A DNA stretch of 64,000 bases from Hyphomonas sp. GTDB lineage: Bacteria; Pseudomonadota; Alphaproteobacteria; Caulobacterales; Hyphomonadaceae. Below the pieces are notes generated by a model. That model was not told the DNA's origin. It searched no databases and saw nothing but the letters and a program-made list of their open reading frames with translations. Positions 1 to 64,000 of this stretch are shown one piece after another. The stretch spans positions 20,810-84,809 of the forward strand of contig NZ_PNMA01000017.1 of the NCBI RefSeq assembly GCF_013823385.1, written 5' to 3'. The translations under genes were made by a program, and so were the position numbers. Position 1 is the stretch's first letter, and each line of letters opens with the position of its first letter.

Positions 1-1788
1 ACCCTGCGCCACAAGGCTGTCATGGGTGCCCTCTTCGACGATCCGGCCATGCTCCATCACCAGGATACGGTCGGCCCGGCGAACGGTGGACAGGCGGTGG
101 GCGATCACGATCGTCGTGCGCCCTTCGGCGGCATTCTCGATCGCCCGGCGTACGGCCGCTTCGCTTTCGGAATCGAGCGCCGAGGTCGCCTCATCCAGCA
201 GCAGCACCGGCGCATTGCGCACCAGTGCCCGGGCGAGCGCAATCCGCTGGCGCTGGCCGCCCGAAAGGCTGCGCCCCTTCTGCCCAAGCTCGGTCGCCAG
301 GCCTTCCTTTTCATCGAGGAAGCCCATCGCTTCGGCCATCCGCGCGGCCTGCTCAAGGATCGCGTCATCGGCGCGCTCGTCGCCAAAGCGGATATTGTCG
401 GCGGCCGAGCCGGTGAACAGCGCGGCCTCTTGCGGCGCATAGGCGAAACACCGGCGCCAGTCATGCGGCTCGGCCTCCGTCGATGCCACGCCGTCCAGCC
501 GGATTTGCCCCGCCTGCGGATCAAACAGGCGCAGCGCCAGCCGGAACACGGTCGTCTTCCCCGCCCCGCTTGGCCCCACCAGGGCAACAAACTCCCCCGG
601 CTTCACATCCAGCGAGAAGTCTTCCAGCGCCGCCACGCTCTCCTCGCCATAGCGGAACGACACCCTGTCAAAGGTCAGCGCGCCAGGCCCCTTGGCGGGC
701 AGCGGCTTGGGATTGGCCGGGGCGGAAATCTCCGGCACTGCGCGCAGCACTTCGGCCGCCCGGTCCGCTGCGCCGGCTGCCCGCATCACCTCGCCATAGA
801 CTTCCGCCAGCATCCCGAAGCCCGATCCGGCATAAGCGGCATAAAGCACCATCGTGGCAAGATCGCCAAAGCTCATCTCGCCGCTCGCCACCGCCCGCGC
901 GCCCAGCCACAGAACGCCGGTAAAGCCGCCGAACAGCAGAACGGAAACCAGCACGATCATGATCGCCCGCGCGCCCGTCCGGCGCATCGCGGCGGCAAAG
1001 GTTGCCTCCACTGCGCGCTCAAAGGCCGAAAGCTGGCCCGCCTCGCGGCCATAGGCCTGGACAAGCTCGATGGAGTCGAGCGTCTCGGCCGCTTCTGCGC
1101 CCGCGTCCGCCAGGCGCGACTGAGCCTGGTTGGACATCTTCCGGATCGTCCGCCCGATGATCATCACCGGCAGGATCGCCACCGGCAACATCGCCAGCAG
1201 CGTCAGTCCCAGCTGCCAGTTCACCGCCAGCATCAGCGCCAGCGCGCCGGTGGTTGTCATCAGCGTTCGCGCCGCCAGTGAGGCCGACGATCCGAGGAAC
1301 GTCTCCAGGAGCGTGATGTCCGCCGTCAGCCGGGAGACGGCTTCGCCCGAGCGCATCTTGGCGTGATAGGCAGGCGAGAGCTTCAGGAGATGGGCATAAA
1401 TGTCCCGGCGCAGGTCAGCGGCAATCCGTTCGCCGAAGCGGGCAACAAAATAGAAGCGGATCGCGCCCAGGATGCCCGAGCCGACGGCGGCCGCAAACAC
1501 CCAGAGGAAGGCCTGATCGATCAGCGCCTTGAGCAGCGCCGGGTCCTGCCCTGCCCGCTGCCCGGCATCGGCTGCCCGGCCGAGCAGCATGGGGATCGCC
1601 AGGCTGAGCACGGCCGCGGCCACCAGGAAGACCAGGGCCACGGTAACCGTGATCCAGTGCCGCCGGGCATAGGGCCATAGCAGCGCCAGCGGCTTCAGGC
1701 TGCGTCCGCGCGGACGGGCAATGGCTTCCCCGCCTTCAGGCAGGGTTGTGCGGCGATCATCCACGATACTGGGGCTGGAATCGGCCAT
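1..1788 (-). CDS. ABC exporter, fused permease and ATPase (MsbA/ABCB type), 3' end cut off
   Basis: Half-transporter with an N-terminal membrane domain followed by a nucleotide-binding domain; about 596 codons lie in the window and only the last few residues should be missing. The ATPase half shows a Walker A (GPSGAGKTT), the signature LSGGQRQR, a Walker B followed by DEATSALD, and an H-loop region just before the edge. The N-terminus begins MADSSPSIVDD, chosen because the reading frame opens there at ATG 1788 and reaches the first membrane helix (after WPYARRHW) about 30 residues later. Family members dimerise in the inner membrane and export lipids or hydrophobic compounds; the exact substrate cannot be read from sequence. 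No neighbour on the same strand links it to a pathway. The frame stays open to base 1. Confidence 0.9.
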   Translation of the reverse strand, partial: MADSSPSIVDDRRTTLPEGGEAIARPRGRSLKPLALLWPYARRHWITVTVALVFLVAAAVLSLAIPMLLGRAADAGQRAGQDPALLKALIDQAFLWVFAAAVGSGILGAIRFYFVARFGERIAADLRRDIYAHLLKLSPAYHAKMRSGEAVSRLTADITLLETFLGSSASLAARTLMTTTGALALMLAVNWQLGLTLLAMLPVAILPVMIIGRTIRKMSNQAQSRLADAGAEAAETLDSIELVQAYGREAGQLSAFERAVEATFAAAMRRTGARAIMIVLVSVLLFGGFTGVLWLGARAVASGEMSFGDLATMVLYAAYAGSGFGMLAEVYGEVMRAAGAADRAAEVLRAVPEISAPANPKPLPAKGPGALTFDRVSFRYGEESVAALEDFSLDVKPGEFVALVGPSGAGKTTVFRLALRLFDPQAGQIRLDGVASTEAEPHDWRRCFAYAPQEAALFTGSAADNIRFGDERADDAILEQAARMAEAMGFLDEKEGLATELGQKGRSLSGGQRQRIALARALVRNAPVLLLDEATSALDSESEAAVRRAIENAAEGRTTIVIAHRLSTVRRADRILVMEHGRIVEEGTHDSLVAQG

Positions 1789-1960
1789 CGGCCTGTCGTT
1801 TCTCCCTTTCGGACCGGCGGGCGCCGAATCCCTGTCAGCGCCTCTTGCGGGCGCCAAGCCTTTCCCTTATACGGCCCACTTCTAATTCCGGCTGAGACAT
1901 GCCAGCGCACCCAGCTGCGTCAACCCGTTGCGAACCGTTTATGAGAGAGAGGCCCAGGCC

Positions 1961-2179
1961 ATGAAAAAAGAAGGGCATCCCGACTATCACTTCATCACCG
2001 TGGTGATGACAGATGGCACCGAGTACCAGACCCGTTCCACCTGGGGCAAAGAGGGTGACCGCATGGTGCTCGACATCGACCCGAAAGTGCACCCGGCCTG
2101 GACCGGCGGCGAGGGCAAGTCCCTGGACCGCGGCGGCCGCGTTTCGCGCTTCAAGGACAAGTTCAAAGGCTTCGTGTAA
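1961..2179 (+). CDS. rpmE: 50S ribosomal protein bL31
   Basis: A 72-residue basic protein beginning [10 protein letters not shown], matching the bL31 pattern: a short N-terminal HPDYH segment, a central TRSTW motif and a C-terminal [10 protein letters not shown] stretch. It is the form without the CxxC zinc knuckle. An in-frame ATG exists 33 bases upstream, but the family normally starts at this Met, and a purine-rich GAGAGAGG sits at the right distance in front of it. Transcribed alone, divergently from the ABC exporter, and closed by a strong intrinsic terminator. Confidence 0.95.
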
Positions 2180-2210
2180 GGCTTTCTGCTTCTACGCGAT
2201 GTGTAGCGTG

Positions 2211-2246
2211 AAAAACCCCGGCCTTCTGGCCGGGGTTTTTTCTTTG
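2211..2246 (+). terminator. Intrinsic terminator of rpmE
   Basis: Perfect 8-bp stem CCCCGGCC/GGCCGGGG around a TTCT loop, followed by six T residues, 30 bases after the rpmE stop. Confidence 0.92.
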
Positions 2247-2356
2247 CCCCGAAGAAATCACGATTCTTCCGGAAGTTGACATGGCCGCGCCCTCGCAATG
2301 ACCCGCTCACTCCGGATGGAAGAGGCTCACTCCTCTTTCTCATCTGGATATGTCTC

Positions 2357-3751
2357 ATGACCGAACCGTCCCCTGATTTGCCTTCCCCGTTCACCCTGCC
2401 TCTGCCGGAGCGCTCAGCGGGGTTGAAACTGATCCTTGTCTGCGGCCTCGCCCTGCTGATGGCGATCCCGGCGCTCTTCATTTACAGCGTGGTACGCGAA
2501 CGCACGCTCGGCCAGATGCAAGCTTTCGCGGCCGTCAGTGATGGCGTTGGCGGGCAACAAGCCGTGCTTGGGCCGGTCATCTCGGTTCCGTTCGAGCATG
2601 CCCCATCCGCCCAGCGTGGGCAGCAGAAAGCCTATGGCATCGCTGTGATCTATCCCGAGACAGGCAGCGCCACCGCTGAGGTCAAGGTGGAAGAGCGCAA
2701 ACGCGGGCTCTACCTCATTCCGGTGTTTGAAGCGGGCATCCATTTCACAGCCCGGTTCGATACAAATGCGATCCGGGATACACTACCCCGCGACGCCGTT
2801 CCCCTCTGGCATGAGGCCCGCCTGCTGACCGGCGTCAGCGACACGCGGGGCATTCGGGACGAAGTTGCGGTCACGGTAAACGGCCGCAAGCTGATGATGG
2901 AGCCCGTGGACCCCCAGACCAGGGAACCGGGCAGCTTTGCCATCGCCCCGCGCGCTTCGGTTTCTCTTGCGGGTGCCCGGCTCATCAACCTTGATACGGC
3001 AACCGGCCCGCTGACGGTGACAAGTCAGCTGAAGCTCAGCGGCGCCGAACGGCTGACAGTCGGCCCCTTTGCCAAGGACACATCCTTCAGCCTCTCCAGC
3101 AACTGGCCGGACCCGAGTTTCACCGGCGGCGTTCTTCCGCTGACGCATACCGCCGGCAAGGCGGAAACCGGATTTGAAGCCGCCTGGAGAGTTGCCTATC
3201 TGGCGCGCGGCATTCCGGGTTCCGGAACAGACCTCAATCTTGCCGATGTCACATCGCAGAACCAGCGTGAGATGGGTGTCCGGTTCATGCGGGAAGCCAA
3301 CCCCTATCAGAGCGTGGAACGTGCCCTGAAATACTGTGTCATGTTCGTGGGCCTCGTTTTCCTTGCCTACTTTCTGCTGGAAATCATGAGCGCGGCACGC
3401 GCGCACCCGGCGCAGTATCTGCTTGTGGGTCTGGCACAGTCGGTCTTCTACCTGCTGCTATTGGCCTTTGCCGAGCGGATCGGATTTGATGGCGCCTTTG
3501 CACTTGCCGCCGGAATGACGGTTGCCCTGACTTCAGGCTATGCTGCCAGCGTTTTCCGGTCGGCGTATTACGCCCTCAAGGCACTAGTGATCCTCTCGGC
3601 AATTTACGGGCTGCTCTATGCCCTGATGCGCGCCGAAGGCTTCGCCCTGCTGGCCGGCGCTCTGGCAAGCTTTGCGGCCATCGGCCTCACCATGTTCGTC
3701 ACACGGAACATCGACTGGTATGGCAGCCGGAAACCGGTTGCCATGAGCTGA
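2357..3751 (+). CDS. creD: CreD family inner-membrane protein
   Basis: 464-residue membrane protein with the CreD (PF06123) layout: a cytoplasmic N-terminus, one helix at about residues 25-45 (LKLILVCGLALLMAIPALFI), a large periplasmic domain to about residue 340, then five closely packed C-terminal helices. The VRERT segment straight after the first helix and the SVERALKYCVMFVGLVF entry into the helix bundle are typical. The start MTEPSPDLP was preferred over an in-frame ATG 81 bases upstream because that one overlaps the untranslated spacer; neither has a strong Shine-Dalgarno site. In enterobacteria CreD belongs to the CreBC regulon and affects envelope integrity and colicin or beta-lactam tolerance; no creBC is present here, so its regulation is unknown. 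Confidence 0.9.
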   Translation: MTEPSPDLPSPFTLPLPERSAGLKLILVCGLALLMAIPALFIYSVVRERTLGQMQAFAAVSDGVGGQQAVLGPVISVPFEHAPSAQRGQQKAYGIAVIYPETGSATAEVKVEERKRGLYLIPVFEAGIHFTARFDTNAIRDTLPRDAVPLWHEARLLTGVSDTRGIRDEVAVTVNGRKLMMEPVDPQTREPGSFAIAPRASVSLAGARLINLDTATGPLTVTSQLKLSGAERLTVGPFAKDTSFSLSSNWPDPSFTGGVLPLTHTAGKAETGFEAAWRVAYLARGIPGSGTDLNLADVTSQNQREMGVRFMREANPYQSVERALKYCVMFVGLVFLAYFLLEIMSAARAHPAQYLLVGLAQSVFYLLLLAFAERIGFDGAFALAAGMTVALTSGYAASVFRSAYYALKALVILSAIYGLLYALMRAEGFALLAGALASFAAIGLTMFVTRNIDWYGSRKPVAMS

Positions 3752-3761
3752 AACCTCCCAG

Positions 3762-3788
3762 CCCTGGCGGGTACGCCTGCCAGGGTTT
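3762..3788 (+). terminator. Hairpin terminator between creD and the converging glycosyltransferase gene
   Basis: Stem CCCTGGCGGG/CCTGCCAGGG (one G-T pair) with a TACG loop, then TTT. It lies between two converging genes and may serve both directions. Confidence 0.7.
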
Positions 3789-3799
3789 CCCCACCCGGC

Positions 3800-4612
3800 T
3801 CACCGTCGCAGGGCTAGAACCAGCCCGATGAAGGGAACGGCCACTTCCACCATCGCCCGCTCAAGCGGGCTTTTGGCAAACTTCCGGAAGTAACGCCCCA
3901 GGCTGCGGGCCTTCTGCTGCTGCACGAAGGCCGAGGGCACATCGGATGTGGAGGTGTAATGCAGCGCGCCGGCGAGCGGCTGGTAGATTACGCTGCCTCC
4001 GGCCTCGATGGCGCGGCGGCAGAGATCAACGTCCTCCACATGCAGGAAATAGGCTTCATCGAAACCGCCGAGCTGCTCGAAATCGGCCCGGCGCATGAGG
4101 AAGAAGGCGCCGGATATCGCCCCAATAGGCACCGGCCCGGGCGGTGGGGGCTCATTCTCCAGCGTCCAGCGGGAAAGGCCGAGCGCGGCGCTCAGCGTCA
4201 GCGTGGTGCGCCGGGCGCCGCGCTGTTCGCGCCCGTCGACGCCGAAGATGCGCCCGCCCGCTATTGCCGGCGCCGGCGCGCCCTCCAGCGCGGCCGCAAG
4301 CTGGCCCACCGAGCCACGCCGGATCACACAGTCGGGATTGATCACCAGCAGCTGCTCAGCGGCCGTTTCGCGGGCCAACCGGTTGACCGCCGCGCCAAAG
4401 CCCGGATTGTCCAGCCTCAGCAGCTTCGCCCGCCCGCCACAGGCGGTCACAAAGCCATCGAGCCAGGCCTGAACTTCGGGCGGGTTTCCGTTGTCCGCGA
4501 TCACGATCTCGGAAACTGCCGGGTCGGCTTTCAGCGCATAGAGGCATTCGGTGAGCCGCGGACCGGTATGATAGGTCACGACCAGGGCAGCGGTCTGCGC
4601 GGGGGCGCTCAT
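3800..4612 (-). CDS. Family 2 glycosyltransferase (rhamnosyltransferase-like)
   Basis: 270-residue GT-A fold enzyme. The nucleotide-binding start VVTYHTG is at residues 11-17, the EIVIADNG strand at 35-42, the metal-binding region INPDCV at 91-96, and the acceptor/catalytic block GGFDEAYFLHVEDVDLCRR in the C-terminal third; a short hydrophobic C-terminus follows. These are the marks of GT2 enzymes that add sugars (often rhamnose) to cell-surface glycans. The ATG overlaps the stop of the O-antigen-ligase-like gene by four bases, so the two are translationally coupled and probably act in one surface-polysaccharide pathway. Donor and acceptor are not predictable. Confidence 0.88.
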   Translation of the reverse strand: MSAPAQTAALVVTYHTGPRLTECLYALKADPAVSEIVIADNGNPPEVQAWLDGFVTACGGRAKLLRLDNPGFGAAVNRLARETAAEQLLVINPDCVIRRGSVGQLAAALEGAPAPAIAGGRIFGVDGREQRGARRTTLTLSAALGLSRWTLENEPPPPGPVPIGAISGAFFLMRRADFEQLGGFDEAYFLHVEDVDLCRRAIEAGGSVIYQPLAGALHYTSTSDVPSAFVQQQKARSLGRYFRKFAKSPLERAMVEVAVPFIGLVLALRR

Positions 4613-5883
4613 TCAGCCGCCTTGCCGCTGCGATGGAGCAGGATGAGCATGGCAACGGCAAGGGCAAGCCCAGACCAGAACGCTTCGTTCCATACGCTGT
4701 AGGAGAAGTTGAAGATACTGAAGGTGGCGCCCGCCATGCCGGCAATGGCGAAGCGGATTTCCGGACGCAGCTGCGAGGGGCGCGGCAGGCGGAACCCGAT
4801 CACCGTGATGGCAAAGGCGGCCAGCATCGCCCCGACAAAGCCGGTCTCGGCCCAGATCTGCAGCGGCATATTGTGGGGATGCCCCGGCACGACGGGGAAT
4901 TTTTTCCAGAATTCGGGGAGCTGCGCTGCCCAGGCCGGATAGTCAGCATAGGTCTCGCGCCATGTCCGGGTGGCCATCAGGCCGTGGCCCGTATAGGGCG
5001 CCTCCCCGATACGGTTCATCACCACCTCCCAGGACCAGAAACGGGACCGGAAAGACGGCGGCAGGATACTGTCCAGACCAGTCATCAGGCGGATGAACAG
5101 GCTGACCAGCAACGGCGCAGCCGCGAGATGTCCCGCAATGGCGCCAAACAGCCAGCGATAGCCGGTCTCGGGCAGCAGGCGGATCAGCAGGAAAGCGCCG
5201 AGCATGCCGCAGACGGCAAAGACGGCGGCATGATTGTCCGTCATCAGGGCGGCAAAAACCGTCAGCAGCACCAGGCCCGAAGCCCCCAGAAGACCGGCCC
5301 GGTCGCCCCGCGCGCCGAGCGCTGCGGCGAGGATCGGCAGAACCACCGCGAAGAGGTTGGTGTTGCGGCCGATATTCTGGACGCCGTTGACAACATCGCT
5401 GGGGTCATCGCCGTAAAGGAGTCTCAGCACCGGGCCAGAGGCCAGCGCCGAGATGAAAACCAGCGCGCCCTGCAGGGCCAGAACGCCATAGATCCATTTG
5501 CGTGTGCGCGGCCCCAGCTCGGAGCGCATCGCCCCGGCAATCGTCAGCATGGCGAATACGGCTGTGAGCACCACAATCAGGCTGCGCGCGCCGATGGCGA
5601 AGTTGCCTTCAAGCAGATTGCCGCTGACCAGCCGGCTTGTGGCGGGCGACCAGACCTCGCTGATGGCCGCCCAGCCGATGAAGGCAATGGCAAAGATGGC
5701 ATAGAGGGTGGGCGGAATGCGGGGGCGCGCCAGGATCAGCGCGGTAATCCCCGTCACCCCGAGAAGCGGCGCAAAGCCAAGCGTTCCCAGCACGGCCAGA
5801 AGCGGCCAGAGCAGAAGCAGTCCGGCAAAGACAGGTCCGTAAGCCATTCTGCTCACTCTGGCCGTTGAGGACGGGGTTGTCAC
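4609..5883 (-). CDS. O-antigen ligase/polymerase-like membrane protein (Wzy/WaaL superfamily)
   Basis: 424 residues, strongly hydrophobic, about ten membrane segments with one long periplasmic loop at roughly residues 270-340 containing GHGLMATRTWRE and GHPHNMPLQIWAETG. The H-x-HN-x-x-LQ-x-WAETG pattern is the classical Wzy_C signature found in O-antigen ligases and some polymerases. It starts six bases after the thrS stop and overlaps the glycosyltransferase, giving a thrS/ligase/GT run on one strand. A role in joining or polymerising a surface glycan is inferred from family and neighbour; ligase cannot be told from polymerase here. Confidence 0.85.
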   Translation of the reverse strand: MTTPSSTARVSRMAYGPVFAGLLLLWPLLAVLGTLGFAPLLGVTGITALILARPRIPPTLYAIFAIAFIGWAAISEVWSPATSRLVSGNLLEGNFAIGARSLIVVLTAVFAMLTIAGAMRSELGPRTRKWIYGVLALQGALVFISALASGPVLRLLYGDDPSDVVNGVQNIGRNTNLFAVVLPILAAALGARGDRAGLLGASGLVLLTVFAALMTDNHAAVFAVCGMLGAFLLIRLLPETGYRWLFGAIAGHLAAAPLLVSLFIRLMTGLDSILPPSFRSRFWSWEVVMNRIGEAPYTGHGLMATRTWRETYADYPAWAAQLPEFWKKFPVVPGHPHNMPLQIWAETGFVGAMLAAFAITVIGFRLPRPSQLRPEIRFAIAGMAGATFSIFNFSYSVWNEAFWSGLALAVAMLILLHRSGKAAE

Positions 5884-5889
5884 CGCCCC

Positions 5890-7872
5890 TTAGCTGCGCG
5901 CGCGCTTCAGATCAGGCGGAAGGGCTTCCTCTGCCAGCGAAATGAGCGCTTCTTCCAGCGAGAGGATCTGCTGGCCGTTCGAGCCAAGCCGGCGCAGTGC
6001 CACCTTGCGCTCATCAGCCTCCCGCGCGCCGACCACCGCAATGACCGGAACCTTCTGCATGGAATGTTCCCGGACCTTGTAGTTGATCGTCTCATTGCGC
6101 CGGTCGACTTCCGCCCGCAGCCCTGCCTTGCGCAGCTCGGCGGCGACTTCTTCGGCATAGCTGCCGGCAGCATCATCGGAGATCGCCGCGACGACGACCT
6201 GAACCGGCGCCAGCCAGATCGGGAAAGCCCCGGCGAACTCTTCGATCAGGATACCGATGAAGCGCTCCATGGAGCCGAGGATCGCCCGGTGCAGCATCAC
6301 GGGGCGCTGCTTGGAGCCGTCAGAAGCTATATACTCAGCCCCCAGACGTTCGGGCAGAACATAATCGAGCTGGAGCGTGCCGCATTGCCAGACCCGGCCG
6401 ATGGCGTCCGTCAGCTGGAATTCGAGCTTGGGCCCGTAGAAGGCGCCCTCCCCCGGCAGCAGCTCGCAGGGCAGGCCCGCGGCATCGACCGCCGCCTTGA
6501 GGCCGGCCTCGGCCCGGTCCCATGTCGCGTCATCACCCGCGCGCACGTCCGGGCGCGTGGAAAGTTTTACCGCGATCTTCTCGAAGCCGAAGTCGCGGTA
6601 GACGCTTTCGAGCAGGCGGCAGAACTGGATCGACTCTTCCACAATCTGGTCTTCGCGGCAGAAGATGTGCGCGTCGTCCTGCGTGAACTGGCGCACGCGC
6701 ATGATGCCGTGAATGGCCCCGTGCGGCTCGTTCCGGTGGCAGCACCCGAACTCGGCGAGGCGCAGCGGCAGGTCGCGGTAGGATTTCTGGCCCGACTTGA
6801 ACACCTCGACATGCGCCGGGCAGTTCATCGGCTTCAGCGCCATCAGCTTGGCGTCCTCCGGCACGGAGATTTCCACGCCCTCATCGCCCGCCGGAATGAA
6901 ATCCGGAACGATGAACATGTTCTCGCGATACTTTCCCCAGTGGCCGGACTTTTCCCACTGGACGGAGTCCATCAGCTGCGGCGTCTTGATTTCCTCATAA
7001 CCCGACGCGTCGAGGCGCCGGCGCATATAGGCCTCGATCTGGCGCCAGACCTGGAAGCCGTTGGGATGCCAGAAGACAGAGCCAGCCGCCGCCATGCCGT
7101 CGAGGTGGAAGAGATCAAGTTGCGCGCCGAGTTTCCGGTGATCGCGCTTTTCGGCCTCTTCCAGGCGGTGGAGATGTTCCTTGAGGTCTTTCTCATTCGC
7201 CCAGGCCGTGCCGTACATGCGCTGGAGCATCTCGTTGCGATGGTCCCCGCGCCAATAGGCACCGGCAAGCTTCATCAGCTTGAACGCCTTGGGCAGTTTG
7301 CCCGTGGACGGAAGATGCGGGCCGCGGCAAAGATCGAACCAGTTGCCTTGTTTGTAAACTGTGATGGCTTCGCCCGGCGGGATGATGTCGTCGATGATCT
7401 GGGCCTTGTAGTCTTCGCCGATACGCTTGAACTCCGCGATGGCGGCGTCCTTGTCCCAGACTTCTCGGATGATCGGATAATCGGCGTCGACGATCTCGCG
7501 CATCTTGGCTTCGATCTTTTCGAACTCGTCCGTGGAGAAAGGCTCCTTCCGCGCAAAGTCGTAATAGAAGCCGTCATCGATGACCGGGCCGATCGTCACC
7601 TGGGCATCGGGATAAAGCTCCTGCACAGCTTGAGCGAGGACGTGGGCGGCGTCATGACGGATGAGCTCGAGACCTTCAGGGTCTCGGTCCGTGATGATGG
7701 CGACATTGGCGTCACCTTCCAGCGGGCGGACAAGGTCCCACATCTGGCCGTCAACCTTGGCGGCAAGGGCTTTCTTGGCGAGGGATTTGGAGATCGACTC
7801 GGCAACGTCCAGCGGCGAAGCGCCGTCCTGGTATTCGCGTTTCGAGCCATCGGGCAGCGTGACTTGGATCAT
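5890..7872 (-). CDS. thrS: Threonyl-tRNA synthetase
   Basis: 660 residues, the usual bacterial length. Domains in order: TGS domain (residues 1-60, [17 protein letters not shown]), the N2 editing domain with HDAAHVLA and [13 protein letters not shown], a class II catalytic core with MNCPAHV (zinc cysteine), [11 protein letters not shown] and [13 protein letters not shown], motif 3 in [13 protein letters not shown], and the C-terminal anticodon-binding domain starting near [10 protein letters not shown]. It charges tRNA-Thr in the cytosol and clears mischarged serine. A nested inverted repeat lies about 150 bases upstream. It appears to head a run that continues into the O-antigen-ligase-like gene only six bases downstream. 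Confidence 0.98.
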
Positions 7873-8026
7873 GGGTCTTTGGTTTCTTTGGCGGGCTGCG
7901 GAACGGCATGTTCCTGCAGGAAAATCTGGGAATCCGGCTAAGGTTTCTGGCGGGCCGTGATTAACGCGGCTTTACCGGAAATCCTACCCCGTTTTCAGGG
8001 CAGCCGGGACGGCTCATCTTGTGCGG

Positions 8027-8074
8027 GTGCATGAACGGGGCGCGCTGGCGCGCTTTCAGGAGTGCGTCATGCAC
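8027..8074 (-). other. Nested inverted repeat between yidD and thrS
   Basis: Outer arms GTGCATGA (8027-8034) and TCATGCAC (8067-8074) enclose a second palindrome, GCGCGC-TG-GCGCGC (8040-8053). There is no T-run on either strand, so it is a poor intrinsic terminator. It could be part of the thrS leader or a protein-binding site; function is unknown. Confidence 0.45.
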
Positions 8075-8135
8075 CCTGACGAGTTCGCGGGGTCAGCCCG
8101 GTGAGAAAGAAACCTGCGTTCATGGGGCTCATATG

Positions 8136-8468
8136 TCACGCCTCGGGCGGGGTTTCAACCAGGCCGCCGGAACCGTCTCTGGGGCCCGATTTCCAGTCGC
8201 CATAGCGCCAGGGCTGCCAGAACGGTACGGCGGGTTTCGTTTCCGGGGGCGGGTCGATGCCATGGCTGCCGCCGGGCCGGCAGCGGATGAAGCGGGCAAG
8301 CGCCATCCACCCCCCTGCCCACCAGCCATGCCGGGCGACGCATTCGGCGCCATATTCACTGCAGGTGGGGTGGTGCTGGCAGCGGGCGCCGAAAAGCTGC
8401 AGCGCCTGGCTCGGGCCATGCTTGTAGATGGCAAGGAGCACATAGGCCGTGCGCCGGCGCAGGGACAT
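8136..8468 (-). CDS. yidD: Membrane protein insertion efficiency factor YidD
   Basis: 110-residue YidD-family protein. The core is intact: an N-terminal amphipathic stretch (LAIYKHGPSQAL), the cysteine block CQHHPTCSEYG, GWWAGGWMALARFIRCRP and a GGSHGIDPPP tail motif. YidD is a small peripheral inner-membrane protein that helps the Sec/YidC route of membrane protein insertion. The C-terminal extension after the DPPP motif is longer than in E. coli. The start codon shares one base with the stop of the upstream scaffold gene (TGATG), so both are read from one message. Confidence 0.95.
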   Translation of the reverse strand: MSLRRRTAYVLLAIYKHGPSQALQLFGARCQHHPTCSEYGAECVARHGWWAGGWMALARFIRCRPGGSHGIDPPPETKPAVPFWQPWRYGDWKSGPRDGSGGLVETPPEA

Positions 8469-8911
8469 CAGACATCCGCCCGCGCGGCGAGGGCGTGGTC
8501 TATGGCGGCCACGGCCGCTTCGAAGGCGAGCAGCGTGGAGGCGTGGCGGGGCGGATAATCGGCCACGGGTTCCAGATGGCGCAGTTCCCAGAAGCGGCCT
8601 TCGGGCGGCGGGCCGCCTTCCTTCAGCATGGCGCGCAGCGCCTCAAGGGCGGCGCGGATTTCGCTGACCGTTGCGCCAACCGCATTGGCCGAGAGGATGG
8701 AGGTAGCCGCCTGCCCCAGCGCGCAGGCCTTGGGATCAACGGCGATGGCGGTAACTGTCTCGCCGGCCGCATCCAGCGTCAGGGCCACATGCACGGTCGA
8801 GCCGCAGACGCGCGAGACTTTCAGCGCCTGCCCCTCCGCGCCCGCAAGCTGGCCGACATTCGGGATGTCGGCAGCGAGTTCGAGGATGCGGTTGTGATAA
8901 AGCTCGCTCAT
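8468..8911 (-). CDS. IscU/NifU-like iron-sulfur cluster scaffold protein
   Basis: 147 residues with the NifU N-terminal fold: LYHNRILELAADIPN at the start, a first cysteine in VCGST (about residue 37) and a second in KACALGQAA (about residue 63). The third ligand cysteine expected near the C-terminal helix is missing; the place reads YPPRHASTLLAF, with His and Ser instead. This form is common beside yidD in alphaproteobacteria and may work as a carrier or in a different metal role from housekeeping IscU. No cysteine desulfurase or ferredoxin is adjacent. It overlaps yidD by one base. Confidence 0.85.
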   Translation of the reverse strand: MSELYHNRILELAADIPNVGQLAGAEGQALKVSRVCGSTVHVALTLDAAGETVTAIAVDPKACALGQAATSILSANAVGATVSEIRAALEALRAMLKEGGPPPEGRFWELRHLEPVADYPPRHASTLLAFEAAVAAIDHALAARADV

Positions 8912-8954
8912 GGCTGCCTAGATGGCCCGGCCGGACTTCACCGGCAAGAGGCGA

Positions 8955-9002
8955 GAAAAAAGGCCTGCCGGGCCGGTCTCTGGAGACACAGGCCGGCAGG
9001 CC
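8955..9002 (-). terminator. Intrinsic terminator downstream of the exoD unit
   Basis: Perfect 10-bp stem GGCCTGCCGG/CCGGCAGGCC (8962-8971 with 8993-9002). Read on the minus strand it is followed directly by a run of six U residues. It closes the cysS/phosphatase/exoD run. Confidence 0.85.
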
Positions 9003-9107
9003 CAAAGGCGAGAGGTGGAGAAATGAGGCCGAAGGCCATGAGGGGTCGATGCCCGCCCCATGCCCTAGGGTCAACTTAACGATTGGAGAGGCTTGGCAGC
9101 CCGTATT

Positions 9108-9728
9108 TCAGAACGGCCACAGTGCCAGCAATCTGGGCGTAAGGTTCACCACCAGCAGGATGGCCCCGGCAAAGGCGGCCCCGGCCAGCAGCAGCACAAA
9201 CCCGTCGCGCGCCGTCAGCGCCAGGCCGAACAGCAACACGGTCAGGCTGGGCAGAAGCGGCCCGAGGGGCACGAGACCCAGCGGATAGGTAAGCAGGGCG
9301 GCCAGCACGCAGATCACCGCAACGATCTGGAGGAAGGGCGGCTCTGTCAGGAAGGTGAGGCGCGGCTTCACCAGCGCGTCGACCATATGGGCATAGCGTT
9401 CCCCGGCCGCGACGCCCTGCACGAGATGGTCCCGCTTGAACTTGATCTCGGTAACCCCCTTGGGCAGCCAGGGATGGTTCAGGCCGAACACGATCTGCAG
9501 GGCGAAGGCCAGGATGACGGTTGCGATGAACCAGTTGGCGCCCGGAATGATGGTCAGCGGGCTGACGGCGATGAAGCCCAGCAGCAGGAAAACCGGGCCA
9601 TGGGCCCGCCGGCCGATCGCCACCAGCAGCTCATGAACGGTCACCTCATCCCCTTCCGTATTGAGGACGAGCGACCGCATCATGGTGCGCAGATTGGTGA
9701 CAGGAATATCCGTGCCGTTGCGGTTCAT
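9108..9728 (-). CDS. exoD: Exopolysaccharide synthesis protein ExoD family
   Basis: 206-residue membrane protein of the ExoD family (PF06055). The amphipathic N-terminus with VTVHELLVAIGRRAHGPVF is followed by four or five hydrophobic segments, including GFIAVSPLTIIPGANWF and the paired C-terminal helices. In rhizobia exoD mutants are altered in exopolysaccharide and alkali tolerance; the biochemical role is not established. The start ATG overlaps the stop of the upstream phosphatase gene by four bases. Confidence 0.88.
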   Translation of the reverse strand: MNRNGTDIPVTNLRTMMRSLVLNTEGDEVTVHELLVAIGRRAHGPVFLLLGFIAVSPLTIIPGANWFIATVILAFALQIVFGLNHPWLPKGVTEIKFKRDHLVQGVAAGERYAHMVDALVKPRLTFLTEPPFLQIVAVICVLAALLTYPLGLVPLGPLLPSLTVLLFGLALTARDGFVLLLAGAAFAGAILLVVNLTPRLLALWPF

Positions 9729-10288
9729 GGCAGAGGCGTTTCTGCGCCCGGTGAAGGCGCGCCATACCGTTCGATCTGCGAGCTGACCTGACCGCCACCG
9801 GTAAGCGTGATGACATAGAGCCGGTCGAACTCGGCTGCGTCATTGATCGGCGGGCCGGGATCGGCGCCGATCAGGGCGGCCAGAGCGTCAGTCGTGTTGG
9901 AATGCCCCACCACCAGCTTTACCCCCGGCGTTGCGGCAAGCTGGCTGCCAAGGGCAGGCAGTTCAGCCGCGTCATAGGTCTGCACCGGCAAGCCGAGAGA
10001 CGCCGCGAGCGGCGCGGCGGTTTCCTGCGTGCGGCGGGTTGCGGTCGACCATATCTCGGTAACGCCTTCAGCCGACAGGCGTTCCGCCAGCGCAGCGGCC
10101 CGCAGGGTGCCAGCGGGCGTCAGGGCCGGATCAGAGCCGGCCTCCTTCTCGCCATGGCGCACCAGGAAAAGCCGGGTCACCGGCTCGGCGGCTGGCTCTG
10201 CAGACGCCTCAATAGGGATCATGCAGGCCGATATGAGGCCTGCTGCGACAATTGCCAGAAACCGGCGGCGGATCAGATGCGCCGCCAT
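9725..10288 (-). CDS. Lipoprotein histidine phosphatase (phosphoglycerate-mutase-like)
   Basis: 187 residues. A signal sequence, RRFLAIVAAGLISAC, ends in the lipobox LISAC, so the protein is probably a lipid-anchored envelope protein. The histidine phosphatase core follows: LVRHGEKE with the phospho-accepting His, TATRRTQETA, and VVGHSNTTDAL with the second catalytic His. I chose the start MAAHLIRRR because it gives a clean signal peptide; the longer in-frame extension would bury it. It overlaps cysS by 16 bases and exoD by four, so the three genes form one transcript. Substrate unknown. Confidence 0.85.
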   Translation of the reverse strand: MAAHLIRRRFLAIVAAGLISACMIPIEASAEPAAEPVTRLFLVRHGEKEAGSDPALTPAGTLRAAALAERLSAEGVTEIWSTATRRTQETAAPLAASLGLPVQTYDAAELPALGSQLAATPGVKLVVGHSNTTDALAALIGADPGPPINDAAEFDRLYVITLTGGGQVSSQIERYGAPSPGAETPLP

Positions 10289-11658
10289 GTGCTGCCTGCC
10301 GGACCGTCCATGATCTCGATCCCCTCTTCTGCCAGCGCCTTGCGGATGCGGTCTGCCTCGGCCCAATCCTTGGCAGCGCGCGCATCAATGCGGGCCTGCA
10401 CAAGCGCGTCGATGCGGGCGTTCTCGTCCGTATCGCCGCCCTGCTCCCATTCCTTGGGCGTTTTGGTGAGCAGGCCAAGCAGCTTGCCTGCGGCCAGCAG
10501 ATTTGCCCGCGCGTTTGCCATGCCGGTAGCATCTTTCACATCGGCGGCCGTATTGGCTTCGGTTGCCAGGCGGGAAAGCTCGGCCAGGGCGTCGGGCGTG
10601 CCGAGATCGTCCTCCAGCGCTCGCAGCACACCGGTGTCCCGTGCCTCGCCACCTTCCGCCTCCCAGACGCGGCGCAGGGCGCCGTAAATCCGGTCGAGCG
10701 TGGTCTTGGCCTGTTTCAGCAGGTCTTCGGTCCAGTCGAGCTGGGCGCGGTAATGCGCCGTCAGCAGCGCAAAGCGCAGCACTTCGCCCGGCCAGGCCTT
10801 CAGCAGGTCATGCACGGTCACGATGTTGCCGAGCGATTTCGACATCTTCTCCCCGCCCATGTCGAGGAAACCATTATGCATCCAGTAGCGGGCAAGTTCT
10901 TCGCCGTGAGCGCATTCGGACTGGGCAATCTCGTTTTCATGATGGGGGAAGGTCAGGTCCACGCCGCCGCCATGAATGTCGATCGTGCGGCCGAGATGCT
11001 TCGCCGCCATGGCCGAGCATTCGATGTGCCAGCCAGGGCGGCCCCGGCCCCAGGGGCTCTCCCAGATCGCGTCTTCAGGCTCGCCCGGCTTGGCGAATTT
11101 CCAGAGGGCAAAGTCTGCCGGGTCCTTCTTGTCCTCATCAACCGCCACACGGGCGCCGGCTTCATTATCCTCCGGCTTGCGGCCAGAGAGGCGGCCATAG
11201 TCAGGCATGGACGGCACGGAGAACCAGACGCCCGTTTCGCCGACATAGGCGTATTTCTTGCGGACCAGCTTTTCGATCATCTCGATCATCTCCGGCACAT
11301 GGCCGGTCGCCCAGGGCTCAATGCTGGGCGGGATGACGTTCAGCGCCTGCACGTCCGAATTGTAGATATCGGCATACTTCTTCGTGATCGCAGCAATCGG
11401 CTCGCCCGAGGCGAGGCTCGCGGCGATGATCTTGTCTTCGATGTCGGTGATGTTGCGCGCATAGACGACAGCGCGCTCGCCATACTTCGCCATCAGCACC
11501 CGCCGCAGCACATCGAACACGACCGGCGGGCGGGCATTGCCGATATGGGCATGGTTATAAACGGTCGGGCCGCAGACATACATCGTGATCCGCTTCGGGT
11601 CCTGGGGCTCGAAGACGCGTTTCTTGCGCGCGGCAGTGTCATATATGCGGAGGGTCAT
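10273..11658 (-). CDS. cysS: Cysteinyl-tRNA synthetase
   Basis: 461 residues, class I synthetase. Near the N-terminus lie MYVCGPTVYNHAHIGNAR with the zinc cysteine C29 and the HIGN form of the HIGH motif (38-41). The zinc and active-site segment GWHIECSAMA and GGGVDLTFPHHENE follow, then the KMSKS loop in GGEKMSKSLGN and a helical anticodon domain. The Met at 11658 was chosen over a 49-residue upstream extension because it has a Shine-Dalgarno-like AAGAGA just before it and matches the family start (MTLRIYDT). First gene of a run with the lipoprotein phosphatase and exoD. Confidence 0.97.
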   Translation of the reverse strand: MTLRIYDTAARKKRVFEPQDPKRITMYVCGPTVYNHAHIGNARPPVVFDVLRRVLMAKYGERAVVYARNITDIEDKIIAASLASGEPIAAITKKYADIYNSDVQALNVIPPSIEPWATGHVPEMIEMIEKLVRKKYAYVGETGVWFSVPSMPDYGRLSGRKPEDNEAGARVAVDEDKKDPADFALWKFAKPGEPEDAIWESPWGRGRPGWHIECSAMAAKHLGRTIDIHGGGVDLTFPHHENEIAQSECAHGEELARYWMHNGFLDMGGEKMSKSLGNIVTVHDLLKAWPGEVLRFALLTAHYRAQLDWTEDLLKQAKTTLDRIYGALRRVWEAEGGEARDTGVLRALEDDLGTPDALAELSRLATEANTAADVKDATGMANARANLLAAGKLLGLLTKTPKEWEQGGDTDENARIDALVQARIDARAAKDWAEADRIRKALAEEGIEIMDGPAGSTWRRI

Positions 11659-12021
11659 CGTATCTCTTGGATCGGGAATGTCGGGGGAGCAGCTCGCGGG
11701 CTGGATGTTCCGGGCAGCCCTATGGCCCGTTGCGGCCTCAGCAGCAACAGGGACGGCAGCAGGAATATGCAAACGCGGCGCTCGACATGGGCCGGTGCGT
11801 ATCACTTTCCGCTGGGAAAGCCAAGAATTCCGTAATCCAACGCCCAGGTTTCCCCGTAGAAAGCGCTGGAAACAGAGACCCGCCGGGCCTATGTATCCTC
11901 ACATCGCCCTGAGGGTATCAACTCCGGGCGGGCGTTAAGTCCGGGCAAGAAGGCGTCAAAGACCTTCAAGGGATGCCCCGGCTCGACCCCCGTCCCTCAG
12001 TGAAGGACAACTGAATTGGCT
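11659..12021. other. Divergent intergenic region, cysS/folE
   Basis: About 360 bases between two divergent start codons. It must hold both promoters. An ORF crosses part of it on the plus strand, but it overlaps the cysS start, has no recognisable domain and no ribosome site. I see no tRNA, riboswitch or clear repeat. Confidence 0.6.
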
Positions 12022-12642
12022 ATGGACGCCGTGACCCCCAAAAAAGATATTCCGCGCGCGGATTCCGTTCGCCGCCCCACCCAGGAAGAGGCCGAAGAAG
12101 CCGTCCGCACGCTCATTGCATGGGCTGGCGATGATCCGGCCCGCGAAGGCCTGCTCGACACGCCCAAGCGTGTGGTGAATGCCTACAAGGAGTGGTTTGA
12201 AGGCTATGGCGAAGACCCGGTGAAATATCTCAGCCGGACCTTCGAGGATGTGCAGGGTTATGACGACATCGTCATGCTGCGCAACATCGAGGTGGAGAGC
12301 CATTGCGAGCACCACATCGCGCCCTTCATCGGCAAGGCTTTCGTAGCCTACAAGCCGTCGAATGCCGTGGTCGGCATTTCCAAGCTGGCGCGTGTTGTCG
12401 AGATCTTCGCCAAGCGCCTACAGACGCAGGAAACGATGACGGCGCAGATCTGCGACGCCATCACCGAAAGCCTCGCCCCGATGGGCACCGCCGTCTTCAT
12501 CGAAGCCGAGCATCAGTGCATGTCGACCCGCGGCGTTCACCACAAGCATGTCACCACGATCACCACGCAGTTTACCGGCGTGTTCAAATCCGACGCTGAC
12601 CTGCGCAACCGCTTCCTGGCAATGTGCGGCCAGAACAGCTGA
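12022..12642 (+). CDS. folE: GTP cyclohydrolase I
   Basis: 206 residues. It converts GTP to 7,8-dihydroneopterin triphosphate, the first step of folate and pterin synthesis. The active site is complete: [11 protein letters not shown] with zinc ligands C95 and H98, [21 protein letters not shown], and [11 protein letters not shown] with the third ligand C166. A TTG six bases upstream is also in frame and lies closer to the GAAGGAC ribosome site, so the true start could be 12016. This is the canonical copy; a divergent paralogue lies at 54552-55250. Confidence 0.96.
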
Positions 12643-12673
12643 TCTTTTCAGACGGCTGAAGAATTTTCTGGAT

Positions 12674-12702
12674 ACGCCCTGCCTTTCTGGCGGGGCGTTT
12701 TC
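12674..12702 (+). terminator. Intrinsic terminator of folE
   Basis: Stem ACGCCCTGCC/GGCGGGGCGT with one T-G pair and a TTTCT loop, followed by TTTTC. It sits between folE and the converging hydrolase gene. Confidence 0.85.
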
Positions 12703-12715
12703 ATTTGGGGTCAGG

Positions 12716-13468
12716 TCAACGCGCCAGCCAGGCGGCGATATCCGCGACGACTTTTTCCGTGCCCGGCTCATCCACGATCCAGTGGGCGTGACCCGGATAT
12801 TCGATGAAGTCTCCCGGCACGGGGCTGGCAGCATATTTGGCGGCCACCTTGCGCACGGCCTTGGGAAGCGTGGCGCGGTCTTTCCCGGCAGCAATCGTCA
12901 GTGTGGGGAGGGTGATCTTCTTTTCGTCTATCTCGATTCCATCGGTGATATCGCCATAGACCCGGCCGGAATCGTAAAGCGCGCCGGCATAGATCTCGTC
13001 ATGGCGCGCCTTGGGCACGCAGTTGAGCACGCCGTAGCGGAAGCCGGTTTTCCAGACCTTGTGGGCCTTTTTCCGGTCCTGCGACAGGATCACGTTGAAG
13101 AAGGTCCAGGCAACAGACGGGCCGATGACCGCGCAGCCTTTGGGCTGGGCGGGCGTCAGGAAGACGGCTTTTGAAACATCGCCGCTTTCCGCCAGGGCCT
13201 GCGCGATGAGGCCGCCCATGGAATGTCCGATCACGGCAGGTTTCTGGCCAGTGGCAGCGGTGATGCGCGCCGCCTCGGCCCGCATCGCCTCGATATAATC
13301 CTGCAGGCCGAGGTCTGACAGAGTGGCAGGCGGATTTTCCCGCACGCGCCGGTCCGGGAAAAGGGTTGGCGTGTGGCAGGTCCAGCCGCTGGCCTCAAAC
13401 AGGGGTTTCATCCGGTCCCAGGCTGAGCCGTCGCAGCCCACTCCGTGGATCATCAGAAGATCGCCCAT
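12716..13468 (-). CDS. Alpha/beta hydrolase
   Basis: 250 residues with the alpha/beta hydrolase fold. The oxyanion strand is LLMIHGVGCDGSAWD, the nucleophile elbow is GHSMGG (Ser of the triad), and the C-terminal catalytic His lies in YPGHAHWIVDEPG. An acid residue is probably in the AAGKDRATLP segment. Substrate is unknown; the fold covers esterases, lipases and lactonases. It lies 19 bases after the rppH stop and may be co-transcribed with it. Confidence 0.85.
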   Translation of the reverse strand: MGDLLMIHGVGCDGSAWDRMKPLFEASGWTCHTPTLFPDRRVRENPPATLSDLGLQDYIEAMRAEAARITAATGQKPAVIGHSMGGLIAQALAESGDVSKAVFLTPAQPKGCAVIGPSVAWTFFNVILSQDRKKAHKVWKTGFRYGVLNCVPKARHDEIYAGALYDSGRVYGDITDGIEIDEKKITLPTLTIAAGKDRATLPKAVRKVAAKYAASPVPGDFIEYPGHAHWIVDEPGTEKVVADIAAWLAR

Positions 13469-13487
13469 GTCCCCTACCCCTCTCCTG

Positions 13488-14003
13488 TCAGCCCTGCGGT
13501 ACCCTGCCCGGCAACACCGGCTCTGTCCACGGCTGGAAGCGGGTCACCACTTCCTGATAGACAGGCCGCTTGAAGGGCACAATCAGGTCCGGCGTTTCCT
13601 CCAGCCTTGCCCAGCGCCAGGCGTCAAATTCGGGCGTATGCCGGTCCAGGCGCACATCGCTGTCAGAGCCCTTGAAGCGGAAGGCGAACCATTTCTGCCG
13701 CTGGCCGAGATAAGGGCCGGGCATCCGCTTCTTCAGGTCTGGCGGGAAATCATAATAGAGCCAGTCGCTGGTCTCTTCGAGCACATCGACGAGCTTGGCG
13801 GGCACGCCGATTTCCTCTTCCAGCTCGCGCAGGGCGCCGGTCAGGGGATCTTCGCCGGGGTCCACCCCGCCCTGCGGCATCTGCCACTGGAAGGGGCCGC
13901 GGCCATTGATACGGCGGCCGATGAACACATGCCCCGCCTTCGAGAACATGGCGAGGCCGACATTGGCGCGATAAAGCTGGGGATCGAGTCTGGGCTGGGT
14001 CAC
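13488..14003 (-). CDS. rppH: RNA pyrophosphohydrolase
   Basis: 171 residues with a Nudix fold. The Nudix box is complete, running from GGVDPGED through a RELEEEIGV end. The flanking segments YRANVGLAMF, FQWQMPQGG, QKWFAFRF and FDAWRWARLEE are the RppH hallmarks. It removes pyrophosphate from the 5' end of triphosphorylated mRNA and so starts RNase E-dependent decay. The start overlaps the stop of the deacetylase-like gene by four bases. Confidence 0.95.
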   Translation of the reverse strand: MTQPRLDPQLYRANVGLAMFSKAGHVFIGRRINGRGPFQWQMPQGGVDPGEDPLTGALRELEEEIGVPAKLVDVLEETSDWLYYDFPPDLKKRMPGPYLGQRQKWFAFRFKGSDSDVRLDRHTPEFDAWRWARLEETPDLIVPFKRPVYQEVVTRFQPWTEPVLPGRVPQG

Positions 14004-15301
14004 CCGCCGGTTTTTAGACCAGCCTTGCCTGCGCTGCCAGTGCGAAGCTCGCGGCGCTCGGCCAAAGGCGGGGCGGCAGGCTGTGCCGAGCGGGGCACGA
14101 GGGCAGATACCGGCGCCAGCACCAGGCCCTTTTCGTCCAGCGTGTCGATCCAGAGCGAGGCCGCTTCGATGGTCACCGGGAAGGCAAAGCCTGCCCCGAT
14201 GGCGCCGCCATGCGTCCGGGCGAGGGTTTCAAGCTCCATGAACTCGGCGGCGATGTCCTGCGGGGACTGGCGGGTATCGACCGGGCCGGCCGCGCGCGCA
14301 AAGCGCAGGCCCTTGGTATCAGCCACCTGGCCGAAGAAGGCCTTGTGAACGCTGCCATCATCGATGAAGGCAAGGCCGCGCTCGGCCAGCACATCGAAGA
14401 TCGGCTCAATAGAGCCGGTATCGGCGCTGAACTTGGCGCCCTGATAATTGATGACGCCGAAATAGCCGCTGGCACGGCTCAGCACCTGGTTGAGCTTGGC
14501 AAGGTTTGCCTTCTTGTCGGCCCCGGCGATCAGCGTGTCCGGGTGCATCCGCATCCGGCCATATTCATAGGCCTCCATCGGCACTTCGATCAGCACTTCA
14601 TGGCCATCTGCCCGGGCCATCTTGATCCAGTAATCAAGGCGGCTGGCATCGGGCGCAAAGGACAGGGTGACATCGGCCGGCAGCGCGTCAATCGCCAGCT
14701 TGGTCTGGGTGGAGTTGATGCCAAGGCCGCCGATCACGAGCGAGACAACAGGGCGCCCCTCCGGATTGGAGAAGGGCCGGGCATAGATATCGGCAGGCGC
14801 CTTGCTGGCGGGCTTGGGCGCGGTCTCGGCAGTGTTGAGTTTGAGGGGCGTGCCGGTAGCCGCAGCCTCTGCAGGCGCGCCGGAAGACACTTCGCCGAAG
14901 GACTGGCCTGGCTGCACGAGGCGGCCATTGATCCGGATACCCGCCGCTGGCGCCACGATCGGGCCGCCCTGCCCGCCGGTGATGTCGATGCGCATGCCTT
15001 CGCCATCAAGCTCGGTATAGGCCAGGTCCATGCCCCCGGCGACCGGGTAGTCTGCCGGAACATAGTCTTCGTCATAATCGGCGGCGCGGATGCCGGCAAA
15101 GGCAGCGCCTCTCTCATCGGCGTCGCCGGAGCTGGTTCCGAACAGCGAAATCGTCTGGCGAGGGCCAGCCGCGGTCGGGTCGGCCGTTATGTGGATGCCT
15201 GCGCCCAGCACGACGGCGAGACCGCCAAAGACGCTGAGGCTCATGCCAGCGTGCATGAGGCCGGTCTTCAGCGGTGACGGCTCTGACTGCCGGTAACCCA
15301 T
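14000..15301 (-). CDS. Divergent polysaccharide deacetylase family protein
   Basis: 433 residues: a single N-terminal membrane anchor (GMSLSVFGGLAVVLGAGIHI, about residues 18-37), a variable linker of roughly 130 residues, then the divergent deacetylase domain (PF04748). Marks of the domain are PVVSLVIGGLGIN, LPADVTLSFAPDA, EVLIEVPMEAYEYG, YFGVINYQGAKFS and LAERGLAFIDDGS. In enterobacteria the family is represented by YibQ; activity has rarely been shown. Gene order with ctpA and envC-like genes upstream is a usual alphaproteobacterial cell-wall cluster. Confidence 0.88.
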   Translation of the reverse strand: MGYRQSEPSPLKTGLMHAGMSLSVFGGLAVVLGAGIHITADPTAAGPRQTISLFGTSSGDADERGAAFAGIRAADYDEDYVPADYPVAGGMDLAYTELDGEGMRIDITGGQGGPIVAPAAGIRINGRLVQPGQSFGEVSSGAPAEAAATGTPLKLNTAETAPKPASKAPADIYARPFSNPEGRPVVSLVIGGLGINSTQTKLAIDALPADVTLSFAPDASRLDYWIKMARADGHEVLIEVPMEAYEYGRMRMHPDTLIAGADKKANLAKLNQVLSRASGYFGVINYQGAKFSADTGSIEPIFDVLAERGLAFIDDGSVHKAFFGQVADTKGLRFARAAGPVDTRQSPQDIAAEFMELETLARTHGGAIGAGFAFPVTIEAASLWIDTLDEKGLVLAPVSALVPRSAQPAAPPLAERRELRTGSAGKAGLKTGG

Positions 15302-15428
15302 GTATCGACCTCGCGGAATTCTGATGGCTGCGGAAAAGCAGATTTCAGAATCGCCGCGCAGGGTTAACAGGAGGCAAACATATGCTTACCGCGCCCGAAT
15401 GAATCGGGACTTTAAGCAGTGGAAATCG

Positions 15429-16775
15429 TTAACCAGCCTTATCAGCCTGCATGGCAAGGCGAGAAACGGCGGCCTTGCCCTCTTTCACCAGCTGCATCGC
15501 CCGCTCGAGTTGGAAGTCTTCGCCCTCATACCCTTCCGGCGGCTGTTCATCCGGCATGCGCAGCTTGGAACGCTCTGCACCAGACTCATTGGCCAGAGCA
15601 TGGGGCAGATCTGCTTCGGAGAAGCGCTGGATACGGGCGAGTTCTTCCTCGGTCAGGCGCACCTGCGTGATCATGATGTCCGGCTCGATCCCGAGGGCCT
15701 GAATGGAGCGGCCCGCAGGCGTGTAATACCGGGCGGTGGTCAGGCGGATGGCGCCGCGCTCAGCCCCCAGGGGGATCACGGACTGGACCGATCCCTTGCC
15801 GAAGCTGGTCGTCCCCACAACCAGGGCCCTGCCCCGGTCCTGCAGCGCGCCGGCGACAATCTCGGACGCCGAAGCCGAGCCGCCATTGATCAGCACGACC
15901 AGCGGAACGCCCTTGAACACTTCCGCCTTGGTGGCATTGCGGCGTTCAACGTCAATCGGCCGGCGCCCCTGGGTCGAGACAACCTCACCGCCAGCGAGGA
16001 AGAAGTCAGACACCTTCACCGCTTCGTCGAGCAGGCCGCCGCCATTATTGCGCAGATCCAGGACGATCCCCGCAGGCTTGGGGCCGATCTCGCGGCTGAT
16101 CGCCTGCACGGCATCTTCAAGCAGGGTGCCGGTGCGCTCGTTGAAGGTGGAAACACGGATATAGGCGATGTCGCCCGGCTCTTTCTTCCAGGTGACGGAT
16201 TTCTGCTGCACCACATCGCGCACCAGCTTCACCGGGAACGGGTCCACGCCTTCGCGCAGGATGGTGATCTCGATCTCGGTGCCCTTCTCGCCGCGCATTT
16301 CCTTGACCGCGTCGTTCAGCGTCTGGCCCATGATCGGCTTGCCATTGATGGCGGTGATGTAATCGCCCGGCTGGATGCCGGCGCGCTGGGCGGGGGTGTC
16401 GTCGATCGGGGAGATGACCTTCACGAAGCCATCTTCCATCGTCACTTCAATGCCAAGGCCGCCATACTCACCGGACGTCTGGACCTGAAGCGACCGGAAA
16501 TCTTCCGGGTTCATATAGCTGGAGTGCGGGTCGAGCGAGGTCAGCATGCCGTTGATGGCCGACTCCATCGCTTCGCGCTCGTCGATCGGCACGACATAAT
16601 CCCGCTGCGCGCGCGCGAAGATTTCTGCGAACAGCTCGATCTGCTGATAGGTGGCAACGCGCGGGTCTTCAGGCGGCCGGGTGTCCTGCCCCTGAGGCCA
16701 GGCCATCGCCGCAAAACCCACCGCCAGCGCTCCCAGAACTCCACCCAGGGCCGTTCCGGTCAGCAATGAACGCAT
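15429..16775 (-). CDS. ctpA: Carboxy-terminal processing protease (S41)
   Basis: 448 residues from the chosen start. A signal anchor, MRSLLTGTALGGVLGALAVG, is followed by an N-terminal helical part, a PDZ domain (GLGIEVTMEDG, PGDYITAINGKP) and the S41 protease core. Catalytic Ser lies in GGSASASEIV and the Lys in TTSFGKGSV; LDLRNNGGG is the conserved strand before them. The enzyme cleaves periplasmic proteins near their C-termini. Upstream in-frame Mets at 16793 and 16829 are possible; 16775 was chosen for the GGAGTGGAAT ribosome site and clean signal. Tightly linked to the EnvC-like gene. Confidence 0.93.
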   Translation of the reverse strand: MRSLLTGTALGGVLGALAVGFAAMAWPQGQDTRPPEDPRVATYQQIELFAEIFARAQRDYVVPIDEREAMESAINGMLTSLDPHSSYMNPEDFRSLQVQTSGEYGGLGIEVTMEDGFVKVISPIDDTPAQRAGIQPGDYITAINGKPIMGQTLNDAVKEMRGEKGTEIEITILREGVDPFPVKLVRDVVQQKSVTWKKEPGDIAYIRVSTFNERTGTLLEDAVQAISREIGPKPAGIVLDLRNNGGGLLDEAVKVSDFFLAGGEVVSTQGRRPIDVERRNATKAEVFKGVPLVVLINGGSASASEIVAGALQDRGRALVVGTTSFGKGSVQSVIPLGAERGAIRLTTARYYTPAGRSIQALGIEPDIMITQVRLTEEELARIQRFSEADLPHALANESGAERSKLRMPDEQPPEGYEGEDFQLERAMQLVKEGKAAVSRLAMQADKAG

Positions 16776-16807
16776 ATTCCACTCCATCATCATCCTCACA
16801 CGGCGGA

Positions 16808-18028
16808 TCAGCCGCCACGCATCATCCACTCTGCAGGATTAAGCACCCTGTCGCCAAGCCTTAATTCCAGAGTGAGTTCCGGTGGCGGGTCGGTGCGATC
16901 AGGCATCAACCCCACCGGCTCACCGGCAGTAACAGACTGGCCTTCGGATACATAAATCCGGCTCATCCCCGTCAGAATAACATGATAGCCGTCGCTTGTA
17001 CGGAGAATCAGCATCGAACCATAGCTACGGAAGGGCCGGGCATATTCGACGGTGCCACCCACCGGGGCGACAACCTGGGCTTCAGCGCGGGTTTCAAAAC
17101 TCACCCATTCTGCAGTACTTCCGCCAGAAAGCTTGTCCCCGAAGCGGTTGCGCACATCGCCTGCGACTGGCTGGAGCAGGCTGCCGAGGGCGGCTTTTCC
17201 AAGCGGTTTTGACGAAGATTTGATCGGCGCGCTCTTGGTGCTGGGCGGGGCGGACTTCGGAGCCGGCTTCAGCGCGGCCAGTTGCGGGCGCTGTTTGGGC
17301 TTGATGCCGGGCGCGGCCGGGGCGCTGGATTCCAGCGCGGCCAGCAGGTCGCGCAGCGTATCGGCTTCCCGGCCAAGCTTTTCGGCTCTGGCCTTGAGGG
17401 CTGTGACATCGCCGGCAAGGCCCTCATACTGGCTGCGCTTGGCCGCGGCGAGACGCTCGATTTCCTCTTTTTTCAAGGCGATGGTGGCCTCGGCCGCGTC
17501 CAGGCGGGCCTGCTCGGTGCGGATCTGATCTTCCAGCCTGTTGAGCGCGGTGATCTCGCCGGAAATGCGCTGGGCGCGGGCATTGAGTTCGGGCAGCGTT
17601 GCCTGCATCAGCACGGCGCGGCGGATGGCGGTGCCGGACTGGCCGGGCGAGACCACCAGCGCAGGCGGGCGGCGCCGGTTGGCGGCGGCGAGCGCGGCGA
17701 TCAGATCCTCATAAGCGCCTTCATTTTCAAGGAGTTGAGCCGAAGCCTTCTCCCGTTTGACCGACAGGTCGATCAGCGCCTTTTCTGCCGAGACGGCCTG
17801 CTCCTCCCGGCGGAGGGCTTCGGCGGCAGCGGCGAGAAGATCCTGGTCCAGCGATTTGAGATCGCGGACGGTGGTTTCGCCAGTAGACTGAAGTTGTTCG
17901 AGTTTCTGTTCGGCAGCGCGCTTTTCCTTTTCCAGCGCCTCCAGATCCTGCCGCGTGTAGGTGTCCGGCCCCGCAGCAGTCAGCGCGAGCGCGAGGCAGG
18001 AAAGGACAAGCGGTCGGAAAAATCGCAT
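16808..18028 (-). CDS. EnvC-like murein hydrolase activator with degenerate LytM domain
   Basis: 406 residues. A signal peptide (about 1-20) is followed by long coiled coil (residues 25-245, many Ala, Glu, Lys and Leu heptads), a Pro/Lys/Ser-rich linker, and a C-terminal M23/LytM fold. The metal ligands of an active LytM enzyme are absent: the usual HxxxD segment reads GGSTAEWVSFET and the HxH segment reads ELTLELRLG. Such inactive LytM proteins (EnvC, NlpD type) activate amidases at the division site. Position directly before ctpA is typical in alphaproteobacteria. Confidence 0.9.
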   Translation of the reverse strand: MRFFRPLVLSCLALALTAAGPDTYTRQDLEALEKEKRAAEQKLEQLQSTGETTVRDLKSLDQDLLAAAAEALRREEQAVSAEKALIDLSVKREKASAQLLENEGAYEDLIAALAAANRRRPPALVVSPGQSGTAIRRAVLMQATLPELNARAQRISGEITALNRLEDQIRTEQARLDAAEATIALKKEEIERLAAAKRSQYEGLAGDVTALKARAEKLGREADTLRDLLAALESSAPAAPGIKPKQRPQLAALKPAPKSAPPSTKSAPIKSSSKPLGKAALGSLLQPVAGDVRNRFGDKLSGGSTAEWVSFETRAEAQVVAPVGGTVEYARPFRSYGSMLILRTSDGYHVILTGMSRIYVSEGQSVTAGEPVGLMPDRTDPPPELTLELRLGDRVLNPAEWMMRGG

Positions 18029-18064
18029 GGCGCCAGAAATGCGCCAGGAGGCGTCACTTTGACG

Positions 18065-18637
18065 TTAATCGCGGGCCTTTCCGGGGAGTTTCGCCGCCAG
18101 AGCCGCGCCAAGCGCGGTCAACTCCCGATCAATCAGGGACAAAAAGAGGACAAATCCGGACACATCGAACGCCGGATGGGTCAAAAGCAGATGGCGAATG
18201 ACATCCACCGCCACCCGGGCGAATGCGGCGGGGTTTTCCGGCACCGCAAAGCCGAGCCCATGAACGGCGGCATTGCGCATGGCCACAAGCTCCTCAAGCC
18301 CGCGCACCTGCGCGCCGGTAAGGTCCAGCCGTTCAGGTGTGTTGAGATGTTCCGAGGATCTTGCCCGGCGCAGCAGCAGGGCAATGGGCGCCACCCGGTC
18401 TGACTGGGAGGGGTTGCCGACATCCTCCGGCCGGGCCGAAGCATAGCCCGAAAGCGCGGCGACGAGCGCGGCCTGCAGCGCGCTGACGAGGCCCAGCGCC
18501 ACCCAGCGCCAGCGCTCTGGCTGGGTGTCTGTTCCGGCAAGCTCCCGGCCGGCCAGGCGCAACGCCTCGAGGGCTGCCTCAAGCGCGTCGGCGATCCTGG
18601 TTTCCGGATCGGGGCTGAACTGGCGATCTGTATCCAT
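18065..18637 (-). CDS. Conserved-looking hypothetical protein, possibly HEPN-like
   Basis: 190 residues, helical by composition, with no signal peptide. I do not recognise the family. A segment reading EELVAMRNAAVHGLG has the R-N-x(3)-H spacing seen in many HEPN domains, and the rest looks like a helical bundle (long Ala/Leu runs). A hydrophobic stretch near the C-terminus (FDVSGFVLFLSLI) is probably a buried helix. It lies 36 bases before the EnvC-like gene on the same strand. Coding character (GC3-rich) matches the neighbours, so I take it as a real chromosomal gene. Confidence 0.7.
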   Translation of the reverse strand: MDTDRQFSPDPETRIADALEAALEALRLAGRELAGTDTQPERWRWVALGLVSALQAALVAALSGYASARPEDVGNPSQSDRVAPIALLLRRARSSEHLNTPERLDLTGAQVRGLEELVAMRNAAVHGLGFAVPENPAAFARVAVDVIRHLLLTHPAFDVSGFVLFLSLIDRELTALGAALAAKLPGKARD

Positions 18638-18792
18638 CAGGCCCCCTGAGTTGCAGGCTCACGCCCGCCTCGCAAGCCCTCCTGCGAAACTGGCTGAGAC
18701 GAGGCCGATCGTTTCCCTGCCCTGCGCACATCCAGCCGGAACCCTGAAGGACTTCAGACGTTGGAACGGCAAGAGAAAACAAGGAGTTCCCG

Positions 18793-19089
18793 ATGAAGCA
18801 CATTTCCGCCGCCCTGATTGCCGCCGCCCTCGCCGCCCCGGTTCCGTTTGCCCTGGCCCAGTCTGGCGGCGCAGAGACGATCAGCCGCGAGCAGGCGATC
18901 GACATCGCCAGCCAGAAGGGCATGGTGCATGTGCTCGAGATCGAGCTGGATGATGGCGAATGGGAAATCGAAGGCTGCACGGCCGACGGGCGCGAAGTGG
19001 AAATCGACGTTCACAGCCGCACCGGAGAGATACTCAAATACGATCTTGATCGTGACACGGATGATGATTGCCTGCGCGTGATGCGCTAG
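18793..19089 (+). CDS. Secreted PepSY-domain protein
   Basis: 98 residues. The signal peptide MKHISAALIAAALAAP ends near FALAQSGG, and one PepSY domain follows (ISREQAIDIASQKG, DGEWEIEGCTADGREVEIDVH, TGEILKYDLD). PepSY modules are found in periplasmic proteins and may act as inhibitors or binding domains; small single-domain versions have no known function. AAACAAGGAG upstream is a good ribosome site. It has its own terminator. Confidence 0.88.
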   Translation: MKHISAALIAAALAAPVPFALAQSGGAETISREQAIDIASQKGMVHVLEIELDDGEWEIEGCTADGREVEIDVHSRTGEILKYDLDRDTDDDCLRVMR

Positions 19090-19116
19090 ACGCGGGCCGC
19101 GCTATTCAAACAGAGC

Positions 19117-19146
19117 AAGGCGCAGGGGAACCCCTCTGCGCCTTTT
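19117..19146 (+). terminator. Intrinsic terminator after the PepSY gene
   Basis: Stem GGCGCA plus GGGG paired with CCCC and TGCGCC (19119-19142, TC bulge), then TTTT. It lies between converging genes and could work in both directions. Confidence 0.85.
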
Positions 19147-19157
19147 GCGTTGCCGGC

Positions 19158-19700
19158 TCAGCCGCCGCGGCGGGCGCGCCAATCCTCTGCCGATTGGCCG
19201 TAGATGTCCCAGACCACATCCTTGAAGGGCGGCGGCGCGGGCACCGTGCGCAGCTTGCGGGAGCCCAGACGCTCCGCGACGCGGATCGAGGGCGCGTTTT
19301 CCGCTTCAATACAGTGGATGATGTCCTGCCAACCGAGGACGTCCACCGCATAGTCCATCGCGGCCGAGGCGCCTTCCACGGCATATCCCCTGCCCCAGGC
19401 CGATTTCACCAGGCCCCAGCCGACCTCTGTGCCCGGCCAGCCTTCAGGCTGCCACGGCCCGAGCCGGCCGATCCACTGGCCGGTTTCCTTCTCGATCACC
19501 GAGAACATGGAAAAGCCCCGGATGGTCCACGCGCCGGTGATGGTGCAGAGGGCACGCCAGACGCTTTCGCGCGGCTGCACCCCGCCGATGAAGCGCGCCG
19601 CTTCCGGGTCTGCCGCCAGCGCGCAGAAGCCGTCAAAGTCTTCCGCCTGCGGAGGGCGCAGGATCAGGCGCGGGGTTTCGAGGACGGGCCCTATCGGCAT
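19158..19700 (-). CDS. GNAT N-acetyltransferase (RimJ/RimL type)
   Basis: 180 residues with the RimJ/RimL-type GNAT layout: LETPRLILRPP at the start, the acetyl-CoA-binding region EVGWGLVKSAWGRGYAVEG (R/Q-x-x-G-x-G/A form) at about 92-110, and NAPSIRVAERLGSR near the C-terminus. Acceptor unknown; relatives acetylate ribosomal proteins, antibiotics or small amines. It starts five bases after the stop of the ABM-domain gene. Confidence 0.9.
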   Translation of the reverse strand: MPIGPVLETPRLILRPPQAEDFDGFCALAADPEAARFIGGVQPRESVWRALCTITGAWTIRGFSMFSVIEKETGQWIGRLGPWQPEGWPGTEVGWGLVKSAWGRGYAVEGASAAMDYAVDVLGWQDIIHCIEAENAPSIRVAERLGSRKLRTVPAPPPFKDVVWDIYGQSAEDWRARRGG

Positions 19701-19704
19701 CGCG

Positions 19705-20007
19705 TCAGACTTTCCGGGACTGCATTACTTCGTGGGCCTGCAGGTTGCGCTCAACCACAGAGACGGCGGCCAGCGCCGCGCGCCAGGGGATCATGTGCGG
19801 CCGGGCGAAATGGTCTTCCAGCGCCTGCCAGCTTTCCCAGCGCTCGAGAACGCGCATCAGGCAGGGATCAGCCACATCGAGCGCGTAAGTGTAGGCAAGG
19901 CAGCCAGGCTCGGCCCGGCTGGCACTCATCTGGGCGAAGGCCGCGTCGCGGATGCAAGGGAAATCTCCCGCATCCGCAAACCGCACATAGCCTTCGACTA
20001 TGATCAT
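19705..20007 (-). CDS. ABM-domain monooxygenase-like protein
   Basis: 100 residues with an antibiotic-biosynthesis-monooxygenase fold (YgiN-like). MIIVEGYVRF begins it, with SRAEPGCLAYTYALDV, LERWESWQALEDHFA and HMIPWRAAL after it. Family members are cofactor-free oxygenases of quinols or simply dimeric small-molecule binders. It lies eight bases after the mdh stop. Confidence 0.85.
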   Translation of the reverse strand: MIIVEGYVRFADAGDFPCIRDAAFAQMSASRAEPGCLAYTYALDVADPCLMRVLERWESWQALEDHFARPHMIPWRAALAAVSVVERNLQAHEVMQSRKV

Positions 20008-20015
20008 CGCGGGGC

Positions 20016-21125
<1,110 letters not shown>

Positions 21126-21899
21126 TCAGTCGCGCGAGAGCAGCGACATCAGGATCGTGAACATGTTGTAGAACATGATGAAGAAGTTGAGAGCGCCCCA
21201 GTTCGTCATCACGGCGAGGGAGCGGGTGTTTCCCTCATTGGCGAAGTAGCCCTCTTTCAGTTCCTGCGTCTGGAAGGCAACGAGCACGCCAGAGATGCCG
21301 AGCACGGCGACCTGGACGATGACTTCGAACATGCCCGAAGGCGGGAACAGGAAGCTCAGCAGCGAGATACCCACCACGCCCCACAGCGCGAAGACGGCGA
21401 TGATGCCGATCGGGCGGAGGTTTGTCTTGGTGGTGTAGCCGAACAGGCTGAGCGCGCCGAAGGCAGAGGCCGTCAGCAGGAAGGCTTTCGTCATCGTCGT
21501 GAAGGTGACGTTGAGCGCCGCGCCGCCCCGTGTGGTCACGCCGGTCTGCGCGGCCGCCATGGCCACCCAGATGGACAGACAGACGCCGAGCATGACCACG
21601 ATGGTCCAGTAAAGAATACCGGTTGCCAGCGGGGACGGGTTCCGCATCAGGAAGGCTGAGCCCAGGATCAGCGCCAGCGGGCCGAACTGGAACAGGTAGA
21701 AGAGTGGCGTGCCGAGAAGCAACTGCGTCAGGCCAGGCACGAGGCCCGAACCGACGAGGAAGGCAACGCCGCCAGACAGAGCGATGCCGAGCGCAAGCTT
21801 CTGATATACACCCAGCATGAAGGTCCGCAGACCAACATTGACTGAGGTGTCCATCGAGCGAACATCGACCGCGCCGAAGCCCCGGTTGAATTCGTTCAT
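21126..21899 (-). CDS. Bax inhibitor-1/YccA (YbhL-like) membrane protein
   Basis: 257 residues with seven predicted membrane helices, the size and pattern of the BI-1 family (PF01027). SVNVGLRTFMLGVYQKLALGIALSGG leads into helix 1; GYFANEGNTRSLAVMTNWGALNFFI carries the C-terminal helices. Bacterial BsYetJ-type relatives are pH-gated calcium leak channels; this one is unproven. The Met at 21899 has an AAGGAC site at good spacing. A hairpin leader precedes it. Confidence 0.9.
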   Translation of the reverse strand: MNEFNRGFGAVDVRSMDTSVNVGLRTFMLGVYQKLALGIALSGGVAFLVGSGLVPGLTQLLLGTPLFYLFQFGPLALILGSAFLMRNPSPLATGILYWTIVVMLGVCLSIWVAMAAAQTGVTTRGGAALNVTFTTMTKAFLLTASAFGALSLFGYTTKTNLRPIGIIAVFALWGVVGISLLSFLFPPSGMFEVIVQVAVLGISGVLVAFQTQELKEGYFANEGNTRSLAVMTNWGALNFFIMFYNMFTILMSLLSRD

Positions 21900-21918
21900 G
21901 ATTTTCAAGTCCTTTCTT

Positions 21919-21949
21919 GTGAACCCGGCAACCCGAGGGTGCCGTTCAC
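21919..21949 (-). promoter_or_regulatory. Leader hairpin of the BI-1/ybhL-like gene
   Basis: Near-perfect hairpin ending five bases before the ribosome site: stem blocks GTGAAC/GTTCAC, GGCA/TGCC and CCC/GGG with a two-base tip. A simple hairpin upstream of ybhL genes (the ybhL RNA motif) has been described in alphaproteobacteria; this placement fits, but the consensus could not be checked here. Confidence 0.5.
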
Positions 21950-22277
21950 TGCTGAATATGGGCATTTCGCCTTCGCTCCGCAACAAAAACCGGGATGAAG
22001 CGTTCAGTTTAGCAATTGCGCAGGCACACCAACTCTTCCGGACGGGGCTCTATCGGCAATAAACCAAAAGTATTTATTGTAATGATGCTTGATGTATTGA
22101 AATATAATATGTCTAGATTTTGATTTTTATTTCAATGCCTCAATCCATCCCGATTTTGTCCAAATGTAGCCGTGCCCGCCATTTAAGTATCATTGACTCG
22201 GCACGGGCGAGGGTTAAACCTCTCCGTGTGGAGAACCTCCATCAGGAGGCGTTCCATCAAATGAGAAGGGGAAACTC
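21950..22277. other. Divergent intergenic region, BI-1 gene/DUF2853 gene
   Basis: Holds an AT-rich core at about 22055-22140 that should carry promoters for both genes. Two tandem hairpins close to the DUF2853 start are listed separately. No coding region seen. Confidence 0.6.
22221..22249 (+). promoter_or_regulatory. Two tandem tetraloop hairpins in the DUF2853 leader
   Basis: UCUCC-GUGU-GGAGA (22221-22234) is followed at once by CCUCC-AUCA-GGAGG (22236-22249). Each has a perfect 5-bp stem. The second GGAGG looks like a ribosome site locked in a stem, but the real start is 28 bases further on. Function unknown. Confidence 0.45.
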
Positions 22278-22610
22278 ATGGCTGATGCTTCTGCTTATGC
22301 TGAGAACATCAAGAAATACAGTAAAGGGTACAATCAGGCGGCTGCCGAGAAGATTGTAGGCCATCTGGGGATCGCGCTGCGCAACAAGGACAGCTCGATC
22401 GTCGCCTGCACGGACTCGGGCGAACTTGACCGTGTGCGTGAGAAATGGTGCCGCGGAAAGCTGGGTCTGGCGCACAAGCAGCAGGAGCTCGATGCCGCGA
22501 TCCAGTCCGTCTGCGAAACGATGAAGGCCGAAGGGGGCCAGAAATCGCGCGTGACCTTTTATTATCTCCTGGCGGAGCATTTCGGCCGCCTGGAGGCTCT
22601 TTCCGGTTGA
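22278..22610 (+). CDS. DUF2853 family protein
   Basis: 110 residues matching the DUF2853 pattern throughout: YAENIKKYSKG, VGHLGIALRNKDSSIVACTD, ELDRVREKWCRGKLGL, LDAAIQSVCETMK and KSRVTFYYLLAEHF. Small soluble helical protein of unknown function, widespread in alphaproteobacteria. GAGAAGGGG gives a good ribosome site. Followed by its own terminator. Confidence 0.9.
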   Translation: MADASAYAENIKKYSKGYNQAAAEKIVGHLGIALRNKDSSIVACTDSGELDRVREKWCRGKLGLAHKQQELDAAIQSVCETMKAEGGQKSRVTFYYLLAEHFGRLEALSG

Positions 22611-22620
22611 AATCCTGACT

Positions 22621-22653
22621 GAAAAGCCCGCCCGGCCACCGGCGCGGCTTTTC
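22621..22653 (+). terminator. Terminator of the DUF2853 gene
   Basis: Palindrome with arms GAAAAGCC/GGCTTTTC and inner CCGG/CCGG, ending in TTTTC. Confidence 0.75.
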
Positions 22654-22683
22654 ATGACCGGAGCAGTGTGGTGAACAGGCGGA

Positions 22684-23244
22684 ATGTACCGCTTGTTCGC
22701 TGCCCTTCCCGTTCCGCCGGAGATATCGGCACCCCTGCGCAAGCTGCAGAAGGATCTGCCCGGCGCCAGCTGGCGGCCGGAAGAGAATTTCCATGTGACG
22801 CTGTGTTTCTATGGTGAGCTTTCCGAGAATCAGGCCCGCGATCTGGACGAGCTACTGGCCGAGATCGAGGCGGACGCCTTTGACCTGCGCGTAGAAGGCA
22901 TGGGCTGGTTTGGCCGGCGCGAACCGAGCGCCGTCTGGGCCCGGATCGGCGAGAGCGACGAACTGCGCGCGCTGGCCAGCCAGTGCGAACGCGCCGCGCG
23001 CCGGCTTGGCATCCCGCTCGAGAAGCATCCCTTCACGCCGCATATCACGCTGGCTTATCTGCACGGCACACCGCTCGACACGGTGAGGGACTGGACAGAG
23101 GCCCACCAGGCCCATCGCAGCGCGCCCTTCCGCGCCCGCCTGTTCCATCTCTATGCCAGCGTGCCCCGCCGCAGCGGCGGCCCGTCCCGCTACGACCCCA
23201 TGGCCGACTACCCCCTGCGCGACCTGCACGCCGGCTTCGACTGA
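22684..23244 (+). CDS. thpR: RNA 2',3'-cyclic phosphodiesterase (2'-5' RNA ligase family)
   Basis: 186 residues with both HxT/Sx tetrapeptides of the 2H phosphoesterase family: HVTLCFYGE in the first half and HITLAYLHG in the second. MYRLFAALPVPPEI is the usual N-terminus, and FRARLFHLYASVPRRSG ends the fold. It opens 2',3'-cyclic phosphates on RNA ends; the reverse ligation is seen only in vitro. Independent short gene. Confidence 0.92.
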   Translation: MYRLFAALPVPPEISAPLRKLQKDLPGASWRPEENFHVTLCFYGELSENQARDLDELLAEIEADAFDLRVEGMGWFGRREPSAVWARIGESDELRALASQCERAARRLGIPLEKHPFTPHITLAYLHGTPLDTVRDWTEAHQAHRSAPFRARLFHLYASVPRRSGGPSRYDPMADYPLRDLHAGFD

Positions 23245-23256
23245 ACAAACGGCGCT

Positions 23257-23298
23257 TGGCCGGACTCGACCTCCTCGCAACCGGTTGTGCTGTAAAGG
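23257..23298 (+). repeat. Imperfect direct repeat, copy A
   Basis: 42-base unit beginning TGGCCGGACTCGA and ending CTGTAAAGG, placed just after thpR. It matches the unit at 24840-24881 at about 30 of 42 positions without gaps, including a perfect first 13. Confidence 0.5.
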
Positions 23299-23309
23299 CG
23301 CGCAAACAT

Positions 23310-23331
23310 CCTGATCCGTTCCCGGATCAGG
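23310..23331. terminator. Hairpin between thpR and the acyl-CoA dehydrogenase gene
   Basis: Perfect 9-bp stem CCTGATCCG/CGGATCAGG with a TTCC loop between two converging genes. No long T-run, so termination strength is uncertain. Confidence 0.6.
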
Positions 23332-23337
23332 ACGCCC

Positions 23338-24510
23338 TTAATGCCCGGCCTTGAGTTGGGCTGACTTGATCTTCTTGGCGAGCGACCATTTGTGTACCTC
23401 GGTCGGACCATCATAGATCCGGAAGGCGCGCACTTCGCGGAACAGCTGTTCAACAATCGTGTCGCGCGAAACACCCAGCCCGCCCATCACCTGCACGCAC
23501 CGGTCAGCCACCCGGAACAGCGCCTCGGAAACGGCCACCTTCGCCATAGAGCTTTCGACATTGCCATTCTCGCCCGCGTCGAGCGCATCTGCGCACCAGT
23601 CGATCATCAGCTCGGCCTGCTTCAGCTCGATCTGGTTTTCCGCCAGCATGAAGCCAACGCCCTCATGATCGATCAGCAACTTTCCGAAAGCCTTCCGTGT
23701 GCAGGCATAATCCGTGGCAATCTCCTGCGCCCGCGTCGCCACACCGTGCCAGCGCATGCAATGGGAAAGCCGCGCCGGCGCGAGGCGGATCTGCGCATAG
23801 CGAAACCCCTCGCCGGGGTTGCCCAGCATGTCCGCCTGCGGAACACGCAAATTCTCGATCATCACCTGCGCGTGGCCGCCCGGCATGGAGCTGTCGATGG
23901 TATCGAGCAGGCGCTCGATGCGGATCGCCGGGTTCGGCAGGTCCACAAGGAACATGCACGCGCCCTCTTCTGCCTTCGCCATCACGATGCCGACCGAGGC
24001 CCCGTCCGCCCCGGTGATGAAGGTCTTGCGGCCATTGATCACCCAATGGTCCCCGTCCTTCACGGCGGTCGTCTTCATCATCGATGGGTCAGACCCTGCC
24101 CCGTCTTCACCCGCAGGCTCTGTCATGAAAAAAGCCGAGCGCGCCTCACCTGAGACCAGCGGTTCCAGAAAGCGCGCCCGCTGCGCATCGGTCGCCACCT
24201 TGCCCAGCAGGAACATGTTGCCTTCGTCCGGCGCGCCAGTATTGCAGGCCACGGGCCCAAGCGGAGACAGCCCCGTCTTCTTCAGCACATGCGCGGTGCC
24301 CCGCTGCGAGAGATGGCTTTGATCGGGCAGGATGTGCGGCGTCATCACGCCGGCGGCCCGGGCCTTTTCCCGCAGCTCCACCACCAGCTCCGGTGAGGGG
24401 CCATGTTCTTCCAGACGCGGGTCGCGCTCATATGTGGCCACCACTTCGCGCACGAACTTCTCGACGCGTTCGCCAATCTCGATGGCGAGGGCCTGATCGG
24501 GGTAAGACAT
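23338..24510 (-). CDS. Acyl-CoA dehydrogenase
   Basis: 390 residues, full-length ACAD. FAD and substrate segments are visible: AFFMTEPAGEDGAGSDP and KTTAVKDGDHWVINGRKTFITGA in the middle, RLSHCMRWHGVATRAQEIA in the C-terminal helical domain, QVMGGLGVSRDTIVEQLFRE, and YDGPTEVHKWSLAKKI at the end. It oxidises an acyl-CoA to the 2-enoyl-CoA, passing electrons to ETF. The closest subgroup looks like the ACAD10/11-like bacterial enzymes, by overall flavour only. It is the last recognisably chromosomal gene before the island. Confidence 0.93.
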   Translation of the reverse strand: MSYPDQALAIEIGERVEKFVREVVATYERDPRLEEHGPSPELVVELREKARAAGVMTPHILPDQSHLSQRGTAHVLKKTGLSPLGPVACNTGAPDEGNMFLLGKVATDAQRARFLEPLVSGEARSAFFMTEPAGEDGAGSDPSMMKTTAVKDGDHWVINGRKTFITGADGASVGIVMAKAEEGACMFLVDLPNPAIRIERLLDTIDSSMPGGHAQVMIENLRVPQADMLGNPGEGFRYAQIRLAPARLSHCMRWHGVATRAQEIATDYACTRKAFGKLLIDHEGVGFMLAENQIELKQAELMIDWCADALDAGENGNVESSMAKVAVSEALFRVADRCVQVMGGLGVSRDTIVEQLFREVRAFRIYDGPTEVHKWSLAKKIKSAQLKAGH

Positions 24511-25007
24511 GGTGCCGCTCCTTCTGCCGGTGAATTCCGGGCAGACCTATGGCACCCCTGCGCGGCCCTTGCACCCCGGCGGAGTGCCGCTTGCCGCCAC
24601 GTCATGACGCATCCTGGAGGTCGCTGATCCGCTCTTTCGAAGGCATCGCGCTTTTCAGCGCATCGCGCGCCGGGGTGCCGGGAAAGGCTCACCCCGTCAT
24701 ATTCTTCACCATCCGGTCAGCACATTCAGATTTTCGCCGGCCGCTGCAATCACGGTCTCGATTCTATGCGCTAACGTATTGTTTTTGGGATATTATATAC
24801 CGCTTCAAACCATCTCGGACCGTCTGAAACGCTCGGACCTGGCCGGACTCGAAGTTGCCGCAAGTTCCTGTTCTGTAATGGAAAAATCCGACCCTTGAGT
24901 CTGGGCCATCAAAAATGCCAACAACATTTTATCGTTATTCGGTATGAGTCCCGATTTTGTCAGAATTCCTGTGGAAAACGTCAGTCTATCTCAGTTCTAC
25001 CGGGCCG
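24511..25007. other. AT-rich junction region at the left edge of the accessory island
   Basis: About 500 bases without a convincing gene. Base composition turns visibly AT-richer from about 24715. It contains copy B of the direct repeat. No tRNA or integrase lies at this edge. Confidence 0.6.
24840..24881 (+). repeat. Imperfect direct repeat, copy B
   Basis: Begins TGGCCGGACTCGA and ends CTGTAATGG; partner of 23257-23298 in the same orientation. It sits about 130 bases outside the hsdR stop. Confidence 0.5.
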
Positions 25008-28238
<3,231 letters not shown>

Positions 28239-28242
28239 CGCC

Positions 28243-30009
28243 TCATATCAGTTTCTCGAAGCCTCGACGGATAATATCCGCCATCAGCCTCCGGCGTTCG
28301 CCAAGGAAAGCATCATAGCTCATTTGTTCCCAATCCGGCGGCAGCGCGTGAAGCTCACACATTCGTCGCCAGTCGCCTTCATTGAAGCGGGCCCGTACCT
28401 CTGGCACATAAGCAGCGGGCGGATTATCACTGATCTCCAGGTTGTCGGGCCATTCAAGCAGGGCAAAGTTGGCCATTTGATTGATCTGCCGAAGGTCTGT
28501 CAGACCCTGCCGCTCCAGCCAGGCGCGCGGGAAGAGATGGTGGCGCTCAAGCGCCTTTCGGCGGGTCTGGATTGCCGGATCGATCAGGTCAGCAACTGTC
28601 TTATGAGAGAACAGCACCGGGGCGCCGAGTTTATTCTGTGCAGCCACATAAGCAAAAAGTTCTGGATTGCGGGCCGAGGAGCTATCGAGGTTCATAGGCA
28701 GCGAAATGGACCAGAAGTCGCTCGTGAGCTGCCCAGCGATGATGTCATCAAGGATCTGGAGAAACTCTTCTCCGCTCTCCACAGTACGGAACCGGGCAAG
28801 GTCGCTGTCCATTACCGTTTCCGGTGAGCTAGTGTAGCGGCCGGTGAGCGATACCGCGAAGAACCAACGCCCAATCGCCTTCTGCAGAAGATGTTCTGGC
28901 ACCCGGTAACGCACGCGGCCGAGGAGGTAGAAGGCATAGCTAAAGAGCAGCGCGTTCTGAGACGAGATCATCTCGGCGCTCCGGAAGCCGGCACCAATCA
29001 GAGCGCTCAGAAACTGATGCCAGTTGGTCAGGTGTAGCACATGCGCCTGAGCTTCCTTCAGCCGGGCGAATTGCTCCTCCCTACGCTCAGCGAGGAAGGC
29101 CCCTGTCTCAGGGTCCTTTCCGCGCAGCACTTGATAGACGCTCTTGAGCCGTCCCCGGCCAAAGGCAATGGCTACAGCCACCCGGAGGAGCTGGTCAGGA
29201 TCCGGCTGGATGAAGTGATTGAAGGGGGACGCAGCGCTGCCCTGCACTGGGGCTATCCGTGAAGCACGGCAGAAGGCTTCCAGATCCGCGCGCCCCTCCT
29301 CCCAGAAGACTGAAAGCAGCGTCAGGATGAAGTCGGCCTGGTTGAGTTTTACGCCCTCGCTGTTGATCCGGACGAAGATGTCAGCAACCTGTTCTTCATC
29401 GACATCCGAGGCGATCTCCAGCGCGGTGAACGGGTACTTCTGGAGATCGAACAGCCGATCCAGATTGTGCGAGATCAGCTCTTCCTCTTCTTCCGTCAGC
29501 GCCTGCTTGGCGGACGCCTGCTCGATAAAGTCGTTCACCAGTTTCCGGCTGGACTTGCCAGACGCCCACATTGTGGAAATGTCAGCGATCCATTCTGGAT
29601 CCCGGCGGATCGCAGCGTCCGCAACTTCAAACTTTCCATCGCGAGGCCGGAAGGCGATTTCGATGCCGCGCGCCTTGTAGTCCTCATCGATGACACTCCG
29701 CCCCCGGAAGACCGCATACAGTGAGGTAAGCCTCTGCTGCCCGTCAACGATAAGCCGGTTGGCCACGGCGCGCGCCTTGGCGTCGGTGCCGATCTGACGC
29801 GAGCCGGTGGCGCTGCCATTCTCCCAGAATAGCAGATAGCCGACTGGAAAGCCGCGATACATGGAATCGAACAGATCGCGCACCTTGGCATTCGACCAGA
29901 CGAAGGGGCGCTGGATGTCGGGCAGGCCAATGTCTCCGACGTCGATGTAGTGCAGCAGGCCACCGAGGTCATAATCCACCCGCTTGAAGCATGTCTTGAG
30001 TTCGCTCAT
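28243..30009 (-). CDS. DUF262/GmrSD-like protein with C-terminal HNH motif, inside the type I operon
   Basis: 588 residues. The N-terminal DUF262 (ParB/Srx-like) domain carries [10 protein letters not shown] at 29-38 and the signature [11 protein letters not shown] at 88-98. The C-terminal part has an HNH/DUF1524-like segment, [13 protein letters not shown], followed by [10 protein letters not shown]. Proteins of this plan include GmrSD and BrxU, which hydrolyse nucleotides and cut phage DNA carrying modified bases. Here it lies between the HEPN gene (13-base gap) and hsdR (4-base gap), so it is expressed with the restriction system. Whether it is a separate type IV activity or an accessory of the type I complex cannot be told from sequence. 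Confidence 0.85.
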
Positions 30010-30022
30010 GAGGTTGTTCCCG

Positions 30023-30490
30023 CTATTTATTAGAGCTGCTTACATTTCGACTGGGACTCGGGGAGAGCAAACCGATCAAATGTTTCAGCTCCCGCTCATG
30101 CAACCTTGCTTTCATCGAAATGTTCGACCGCGAGATGTCATCCAAATCAAATGTCGTTCCGTCGAAGGTGAACCGGCCATGTGCAAATGCATTTCGTAAA
30201 TGCCGGAACAACGCTGCGGCTTGGGCTTCACTTCCAACACTTATGTAAGCGAAACTTCCGGTCGACGGACTAAGTCCCTTACGGAGGTTTTCGTGCAGCT
30301 CTTTGTTGGAGGCATAAGCCCTGAAGTCGATATTCGCCTTCTTCATATAATCCACCCACTCTGCGCTGGGCGGTTTGGGCCATTCTACCTCCCCTACAGA
30401 TAGCTCTTTCTCCCAGCGCAGTATAATGCTTGAGTAAATGAAAGCAGACAAACCTGTACCGAGTGTGGGGGTACGCTGATTTTTCCTCAA
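30023..30490 (-). CDS. Small HEPN-domain protein, probably pEK499-p136-like RNase/toxin
   Basis: 155 residues. The segment LFRHLRNAFAHGRF holds the HEPN catalytic pattern R-x(4)-H (R99, H104) in the context seen in the pEK499-p136 HEPN group. The C-terminal part, ISRSNISMKARLHERELKHLI, is a helical tail. HEPN proteins of this kind are RNases or RNA-binding partners in toxin and phage-defence systems. The ATG overlaps the hsdS stop by four bases, so it is translated from the restriction operon. No partner antitoxin (MNT type) is adjacent; a fused MNT-HEPN gene is 8 kb away. Confidence 0.75.
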   Translation of the reverse strand: MRKNQRTPTLGTGLSAFIYSSIILRWEKELSVGEVEWPKPPSAEWVDYMKKANIDFRAYASNKELHENLRKGLSPSTGSFAYISVGSEAQAAALFRHLRNAFAHGRFTFDGTTFDLDDISRSNISMKARLHERELKHLIGLLSPSPSRNVSSSNK

Positions 30491-31778
30491 AGCGACACAC
30501 CCTCGGCAGTTCGCGCTACTTCCATCTTCAATTCCCCCGAAATCAGGCGCGGCAATAGTAGGTCGCGGGTTTGAGCCAGGGTGCGGGATTCGGCGTTATT
30601 CGTGCCTATCAGTTCGACGTTCGCGGAAAGCGCATCACGAAAGGCCGCCAACACGACCTCGGACGGAATAACGATTTCAGTCGCAGCCACGGCGTCCGGC
30701 CTGACAGCAGGATAGGCGCCGCCATCTGCCAGGTGATTAAGTCGGTTGATGTTCTCGACACTGGTTGAGGCGCACCAAACAAACACCCTGTCTCTTGCGT
30801 TCTTTGGGCGCAAGACAGCGAAACCTGTGCTCCCAGTTAGCCCATCTTCGGCCACATAGCAGAACGAGCCATTCCCGGGACGAACCGTACCAACGATGGT
30901 ATCACCAGCTCGGAGGATGCGGCGCGCCCGGCTCGGCGCATCGGCCCAAGCGTAATTCTCCACTTTGTCGATGCTCCCCCATTTGGTGTTCGCCAAATCG
31001 ACGTATGAGACTCGCGCCGGAGCATTTCGCGCGGTCCAGCTTTCGGGGTTCAGTGAGGCGAGGTCATTGAGAGTTCCCGCTGCCCACCCCTCCGGCTTTC
31101 CCTCGTCGTCGAGGCGGTCGGGGAATAGGGACCAGAGGTCTTCGGAGAGGTAGGCGGGGCGGCCTTCCATCTTGGCGCGGGTGGGGCCGAAGTCGACGAA
31201 CCAGTCCCGGAACAAGGCCCGCGCCATCGCCTCCAACGTCTCGTTCATCTTCCGGTTCAGCTCGATCTTGTCATCGAGCGCGCCTAGGGTGTTGGCGATA
31301 GCGCGTTGTTCGGGGAGAGGAACCGCCGGAATCTCGAACTTCTCGATCATTCCTTTGGTCAGTGCATTCCGGGTTGCGCCAGATGCCGCCAGCCCAAGCA
31401 TGTGAGCCTGCATCTCCGGGGAGACCAGGAAGTATCGCAGAAACCGTGGGTCAATTACTTCAGGATTCGGCCGAATGATTGCGACATGCTGGTTCACCCG
31501 GGCAGGCAAAACTATCGGATCGACCTGGCACACCCGGGCGACGCTATCGCCTGTGATGTTCAAGAGAACATCGCCGGGCTGAACCTCTACGTTCGATAGT
31601 TGGTCAGCTTGATCTTGCGAGATGAACGCGAGCCCGCTAAAGGAAAAACGATCATTCAAGACGTTCTGACTGCGGATGAGGGAGAACGGACCTTCGGCAA
31701 GATATGCTTCTTTGCCGCCGCGTGGAGTCGCGCCGCTGCCGATCTTCAGACAGTGATCTCCGAGTCTAAGGCTCGCCG

Positions 31779-31782
<4 letters not shown>
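30487..31782 (-). CDS. hsdS: Type I restriction enzyme, specificity subunit
   Basis: 431 residues with two target-recognition domains separated by a conserved helical spacer. The first half ends with [32 protein letters not shown] and the second with [42 protein letters not shown]; both are the coiled spacers that set the distance between half-sites. [19 protein letters not shown] opens TRD1. It decides the bipartite DNA site recognised. Overlaps hsdM and the HEPN gene by four bases each. Confidence 0.95.
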
Positions 31783-33317
<1,535 letters not shown>

Positions 33318-33500
33318 GCGGTGTTTTTCCCGTTCGAATTCTGAATGCTACGTTTCATCAGGTAGGTGAGGCGTCAACCGCAATAACCGGGGGCATTCAA
33401 TTCTAGCAGACGAAGAATGACGGGCAGCATCAGTCAATCCAATCATCGCTAGAACGTGAAAGAAACGGCCAGCCAATATAAGCTGCCAATCTTTGCGAGA

Positions 33501-35012
33501 TCACGGCTCAGACGCTCCATCTACGGGCTTCTCTGATTGAGGTTCCTGCCGACCCTCGCCCTGGGTCGGCTGAAACGACGCCGGAGGTGCGGGTTCTGCC
33601 TCTTGCTGTTCGGAAACCTTTTTTGGTTCGTCATCTTCTACAACGGACGGTGAGGTTGCTCCTGCGTTGTTGTTTGGAATCGCCTTGATCGGCACCAGAG
33701 CCACCCACGCCGTGACGAGAAAGGCCAAGGCTACCGAAATTCCGCCAACCCACGAAACCCGCTTAAGGGTTTTCTCGGCATCCAAGCTCGGTTGAATGAC
33801 CAGCTTCTGGTATTCATCAGGCGACAGGAATCTGTAAATCTGGTTCCGCCACACGTCCCTCAATCCTCGCTGCAAAGCGGCAAACCTGTGTCCTGAGTAA
33901 ATCACTACGAAGATATAGCCTGTCACAACAAACATCACCGCAAGCACCAAGAGACCGGGTGCGTTCGCCACGATCCTGGCCGCTATAAGACCGATGCCGA
34001 TGGCCAGCGCAGAGGCCAGCGCGCCAACCACTTGGCGCACGGCATCGGTGATCTTCGCCGTTTCTTCCGTAACTGCCTTCCGGAGATCCGCGAGGGCCTT
34101 CAGGTTATCGGCGCTCACTTTTGCGACGGACATGGCGTGAGCAATCTTGGCGCCCTCAAGAGCGTGGCCCAGATTGTCACGCAGGCATTCTAGTGTGTCG
34201 GCACCCGCGCTTCCGGTGCGCGCAAACTCTGTCGCGAAAAGCGTGTGGCGATTCTCTGCTTCTCGGTCGAACTCGTAAACCCACCTGACCGCGGCCTGCA
34301 GGTTCTCGAAGCCCACACGGCCAATTGTGCCAAAGATGTCTCCGCCAGCTTCCAACTTTGCGAGCGCAAGGCGCGGAGGGCCTCTGAAAACGTATGATCC
34401 AGAGACATGATCGATCTCCGTGGCCAGAGCGGGCAGAAGTGCCCGAACGGCATAGCCGACCCAGAGCCGATACCTGCCGTCTTTTTCGTGCCAAGTCGAC
34501 GGCTCCACGAGAAGCCATTTGCCGATCACACTTGGGACTATCCGGTTTGTTCCGTACTCGCGGACCAGTGTTTGCGGGTTTCGGAAAGATTGCCCGACGC
34601 TGATACCGCTCGAAACCTCTTCCTCCGGAATGAACCGCATGCCTTCAACAGCGAAGGCATAATCCAGCCCGACGACTGCAATCTCTACGCCTTCCATATC
34701 GCTGAGAAGTATTTCGCCAAATCCCGCATCCGATACCACCAACGCTGCCACGTCCAACCGCGTTGGCTTGACGGCTGTGATGCGAAAAGGCCCAAAACTG
34801 TCGTCGAGATCGCCCAACTCAGTCTCATTTTCCGCTCTATCGAATATGCTGGCCTGCCAAGATAGGTCGGCTATCATCCCTGCGAGGACTTGCGCAGACG
34901 CTGCTGAAAGCTCCGAAACCTTCAGCACATCAGGCAACTCACTGACCACCGCACCGGCCGTCACCAATTCATCTAGTTTTAATGCGAGCGTTCTCAGAAA
35001 CGATGCGCTCAT
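33501..35012 (-). CDS. Unrecognised three-TM protein, partner of the NA37-like gene
   Basis: 503 residues from the chosen start (AAGGTCAC ribosome site); a 32-residue longer frame is unlikely. Residues 1-300 look soluble and mixed alpha/beta with no motif I know. A helical stretch at 300-325 leads into three membrane helices at about 329-347, 353-373 and 421-441. A disordered tail of about 60 residues rich in Pro, Glu, Gln and Ser ends the protein. The start lies 44 bases inside the upstream gene, a deep overlap that argues for coupled translation. Sequence is less GC-rich than the core genes, as in other defence islands. A soluble sensor plus membrane effector is a plausible reading, not shown. 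Confidence 0.75.
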   Translation of the reverse strand: MSASFLRTLALKLDELVTAGAVVSELPDVLKVSELSAASAQVLAGMIADLSWQASIFDRAENETELGDLDDSFGPFRITAVKPTRLDVAALVVSDAGFGEILLSDMEGVEIAVVGLDYAFAVEGMRFIPEEEVSSGISVGQSFRNPQTLVREYGTNRIVPSVIGKWLLVEPSTWHEKDGRYRLWVGYAVRALLPALATEIDHVSGSYVFRGPPRLALAKLEAGGDIFGTIGRVGFENLQAAVRWVYEFDREAENRHTLFATEFARTGSAGADTLECLRDNLGHALEGAKIAHAMSVAKVSADNLKALADLRKAVTEETAKITDAVRQVVGALASALAIGIGLIAARIVANAPGLLVLAVMFVVTGYIFVVIYSGHRFAALQRGLRDVWRNQIYRFLSPDEYQKLVIQPSLDAEKTLKRVSWVGGISVALAFLVTAWVALVPIKAIPNNNAGATSPSVVEDDEPKKVSEQQEAEPAPPASFQPTQGEGRQEPQSEKPVDGASEP

Positions 35013-36024
35013 CTGTGACCTTCTTTGTACGAATTGTGATTGTCTCACCGCCGGCCTCGGTCTTCTCACGATTGACCATGGCAGTAGCATCGTCCGGATA
35101 CACAACAACTACGCCTTCCGTAGTGCGCAGCCGCAGCATCGCGGGCTTCTTAATAATCTTTCTATCGGGAGCGAATGCAAGTCCCTCAAGCTTGGCGCTC
35201 TTCACCCTGCGGCCGATAGTCCGATCAATCCGTCCGATGGTCTTCTCGTCCTCCGGATTGCCGGCTGCCGCAAGCACAGCGTCCCGGACCGAATCTTCCG
35301 TTACCATTATGCGGTCATGTAGATGGGCCTGAGCTCGCCTGAACGCAGCGGCGACATCCTTCTCTGGCAAATCGTCTGCGTGCTCAGTAAGCACCTCGCG
35401 AAGCACCTTTACAACTGCCCGACTCAAGTCCTCGTCGCTCCGTGTGCGATTCACCTCCAAGTATTTGGCGAAATAGTCGCCGATGTCTGGTCCGGGCTTG
35501 ATTCTGTCAGTCGCACAAAGGCCAGACTCCGCTTTACCGTCTACGACCCTTACTAGGGCAGCCTTCTGTATCGAACGCTTCCCAGCAACGAAGGCCTGGA
35601 CTATGAGCCGCAGCATAGCATCGACATTACCGTCCGTCTGTTCGACTACTTCCTCATAGTCATACTTAATCAGACTAAAGAACTTAATGTTCGGCAGTCC
35701 AGCGCTAAGCTCAAAAATGAAAAAAGCGCCCTCCCGGCTAGTACCATCGTGAAAGCGGTTGAACTCCCGCGCGAGAGTCTGGGCGCCCGTCTCGAACGAG
35801 AGAGCCCCAGTGGCTATACTTTCGATAGTTCTCTTTGTGCTCGAGGCCGGATCGAAGCCAAAGACAGCTGCAGCGTCACTTTCGCGTATCCGGGCGAGAA
35901 AGAAATCTTCATGTTCCACCGAGCGAGCTGGCTGAGGCACGAATTCGGCGCCACTCACGCCGTGCAGCGCCATGTTCACAATCTTCAAAGAACTTAATTC
36001 GTCGTCACTCAGAAATCCCACCAT
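34969..36024 (-). CDS. NA37/NdpA-like protein (tentative), first gene of a two-gene defence-type unit
   Basis: 351 residues from ATG 36024, preceded by AAGGGGGAAG; the 50-residue upstream extension is rejected. The body resembles the 37-kDa nucleoid-associated protein family (PF04245; YejK/NdpA): LKIVNMALHGVSG at the start, REGAFFIFELSAG followed by FSLIKYDYEE, RSIQKAALVRV, and YFAKYLEVNRTRSDEDLSRAVV. The match is by eye and weak. A basic C-terminus (RIDRTIGRRVKSAKLEG) may bind nucleic acid. It overlaps the membrane-protein gene by 44 bases and is followed by the type I operon after a 183-base gap. Confidence 0.65.
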   Translation of the reverse strand: MVGFLSDDELSSLKIVNMALHGVSGAEFVPQPARSVEHEDFFLARIRESDAAAVFGFDPASSTKRTIESIATGALSFETGAQTLAREFNRFHDGTSREGAFFIFELSAGLPNIKFFSLIKYDYEEVVEQTDGNVDAMLRLIVQAFVAGKRSIQKAALVRVVDGKAESGLCATDRIKPGPDIGDYFAKYLEVNRTRSDEDLSRAVVKVLREVLTEHADDLPEKDVAAAFRRAQAHLHDRIMVTEDSVRDAVLAAAGNPEDEKTIGRIDRTIGRRVKSAKLEGLAFAPDRKIIKKPAMLRLRTTEGVVVVYPDDATAMVNREKTEAGGETITIRTKKVTDERIVSENARIKTR

Positions 36025-36754
36025 CTTCCCCCTTAGATTGTAGGCGTTTTCTGTACTAAATCGTGGCTTTAGGCAACAACCGCGCCGAAACTTACACCCG
36101 CACGCGAATGGTCCCCGGAACGAAAAATCTGTGAAACGCTTTCTAACATCAATTTTGGAACAAATATAGAACAAAAAGCTCCTGGCTAAACGATGACACT
36201 GATCGTCAGATGATCTGAGGCTTCCCTAAGAAACTGGTTCATATGCGACTAACTCCAACTTGCTCATCGCGCGATATCTTTTTCCCGCCCTGCCCCGTTC
36301 CGGGGGCTGTTCGATGGGCGGTTGCCCATCGGCCCGGCTCGGCTCCGGTCCCCACGCTGCCCTGCGGGCCATCGCGGCGCTGCGGGGTCTCCCCGGCAGG
36401 GCGGCGCACAGGCGCTTCCCATTGGCGGGGCAAGGGGGTCACCTGTGCGATGCGTTCGCTCATAAATGTCTGAAGGCGGCGCCTGGTTGTTTCAGCTCCA
36501 CGCGAGACAGGTCAAATCGTGGCGCCGGCATCTCAAAAGCATCAAAGCCTCTGCACACGGCGGGAGGGGCCGGACGTCGCTTATGCCGGGGCGCGGCGGA
36601 CGCGCACGGGGGGCGGGATTATAAGCGTCTGGATTGTTGCTGTCCTCCGACCTGACCCCGTGCCCGCCCGCCTTTTACGCCCCGCCAGCGCGCCTTTCTC
36701 CGCCCCCTCCCGCCTTATGCGGGAAGGCACCCGGGACAGAGAGGAGCACGGATT
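36025..36754. other. Gene-poor spacer between the defence block and ardA
   Basis: 730 bases. The left part (to about 36240) is AT-rich and must hold the promoter of the NA37-like gene. The right part is GC-rich and resembles the long leaders often found before plasmid ardA genes. Short ORFs here have no domain and no ribosome site. Confidence 0.6.
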
Positions 36755-37309
36755 ATGACTGACCCTGTTGAACCAACCCCCGCCGTAGCGGCTGACGCCC
36801 CTGCCCGGCCGCGTATTTATGTGGCCTGCCTTGCCGCCTATAACTCCGGCATCCTGCATGGAAGGTGGATTGCTGTTACCACTCCCGATGAAGTGAAAGC
36901 GGAAGTGGGCGCCATGCTGAGTGAAAGCCCGGTGCCTCGCGCCGAAGAATGGGCAATCCATGACTATGAAGGGTTCGAGGGCATATGCCTCTCTGAACAC
37001 GCGTCCTTCGAGACGGTCTGCGAACTGGCCAGCTTTATTGAAGAGCGCGGCAGGCTGGCGGCGAAGCTTTACAGCCATTTTGGCAACGGTCTCACCGAAG
37101 CCCGCGCCGCGTTCGAGAACTATGCCGGGCAGTATCAGACGGCAGGCGCGTTCGCCGAAGAGATGATCCGGGAAACCGGGACGGAGATTCCGGCTTCTCT
37201 GGAATACTACATCGACTGGCAGGCCCTCGCCCGTGACATGGCGCTGAATGGCGAAATCCTCGTCATCCAGGTCGGCTTTGATGAAGTGCATGTGTTCTGG
37301 TGCCGGTGA
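36755..37309 (+). CDS. ardA: Antirestriction protein ArdA
   Basis: 184 residues, acidic, with the ArdA pattern: RIYVACLAAYNSGILHGRWI at 25-44, EEWAIHDYEGFEG, LASFIEERGRLAAKLY, ARAAFENYAGQYQTAGAFAEE and PASLEYYIDWQALARDM. ArdA is a dimeric mimic of B-form DNA that occupies the HsdM/HsdS complex and blocks type I restriction, usually during conjugative entry. Its presence 3.4 kb from a type I operon on the opposite strand is notable. The ATG directly follows GGAGCACGGATT. A GC-rich, Ala/Pro-heavy N-terminal extension of about 20 residues is seen. Confidence 0.95.
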   Translation: MTDPVEPTPAVAADAPARPRIYVACLAAYNSGILHGRWIAVTTPDEVKAEVGAMLSESPVPRAEEWAIHDYEGFEGICLSEHASFETVCELASFIEERGRLAAKLYSHFGNGLTEARAAFENYAGQYQTAGAFAEEMIRETGTEIPASLEYYIDWQALARDMALNGEILVIQVGFDEVHVFWCR

Positions 37310-38011
37310 AGGTATGTGCCCTCGCGTCTCGCGCGGGCACGCCAAGGCGCCTCAGACAGGGGCAGCGCCCTTGCCGTCAATCTGGGCCGTCCACGGACAT
37401 TCGCGCAGCCCTTCTGCTTCAGTCTGCGTGCCTTGGTGCTCAGTCATTGGACACGCCCTCTTGGCCTTCGGCGGCGCATCAGCAGATCGGCCGGACTGCT
37501 GCCCACTGCGGAGACAGCGATGGGGAAGAATGATCACACCCGCCAGCACGGGCCTTCAATGTCCCCAGACCGGCGAACCCGGTTCGTCGCCGAAGCATGA
37601 GAACGACAGACAGCGAACCGGGAAAGGTCTGGCGGCTCTTCGGTGTGAAGACCATTTGGGCTCAGCCTCGTTGCGAACCATCAGGGCCGATAGTTTCGAT
37701 GAGGTCATGGGAGTGGTTTTCCGGGCACCTGCTTTTCTTCCTCTGGCAAGGTCCGCCCGCCCCCTTGTCTCCGTCTCTTGCCGTTTGACCTGGACGACCT
37801 CCGCCGTGCCTGAAACCGCCACTTTCGAGGAAATTTCCCCTGCGCCTCACGGCGCATTCCTCGCGGCCCAAATTTCCTCTGCGGGGCGGTGCTCCGCTTT
37901 GCTGCGCCCCTGCCGGGTTCAGGCCCGCCGAAGGCCGTCCTCCCGGTCCGGCGTCGACGGGAACAAAGGGTTCCCGGAAGACAAGAGCCAGGAAACGCAA
38001 AGGAGATCCCC
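37310..38011. other. Long GC-rich spacer between ardA and the DUF736 gene
   Basis: About 700 bases with no supported gene. The last 150 bases are GC-rich with repeated GGGGCGGTGCTCCGC-like words, a composition usual before DUF736 genes on alphaproteobacterial plasmids and integrative elements. Confidence 0.6.
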
Positions 38012-38335
38012 ATGGCAAACGCACTCGGATACGTCACCGAAACCAAGACCGGCTTTGAAGGCACCCTCGCCATGATGAGCCTCTCAGCCCCCCTCATCAT
38101 CCGGAAGAACGCGGACAAGACCGCTCCGGCCCAGCCCGACTACCGCATCTTCGCAGGCGATACCGAAACCGAGATCGGCGGCGGCTGGATCATGAAGGCG
38201 AAATCCAGCGGTAAGGAGTACATCTCCCTGACCCTCGCAGACCCCCAGATCGGGCCGCGCCGGATCTACGCCAACCTCGCCCCGGTCAAAGGCAAGAAGG
38301 GCCGCTACGCCCTCCTCTGGAACCCAGGGGAGTGA
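38012..38335 (+). CDS. DUF736 family protein
   Basis: 107 residues with the DUF736 pattern: LGYVTETKTGFEGTLAMMSL, a DYRIFAGDTE-type strand pair, GGGWIMKAKSSGKEYISLTLADP and KKGRYALLWNP. Small beta-rich protein carried by alphaproteobacterial plasmids and integrative elements; function unknown. AAAGGAGAT is a strong ribosome site and the start MANALGYV matches the family. A good marker that this stretch is mobile-element DNA. Confidence 0.92.
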   Translation: MANALGYVTETKTGFEGTLAMMSLSAPLIIRKNADKTAPAQPDYRIFAGDTETEIGGGWIMKAKSSGKEYISLTLADPQIGPRRIYANLAPVKGKKGRYALLWNPGE

Positions 38336-38340
38336 AAACC

Positions 38341-38367
38341 GGCCAGCCGCGCCCCGCGCGGCTGGCC
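38341..38367 (+). terminator. Hairpin after the DUF736 gene
   Basis: Perfect 12-bp stem GGCCAGCCGCGC/GCGCGGCTGGCC with a CCC loop, five bases after the stop codon. Only CTTCCC follows, so it may act as an mRNA end stabiliser more than as a terminator. Confidence 0.65.
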
Positions 38368-38446
38368 CTTCCCGGCTTACGGCAGGCTCAACTGAAGGGA
38401 GGATTGGCGCTTTGCACGCCGTGCGGCGCTCCTTAAGATGACGATG

Positions 38447-39367
38447 ATGCGAACCGACCTCGACCACCTCCCCCATGGCAAGCAGCGCGAACTCGCCCGC
38501 GTGACGGAAATCCTGTTCGAGGAATTTGCTGACGCCATGGCGGGCGCTTCTTCCCCGACGAAGAAGCAAGGCCGCATCCTCAAGATCATCCTCTTCGGGT
38601 CGTATGCACGCGGGACCTGGGTGGACGAGCCCCATACCGCGAAGGGATACCTCAGCGACTATGACCTGCTGATCGTCGTCAACCAACAGAGCGTCGTTGA
38701 TTTCGCGACCTACTGGTACCGGGCCGAAGACCGGATCATGCGGGAAACCAGCATCAGGACCCCGGTCAATTTCATCGTGCACACGATGGACGAGGTGAAC
38801 GATGCCCTCCGCCAGGGCCAGTACTTCTTTACCGACATCATCAAAGAGGGCATCGCGCTTTATGACCTCAAGGGCAGCACGCCCTTCGTGACGCCACAGC
38901 CGCAGACGGCCGGGGAAGCGCTGACCACTGCAGAAAAGCACTTTGAGGTAAGGTTTCCTCGGATTGAACAGGCCCTTACAGGCGCCAAGTTCTACGTGTC
39001 TGTAGGCAACCTGCGTGACGCAGCATTCACATTTCACCAAGCCGTGGAGCGCGCCTATACTTGCCTGCTCCTTGTAGAGACGAATTACTCGCCATCAACG
39101 CACAGCATAAAATTCCTACGCTCCCTTGCAGAGCAGATCGACCCGAACCTGATCACAGCTTGGCCGCGTGAGACGAAGCATGACCGGCGGCTGTTTGAAT
39201 TGCTCAAGCGCGGATACATTGATGCGCGGTATTCAGAGCACTACGCCATCACAGTTGAGGAGCTTGCCTGGCTCGGTGAGCGGGCGGAAGTCCTTCGGGA
39301 GCTTGTGGGAAAACGTTCGCAATGCAAAATCGAGCAATTGAGAGATGGCGCGCTATCCAGTGGTTAA
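38447..39367 (+). CDS. Nucleotidyltransferase-HEPN fusion protein
   Basis: 306 residues from ATG 38447 (two more in-frame ATG codons lie just upstream at 38438 and 38444; no clear ribosome site for any). The N-terminal minimal nucleotidyltransferase has IILFGSYARGTW and LSDYDLLIVV, i.e. the GS...DxD metal site. The C-terminal HEPN domain starts near GEALTTAEKHFEVRF and contains FTFHQAVERAYTCLLLV. In two-gene MNT/HEPN toxin-antitoxin pairs the transferase AMPylates and silences the HEPN RNase; here both are one chain, so control would be internal. Typical cargo next to DUF736 and ArdA. Confidence 0.88.
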   Translation: MRTDLDHLPHGKQRELARVTEILFEEFADAMAGASSPTKKQGRILKIILFGSYARGTWVDEPHTAKGYLSDYDLLIVVNQQSVVDFATYWYRAEDRIMRETSIRTPVNFIVHTMDEVNDALRQGQYFFTDIIKEGIALYDLKGSTPFVTPQPQTAGEALTTAEKHFEVRFPRIEQALTGAKFYVSVGNLRDAAFTFHQAVERAYTCLLLVETNYSPSTHSIKFLRSLAEQIDPNLITAWPRETKHDRRLFELLKRGYIDARYSEHYAITVEELAWLGERAEVLRELVGKRSQCKIEQLRDGALSSG

Positions 39368-39672
39368 GTTCTTCACCGGGAGTGGGCGTTTCTCCAGCAT
39401 CCAGCAGGAGCGCATCATGTTCTCGCCGAAAGTACAAAGATATCGCAGTTCTTTGTTGTCTGCAGTTGGCGCGAACGAAAATTGAAGGGATCGCTCTTCA
39501 CTTGGTCAAATTAGGCACAGTGCAGCCACTTGGACGCACCGACCGGCACTTCACGTTAAATCTCGAAGTCAGAAACTCGTGCATGAACCAAGTGAAAGGA
39601 TACGGCAAAATGCTGCGATCGTAAGAATACCGCACCTGTTTGGCCAGAGTACGCAATTTTTACGCTACCAAG
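39368..39672. other. Spacer without a supported gene
   Basis: About 300 bases, AT-richer than the flanks. A short plus-strand ORF starting inside the end of the preceding gene has no recognisable domain. Confidence 0.55.
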
Positions 39673-39978
39673 TTAGAAGCCGAGAAACGACTTGGCAGCT
39701 GACATGTTAGGAGCGTAGCTTATGTTTGACTGTCCGAAGTCTGACACAAGCGCAGGCTCCAGAACCCCTCCTCCAGTTTGATAGTCTTTTGTATTCGAAG
39801 ACAGAAAAACTGCTGTGGTTTGCATTCCTGCGGCGCGCAGCGAATCTAGTGCATCCAGATAGGTTTCAACAACAATGCAGTCTTTCGAAGATTCCTTGCC
39901 TCTGCGCGCTGGGGCGATGTTTTGATTCATTCGCTTCATCGCGCGGACGGCAATTTCATCCCTAGTAGGCAAGCGCAA
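39673..39978 (-). pseudogene. Remnant of a PIN-domain ribonuclease gene (C-terminal part only)
   Basis: About 100 residues in one open frame. CIVVETYLDALDSLRAAGM, FLSSNTKDY and LVSDFGQSNISYAPN match the last third of DUF4935-type PIN proteins, where the strand, SSNTKDF/Y motif and DF/IxYxxN end occur in this order. The N-terminal part with the first acidic residues of the active site is missing, and no frame upstream (right) supplies it before the integrase region. It is most simply a truncated gene left by element insertion or decay. It could also be a short expressed fragment. Confidence 0.6.
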
Positions 39979-40106
39979 TTTTTGGTAGTTTCATGCCGTT
40001 TCATTGGGTTGCGGAACGCTCCTTACTATCCCTGTATATATTGAATTATTTCACGATTCATGCTCCCTTAGGTTTCATCGCGTTTTTCTTCAAGCAGCGG
40101 CCAAAT

Positions 40107-40190
40107 GGGACCCGGGGTCCTTGACCCCCTGTATGAGGCTTGGAGCCGAAATCGGATCGTCTGGGGGTCAGAAGTCCCTCCCGGGGTCCC
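40107..40190 (+). promoter_or_regulatory. Nested palindrome over the integrase leader
   Basis: Outer arms GGGACCCGGG (40107) and CCCGGGGTCCC (ending 40190), inner arms TGACCCCC (about 40122) and GGGGGTCA (about 40162). The right outer arm ends directly before the AAAGGAGGAA ribosome site of the integrase. As RNA it would form a long hairpin next to the start; as DNA it could be a binding site for the integrase or an excision factor. Confidence 0.65.
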
Positions 40191-40201
40191 AAAGGAGGAA
40201 T

Positions 40202-41491
40202 ATGATGCGACAGAATATGACAGCGCGCTTCGTGGAAACCATCAAACCCAAGTCAGGCGAACGCCTCACCGTTACAGACTCAGTCGTCGAAGGGCTGGAG
40301 CTTCGGGTCGGCACGAACGGCTCAAAAATGTGGTCGCTGCGCTACCGGACAAAGGGCGGTAAGCGAAACAGACTTTCCCTTGGACGGTATCCCGCCCTCA
40401 CACTCGCCGAAGCGCGGGACCGGGCCATCCAGGCGCTCGCGGCTGCTGTCAGTGGCGGTGATCCGGCAGCCGTCAGGAAGACCGAGAAAGCGGAGGCAAT
40501 CGCGGCAGAACGCACTGTCGAGGATCTCGCTACAGCGTTCTTTGCCTCGCCCGAAGCCGCCCAGCGCACAAAGCAGACAAACATCATGGAATCGGGGGTC
40601 TGGCGAAACCACCTCGCTCCGAAACTGGCAAAACGTCCATTGCAGGAACTGAAACGCGGCGAAGTGCGCGCCTGTATCCGGGAGGTCGCCGAAGCCTCCG
40701 GGAACAGGACAGCAAATTATACCCATGCTGTCCTGCGACGGATCTATAATTTTGGCATCCGGGAAGAATGGGTCGAGATGAACCCGGCTCAGTTTCCCCA
40801 GCTCTATCAACACAGGTCCCGCGACCGCGTCCTGAGTGAAGCTGAAATCCGGCTATTCTGGCAGACCTGGTCGGTGGCAAAGACCGGCGGGAAGCTGGGC
40901 GTGTCCGAACCCATCGCGATCGCCCTCCAGCTCTGCCTGGCAACGCTGCAGCGGGCGGGCGAAATCATCGGCATGCACACGGATGAACTGGACTGGACCA
41001 CCCGGTCCTGGGTGATTGCGTCGGAGCGGTCGAAGAACCGGAGGTCCCATCATGTGCCCCTCTCTCCTCTCAGCCAGCAGCTGATCCGGCGAGCGCTGTC
41101 GCTCGCCACAGCGACCGAAGTTCCAAAAGATATCGATAAACCCCTGCCGCGGCTCGTCGCCGATTACCGGGGCCACGTCTTCCCGGCGATCCATGGCAAC
41201 GGGCCGGTAGATCGTCACGTCGTCACGCGTGCCATGAGCCGGATCCGTGAGAAGCTGAACATCGACAATGCAACCGCCCATGACCTGCGCCGCACAGGCG
41301 CAAGCATGATGGCGTCCGAGCGGTGCGGCGTGCGCGGAGAAGTGATCGCCCGCATCCTCAACCACACACCGCTCGGCTCACCGGTCACGCAGATCTATAA
41401 CCGGTATGACTATGCGGCGGAGAAACGCGCCGCGCTCGAACTCTGGGCTGAAACCCTGCTGAAGATAAGCAGTGTGGCGCAGTCAAAATAG
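40202..41491 (+). CDS. int: Tyrosine recombinase, P4-type integrase
   Basis: 429 residues. The N-terminal arm-binding DUF4102 domain reads RFVETIKPKSGERLTVTD and SLRYRTKGGKRNRLSLGRYP; a SAM-like core-binding domain covers about 105-190. Catalytic residues: R251 (in ATLQRAGEI), H360 and R363 (HDLRRTG), H388 (LNH) and Y399 (QIYNRYDY). GGAGGAATATG sets the start, 66 codons after the ORF opens. P4-type integrases insert elements, often at tRNA 3' ends, but no tRNA is seen near either end here. All catalytic residues are intact, so it could be active. Confidence 0.94.
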   Translation: MMRQNMTARFVETIKPKSGERLTVTDSVVEGLELRVGTNGSKMWSLRYRTKGGKRNRLSLGRYPALTLAEARDRAIQALAAAVSGGDPAAVRKTEKAEAIAAERTVEDLATAFFASPEAAQRTKQTNIMESGVWRNHLAPKLAKRPLQELKRGEVRACIREVAEASGNRTANYTHAVLRRIYNFGIREEWVEMNPAQFPQLYQHRSRDRVLSEAEIRLFWQTWSVAKTGGKLGVSEPIAIALQLCLATLQRAGEIIGMHTDELDWTTRSWVIASERSKNRRSHHVPLSPLSQQLIRRALSLATATEVPKDIDKPLPRLVADYRGHVFPAIHGNGPVDRHVVTRAMSRIREKLNIDNATAHDLRRTGASMMASERCGVRGEVIARILNHTPLGSPVTQIYNRYDYAAEKRAALELWAETLLKISSVAQSK

Positions 41492-41614
41492 CAAATAAAC
41501 TGAATGACATCTCAGCCTCGTCCGATGCGGCTAAAGATACACCCCCCACGGCTTCTTGCGGGGATGCGCTTTTCCAGCGCGATCACTAGAAACGTTGTAC
41601 GATTCTGCAACGGC

Positions 41615-42436
41615 CTAATCGAGAAGCTTGTCTTTCAGGGCGCTCACATCTATTTCATCTAAACCGTACACGGTCTTTACAAATGATTCGATGGTCCCGT
41701 GCTGTCCTTCCAGCTCGGAGAACGTTGCCCTTATATAGTCGGGATGGGACATGAGAAGCGGCTCAACCACCTCCTCAGCGAGCTCGCGCAACATACTTTG
41801 CCCGTGCAGCCCGGAGGGGGTCTTGTCGTCGAGGCCAAGCTCCTTTCGGTAATCCACGATCCGGGCCGACAGCGCGTAATCTTCGATGACGAGAGGCTCG
41901 GGGACACCCAACAGAGACAGGATGATGGCAGCCAGGACCCCGGTTCTGTCTTTTCCGGCGGCGCAATGAAACAGAAGCGGAAACTCTCCTTCAGCCAGGC
42001 ATCGCAAGACTGATGCATAAGCCTCAGCATGATCGTAGGGCAGGCGCCTGTAAAGTTTTAGCATTAAATCGGTCACGGCTTCCGGCCGCAGGTCAGGGTC
42101 TGTAAACGTGGCGGCCATCGCATCCAGGTTGCCATTGTCGCCCGACTGGAAGCCGGCCTGCCTGACAGGGTTGCCGACCCAGACAGTGGGTAAGGCGTTG
42201 CGTTCCTCCGGGGTTCGCAAGTCAAACACGCCTTTCAGCTCCAATCTGTCGATTTTGCGATAGTCAGACTGCGTCAGCTTATTCAGCCCTGCAGAACGGA
42301 AAATCTGATATCTCCTAACGGATTTTCCGCAGACGGTAGGATATCCACCAAGATCACGGAAGTTCTGCGCTCCCTGCAGTTTCAGGACGCGGCTGGGAAC
42401 ACTTCCTGCGTAGGGTTTGAATGTACGTATCCACAT
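41615..42436 (-). CDS. Tyrosine phosphatase-like protein (Y_phosphatase3 type)
   Basis: 273 residues. Signature loop FHCAAGKDRTG with nucleophile C158 and R164; NFRDLGGYPT near the N-terminus and LKGVFDLRTPEER are the other family marks (PF13350). Members dephosphorylate phosphotyrosine, phosphoinositides or small phosphorylated molecules. It ends a run of minus-strand genes that includes a kinase-like phosphotransferase, so a small-molecule phosphate substrate within the same pathway is a fair guess. The start at 42436 has no strong ribosome site; an internal Met is possible. Confidence 0.88.
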   Translation of the reverse strand: MWIRTFKPYAGSVPSRVLKLQGAQNFRDLGGYPTVCGKSVRRYQIFRSAGLNKLTQSDYRKIDRLELKGVFDLRTPEERNALPTVWVGNPVRQAGFQSGDNGNLDAMAATFTDPDLRPEAVTDLMLKLYRRLPYDHAEAYASVLRCLAEGEFPLLFHCAAGKDRTGVLAAIILSLLGVPEPLVIEDYALSARIVDYRKELGLDDKTPSGLHGQSMLRELAEEVVEPLLMSHPDYIRATFSELEGQHGTIESFVKTVYGLDEIDVSALKDKLLD

Positions 42437-42565
42437 ATCCGCCTTCTATCCGATTTTATCGCATGCTTGGGCCCACCGGAATTCATTGCCGCGCCCCCGC
42501 CGACAGAGATCAGCGGATTGCTGACGCTGGTAGAGTTTGCGAAACAAGACCGCGACGTCGCGTTC

Positions 42566-43642
42566 TCATGAACTCATGATGCGCTGGGCCATGTCCCAGT
42601 AAAATGCAGTCATGGCCTTGTACTGGGCGGCAATATCTCCAGGGAGATATCTCGACATGGACCCCATGCAGATCAGAATTTCATAAGCGGCGTGCACCTT
42701 ATAATAGCTCAGATCGCCGATCGGCTTTCCACCGACATCCGCATACATTGAAAGCCAGTCTGCTTCTGTGGGCGGAGCGACCGGCAGACTTGCCGCATGC
42801 GGCCGATGTGGATCCATTGAGACAATCTGAATTGCCAGATCGAGCTCCGCCGCGCCGACCGAACTCAGCTCCCAGTCAAGCATCGCAGAGACACGATTGT
42901 TATGCAGCAGATAATTGCCGAGATTGGGGTCTCCATGCATGAGCACAGGCTGTCTGATAACCGGCGCATTTGTCAGCAGCCACTCATGGATCGGAAGCAA
43001 GCGCTCATAATCATCGGGCCTGGCCCAGTCCCAAGTCTTGCGCCACCAGTTAATGAATTTCTCCGGCGGCGACCCGCCATGGGCCTCTTTCGAAAAATCC
43101 GCCAGGCCGTAAGCGGCGTAGTCGAGACTGTGCACGGCTGCGAGATTGCGAAGAATGTCGAGATAAATTTCACGGCGCTCAGGCTGAGTTGCTTCCACAA
43201 GTGGACCACTGGTGAACAATGAGGTTGGAATGGGGGCGCCGGGTGCACACTCCATAAGGAACCCCGATACGCCGAGCATTTCACCGGACGCGTCCAGACC
43301 GTAGACGCGGGGTACCTTCACAGGCGCGTTCTGAAGTTTTTCAAGCAGTTTATACTCTGTATCAAGGTCGTACTTGTAGAATATCCGATTGTCCGTCTGG
43401 GGATCATACCTCAAAACGAGCTGCTTCTGTTCGGCTCTACCCCGTTTCAGTATCTCGGCGGAAAAAACCAGAATTCCGGAAGATGAACCCGATTTCGCGG
43501 CGCCGCCCCCTAGTTCACCCAGCCGAATATCAGCGGAAAAAACGTCTTCCAGAAATCCCTTCAGCCGGGTGGCGTCAATTTTTGCGTAGTTTCCCTTTGC
43601 GGCCGCAACGCTTTGATCCAGCGTATTCGATAAATCATTCAT
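42566..43642 (-). CDS. Phosphotransferase family protein (APH/ACAD10-like kinase), copy 1
   Basis: 358 residues with the aminoglycoside phosphotransferase fold: QKQLVLRYDP for the ATP-lysine strand, Brenner motif HGDPNLGN at 236-243 and the metal motif LDWE at 255-258. This subgroup usually sits in acyl-CoA or lipid catabolic clusters. Mammalian ACAD10/11 kinase domains phosphorylate 4-hydroxyacyl-CoA, which allows removal of the hydroxyl group; a like role is possible here but unproven. A second, clearly diverged copy is at 50809-51936. GGAGGAAGC gives a good ribosome site. Confidence 0.88.
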   Translation of the reverse strand: MNDLSNTLDQSVAAAKGNYAKIDATRLKGFLEDVFSADIRLGELGGGAAKSGSSSGILVFSAEILKRGRAEQKQLVLRYDPQTDNRIFYKYDLDTEYKLLEKLQNAPVKVPRVYGLDASGEMLGVSGFLMECAPGAPIPTSLFTSGPLVEATQPERREIYLDILRNLAAVHSLDYAAYGLADFSKEAHGGSPPEKFINWWRKTWDWARPDDYERLLPIHEWLLTNAPVIRQPVLMHGDPNLGNYLLHNNRVSAMLDWELSSVGAAELDLAIQIVSMDPHRPHAASLPVAPPTEADWLSMYADVGGKPIGDLSYYKVHAAYEILICMGSMSRYLPGDIAAQYKAMTAFYWDMAQRIMSS

Positions 43643-43722
43643 AGCTTCCTCCTGAAAAACCGCCGTGTCTGCGAACGGCTTCTGCTTTTAGTTCGCTGGT
43701 TTGAGAATTCGATCTGAGATCG

Positions 43723-44754
43723 CTATCGGATCCACCCCGGATCAAAGCTGCGCTTTGTCAATCCGTCTTCACAATTTGCAAACAGCGTATGAGACACCGC
43801 CGCTTCGCCCTGACGCGGATTATCGATCATGTTGAAGTCGCAGACGCCGGCACGCCCGTTCCAGCGCGGGATCGACAGGGCTTCAACACCAGCCGGAGAG
43901 GAACCCGGACCTCCGTTGTTGAGGTGTGTGGACGTCACCACCCCGTCGACCGTGTCGACATTGATGCGCAGGGTTTCGCCATTCTCCAGTTTCACAACAG
44001 ACCACCCGCCGATGACAGAGTAGCCGTCACACAGCGTGGAGCTCACGGTATGGAAATCCCGGATGGTCTGCCGCTCACCCAGGAGCATGACCCAGCCGAA
44101 CTTGTGCATTTCGCCGCCCTGATCGTGCATGCTTATGAGAGAGTAGGACATGTCCGGTCCGACGGTACCTGCATGCCATCTTGCGGACCGGAACACAGCA
44201 TGAGGCCGGGCGCCATATCCGTGGTCGCGATACGCAATGCCATTCTCGATATTGATGACCCGGTCACCAAACCGGATGCGGCCCTCGAGCCTGCCCGCGC
44301 TTTCAGGATGACCGGAGGTTCCGACGGTTTCTTTCACAGATCCAGAGACGCTCGACAGCTCCTTGCCGTGATTGGGGCCACCCACGAAGGACCAGTCCTG
44401 AGACGGGAACCAGTCATAAACCCGGAGATCAACATCAGCATCCTTGTCCCACGCTTCAAACCGGCAATACTTCATGTCAGGAATGGAATACTTCGCGGTG
44501 CCTGAGCTGGCCGTTGTTTCAGTCCGGTCCCCGGGCTGAAGCTTGCGATCCAGCAGATGGCGGCGAAAGCGGGTCCCGTCCGGAAGGGCCATACCCCAGT
44601 GGGTCTGAGTCGTGCCCTGATTCACATAGGCGCCCGTTCTCAGGAAACCGACGGCTCCGGATATGGGATCACGGAAGACAAGAACCCAAGACTCCTGCCA
44701 GTCAGGATGATCGCTCGGTTTATGCGGCAGATCTACTTCGGAATAGAGTGACAT
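43723..44754 (-). CDS. DUF7064/AttH-like protein, copy 1
   Basis: 343 residues, beta-rich, no signal peptide. QESWVLVFRDPISGAVGFLR, GNAIAYRDHGYG-like text (ENGIAYRDHGYGAR) and RSARWHAGTVG are the best recognised parts: a lipocalin-like double-barrel family related to AttH and carotenoid hydratase, common in steroid, terpene and lipid catabolic clusters of sphingomonads and mycobacteria. The biochemical role is unknown. A relative at 53225-54220 shares the same plan (QES...W, R-D-x-x-W/G, FSGTVGPELS). It lies between the P450 and phosphotransferase genes with short gaps, so is probably co-transcribed. Confidence 0.75.
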   Translation of the reverse strand: MSLYSEVDLPHKPSDHPDWQESWVLVFRDPISGAVGFLRTGAYVNQGTTQTHWGMALPDGTRFRRHLLDRKLQPGDRTETTASSGTAKYSIPDMKYCRFEAWDKDADVDLRVYDWFPSQDWSFVGGPNHGKELSSVSGSVKETVGTSGHPESAGRLEGRIRFGDRVINIENGIAYRDHGYGARPHAVFRSARWHAGTVGPDMSYSLISMHDQGGEMHKFGWVMLLGERQTIRDFHTVSSTLCDGYSVIGGWSVVKLENGETLRINVDTVDGVVTSTHLNNGGPGSSPAGVEALSIPRWNGRAGVCDFNMIDNPRQGEAAVSHTLFANCEDGLTKRSFDPGWIR

Positions 44755-44799
44755 AGGCCCTCCCCTTGATTTTGTTATCTCAGGCTACTGATTTCTGTA

Positions 44800-46092
44800 T
44801 CAGGCCGGCTTGAATCGGATTGGCAGCTTCTTGGGACCACTGATAAAATTCGACTGCGTCCATTTCGGAGGCCCCGCAAGCTCTATCGATCGGATACGCG
44901 GAAGCAGTTCCTCAAACAGTATCCGCATTTCAAGCCGCGCCAGGTGCTGGCCCAGGCAGACATGTGGACCATAGCCAAACGATAGCTGCCGGTTAGGGGA
45001 ACGATCAATGCGGAAGTGATCCGGATCGTCGAACACGGCCTCATCCCGATTGGCCGACATGTAAGACAGCATTACCCAATCGCCCGCCCCGATCCTCTTG
45101 CCGCTGATCGTGTAATCAGACACCGCCGTACGCATGAAATGTTTCACCGGGGTCGTCCAGCGGATGGCTTCCTCCACGAGACCGGGAATGAGGGACGGAT
45201 CGGACTTGACCGCCCGCAACTGATCGGGCGCCTCCGCCAGGGACCAGATACCCCCGGCAGTGGACGCAGACGTGGTGTCATGGCCCGCAGTGGCGACCAG
45301 GACGTAGTAGCTGTTGGCCTCATGTTTTGAGATCGGCTTTCCGTTGATCATCGCATTGGCAATGACCGATGCCACGTCGTCCCGTGGCGCCTGCCTGCGA
45401 AGCTCTGTCAACTGATCGAAATAGGCATAGAAATCCCTGAGCACGGAATCGAACACTGTCAGGGCCGTGGCAGGATCTGCCATGGCTCCAGCATCCCTGC
45501 TCTTTTCGGGGTCACGCGCTCCAAACAATTGCTGGGTCAGCGCCAGCATCATCCCCTCATCCTTTTCCGGGACACCGAGGATCTCCATGATCACATGCAG
45601 CGGATAGTGCAGCGCCACATCATCGACAAAGTCACACGCACCCTCCCGCTCGAGCATTCTATCAACCGCCTGGCGGGCAATTTCCCGGATGCGCCCTTCA
45701 AGTTTCCTCAGGCTGCCGGCAACAAACCAGGCCTGTGTCAGCATCCGGTAGGTCCGGTGTTCGCTGCCATCCATGTTCACGACGGACCGCGTCAGATGAG
45801 GCGAGCCCTGTTTAGCTTCGATTGCCTCTCTCATATCACGGGGAACAAGAACCGTGGACCGGTCTTCATTGCGGAATATGTCCGCCTGCCGCTCGATCTC
45901 AAGGATGTCCGCATGCCTCGTGATCAGCCAGAAAGGGTCAAATCCGGGTGCCTCCACTTTGCGCACAGGATCGTGCGACCTCGCCCATGCCAAAGCCTTA
46001 TGGATTGGCTCGGGCTCAGCAAAGCTGCGGGGATCGGTAAGCAGGCGAGGCAGGCCGGACTCGGATTCTGCTGACAGAGAGGAATGGGTCAT
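44800..46092 (-). CDS. Cytochrome P450
   Basis: 430 residues, soluble bacterial class I. The I-helix oxygen motif is AGHDTT (269-274), the K-helix ExxR lies in EEAIR (307-311), and the heme loop is FGYGPHVCLG with the thiolate C379. The start at 46092 follows GAGGGTGTT; a 52-residue frame extension upstream is not supported. The sequence resembles P450s acting on terpenes or steroid side chains (CYP108/111/125-like flavour), by eye only. No ferredoxin or reductase is encoded nearby, so redox partners must come from elsewhere. Probably hydroxylates the substrate imported by the nearby TonB receptor. Confidence 0.95.
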   Translation of the reverse strand: MTHSSLSAESESGLPRLLTDPRSFAEPEPIHKALAWARSHDPVRKVEAPGFDPFWLITRHADILEIERQADIFRNEDRSTVLVPRDMREAIEAKQGSPHLTRSVVNMDGSEHRTYRMLTQAWFVAGSLRKLEGRIREIARQAVDRMLEREGACDFVDDVALHYPLHVIMEILGVPEKDEGMMLALTQQLFGARDPEKSRDAGAMADPATALTVFDSVLRDFYAYFDQLTELRRQAPRDDVASVIANAMINGKPISKHEANSYYVLVATAGHDTTSASTAGGIWSLAEAPDQLRAVKSDPSLIPGLVEEAIRWTTPVKHFMRTAVSDYTISGKRIGAGDWVMLSYMSANRDEAVFDDPDHFRIDRSPNRQLSFGYGPHVCLGQHLARLEMRILFEELLPRIRSIELAGPPKWTQSNFISGPKKLPIRFKPA

Positions 46093-46192
46093 AACACCCT
46101 CAAGAAAGTACACATCACAAGCGAACCATTCGGAGGCGCTTGATCCCTGACGAGCGTTCCGCCCTTCAGGGATCTTGCATCCGCACGGGGGG

Positions 46193-47956
46193 CTACTCGG
46201 CAGCCAGGACAAACGGGACTGAAAGTCTCCGGTCAATTTCGGGGCCACTGACCCCGATCATTTGTCCGGGGACAGCGCCAGTGCAGTTTGTACCATCCGT
46301 GAACGTAACCTCTCCATTGACGATGACAAACTCAATACCCTCGGGCTTGCAGACACGGCGCCACTCCCCTCCGGGAAGGTCATTCGCAATCTCATACTCA
46401 AGGCGCTTGTAACCCAGCTTGTCGAAATCATAGATCAGGATATCGGCCGCAGATCCTTCGACGAGCGTACCACGATTTGTCAGATTAAAGACTGTCGCCG
46501 GAAGGCCGCTAAGCTTGTAATGCATCTCCTCAAGGCTCATCTGCCCGCTTTCACGGACCATCCACATGATCATGTCGGTGGAGAAATGCCCCCCCGACCA
46601 GAACTTGACGTGAGCGCCGCCGTCCGACGTGCCCGGAATTGTCCGGGGATGCCGGAGAACCTTAGCGACTTTCGCGGTATCCGAACTCAGGGCGTCCGGC
46701 AGCAGGAAGTCGGACGCAGCGTCGGTATCTGCAACAATGTCCATAAAGAGATCAGTCACGCTGTCCCGACCTAGGGCCTGGGCGATTTCGTTTACTGTGC
46801 TGCCTTCAAAACGGGCCCAAGGCTCCACACCGTGCGCCTTATTGAGTTTATAGGTTTCCAAAGGTCCCCCTGCAGCGGCAAGATGCACCGGGTCGTAGGC
46901 TTCACGCAGCCGGCGGCGGAAATCAGGATCCCGGGCCTTTGCCACTTTTGCGGCCTGATCACCAGCAAAGGTGAACTCCCGGAAAACCGGCATGATGTTC
47001 CAGATATCCCAGTCCATGGGTTTGAATTCATTCCAGCCGCGCATCGTGAGCGTCATGGAATAGACTTCAAGCCCCTCTGCCTCTGCCCGGTCGAGCATAT
47101 CGAGCATTTCTTCATGATAGGTCGGGATGTAGTCATTCACGAGCGTCACATTATGGATTACGGGACGGCCCGAACGGCGCGCCACTTCGAGCCCGACTTC
47201 GCTGAACCGGGCGCCGGGCGAATCTACGAGTGCCTGGACCACGCCCTCGCCCCGTTCCCGGAGAACATCGGCCAGGGCATACAGGTCCTCCAGATGCATG
47301 ATATCTGTCGGCATCGGCTGCCCGTCACAGTCGATGTGGGTGTTATTGTTGCCCTGGTAGGAAAAACCAAAGCCGATAGCCCCCATGTCCATGGCCTTGT
47401 GAAGCTCGGCTTTCATGACCTCACGCTCCTCAGCCGTGGCCGGACGCGATTTGGCTGCCTCCAGCCCCATTACATAGATAAGCAGCGGATTGAGCGGCAC
47501 CATGTTGAGGACGTTAACACCCAACGGCGTGCGCTTGAGATGCTCGAGCCATTCAGGATAGGTGACCCAGTCCCACTCCAGCGCCGCCTTGAGGGATTTA
47601 TAAGGAACCTGCTCAGTCGTCTCCATCTGCTGCATATACCTGTCCCGGTGCTCGGGACGACAGGGGGCAAGACCAAATCCGCAATTGCCGACGGCAATCG
47701 TGGTCGTACCATGCCAGCCGGAGTTCGTGACATAGGGATCCCAGTGCAGCTGGGCATCATAGTGCGTATGCGTATCGATAACGCCTGCCGCAACAATCTT
47801 TCCGGACGCATCAATTGTGCGCGTCCCCTCCCCTTCAACCGCCGGTCCGATCGCGGCGATAACCCCCCCGGAAATGGCGATGTCCCCGATGAATGCCGGC
47901 CGGCCTGACCCGTCGACAATTTTGCCACCCCTGATCACTGTATCAAATTTTGCCAC
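46193..47956 (-). CDS. Amidohydrolase family protein (D-aminoacylase-like)
   Basis: 587 residues. FDTVIRGGKIVDGSGRPAF starts the small beta-sandwich; VIDTHTHYDAQLHWDP carries the metal His pair H63 and H65; SDGGAHVKFWSGGHF gives the late Asp of the TIM barrel; GRPVIHNVTL is a further metal-side segment. The subgroup acts on N-acyl amino acids, hydantoin-like rings or, in lipid clusters, on unknown amides or lactones. It lies 100 bases upstream of the P450 on the same strand and has a TTTGCATTAT word before it. Confidence 0.88.
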   Translation of the reverse strand: MAKFDTVIRGGKIVDGSGRPAFIGDIAISGGVIAAIGPAVEGEGTRTIDASGKIVAAGVIDTHTHYDAQLHWDPYVTNSGWHGTTTIAVGNCGFGLAPCRPEHRDRYMQQMETTEQVPYKSLKAALEWDWVTYPEWLEHLKRTPLGVNVLNMVPLNPLLIYVMGLEAAKSRPATAEEREVMKAELHKAMDMGAIGFGFSYQGNNNTHIDCDGQPMPTDIMHLEDLYALADVLRERGEGVVQALVDSPGARFSEVGLEVARRSGRPVIHNVTLVNDYIPTYHEEMLDMLDRAEAEGLEVYSMTLTMRGWNEFKPMDWDIWNIMPVFREFTFAGDQAAKVAKARDPDFRRRLREAYDPVHLAAAGGPLETYKLNKAHGVEPWARFEGSTVNEIAQALGRDSVTDLFMDIVADTDAASDFLLPDALSSDTAKVAKVLRHPRTIPGTSDGGAHVKFWSGGHFSTDMIMWMVRESGQMSLEEMHYKLSGLPATVFNLTNRGTLVEGSAADILIYDFDKLGYKRLEYEIANDLPGGEWRRVCKPEGIEFVIVNGEVTFTDGTNCTGAVPGQMIGVSGPEIDRRLSVPFVLAAE

Positions 47957-48013
47957 TTTAGCCTCCCGAGAGAAGAGTGAATTGCGTTTTGCTTTACTTT
48001 AACAGCCTACAAA

Positions 48014-48023
48014 TTTGCATTAT
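48014..48023 (-). promoter_or_regulatory. TTTGCATTAT word upstream of the amidohydrolase gene
   Basis: One of three TTYGCATTAT occurrences in the catabolic region, all in intergenic AT-rich promoter DNA (others at 51956 and 54300). Candidate operator; it may bind one of the Lrp-type regulators. Confidence 0.4.
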
Positions 48024-48132
48024 GCTTTTTTTCTAACTCTTGTCAAATGTTTGCGAACTTTTATCTGGTGTAAATTTAGCAGATCCACCTCCAAAAATAT
48101 CGCCCGCTGGACAGACGCGGTTGTCACCGAGG

Positions 48133-48169
48133 AAAAAAATACTCCCGGCGGAGCTTCCTCCGCCGGGAG
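48133..48169 (-). terminator. Intrinsic terminator of the TonB receptor gene
   Basis: Perfect 12-bp stem CTCCCGGCGGAG/CTCCGCCGGGAG with a CTTC loop. On the minus strand it is followed by a U-rich tract of about seven residues (A-run at 48133-48139). Confidence 0.92.
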
Positions 48170-48209
48170 AGTTGGCTGGCGCGGCGAAGCGCTTACCAGG
48201 AGGAATAAA

Positions 48210-50708
48210 TCAGCGCGCCGAACCCAGCTTCATGGAGAGCCGTACCCCATAAGTGCGCGGCGCTGAAAACTGGCCGACCACAGAAGCTGTTGTGCTGGAG
48301 GCAATCACGCTGTGCGCGTAAATTTCATCTGTGATGTTGTCGACAAACAACTGGGCTTCAAACCGGTCATCTGCTGGGCGCCAGACAACTCTGGCATTCG
48401 ACACCCAGTATCCATCCTGCACAGTTCCGGCCTGCCCGGGTGCTTCGCCGTTGAAAACGTCGTGGAACACTTCACTGGTGTAGGACGCCTCACCCCGGAA
48501 CAGCAGTTCTCCAAACCGGTCGAGATCGGCCTGATATTGTGCACCGAAATTCAGCTTCCACTCCGGCGCCCTGATGAGACGGTTGCCGCCGATATTGAGA
48601 GTTGCCGTTTCTGTCGGGTCCGTCAGCAACTGATCATCATATTCGGAGTGGATCCATGACCCGGAACCGTCAAGCTGCAGCCCCTCAAATGCGTCGGGCC
48701 GCAACACATACTCTACCTCGACACCATAGAGGGTGGCGGCCGCAGCATTCCGGATCGACGAACTGTTGTTCACATAAGTGGTGAACTGAATATCCGAGAA
48801 GTCGTAATAGAATGCCGCCGCGTTGAACAGCGCCTGGTTATTAGCGAACACCGACTTGAAGCCGGCTTCATAAGACCAGAGGAACTCCGGATCGAATGTG
48901 GCCGTGCATTCGGCCGGATTGAATCCACCCGCTTTGTAGCCCCGGGAAACCTTGCCATAGACCAGGGTATCTGAGCTGAGGTCATAGTCCAGCCCGCCGG
49001 TTCCCGTAACCTCCCCCCAGCTCTTGCTGGTGTTTGTTTCGCAGAGTGCGGCGGCCGGAACGAAGTTCGAGTGAAGCTGCCGCAGGGCTGTTTTTTCATC
49101 CTCTGTGTACCTGACTCCAGCCGACGCCCTCAGACGATCAGAAAGATGATAGGTGCCATTGACGTATATGGCTGCGGATTTCGTTTTCTGGTCAGCGCCG
49201 AAGGACAGCGTCCCTATCGGGGAGACGCCGGACTGGTAGAGCATCGTACCGAGCACCGGATCCGCGATCAATTGCAGAAGATTTGGAACGAGCGGCCGGG
49301 AAAGATCGAATACCGGGGTCGCAGACGGGTTCGTCAGACTACCCGCCAGAACAACCTGATCCCCGATTGCGGGCAAAAAGAGGTCCGCCTTGAGGATGGC
49401 TTCGTCATCAAAATAAAAGGCTCCCAGAACATAGTCCAGTTTGCCGGAGAGCGCGTCTCCTGACAGCGTCAGCTCCTGCGTAAACTGCTTGGAAGACTGA
49501 AATATCGGGCTTGCATTGAGGAGTGCCGCAGATGACCCGTCTCCATCGTAACGAATTTCGGCTTCCGATTCCCTATAGGCAGTAATGGATCGGAGTGTCG
49601 CGTTCCCGATGTCATATTCGAGAGTGCCGCTCACGCCCTTGACATCAAAAACCTGCTTGGGCGGAAAATCATTCCAAAATTCCAGGCTTTTCCGCGGATC
49701 GCCGCCAGCTTGCCCGGGCGCAGTGAGACCGTAATACTCAGCTATGCTTCCGTTTCCCAGAAGCGCCAGGTCGCCGGGCGACAGCAGCCCTGGAATACCC
49801 GCCAGCACGGGCGCAGGGAGAGAGAAGACGCCCAGAGGCGTCTGGGGCGTCACGCCGGAGGCAAGCGGAAGGGACGCCACAGACTGCTGAACGCTTGAAA
49901 CTGATTGCCTTGTTTTATCTGCACGCAGAATAACCCTCAGATCCGGTGTCAGATCAAACAGGAGTGATCCCTGCGCGCTGAAGAGGTCGTTGCCGTCATA
50001 ATCCCGGCCATCATAGAGATTGTGGCGGTACCCGTCCCGGCGCTCGTGCTTGACGGTCAGCCGCCCCGCCACCCTGTCGTCCACAAGGGCGCCCGTTATG
50101 CCGCCTTCGGCGACCAGACGCCCGTAATTGCCTGCGGTCACGGCAAGATTGCTGCCGAAATCATACTCCGGCAGTCGTGTAATATAGTTGATGGTGCCCC
50201 CGGTGGAGTTCCGGCCGTAGAGCGTCCCCTGAGGACCACGGAGCACTTCGATCCGCTCCAGGTCAAAACTCGGGACCGCCTGGGTAAACAGCTGCCCCAC
50301 ATAGACCCCATCCTGAAAACTTGCCACGGTTGGCTCCCCGGCAGTGACGGTCAGATCCGAGCCGATGCCTCGCAGAGAGAGCTGGGTGTAGCCAGTGAGT
50401 TGCGCGAAAACCAGCGACGGCACACTGAACTGCAGTTGCTGCGGACCTTCGATTTGCTTGAGTTCCAGCGCCTCAGTGTCAAACGCACTCACCGCCAGTG
50501 GCGCACTCTGGAGGACCTCTTCCTTTTTCTGCGCTGTGACAACAATGCTGCCGAGCCGCCTTTCGCTGCCCGCCTCCGGACCGGCCGCATTCGCCTCGAT
50601 TTCGCCGGCCCCCGGCTGGGCGCTGTCCTGGGCGGCAGCCACCTGGCCGGAGAGCAGGAGCGCCGTCAGGCATACTCCCAAAGAAAGCCTGTTACCGATT
50701 GACGACAT
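48210..50708 (-). CDS. TonB-dependent outer membrane receptor
   Basis: 832 residues. The signal peptide ends near SGQVAAAQ; the TonB box region reads GSIVVTAQKKEEVLQ; the plug domain shows LSLRGIGSDLT, LRGPQGTLYGRNSTGGTINYITR; the beta-barrel ends in an aromatic, membrane-type C-terminus (YGVRLSMKLGS). The plan is that of the sphingomonad/caulobacter receptors for organic substrates rather than classic siderophore receptors, although the substrate is unknown. It has its own promoter and terminator and lies between the two halves of the catabolic cluster, so it is the likely uptake route. Confidence 0.93.
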   Translation of the reverse strand: MSSIGNRLSLGVCLTALLLSGQVAAAQDSAQPGAGEIEANAAGPEAGSERRLGSIVVTAQKKEEVLQSAPLAVSAFDTEALELKQIEGPQQLQFSVPSLVFAQLTGYTQLSLRGIGSDLTVTAGEPTVASFQDGVYVGQLFTQAVPSFDLERIEVLRGPQGTLYGRNSTGGTINYITRLPEYDFGSNLAVTAGNYGRLVAEGGITGALVDDRVAGRLTVKHERRDGYRHNLYDGRDYDGNDLFSAQGSLLFDLTPDLRVILRADKTRQSVSSVQQSVASLPLASGVTPQTPLGVFSLPAPVLAGIPGLLSPGDLALLGNGSIAEYYGLTAPGQAGGDPRKSLEFWNDFPPKQVFDVKGVSGTLEYDIGNATLRSITAYRESEAEIRYDGDGSSAALLNASPIFQSSKQFTQELTLSGDALSGKLDYVLGAFYFDDEAILKADLFLPAIGDQVVLAGSLTNPSATPVFDLSRPLVPNLLQLIADPVLGTMLYQSGVSPIGTLSFGADQKTKSAAIYVNGTYHLSDRLRASAGVRYTEDEKTALRQLHSNFVPAAALCETNTSKSWGEVTGTGGLDYDLSSDTLVYGKVSRGYKAGGFNPAECTATFDPEFLWSYEAGFKSVFANNQALFNAAAFYYDFSDIQFTTYVNNSSSIRNAAAATLYGVEVEYVLRPDAFEGLQLDGSGSWIHSEYDDQLLTDPTETATLNIGGNRLIRAPEWKLNFGAQYQADLDRFGELLFRGEASYTSEVFHDVFNGEAPGQAGTVQDGYWVSNARVVWRPADDRFEAQLFVDNITDEIYAHSVIASSTTASVVGQFSAPRTYGVRLSMKLGSAR

Positions 50709-50808
50709 AAGTTCCTCCCTTGTCGCTTGTTCTTATTGTAAGCATTCCCGTATCCGGGCGCCGCCGCAGAGGGCGCGCCGGATTCTTGCGGACAGAAATC
50801 GCCCGGAT

Positions 50809-51936
50809 CTATTCGAGCGTCACACCCAGGGCCCGGGCCTGCGCCCGGCAGAGTTCAGGTCCGCGCCTGAGCACAGGCTCATACGCACTCAGGACCTCAG
50901 GCGGAAAATGCTTCATGGCCAGAACGTTGATCACCGCCATCCGGTAGCCGGCGAAGAGCTCGAAATAGTCCATGTGCTGCAACGTGTAGCCGGAGGCCCG
51001 CTCATATTCTGCGCGCATCTCGTCATAGGTGAGAACACCCTCCGGCCACGGAACACCATCCAGGAGAATGGAATCTCCGATTCTCAGATACGCCAGATCG
51101 CATTCCCTGGGTCCGAGAAAACTCATTTCCCAGTCAAGAACTGCCGAGACCTCGGTGCCGACATAGAGATAATTTCCGAAATTGGCATCGCCATGGCAGA
51201 GAACCTCCTGCATGCCTTCCGGCTCATTCTCGATAAGCCACTGACGGACCGGCGCAAGCTGCCGGATATATTCCGTATGCCCACTCCAGAGCAGCGCGTC
51301 CCAGTACCAGTTCGTTTCGCGCTCGACAGGGCGCGCACCCCTTGCACGCCCGCGCATCCAGTCCAGCCCGAGGGATTGCCAGTCCAGCTCATGAATATCC
51401 GCAAGGGCACGGACATAACCTTCACTCATCGCGCGCCTGCCTTCCGGAGGCGCATCATACAGGATGCCCGATGTCATCCAGGCCATCGGTGTACTGACTC
51501 CCGCGACACGCTCCATGACATATCCGGGCCGGCCCAGGTATGACCCTTCCGAATCCAGCCAGAGCTGCTTTGGCACGGGAACGGCGGTCTCGCCGAGGGC
51601 TCGCTGCAGGTTGAACTGTTCGGTCACATCATAATGATGAAACAGACCCTTCTCCGGCAGGAAGCGCAATACGAGCTGGCGATCCTGATGGCCTTCGTCG
51701 GACTGATATCTGGCACGAAACAACATCGTTCCATTGGAGCCTCCTGCCGCTTCCGCCACGGGCCGGACATCGTCCACGGAAGTAACCGCGCTCACATCCG
51801 GCTGGGCGGCGAGAAACGCTGCGAGCCGGCTGCGCCACTCATCGGGCGTGACACCCTGAAACCGGGCCTTGCGGGAAATCTCCACAATCCCTTTGCTGAT
51901 GTCCTTAGCATCCACTGAAAACGCCTCCCTGTTCAT
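50809..51936 (-). CDS. Phosphotransferase family protein (APH/ACAD10-like kinase), copy 2
   Basis: 375 residues with the same fold as 42566-43642: QLVLRFLP strand, HGDANFGN from 248, LDWE at 267-270 and ECDLAYLRIGD after it. Both copies keep all catalytic residues, but they differ so much that each probably has its own substrate. It lies directly upstream, on the other strand, of the tandem Lrp/AsnC genes; its AT-rich upstream region carries a TTTGCATTAT word. Confidence 0.88.
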   Translation of the reverse strand: MNREAFSVDAKDISKGIVEISRKARFQGVTPDEWRSRLAAFLAAQPDVSAVTSVDDVRPVAEAAGGSNGTMLFRARYQSDEGHQDRQLVLRFLPEKGLFHHYDVTEQFNLQRALGETAVPVPKQLWLDSEGSYLGRPGYVMERVAGVSTPMAWMTSGILYDAPPEGRRAMSEGYVRALADIHELDWQSLGLDWMRGRARGARPVERETNWYWDALLWSGHTEYIRQLAPVRQWLIENEPEGMQEVLCHGDANFGNYLYVGTEVSAVLDWEMSFLGPRECDLAYLRIGDSILLDGVPWPEGVLTYDEMRAEYERASGYTLQHMDYFELFAGYRMAVINVLAMKHFPPEVLSAYEPVLRRGPELCRAQARALGVTLE

Positions 51937-52253
51937 CGCCAGTTACCGGCGCTTGTTTGCATTATTAAAATCTTATAACGCATTACGCAATGGCCGCTAA
52001 TCAAATTTTGCTATTTAATTCGCAATCAATTCCTAAAGGGCAAATTAGCCACATTCTCCGACCCTGGATGATGGAAGACCAGGAATGCGGTCCGCGCGCC
52101 CTTGCCGGCGCCCCTTGCTGAGCGCGGCAAAGCACCTGCGAGCAGTCCACGTTCGCAAAATTACGCTGATGGACACCGTTATGGAAACTAGTCTAAGAAA
52201 AACAAGGAAAATGCTTGCCCCCCTGCCCGCGCATCGCCTGACCGGATACACTC
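51937..52253. other. Divergent promoter region, phosphotransferase/Lrp regulators
   Basis: About 320 bases. AT-rich at 51955-52030 with a TTTGCATTAT word at 51956-51965 and several CGCA-ATT steps (CGCATTACGC, CGCAATCAATT). Lrp-family proteins often bind such AT-rich sites next to their own genes. No coding region seen. Confidence 0.55.
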
Positions 52254-52715
52254 ATGATTGCTGACGAACTGGACCTGCAGATTATCGATCTCCTCACAAG
52301 CAACGCGCAGCTCACGAATAAGGAGATTGCCGACCGCGTCGGGAGCACAGAGATCACGGTTGCCAACCGGATCCGCGACATGGAGGCGCGCAATGTTCTG
52401 AGGGTGGTCGCGCAGCGGGATGTAAAGACGCTGGGCCTCGATCTGATTGCCCTCCTGGACATTTATGTCAGCCAACGCTCACCTGAGGAGGTCGCTGAAG
52501 AGCTGTCACTGATCGAGGAAGCCGCGTCCGTGTCGGTCCTGCTCTCAGACCCCGATATCTTTCTGCAGCTGAATGTCCGGGATCATCAACATCTGCTTGA
52601 GGTCATCGAGACAAAGGTTGCGGCTGTGAAAGGGATCTCACACTGGGCCGCCAATCTGTCTCTGGAAGTAGTAAAGCTTGACCTGCGGTACGGATCACTT
52701 GGAGCCAGAAATTGA
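52254..52715 (+). CDS. Lrp/AsnC family transcriptional regulator, first of a tandem pair
   Basis: 153 residues. N-terminal winged helix: LDLQIIDLLTSNAQLTNKEIADRVGSTEITVANRIRDM. C-terminal RAM-type ligand domain follows (LIALLDIYVSQRSPEEVAEEL, SVSVLLSDPDIFLQLNV). Members form dimers to octamers and respond to amino acids or other small acids. Stop and start of the next gene overlap by four bases (TTGA), so the two are translated together. Confidence 0.92.
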   Translation: MIADELDLQIIDLLTSNAQLTNKEIADRVGSTEITVANRIRDMEARNVLRVVAQRDVKTLGLDLIALLDIYVSQRSPEEVAEELSLIEEAASVSVLLSDPDIFLQLNVRDHQHLLEVIETKVAAVKGISHWAANLSLEVVKLDLRYGSLGARN

Positions 52716-53191
52716 AGAATGACAGCCTTGAGGAAAAGATCCTCGAAATCCTGACCGTCGATGCCCGCATCAGCAATCGCGAAGTCGGACGGCTGCTGAA
52801 TGTCTCGGACGTGACGATTGGCAAAAGGCTCAAAGCCATGCAGCGCTCAGGTGCGATCCGCATCACGGCGCTCGTCAATCCGCAGGCATTGGGTCTCAAC
52901 TGCGCCGCCTTCGTGCGACTCAAGACAGCGCCGGAGATGGCCCGCAAGATTGCGATGTCCGCCGCGGCCTTGAAGGAAGTGCCGTTCGTCTCCCTCACCG
53001 GGGGGCCCCACAATGTTGTGACTCTCGCCGTCGTCGAAGACCGCCAGGCGCTGGCCGATCTGGTCCACCAGCACTTCCGGCGCTGGAAGGGGATCTATTC
53101 TCTCGAAACCCACGAACTTATATCTTCCCCCAAGCACCGGCTCGACGTGGTCAGGATTGTGGATCAGGACCAGAAGAGACCGGCTGCCTGA
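52712..53191 (+). CDS. Lrp/AsnC family transcriptional regulator, second of a tandem pair
   Basis: 159 residues starting at TTG 52712 with a GGAG site eight bases before it; the nearby ATG at 52719 is out of frame. The winged helix reads LEEKILEILTVDARISNREVGRLLNVSDVTIGKRL and the ligand domain VPFVSLTGGPHNVVTLAVVE. It is only distantly like its neighbour, so they may form mixed oligomers. Weak TTG start could keep its dose lower. Confidence 0.92.
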   Translation: MKNDSLEEKILEILTVDARISNREVGRLLNVSDVTIGKRLKAMQRSGAIRITALVNPQALGLNCAAFVRLKTAPEMARKIAMSAAALKEVPFVSLTGGPHNVVTLAVVEDRQALADLVHQHFRRWKGIYSLETHELISSPKHRLDVVRIVDQDQKRPAA

Positions 53192-53207
53192 TTCGAACCG
53201 GCAGCGC
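53185..53207 (+). terminator. Short hairpin at the end of the Lrp pair
   Basis: Stem GCTGCC/GGCAGC overlapping the stop codon of the second regulator, between converging genes. No T-run; weak. Confidence 0.35.
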
Positions 53208-53224
53208 ATGGCCTGCCTCGGTGT

Positions 53225-54220
53225 CTAGTCACGATATAACACGCATTGGGACAGCCCCTGCTCGATCACCCCAAAGGTGAGGTCAGACTGTTCGGGGATG
53301 TATGCGCCGCGACCGGGATTGATGCAGAATTCAAGGTCCAGGAATCCCACCTTTCCGTTATAGAGAAAGGTCGAGATATGATCCTGGCTGACACTGTTGG
53401 CCTCGGGAACTGGCGTCAGAAATCCCTGAACCGAATTGCTCTCTATCCGGATTTCTTCACCCGTCTCCAGTGTCAGGATACCTGTCGATCCAAGTGGCGT
53501 AAGCCCGTCCCGGTCCATGCGCATGATCACCCGCAGATCCCGCACGTCATGGTCAACTCCGTTTCGTGCCACGAAACCGGCCACCATGCTGGGCCCGCCT
53601 TTCAGGTCCAGAAAGAAACTCGCAAAACTCAGTTCCGGGCCGACCGTCCCCGAGAACATCCGGTAGCGGTGCAGGCTTGCCCGGCTGTTGTCGCGCAAGC
53701 CCCACGACCGGTCCCTGTGGCAGAGGCCATCAATCGTGTATGTCTCAGTCCCGATCCGGATCGTGCCCCGAATGCGACCCGAACATTCGAGGTGCCCGTC
53801 GGAATTGATATTGCTCATGAACTCGTCGGAGTGGCCCGTTTTAGACCAGTTCCTCGGTTCGTGAAACGCCTCGTAGAACTCAAGATCTGCGTCAGTTTCT
53901 GGCTCCTGCCAGGTAAAGCGCATTCTGCCATTGCCCAGCGCTTGGGCAGTATGTCCCCCAACCACCTGCTTGGCGCCCTGGCGGCTGTCCTGATCCAGGA
54001 CAACTTCTGTCCTCGGACCGGCGCTCAGCACAAATCTCTGCCCCCCTTCCCTGAAGATAAACAAAGTGACCTGCCCCTTTCCTGTCGCAGGTTTCTGACC
54101 GATGCGATGAAATCCGCCGATCCTCTGCGCCCTGTCATAGAACCAGTAGCAGTCACTCTCCTGCCAAAGTACGTCACCGGATGGTGTGTGCGGCTTGTCC
54201 CAGCTGAGATCATATTTCAT
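53225..54220 (-). CDS. DUF7064/AttH-like protein, copy 2
   Basis: 331 residues, same plan as 43723-44754 but diverged. LWQESDCYWFYDRAQRIGGFHRIG opens the first barrel; DGLCHRDRSWGLRDNSR is the motif closest to the carotenoid hydratase/AttH group; FSGTVGPELSFASFFLD follows. No signal peptide. Catalytic function is unknown. It is read divergently from the second GTP cyclohydrolase gene across an AT-rich region. Confidence 0.75.
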   Translation of the reverse strand: MKYDLSWDKPHTPSGDVLWQESDCYWFYDRAQRIGGFHRIGQKPATGKGQVTLFIFREGGQRFVLSAGPRTEVVLDQDSRQGAKQVVGGHTAQALGNGRMRFTWQEPETDADLEFYEAFHEPRNWSKTGHSDEFMSNINSDGHLECSGRIRGTIRIGTETYTIDGLCHRDRSWGLRDNSRASLHRYRMFSGTVGPELSFASFFLDLKGGPSMVAGFVARNGVDHDVRDLRVIMRMDRDGLTPLGSTGILTLETGEEIRIESNSVQGFLTPVPEANSVSQDHISTFLYNGKVGFLDLEFCINPGRGAYIPEQSDLTFGVIEQGLSQCVLYRD

Positions 54221-54551
54221 CCGTTGCTCCTCTTGTCGTCGTTCCTGCCCTTTCAGCCTAGACCATAATAACTTTGCGCGTCCATAACCTATTTTTATGT
54301 TCGCATTATTATTTTTCGTTTGATTTTTTCTCTATATTGCGATCCTTTCGGTCGAGTCACGAAAAGGTCAAATGAGTCGACGCCTTGATGTCATACGCTC
54401 TGGGTCGCCATACAGAAAGGTCAGAGGCCGCCGACCCTGGGCGACGACTGCCTAACCTCCCGCACCGGAGTTATGCTCTGTATAGTGAGTTAAACGTTGC
54501 CTGAGTGAATCATCGCCTTCCTCACATTCAAAAATCTTCGGATCCTGATTC
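54221..54551. other. Divergent promoter region, DUF7064 gene/second GTP cyclohydrolase
   Basis: About 330 bases. The AT-rich stretch at 54270-54345 contains TTCGCATTAT (54300-54309) and long T runs. Likely site of regulation of the right-hand catabolic operon. Confidence 0.55.
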
Positions 54552-55250
54552 ATGAGCCCTAACAGCCAATATCCCGGCATTTCCTCTGTCATCCGTAAAC
54601 GGATAGAAGTCTCCGGAAAAAGATTCTTCGCAAATGACAATATTTCAGAATTCATCCGGGAGGGTGAACTCGATGGTCTGGTAGATGAGGTTGCGCGGAA
54701 GTTGCGAGACGTCCTTGTCAGCCTCGTGATTGATGTCGACAATGATCACAATACTGCACAGACCGCTGAGCGCGTTGCCAGAATGTACGTCCGGGAAGTA
54801 TTTCAGGGCAGATACGCCCCCCGCCCCTCCCTGACCGAGTTTCCCAACGCAGAGGCGCTGAATGAACTGATGATCGTTGGACCGGTTACGGTCCGGAGTG
54901 CCTGCAGCCACCACCTCTGCCCGATCATGGGGCGTGTCTGGATCGGTATCTTGCCCAATTCAGGATCAAACCTGTTCGGACTTTCCAAATACGCCCGGAT
55001 CGCTGACTGGATCATGGCGCGCCCGCAAATACAGGAAGAGGCCATTGTCCGGCTGGCCGATACGCTGAGCGATGCCATCGCGCCCGATGGCATCGCTGTC
55101 GTTATGCATGCAGATCATTTCTGCATGCACTGGCGCGGTGTGAAAGATGACCGGACCCATATGACCAACAGCGTGATGCGCGGCGCCTTTCTGAACGATG
55201 CCACATTGCGGCGGGAGTTCCTTTCCCTGATCAGACTCGAGGGCCCATGA
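54552..55250 (+). CDS. Divergent GTP cyclohydrolase I paralogue
   Basis: 232 residues. The family core is complete in order: zinc ligands C118 and H121 in ACSHHLCPIMG, GLSKYARIADW with the active-site Lys, ARPQIQEE, and DHFCMHWRGV with C191. The nearly invariant CEHH is CSHH here (S119). It has a longer, different N-terminus (about 60 residues before the match to FolE begins). The gene starts a plus-strand run with the CoA transferase (17-base gap), aldehyde dehydrogenase and SDR, so it probably serves the catabolic cluster, for example by supplying a pterin cofactor or acting on another purine-like substrate. Inference only. Confidence 0.85.
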   Translation: MSPNSQYPGISSVIRKRIEVSGKRFFANDNISEFIREGELDGLVDEVARKLRDVLVSLVIDVDNDHNTAQTAERVARMYVREVFQGRYAPRPSLTEFPNAEALNELMIVGPVTVRSACSHHLCPIMGRVWIGILPNSGSNLFGLSKYARIADWIMARPQIQEEAIVRLADTLSDAIAPDGIAVVMHADHFCMHWRGVKDDRTHMTNSVMRGAFLNDATLRREFLSLIRLEGP

Positions 55251-55267
55251 CGGGAGGAGGAGTTTAA

Positions 55268-56455
55268 ATGGCAGGCATGCTGACGGGCGTTCGTATCATC
55301 GACATGACCAGCGTCGTGTTCGGGCCCTATGCCACGCAGATGCTGGCCGGGCTCGGCGCCGATGTCATCAAGGTGGAAGCGCCACAGGGAGACCAGTTCC
55401 GCTATTCCGGGAAGCCGGCCGGGTCCCGCGGCATGAGCCCCGGTTTCATGGCGCTCAACAGCGGCAAGCGCTCGATTGTCCTGGACCTCAAGACGGAGGC
55501 AGATCGCGCCGTCATGGGGGAACTCATACGGACAGCGGACATTTTCATCCATAACGTCCGCCTGAAGGCGATAGAAGCCCTCGGCTTTGCCCCGGATCAG
55601 CTGAAGGCCCTCAATCCGGAGCTCATATACATTCATTGCACCGGCTTCGGATCGGGAGGGCCGTATGACGGACTCCAGGCCTATGATGACGTCATCCAGG
55701 CCGCGTCCGGCGCAACAACCCTGGCAGGCCGGGTCGACGGGTCCGGAACGCCCCGCTACATCCCCTCCCTGATTGCCGACAAGGTAGCAGGCCTCTACGG
55801 CGCGCAGGCCGCGCTTGCCGCCTATGTGCACAAGCTGCGCACCGGCGAGGGACAGTTCGTGGAAGTCCCGATGTTTGAGGCCTTCACCCATTTCATGATG
55901 GCAGAGCATCTGGGCGGGCTCACATTTGATCCCCCGAACGCTCCGGAGGGCTATTTCCGCCAGCTTGATCCCGACCGGCAGCCCTTCCCCACACTAGACG
56001 GACATATCAGCATTGTGCCGTATACTGCCGACTCCTGGCCGACCGTACTTAAGGTGGCTGAAGATGCGGACTTCCTCCGCCAGTCCGGCATCGACACCCC
56101 GAAGCAGCAGCTCCTACAGCAACACCTGCTCTATCGCCGGCTTGCGGAACTGACCCCGCGCCGCACGACGGCGGACTGGGTTGAGAGATTTACGCGGGCA
56201 CGTATTCCCTGCATGCCGGTACGGGATCTGGCAGATATATTGGAGGATCCGCACCTCAAGGAGACCGGCTTTTTTGAGCGCCGGAACCATCCGACAGAAG
56301 GGGCCTGGTACCAGATGTCGCCCCCGGTCCGGTATGGTTGCGGGTTCAGACCCTCGCAGATTTCACCGCCCCTGACGGGCGAGCATTCCGGAGAGATCCG
56401 GGACAGCCTCACCCTTCTCCCAGAAAAACCCACCCCTTCCGAGGACACCCCATGA
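55268..56455 (+). CDS. CaiB/BaiF family CoA transferase
   Basis: 395 residues, class III CoA transferase. LTGVRIIDMTSVVFGPYATQMLAGLGADVIKVE is the N-terminal Rossmann-like start; NSGKRSIVLDLK and the catalytic region YDGLQAYDD (D140 the likely acylated Asp) follow; GEGQFVEVPMFEAF is a typical later block. It moves CoA between acids, probably activating an intermediate for beta-oxidation-like steps. GGGAGGAGG is a strong ribosome site. It overlaps the aldehyde dehydrogenase start by four bases. Confidence 0.93.
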   Translation: MAGMLTGVRIIDMTSVVFGPYATQMLAGLGADVIKVEAPQGDQFRYSGKPAGSRGMSPGFMALNSGKRSIVLDLKTEADRAVMGELIRTADIFIHNVRLKAIEALGFAPDQLKALNPELIYIHCTGFGSGGPYDGLQAYDDVIQAASGATTLAGRVDGSGTPRYIPSLIADKVAGLYGAQAALAAYVHKLRTGEGQFVEVPMFEAFTHFMMAEHLGGLTFDPPNAPEGYFRQLDPDRQPFPTLDGHISIVPYTADSWPTVLKVAEDADFLRQSGIDTPKQQLLQQHLLYRRLAELTPRRTTADWVERFTRARIPCMPVRDLADILEDPHLKETGFFERRNHPTEGAWYQMSPPVRYGCGFRPSQISPPLTGEHSGEIRDSLTLLPEKPTPSEDTP

Positions 56456-57870
56456 CAGCCTTCGACCGCGACTACCACATGAGCATCAACGGAAAGCTGG
56501 CCAGCTCGGCGACAGTGATCGACGTGATCAATCCCGCGACGGGGGAGGCCTTCGCCGCCGCACCGGACTGCAGCCGTGAGCAACTCGATGAAGCCGTCAA
56601 TGCCGCCCGCACGGCCTTCAGAAGCTGGAAGCGGGTTCCGATCGATGAGCGCGCGGCCCAGCTCGACAAGGCGGGCGATGTGATCCTTCAACACCTGGAA
56701 GAGCTCACCCGCCTCTTCACGCAGGAACAGGGCCGCCCCACCGAAGGCGCCCGCGGTGAGATCGCCCTTGCTGGCAACTGGCTGAAGACCCTCTCAAAGG
56801 TCCGCCCGCCGGTACACGTCTCTGAAGACAGCGATCAGCAGTTCATAGAGACGCGCTATGTGCCCCTCGGCGCCGTCTGCGCCATTGCGCCCTGGAACTT
56901 TCCGGTGAATCTCGCGATCTGGAAAATCGCGCCTGCCCTGCTGGCTGGCAACACGATGGTCCTGAAGCCCTCCCCGTTCACACCGCTCTGTATGCTGAAG
57001 ATCGGAGAACTGCTTCTGGACGTGTTCCCCCCGGGTGTCCTCAATATCATCTCCGGGGATGACAGTCTCGGCCCGCAAATGACCGCCCATCCGGGCTTCG
57101 CCAAGATCTCCTTCACTGGCTCTACCGCCACCGGCAAGAAAGTCATGGAGAGCGCCGCAAAGGATCTCAAACGCGTGACGCTGGAACTTGGCGGGAATGA
57201 CGCAGCGATCGTCCTGCCGGATGTCGACGTCGACGAGGTTGCCGAAAAGATCTTCTTCGGCGCCTTCTTCAACACCGCGCAGATCTGCGTCGCCACCAAA
57301 CGGCTCTATGTGCACGAGGACGTTTACGACAAGCTGCGTGACCGCCTCGCTGCCATCGCCAAAGCTGTCAAAGTCGGCGATGGCGCCGATCAGGGCACAG
57401 TGCTCGGCCCACTCCAGAACAAGCGTCAGTATACACGCGTCCTGGAGCTTCTCGAGGATGCCCGCCAGAACAACCTCACCCTGATTGAAGGAGCAGACGT
57501 CCCCGGCAATGGCGGCTACTTCATTCCCGTCACCCTTGTGGACAATCCCCCGGAATCGGCTCGCGTCGTGCAGGAAGAAGCCTTCGGGCCAATCCTCCCC
57601 CTGCTGAAGTTTTCAGACATTGACGATGTGATCGCCCGCGCCAATGACAGCGAGTATGGCCTCGCCGGCGCCATCTGGACCGGCGATCCGGAGCGCGGCC
57701 TCGAAATCGCCCGCCAGCTTGAAACGGGCACGGTCTGGATCAACCAGAACCTCAACCTGCGCCCTGATACGCCCTTCGCCGGGCACAAGCAGAGCGGGTT
57801 CGGCGTCGAGAACGGCATGGAAGGCCTGCTCGAATTCATGGTGCCGCAGGCTGTCTATCTCGCCCGCTGA
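56452..57870 (+). CDS. Aldehyde dehydrogenase, NAD(P)-dependent
   Basis: 472 residues, complete ALDH. PWNF at 147-150 holds the oxyanion Asn; K172 and the GSTATGK loop (223-229) bind the cofactor; E245 is the general base in LELGGND; C279 is the nucleophile in TAQICVATK. It oxidises an aldehyde to the acid that the coupled CoA transferase could then use. An in-frame start 114 bases upstream lies inside the CoA transferase gene and is rejected. Confidence 0.95.
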   Translation: MTAFDRDYHMSINGKLASSATVIDVINPATGEAFAAAPDCSREQLDEAVNAARTAFRSWKRVPIDERAAQLDKAGDVILQHLEELTRLFTQEQGRPTEGARGEIALAGNWLKTLSKVRPPVHVSEDSDQQFIETRYVPLGAVCAIAPWNFPVNLAIWKIAPALLAGNTMVLKPSPFTPLCMLKIGELLLDVFPPGVLNIISGDDSLGPQMTAHPGFAKISFTGSTATGKKVMESAAKDLKRVTLELGGNDAAIVLPDVDVDEVAEKIFFGAFFNTAQICVATKRLYVHEDVYDKLRDRLAAIAKAVKVGDGADQGTVLGPLQNKRQYTRVLELLEDARQNNLTLIEGADVPGNGGYFIPVTLVDNPPESARVVQEEAFGPILPLLKFSDIDDVIARANDSEYGLAGAIWTGDPERGLEIARQLETGTVWINQNLNLRPDTPFAGHKQSGFGVENGMEGLLEFMVPQAVYLAR

Positions 57871-57917
57871 CCCACAATCGACCCGCTTGCGTCAATCATA
57901 AGTAAAGGAACATCGCG

Positions 57918-58697
57918 ATGACGCCTGCCTCGCCGCTCCGCCCTGCCCTCACTGCGGATCTCTCCGGAAAGACCATACTCGTCACCGGCGCCTCGCGGGG
58001 CTTCGGGCGGGCCTTTGTCCGGCTGCTCGCTTCAATGGGGGCGGAGGTCATCGCCGCTGCCCGTAGCGCGGACGCCCTGGATGGCCTTGTGACTGAAATC
58101 GCCCGGGAAGGCGGCAGGGCGCACGCCCTGTCCATGGACGTCAGCAATTCTGGCAGCATCGAAGCCGCGTTCGCGCATATTCCGAAAGTGGACGTCCTTG
58201 TGAACAATGCCGGCATCGGCGGGACGGCGCGGGCGTTGAAGACCAGCCCCGATCAATGGCGTGAGGTCTACGCCACCAATGTGGACGGCGCATTTGCGGT
58301 CGCCTGCGCGGCGGCCAACCGGATGATAGAGACCGGCACCGGCGGCTCCATCATCAATATCGCCTCCATCACCGGCATAAGGCCCGGGGTGGCTGTTCCA
58401 GCCTATTCGTCCTCGAAATCTGCCGTGATCGGAATGACCCGCGCCCTTGCGGGGGAATGGGCTCGCTATGGTATCCGCGTCAATGCCATCGCGCCGGGCT
58501 ATTTCGCGACGGACCTGTCGGGCGAGTTTCTTGAGAGCGACTATGGCAAAGCGATGCAGGGGCGCATTCCCATGCGCCGGTTTGGTGAACTGCATGAACT
58601 TGCCGGTCCGCTGCTTCTGCTGGCGTCGGATGCCTCCTCCTTCATGTCAGGCGCGGTGATCGAAGTCGATGGCGGTCATCTCTGCGCGCCCCTCTGA
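57918..58697 (+). CDS. Short-chain dehydrogenase/reductase
   Basis: 259 residues, classical SDR. Cofactor loop TGASRGFG (23-30), DVLVNNAGIGG (92-102), catalytic S150, and YSSSK (163-167) with the Tyr and Lys. No Asp/Arg signature decides NAD against NADP with certainty; AAARS after strand 2 favours NADP. AAAGGAACA gives a ribosome site. Probably oxidises a P450-made alcohol or a beta-hydroxy intermediate. Confidence 0.93.
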   Translation: MTPASPLRPALTADLSGKTILVTGASRGFGRAFVRLLASMGAEVIAAARSADALDGLVTEIAREGGRAHALSMDVSNSGSIEAAFAHIPKVDVLVNNAGIGGTARALKTSPDQWREVYATNVDGAFAVACAAANRMIETGTGGSIINIASITGIRPGVAVPAYSSSKSAVIGMTRALAGEWARYGIRVNAIAPGYFATDLSGEFLESDYGKAMQGRIPMRRFGELHELAGPLLLLASDASSFMSGAVIEVDGGHLCAPL

Positions 58698-58781
58698 TCG
58701 CGCGCGCATATCAAGCCTTTGGACGGGTCATATTGTCTGCAATGACAAGGCTCAGGCCTCCCTCGTTCGGAATCCCGGAAC

Positions 58782-60632
58782 TCAGATCTGGTTCTTGAGA
58801 TCCCTGCTCCGTTCCCGCACAATTTCCATAACCTTTCGGGAACTCGAAGCAGCGTCGCTGCTGCGTGCTATCAGATCCGGCAATGCGATTGCTGAAACAG
58901 CATCGAGCAGATCGCAGGTCAGGCGCGTGAGGGACGCGCTGGCCATTTCCCGGGACAGGCCCATGACCCGCGCGAGCGTAAAGAAGTCGCTGGCGTGAAG
59001 ATTGTCATCCTTTCCGGAAAGTTTCAAAGCCATGCGATCTTCGGAAAAGCCCGGGAAGACCCGCGTGGTCAGCGCATCATAGAGTGGCGCCATCCGGACA
59101 CTGGCAAAGTCCCGGCGACCCGCGCCCTGCGCAATCTTCAGCACTGCAATGTTCTTGAGGTGCATGTCGCCGTCCGCAACGAGCCAGGCGAACACTGCCC
59201 TCTCGAACAGGATGAGGAGATCCTCGTCCGGGCTGGTGGACAAGGGCCTGAGGCTGCGCGCTGCCCGCTCAATCGTCCCCTTATACTTGTCTTCTGCAGG
59301 AAGCCCGAGAAGGGAGCAGAAATCTTCGAGCGCGAACCTCCTGCTGTCTTTTTCATCCTGCCGGATATCAAATCGCTCGACCAGGAGCGCTGGCGGCATG
59401 TCGTCGGGCATCGGGGCCAGGGCGAAGGCGGGCACGGTAAATCCGGCGGCCCTGCCGAGGGACAGGCACAGCCATTCCACAACCGGCATCCGTTCAAATC
59501 CTGACGTCCCCGCAGGTTTCAGAATATGGGTGAAGGGCTGGTCCGTGGCCGGAACAAGCGTGCCCTCGCGATCAAGGAACATCGGCGCCTTGATCTGCAC
59601 ACCGGAAAGACGCGGCGTGGCCTTGTCGGCGAAGAGGCGTGCGAGGTTGGTTTCAAATGTTTCATTCAGGTGGCCCCGGCCCGGCCCCCGGTATGTGCCG
59701 GAGAATACGCCCTCTTCGGTGAAGGCAGGCAGACGGCCTGCCAGTATGTCTGCAGGCAGAGCGGCAAGGGCGGCGGCCGATTCCGCGACCGTTATGTTCG
59801 ACAGGTACCGCCTCCCATGGCGCAGCGCGCTGCGCTGGTCCGCGTCATTCAGAACGGTTGCAAGCCACCCCTCCGGAAGCAGCGATTCAATGAAGGGCGG
59901 GAGTGTGCCGGGCACCGGGTCCCGCACGAGGACTGGCCCGTCGCTGTTGCCGGGCTGCCAGCGCCACTCATGGCCGTCATGATGCAGGTGGCCGATTATT
60001 TCTCCGTGCCAGGCGACCTCGAGGGTAAACGCGGCGAGGTTCCTGACGCCGGGCATCTCCGGACGGTGTCCCTTCAGATACCGCTCTGCACTCTCCCCTT
60101 CCCTGTACCACTGGTTTGCGCGCGCGAGGGTCCACAGCACGTCTGCAGCCTTATCGGCGGTGCCATGTCCTGCGATGAGGCGCTCGGCGATGGCGCGGCG
60201 CATCGGCTCGGTCAGGGCACTGGCCTGCTCACTGCGCAGCCGGAAGGCTTCCAGGAAACGCTGCTCCGGAGAAGACACCCGCATCGTGAATTCGCCCAGC
60301 CGGTCCCCGATCGTGGCGCGGTCAAGCGAAGGCGCCGGAGGGGCCTGGGTCTGAACAATCTCCAGAGTCCGCAGCCGCGTGCGCTGATTCCGGCGCCCGG
60401 AAAGGAACAGCCGGCCGTCTGCCGTAGGGGCGAGGTCAACAGCGCTGGCCGAACACAGGTACGCATGGGGGTAGAGATAGCTGGCGATGCGGACAGCAAA
60501 CTCCCGCAGGAGCTGGTCAGCATCTGAAGCAGCCTCAACGTATACCCCCCGGACGACCTGAACGAGCTCCCCCGCCTGGGCCTTGCGATGGGCCGTTGTC
60601 GCGTCAATGTTCTCGCCAACAAGGTAAAGCAT
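58782..60632 (-). CDS. AbiEi-like domain fused to HipA kinase
   Basis: 616 residues from ATG 60632 (GTGGAATAATTAC before it); starts at 60647 or 60686 are in frame. The N-terminal 150 residues read like the AbiEi-type winged helix/antitoxin module (HRKAQAGELVQVVRGVYV). The rest is a HipA-type Ser/Thr kinase: HILKP for the ATP Lys, LVERFD, AWLVADGDMHLKN for the catalytic loop and APLYDALTT for the metal Asp. Normal HipA toxins need a separate HipB repressor; none is present, so the fused N-terminus may do that task. Its start lies inside one arm of a long inverted repeat. Confidence 0.82.
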   Translation of the reverse strand: MLYLVGENIDATTAHRKAQAGELVQVVRGVYVEAASDADQLLREFAVRIASYLYPHAYLCSASAVDLAPTADGRLFLSGRRNQRTRLRTLEIVQTQAPPAPSLDRATIGDRLGEFTMRVSSPEQRFLEAFRLRSEQASALTEPMRRAIAERLIAGHGTADKAADVLWTLARANQWYREGESAERYLKGHRPEMPGVRNLAAFTLEVAWHGEIIGHLHHDGHEWRWQPGNSDGPVLVRDPVPGTLPPFIESLLPEGWLATVLNDADQRSALRHGRRYLSNITVAESAAALAALPADILAGRLPAFTEEGVFSGTYRGPGRGHLNETFETNLARLFADKATPRLSGVQIKAPMFLDREGTLVPATDQPFTHILKPAGTSGFERMPVVEWLCLSLGRAAGFTVPAFALAPMPDDMPPALLVERFDIRQDEKDSRRFALEDFCSLLGLPAEDKYKGTIERAARSLRPLSTSPDEDLLILFERAVFAWLVADGDMHLKNIAVLKIAQGAGRRDFASVRMAPLYDALTTRVFPGFSEDRMALKLSGKDDNLHASDFFTLARVMGLSREMASASLTRLTCDLLDAVSAIALPDLIARSSDAASSSRKVMEIVRERSRDLKNQI

Positions 60633-60732
60633 GTAATTATTCCACATTTCAGATGCGCAATAATTACAAATAGGCGCAATTGTCAATAATTTTCACGCAC
60701 CTGAAATGTGCAATAATTACGCGCGCAGGGGC
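60631..60732. promoter_or_regulatory. Inverted-repeat operator of the HipA-fusion gene
   Basis: Arm 1 (60631-60652, read on minus) and arm 3 (60711-60732, read on plus) share CTGAAATGTG-N-AATAATTAC with one differing base. A third partial copy, GCGCAATAATTAC, lies at 60655-60667. Arm 1 covers the start codon and ribosome site, so binding would block both transcription and the gene start. A likely autoregulatory site. Confidence 0.7.
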
Positions 60733-60807
60733 GCCGTTTCCCCTTTTACGACAGGGGCTTTGCATCATCCTCCAGGCAAGGGTCGAGTTCGCGAAGGTTT
60801 TCGCAGG

Positions 60808-61353
60808 CTATTTGCGCCGGCCTTCTGTGCGCGCCAGCCCTTCGGCGAGCTCGGCGACCGCGTCAGCGATGTCTATGATGACGGTCTGGCGGGTAACCGA
60901 CAATCTAGCCGCGATCTCGGTGTGGGTCAGTCCTTCGATCCGGTGCAGGCGCAGGGCCTCCCGCCGACGCGTCGGCATCGCTTCCATAATCGCCTCAACA
61001 AGCGCCAGACGCTCGGCATCAATCATCTGCTGCTCCGGACTGACCGTCTTCCGGCAGGCCACCTGATCTGCCACCTCCCCAATCTCGCGGGATGCCTGTT
61101 GCCGCCGGTGATCGCCTGACTTGAGAAAATTGAACATCCCGTTGCGCACCAGCGTGAACAGGAGCGGCCGGAGCTCGTCTATCCCCTTCTCCGGATAGGC
61201 CCGGCGGGCATTCAGGAACGCCGCCTGCACAATATCTTCGGCGTCGGCCTGGTTCCGAACCCGGATCCGGCAGAACCGGACCAGCTGCCGGTACTGGCTG
61301 CGGAAGAGCTGCGTGAGCGGCGGTGCTGGAAAGTCAGGCTGCGGATTACCCAT
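60808..61353 (-). CDS. ECF-type RNA polymerase sigma factor
   Basis: 181 residues. Region 2: LTQLFRSQYRQLVRFCRIR and ADAEDIVQAAFLNARRAYP. Region 4: EAIMEAMPTRRREALRLHRIEGLTHTEIAARLSVTRQTV. The start MGNPQPDF was chosen over a GTG 21 bases upstream. The FecI-like flavour would fit regulation of a TonB system, but no FecR-type anti-sigma factor or receptor is adjacent in this window. Confidence 0.9.
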   Translation of the reverse strand: MGNPQPDFPAPPLTQLFRSQYRQLVRFCRIRVRNQADAEDIVQAAFLNARRAYPEKGIDELRPLLFTLVRNGMFNFLKSGDHRRQQASREIGEVADQVACRKTVSPEQQMIDAERLALVEAIMEAMPTRRREALRLHRIEGLTHTEIAARLSVTRQTVIIDIADAVAELAEGLARTEGRRK

Positions 61354-62622
61354 TCCGCACCCGGATGGGTACACATTGATAAGTCGTCGGAGAAGAGGGT
61401 ATCACACCCCACGCATCTTTGATGCTGAAGGGAGTCTTATGCTCTGCAGCTCCGCCTTTTTGGGCTCACTGGTTTCGTGGACGTGAGGCCGCTTCGTCCA
61501 GGCAATTGCAGCTAAGCTGTTAAGCTCTCCGGTAACGGAGAATTGTCCCATGCGGTCCGTTTTGCCAGGACCGATCCTGTCATGTGGTTGCCGCCTTCAC
61601 CTCCCTGCCATGCGCGTGTATTGTTGCGCGAGACGCGCTTTTGTGAAGAAGTTCTGAGCATCCCCCCACGATGAATTCTGAGTGATTAGCCCAGTCATTT
61701 CTACCAACAATCGGCATGGGGCGACAGCGCTTCTGCAACCTAGAAAAGGGTCGTTCTTGCGGGATTGGAGGGATACTCCATCCCGAAAGTTGAGGCAGTT
61801 TTCCTGCGCCTGCTGCGTCCGTTTCCAATGGTTGAAACGTTATTCGGAACGGCCTGCGAATCCAGGCTCGCTCGCTTTTCCGGGCGCGCCCATGGATCTT
61901 CCGTGTGCGGCCCAGGTACATAGTAGGGCAAGGCGATGCAAGCGGATGCAAGGACCATGAAAGCGAACCCGGTAGGGCAAGTTAAAAGAGGTGGCGCCAC
62001 CCCTTGGGTAACGCCTTGCCTGCACAACGGTTTTTCGGCGCCTTCTGCACCGGGTCGAGACGCCGCCTTTTGCCAGATCCCCTGCACTGGCTGCAGGTTG
62101 GGCTGGCGCCAGGCCCAGGAGGCCGAAATTCAGGTTCCAGCGTGATTAGATCTGTGCACCCTGGAATTGTCATTGCGGAAATGAGGCCGGGCCCGGCCGC
62201 TTCCCCGCTGGGTTGGGGGCCACGGGGCGTGAAGCCAGAAAATCACTTTTCCAGAAGCGGCAAACCGGTTCTTCTGGTGGCTGCGTTACTCACCGCCCCA
62301 TCAGGCCACTCCGCGCGGCACGGTATTTGCGCTCTGCCAGCGGATCCATTTCGGGTCTGAAATCAGCCCATCCTTGAGTCTGTTGCGAACGGGTCAGTTC
62401 ATCCGTCAGCAGCAGCCCAAAGCGAGCCTATGGGAACGGCGACCAATGTGCGCTTCGAATGCTCCCGATGACGGGCGCGCGTTGCAGCGGCGACGTTGCA
62501 CCTGATCCCAAGTCATTGCACGCACAGGCCTTCGCTCCAACTAGGCATGCCCGTATACGATGACCAATATGGGGCCCTGTGCTGGCTGGATCATCAGCCT
62601 CACCAGGACAAGGACGAAGACC
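61354..62622. other. Long gene-poor region
   Basis: About 1.27 kb without a supported gene. Several short ORFs run in both directions, none with a domain, signal or ribosome site. Some stretches look like decayed coding sequence, but I could not name a source. It lies between an ECF sigma gene and an AlpA regulator, consistent with an old element edge. Confidence 0.55.
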
Positions 62623-62880
62623 ATGCCGAAGCACTCCCTGCCAACCCTTCGGGAAGCTCCGCCAATTGAAGAGAGGCCTGCACGGTTCCTGTGCCTTCAG
62701 GACGTCAAGGATCGGCTCTCCATCAGCCGGTCGCTCCTGTACGCCCTGATCAAGGACCCAGTTCATCCGTTCCCAGCACCTGTCCATATCGGTAGGCGGA
62801 GCGTCTGGATCGAGGCCGAAGTTGAAGCGTATATGCGACAAGTCATTGATCGGGAGCGGCGCAGGCCGCCAGTCAATTGA
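62623..62880 (+). CDS. AlpA-family transcriptional regulator/excisionase
   Basis: 85 residues with the MerR-like AlpA helix-turn-helix: FLCLQDVKDRLSISRSLLYALIKD, then FPAPVHIGRRSVWIEAEVEAYM. The start MPKHSLPT follows AGGACGAAGACC; an ORF extension 63 bases upstream is unlikely. AlpA proteins turn on integrase genes or help excise P4-type elements. The only integrase in the window is 21 kb away, so this may belong to another, partly lost, element. Confidence 0.9.
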   Translation: MPKHSLPTLREAPPIEERPARFLCLQDVKDRLSISRSLLYALIKDPVHPFPAPVHIGRRSVWIEAEVEAYMRQVIDRERRRPPVN

Positions 62881-63074
62881 CGGTGTCATCAAGCATTGTT
62901 CAGGAGCGGCTTGCCTGTGCACTGATGGTCGGTCTCAAACGCCGCAGGATACACCGAGGCAGCACCATGGGCTAAGCCTCACGCCAATACCCGCTGATCG
63001 ACACCCTTGGCCTCTTGTTTTTTAGGAGCAGGACTCCGGATTGTGGAGCCGGATGACCCGCGGTAAATAATGCC

Positions 63075-63902
63075 ATGATCATCTCCCTCCTTTGCGCCCT
63101 GGTCGCTGGGCCCGCCCCGGAGGCGCCACTTGTCGTCGCCTCCTACAGCTATCCGGCATTCGACCGCAGCGTCGCACTCACGCCGCTTGCTGGGCTTGTG
63201 GCAGAGGCCGCAGGCCGCCCGGCCCGTATCGTGCTCTTTGACACCCCGGACGCCCTGTCAGAAGCGGCCTGCGCCGGTCAGGTTGACGTGGCGATGACCA
63301 ACCTGGGCGCGTACGTGACGATGCGCGATTGCGCCGGGATTGACGCGGTCGCGGTCCTCGATACGCCGCCAGCCGTTCTGGACCGCTATCGCGGCGTACT
63401 CCTTGCGCGGGCCGATACAGGCGTAACGGCGCCTGCCGGCCTTCCCGCCCATATGGAGGCCCTGCGATACAGCGAAGTGCTGCCCGGCTCGACGTCGGGC
63501 GCTCTTGTCCAGGCCGCCCTCCTGCGCACGCTTGGCGTGACGCCGGATCACTTCGCGGCGCGGCTCCATGCCGGGACCCATGACCGCGCGCTTGAAGACC
63601 TGCTATCGGGCCGGGCCGACATCGCTGCCCTGGCTGAAAATCCCTGGCGCAAGCTCCAGGAAACTGAGCCCGCTCGCGCTGCCGCCTTGCGGCTCCTCTG
63701 GCGGTCCGAGCCCTTGCCCCCTGGACCGGTCATCTGCCGCCAAACGGACGGTGTCCCCTGCGCGGCAATCCGGGACGCGCTCCTGGCGCACAAGGCGTCT
63801 GGCGTCGCGCAGGCACTCGCAGAGGGATGGACCGAGACAGAAGGGGCCGAACGCTTCCGGGCCTATGAGGAGGCCGTCTATGAGCCATTCAGGGCGCCAT
63901 GA
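63075..63902 (+). CDS. PhnD-like periplasmic binding protein
   Basis: 275 residues. A short N-terminal hydrophobic segment (MIISLLCALVAGPAPEA) may be a signal sequence. The fold is that of phosphate/phosphonate-type binding proteins: VVASYSYPAF, LTPLAGLVAEAAG, CAGQVDVAMTNLGAYV, RYRGVLLARADTGV, SEVLPGSTSGALVQAALL and LLSGRADIAALAENPW. No ABC transporter genes are in view; the stop overlaps the next start (ATGA), so ligand sensing coupled to a regulator is possible. Confidence 0.8.
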   Translation: MIISLLCALVAGPAPEAPLVVASYSYPAFDRSVALTPLAGLVAEAAGRPARIVLFDTPDALSEAACAGQVDVAMTNLGAYVTMRDCAGIDAVAVLDTPPAVLDRYRGVLLARADTGVTAPAGLPAHMEALRYSEVLPGSTSGALVQAALLRTLGVTPDHFAARLHAGTHDRALEDLLSGRADIAALAENPWRKLQETEPARAAALRLLWRSEPLPPGPVICRQTDGVPCAAIRDALLAHKASGVAQALAEGWTETEGAERFRAYEEAVYEPFRAP

Positions 63903-64000
63903 AACAGGCATCCCTGCCCCGCCCCTTCCGGGGGCTTAATGGGGAGCCTCACCGGATCCTGTGCCGGCTGAGCTTGCAGCAATGTCTTTCATTGGGAGGG
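63899..64000 (+). CDS. Start of an unidentified gene, cut by the window end
   Basis: At least 34 codons from ATG 63899, which overlaps the stop of the PhnD-like gene (ATGA). Open to the last base. The residues end in ILCRLSLQQCLSLGG, a style seen at the N-terminus of membrane sensor kinases, and PhnD-like binding proteins are sometimes paired with such kinases. That identity is a guess; too little is visible to name it. Confidence 0.5.
   Translation, partial: MKQASLPRPFRGLNGEPHRILCRLSLQQCLSLGG

Follow-up and report, generated by a model that had tools for sequence, protein, structure and literature searches.

A travelling gene pair for a divergent YejK-like protein and a predicted membrane protein, a candidate anti-phage module of Proteobacteria

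What do two overlapping genes of low GC content do at the edge of a type I restriction operon, when one of them recalls a nucleoid-associated protein and the other appears to sit in the membrane? The window analysed here, a 64-kb stretch of Hyphomonas DNA, carries such a pair, which we name A and B. The features referred to below are the following:

34969..36024, minus strand: gene A, 351 aa, ATG at 36024, predicted DNA-binding sensor with a YejK (NA37-like) fold
33501..35012, minus strand: gene B, 503 aa, ATG at 35012, predicted membrane effector
34969..35012, minus strand: overlap of A and B, 44 nt
31779..33317, minus strand: HsdM, type I restriction-modification methylase, neighbour outside the pair
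30487..31782, minus strand: HsdS specificity subunit, neighbour
28243..30009, minus strand: DUF262/GmrSD_N protein between hsdS and hsdR, neighbour
25008..28238, minus strand: HsdR, neighbour
40205..41491, plus strand: tyrosine integrase by domain match, in the same island as the pair
23245..61973, no strand: strain-variable island carrying the pair, from synteny with same-genus genomes

The locus and its island

The coordinates of the open reading frames bear out the 44-base overlap reported in the original prediction, as well as the position of the pair directly upstream of a type I restriction operon, the start of hsdM (33317) lying 183 bp past the stop of B on the same strand. After hsdM, this operon continues with hsdS, a 155-aa ORF, the DUF262/GmrSD_N gene and hsdR; the DUF262/GmrSD_N protein and the 155-aa ORF (28243-30490) may represent an add-on defence gene inside the operon. 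By inspection, a purine-rich, ribosome-binding-like stretch stands directly 5' of the starts of both A and B, and a search of 33200-36400 for sigma-70-like promoters gave none. The lower GC content attributed to the pair is real, at 0.560 (A 0.542, B 0.569) compared with values of 0.638 for the left flank (1-23244) and 0.639 for hsdR, but it is not a property of the pair alone, since the whole island has a value of 0.591 and the dip is thus partly common to it.

Synteny with a genome of the same genus (G330), 93% identical over the left flank, breaks at 23244 and restarts at 61974, over a 149-bp stretch, and again at 62496. In three further same-genus relatives it ends at 23244-23269, with no restart within the 20-40 kb compared. 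This break and restart place the pair inside an island of about 39 kb that varies between strains; its left edge rests on four same-genus genomes and its right edge on one (G330). No direct repeat of at least 13 bp linking the two island edges was found, and no tRNA was found within the window. B is present as a single copy in its own genome. The same island additionally encodes, at 38438-39367, one protein combining nucleotidyltransferase and HEPN domains, and, at 39673-39978, a 101-aa ORF that PIN_12 matches in part and under its cut-off (E 2.8e-4), and that is perhaps a remnant.

The two proteins

The product of A had been described as resembling the NA37/NdpA family only faintly, and the Pfam NA37 profile (PF04245) agrees, scoring it at 19.2 bits, below the curated cut-off of 24.6. 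Across the A family, NA37 is matched by 43 of 70 members at E <= 0.01, the best at 4.3e-19. The structure model of A, with a pLDDT of 90.4, is matched by Foldseek to E. coli YejK (9be2) with an E of 1.8e-7 and 13% identity, the match taking in almost all of A; KwaB of the Kiwa system is not named among the matches listed. On the strength of this model, A appears to be a divergent NA37/YejK protein with the YejK fold, which may bind DNA. No nuclease family was recognised in it by Pfam, and zero PADLOC or NCBIfam models match it at E <= 1. When the PF04245 profile was run over 289 genomes of the window's class, it found no match at E <= 0.01; as the A of the own genome was likewise missed, this absence speaks for classical NA37 only. 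A separate search gave a sub-threshold PF04245 match (8.3e-4) in one genome of the class.

The layout foreseen for B, a soluble part followed by three membrane helices and a disordered tail, is also that of its model (pLDDT 87.9). Residues 1 to about 270 form the soluble part, helices span 273-349, 353-395 and 398-439, and from residue 446 the tail is acidic and disordered, nearly all of it with a pLDDT below 50. Three hydropathy peaks, at about 331-349, 353-371 and 422-440, lead us to predict three membrane passes, with the soluble part probably cytoplasmic and the tail outside, judging from the charges. Among 75 members of the B family, 60 have three peaks, 11 have four and 4 have two, and in 12 of the 75 a peak lies ahead of residue 250. 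Conservation is strongest at GPPRL (211-215), at 250-265, at L304-Q327, right before the first pass, and at R385-P408, after the second.

No Pfam, NCBIfam or PADLOC family matches B above chance, no effector domain was recognised in these libraries, and the SLATT Pfam family has no match in B at E <= 1. Searched as a whole protein, the B model has no fold match in the PDB at E <= 0.001, the search of viral folds giving the same result, and the matches of its long helices are uninformative in such searches. A protein search at E <= 0.01 yielded 151 homologues of A and 85 of B, the own A and B counted, so that the two genes are no chance pair of open reading frames.

The pair in other genomes and its neighbours

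A scan of genome contigs with the B profile found 34 loci in Rhizobiales, Sphingomonadales, Acetobacteraceae, Pseudomonas, Rhodanobacter and Stenotrophomonas, in 33 of which A lies directly upstream of B. In one locus (L002) A is split over two broken frames, and another (L005) holds a fragment of B without A. The two genes also stand side by side in 3/3 loci from genomes of the phylum, in four of the five plasmid loci examined, where B itself is in pieces in L040 and L044 keeps a remnant of B next to IS26, and in four of five loci on viral contigs, where L049 starts inside B at the contig edge. When the B remnants L040, L044 and L049 are set apart, both genes are present in 46 of the 47 sources examined. 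A Klebsiella B remnant used as a DNA query had IS26 as the matches listed, none of which spanned more than 10% of it.

Judged from the aligned B start, A and B overlap in 42 of 44 near-full-length pairs (a set without L002, L005 and L129). Over these pairs the distance matrices of A and B correlate with an r of 0.976, a value that 0/2000 shuffles reached, and which is to be read knowing that the set contains copies (L013/L033, L029/L047, L038/L042) and that shared descent inflates such a correlation. Run separately over 299 genomes of the phylum, the A and B profiles pick out the identical four genomes, the own one among them. A and B clearly travel together as a real unit.

This unit is accessory and not core. 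Among 61 relatives, B turned up in the own genome only, and it is absent from 30/30 of the best core YejK loci, each viewed over about 4 kb. The non-housekeeping character that had been ascribed to the pair is thus upheld, and lone homologues occur only as remnants or at a contig edge, none of them in a core genome setting. In the tree of A proteins, a close and well supported group brings together Gluconobacter, Jiella and a Sphingomonadales genome, a mixing of orders that fits horizontal transfer. The carriers include a chromosomal island, symbiotic plasmids, an IncC-typed plasmid and predicted viral contigs. On the conjugative, IncC-typed plasmid pKAZ5 (L147), a divergent A-B pair adjoins a RadC gene.

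Known defence genes are found near the pair in several hosts. Type I restriction-modification lies close to it both in the window and in L012. The surroundings of the Methylocystis pair (L041) include a PLD/DUF1156/DUF3780/DUF499 anti-phage set, two DUF262 genes and integrases. Among the 17 large neighbours, drawn from 14 loci, four have a PADLOC match at 1e-20, namely a DISARM-type DrmD (L007), DrmA (L015), Tmn (L014) and a DpdJ/MkoA match (L004), and the other 13 have none. The 125 nearest neighbours include matches to PtuA and PtuB (Septu), two proteins each, and two integrases. PADLOC families matched number 192 near the pair (125 proteins, 33 loci, without L005) against 71 in 33 arbitrary control windows (131 proteins, without one further protein and the window L073, which lies next to a carrier locus), a contrast that is only a rough one, as families and not proteins are counted and sister models inflate the counts. 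Given that the control windows also match PADLOC, the enrichment in defence genes near the pair is moderate.

No family of neighbours is shared by more than six of the 34 loci, with many neighbours lacking a known function. Seven neighbours from the window, used as queries over the 34 loci, found relatives only for the restriction-modification proteins (L012) and the integrase (L013, L033). Three Pseudomonas loci (L017, L020, L031) share the same three genes left of the pair, over about 2.4-8.1 kb, and differ on the right side, as at an insertion hotspot. Overall, we consider it likely that the pair is a defence module.

NA37 modules, known systems and the readings of the pair

Classical NA37 occurs in 52 of the 299 phylum genomes. 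Second, accessory copies were met in a family to which we give the label Enterobacterales, inferred from its E. coli-like and Pantoea-like members, where NA37 was found in 161 of 246 genomes, 19 of which have two matches. In G929, G953, G1044 and G1058 the second match looks like a split core gene and was not counted, so that 15 genuine second copies remain. All of them are followed on the same strand by an ORF, which either overlaps the NA37 gene or begins no more than 14 bp past it, and the product of this following gene is a predicted membrane protein in ten cases and soluble in five. The partner is B in three (L129-L131, L129 at E 6e-10 only) and another predicted membrane protein in seven (L118-L123, L132), of 388-523 aa and with hydrophobic stretches after about 285-370 residues; despite this same layout, no homology of these proteins to B is detectable. 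In four (L124-L127), the partner is a protein of 329-331 aa, with a RelA_SpoT domain in both of those tested (L124, L126). In the remaining locus (L128:3873-6932), the second NA37 has two soluble partners of 306 and 380 aa, of no known family. Ahead of NA37, L126 encodes a 162-aa protein with a SLATT_4 match of 2.6e-4, below the family cut-off, and L125 a protein of equal size.

In E. coli, DNA matches revealed the kind with NA37 and a membrane protein in 2 of 5426 genomes and the kind with NA37 and RelA/SpoT in 9 of 5426, six of these nine being matches to the RelA/SpoT-type gene alone. Both kinds are thus rare, and they lie near integrases and tRNA genes. The membrane-protein kind adjoins a restriction endonuclease in L133 (10019-12393) and is split by IS1 in L134. 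In L135 (9977-12551) and L136 (7286-9806), a SLATT- or DUF4231-annotated gene accompanies NA37 and a 'GTP pyrophosphokinase' near tRNA-Thr and an integrase. Two Pantoea-type A-B pairs used as DNA queries had no match in E. coli, a search that divergent pairs could escape. The RelA/SpoT operons resemble A-B in having an accessory NA37 beside a membrane protein in some loci. In them, however, the membrane part is encoded on its own, as a small protein, and it is a RelA/SpoT-type protein that follows NA37. This combination amounts to a second kind of NA37 module that merits a study of its own.

A midpoint-rooted tree of 85 NA37 proteins, from which L132 and L128 were left out for their long branches, comprises 45 that are paired with B, 30 core proteins, six paired with other membrane proteins and four paired with RelA, each class on one side of a supported branch. 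The RelA-paired clade joins the B-paired one at 100/97. Partner type therefore tracks NA37 ancestry. A is also distinct from the housekeeping protein: even though it shares the overall fold of E. coli YejK/NdpA (NA37, PF04245) over nearly its full length, the low identity, the core loci devoid of B and its place on the other side of the tree set the two apart. The chances are about even, in our view, that NA37/YejK has been recruited as a sensor for a class of immune modules, each clade tied to its own effector (the three-pass protein of A-B, a membrane protein laid out alike but unrelated to it, or a SLATT-like pore together with a RelA/SpoT-type protein), and that in the window's lineage the fold would serve only as an immune sensor. 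Such a pattern, with one sensor fold and several partners given by ancestry, could be used to find more systems.

The original prediction knew of no named system with this pair. This stands insofar as neither protein has a PADLOC or NCBIfam match at E <= 1 and no description of A-B was found in the literature searched. It does not stand for the kind of module, which is no longer wholly unknown, since the available text of the DefensePredictor study (PMC13092281, Science 2026) lists a YejK nucleoid-associated domain among the newly validated defence domains, from 94 E. coli units challenged with 24 phages, 42 of them protective. Like A-B, where the likeness of A is by fold only, that system is an accessory transcriptional unit with a YejK-type domain, and it reduced plaquing in E. 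coli MG1655 according to the same text. Its partner is left unnamed there, and the legend of figure 3C explains TM as transmembrane and CC as coiled-coil, with the system not specified in the text. Our guess is that a B-like partner, or one of the same layout, is meant; the partners in the E. coli NA37 modules seen here are unlike B. If our reading holds, A-B would be the second example of a nucleoid-associated protein fold in immunity, spread across several proteobacterial orders, and it would name a likely effector (B) where the available text of the published E. coli case names none.

How might the pair act? We lean slightly towards an anti-phage sensor-effector module, in which A senses invading DNA and B disrupts the inner membrane, phage being the presumed target. 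A would meet and grip the invading DNA or its nucleoprotein and would then contact B, whose conserved helix next to the first membrane pass may relay the signal. B would in turn disrupt the inner membrane and halt the infected cell, so that the outcome would be membrane damage and growth arrest, that is, abortive infection, and not the destruction of DNA. This raises the question of how a member of a chromosome-coating family would tell phage from host DNA.

The main rival is a tether of the kind suggested by Kiwa, where B would merely anchor A at the inner membrane and A would grip the entering DNA and block its replication, with no killing of the cell. Both systems consist of two proteins, one in the membrane (KwaA in Kiwa) and one facing DNA (KwaB), and the available text on Kiwa describes KwaA and KwaB as working at the membrane without cutting DNA (PMC12904381), a plan to which a nucleoid-protein fold lacking a recognised nuclease family would be well suited. 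However, with 503 aa, an extensive soluble part and a highly conserved membrane-proximal helix, B exceeds what an anchor would need, and the gene order differs from that of Kiwa. No PADLOC model matches A or B, in a library that we take to include the Kiwa models; at the family level, neither the 75 B nor the 70 A members match Kiwa at 0.1, the scattered weak PADLOC matches among them being 0.0021 at best. Additionally, the NA37 partners found elsewhere include SLATT-like proteins, whose helices are called predicted toxic pore formers in the available text of PMC12483538, which sits better with an effector than with an anchor. We hold the tether to be unlikely.

Less probable again is a housekeeping role in the service of the carrier element, whose DNA the pair would compact, silence or position, with no part in defence. 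NA37 being a family of nucleoid proteins, the presence of the pair on plasmids and on an island would suit such a task, as would the ParB-family gene near the pair in L041 and the link between an NdpA gene and a mobile element noted in the available text of PMC10561277. Against it stand the differing types of carrier, the lack of any neighbour family common to more than six of the 34 loci, and the defence genes near the pair in several hosts.

A sensor-effector module is also to be preferred over a toxin-antitoxin pair, with B as a membrane toxin and A as a DNA-binding antitoxin and autorepressor kept by addiction, which we regard as the most doubtful reading: the overlapping order of a DNA-binding-type protein followed by a membrane protein would fit it, as would the finding of B without A only as a fragment, an IS26-adjacent remnant or a contig-edge case, but the partners in toxin-antitoxin systems are usually much smaller than 351 and 503 aa, and the recurrence of NA37 with unlike partners fits a sensor better than a neutraliser.
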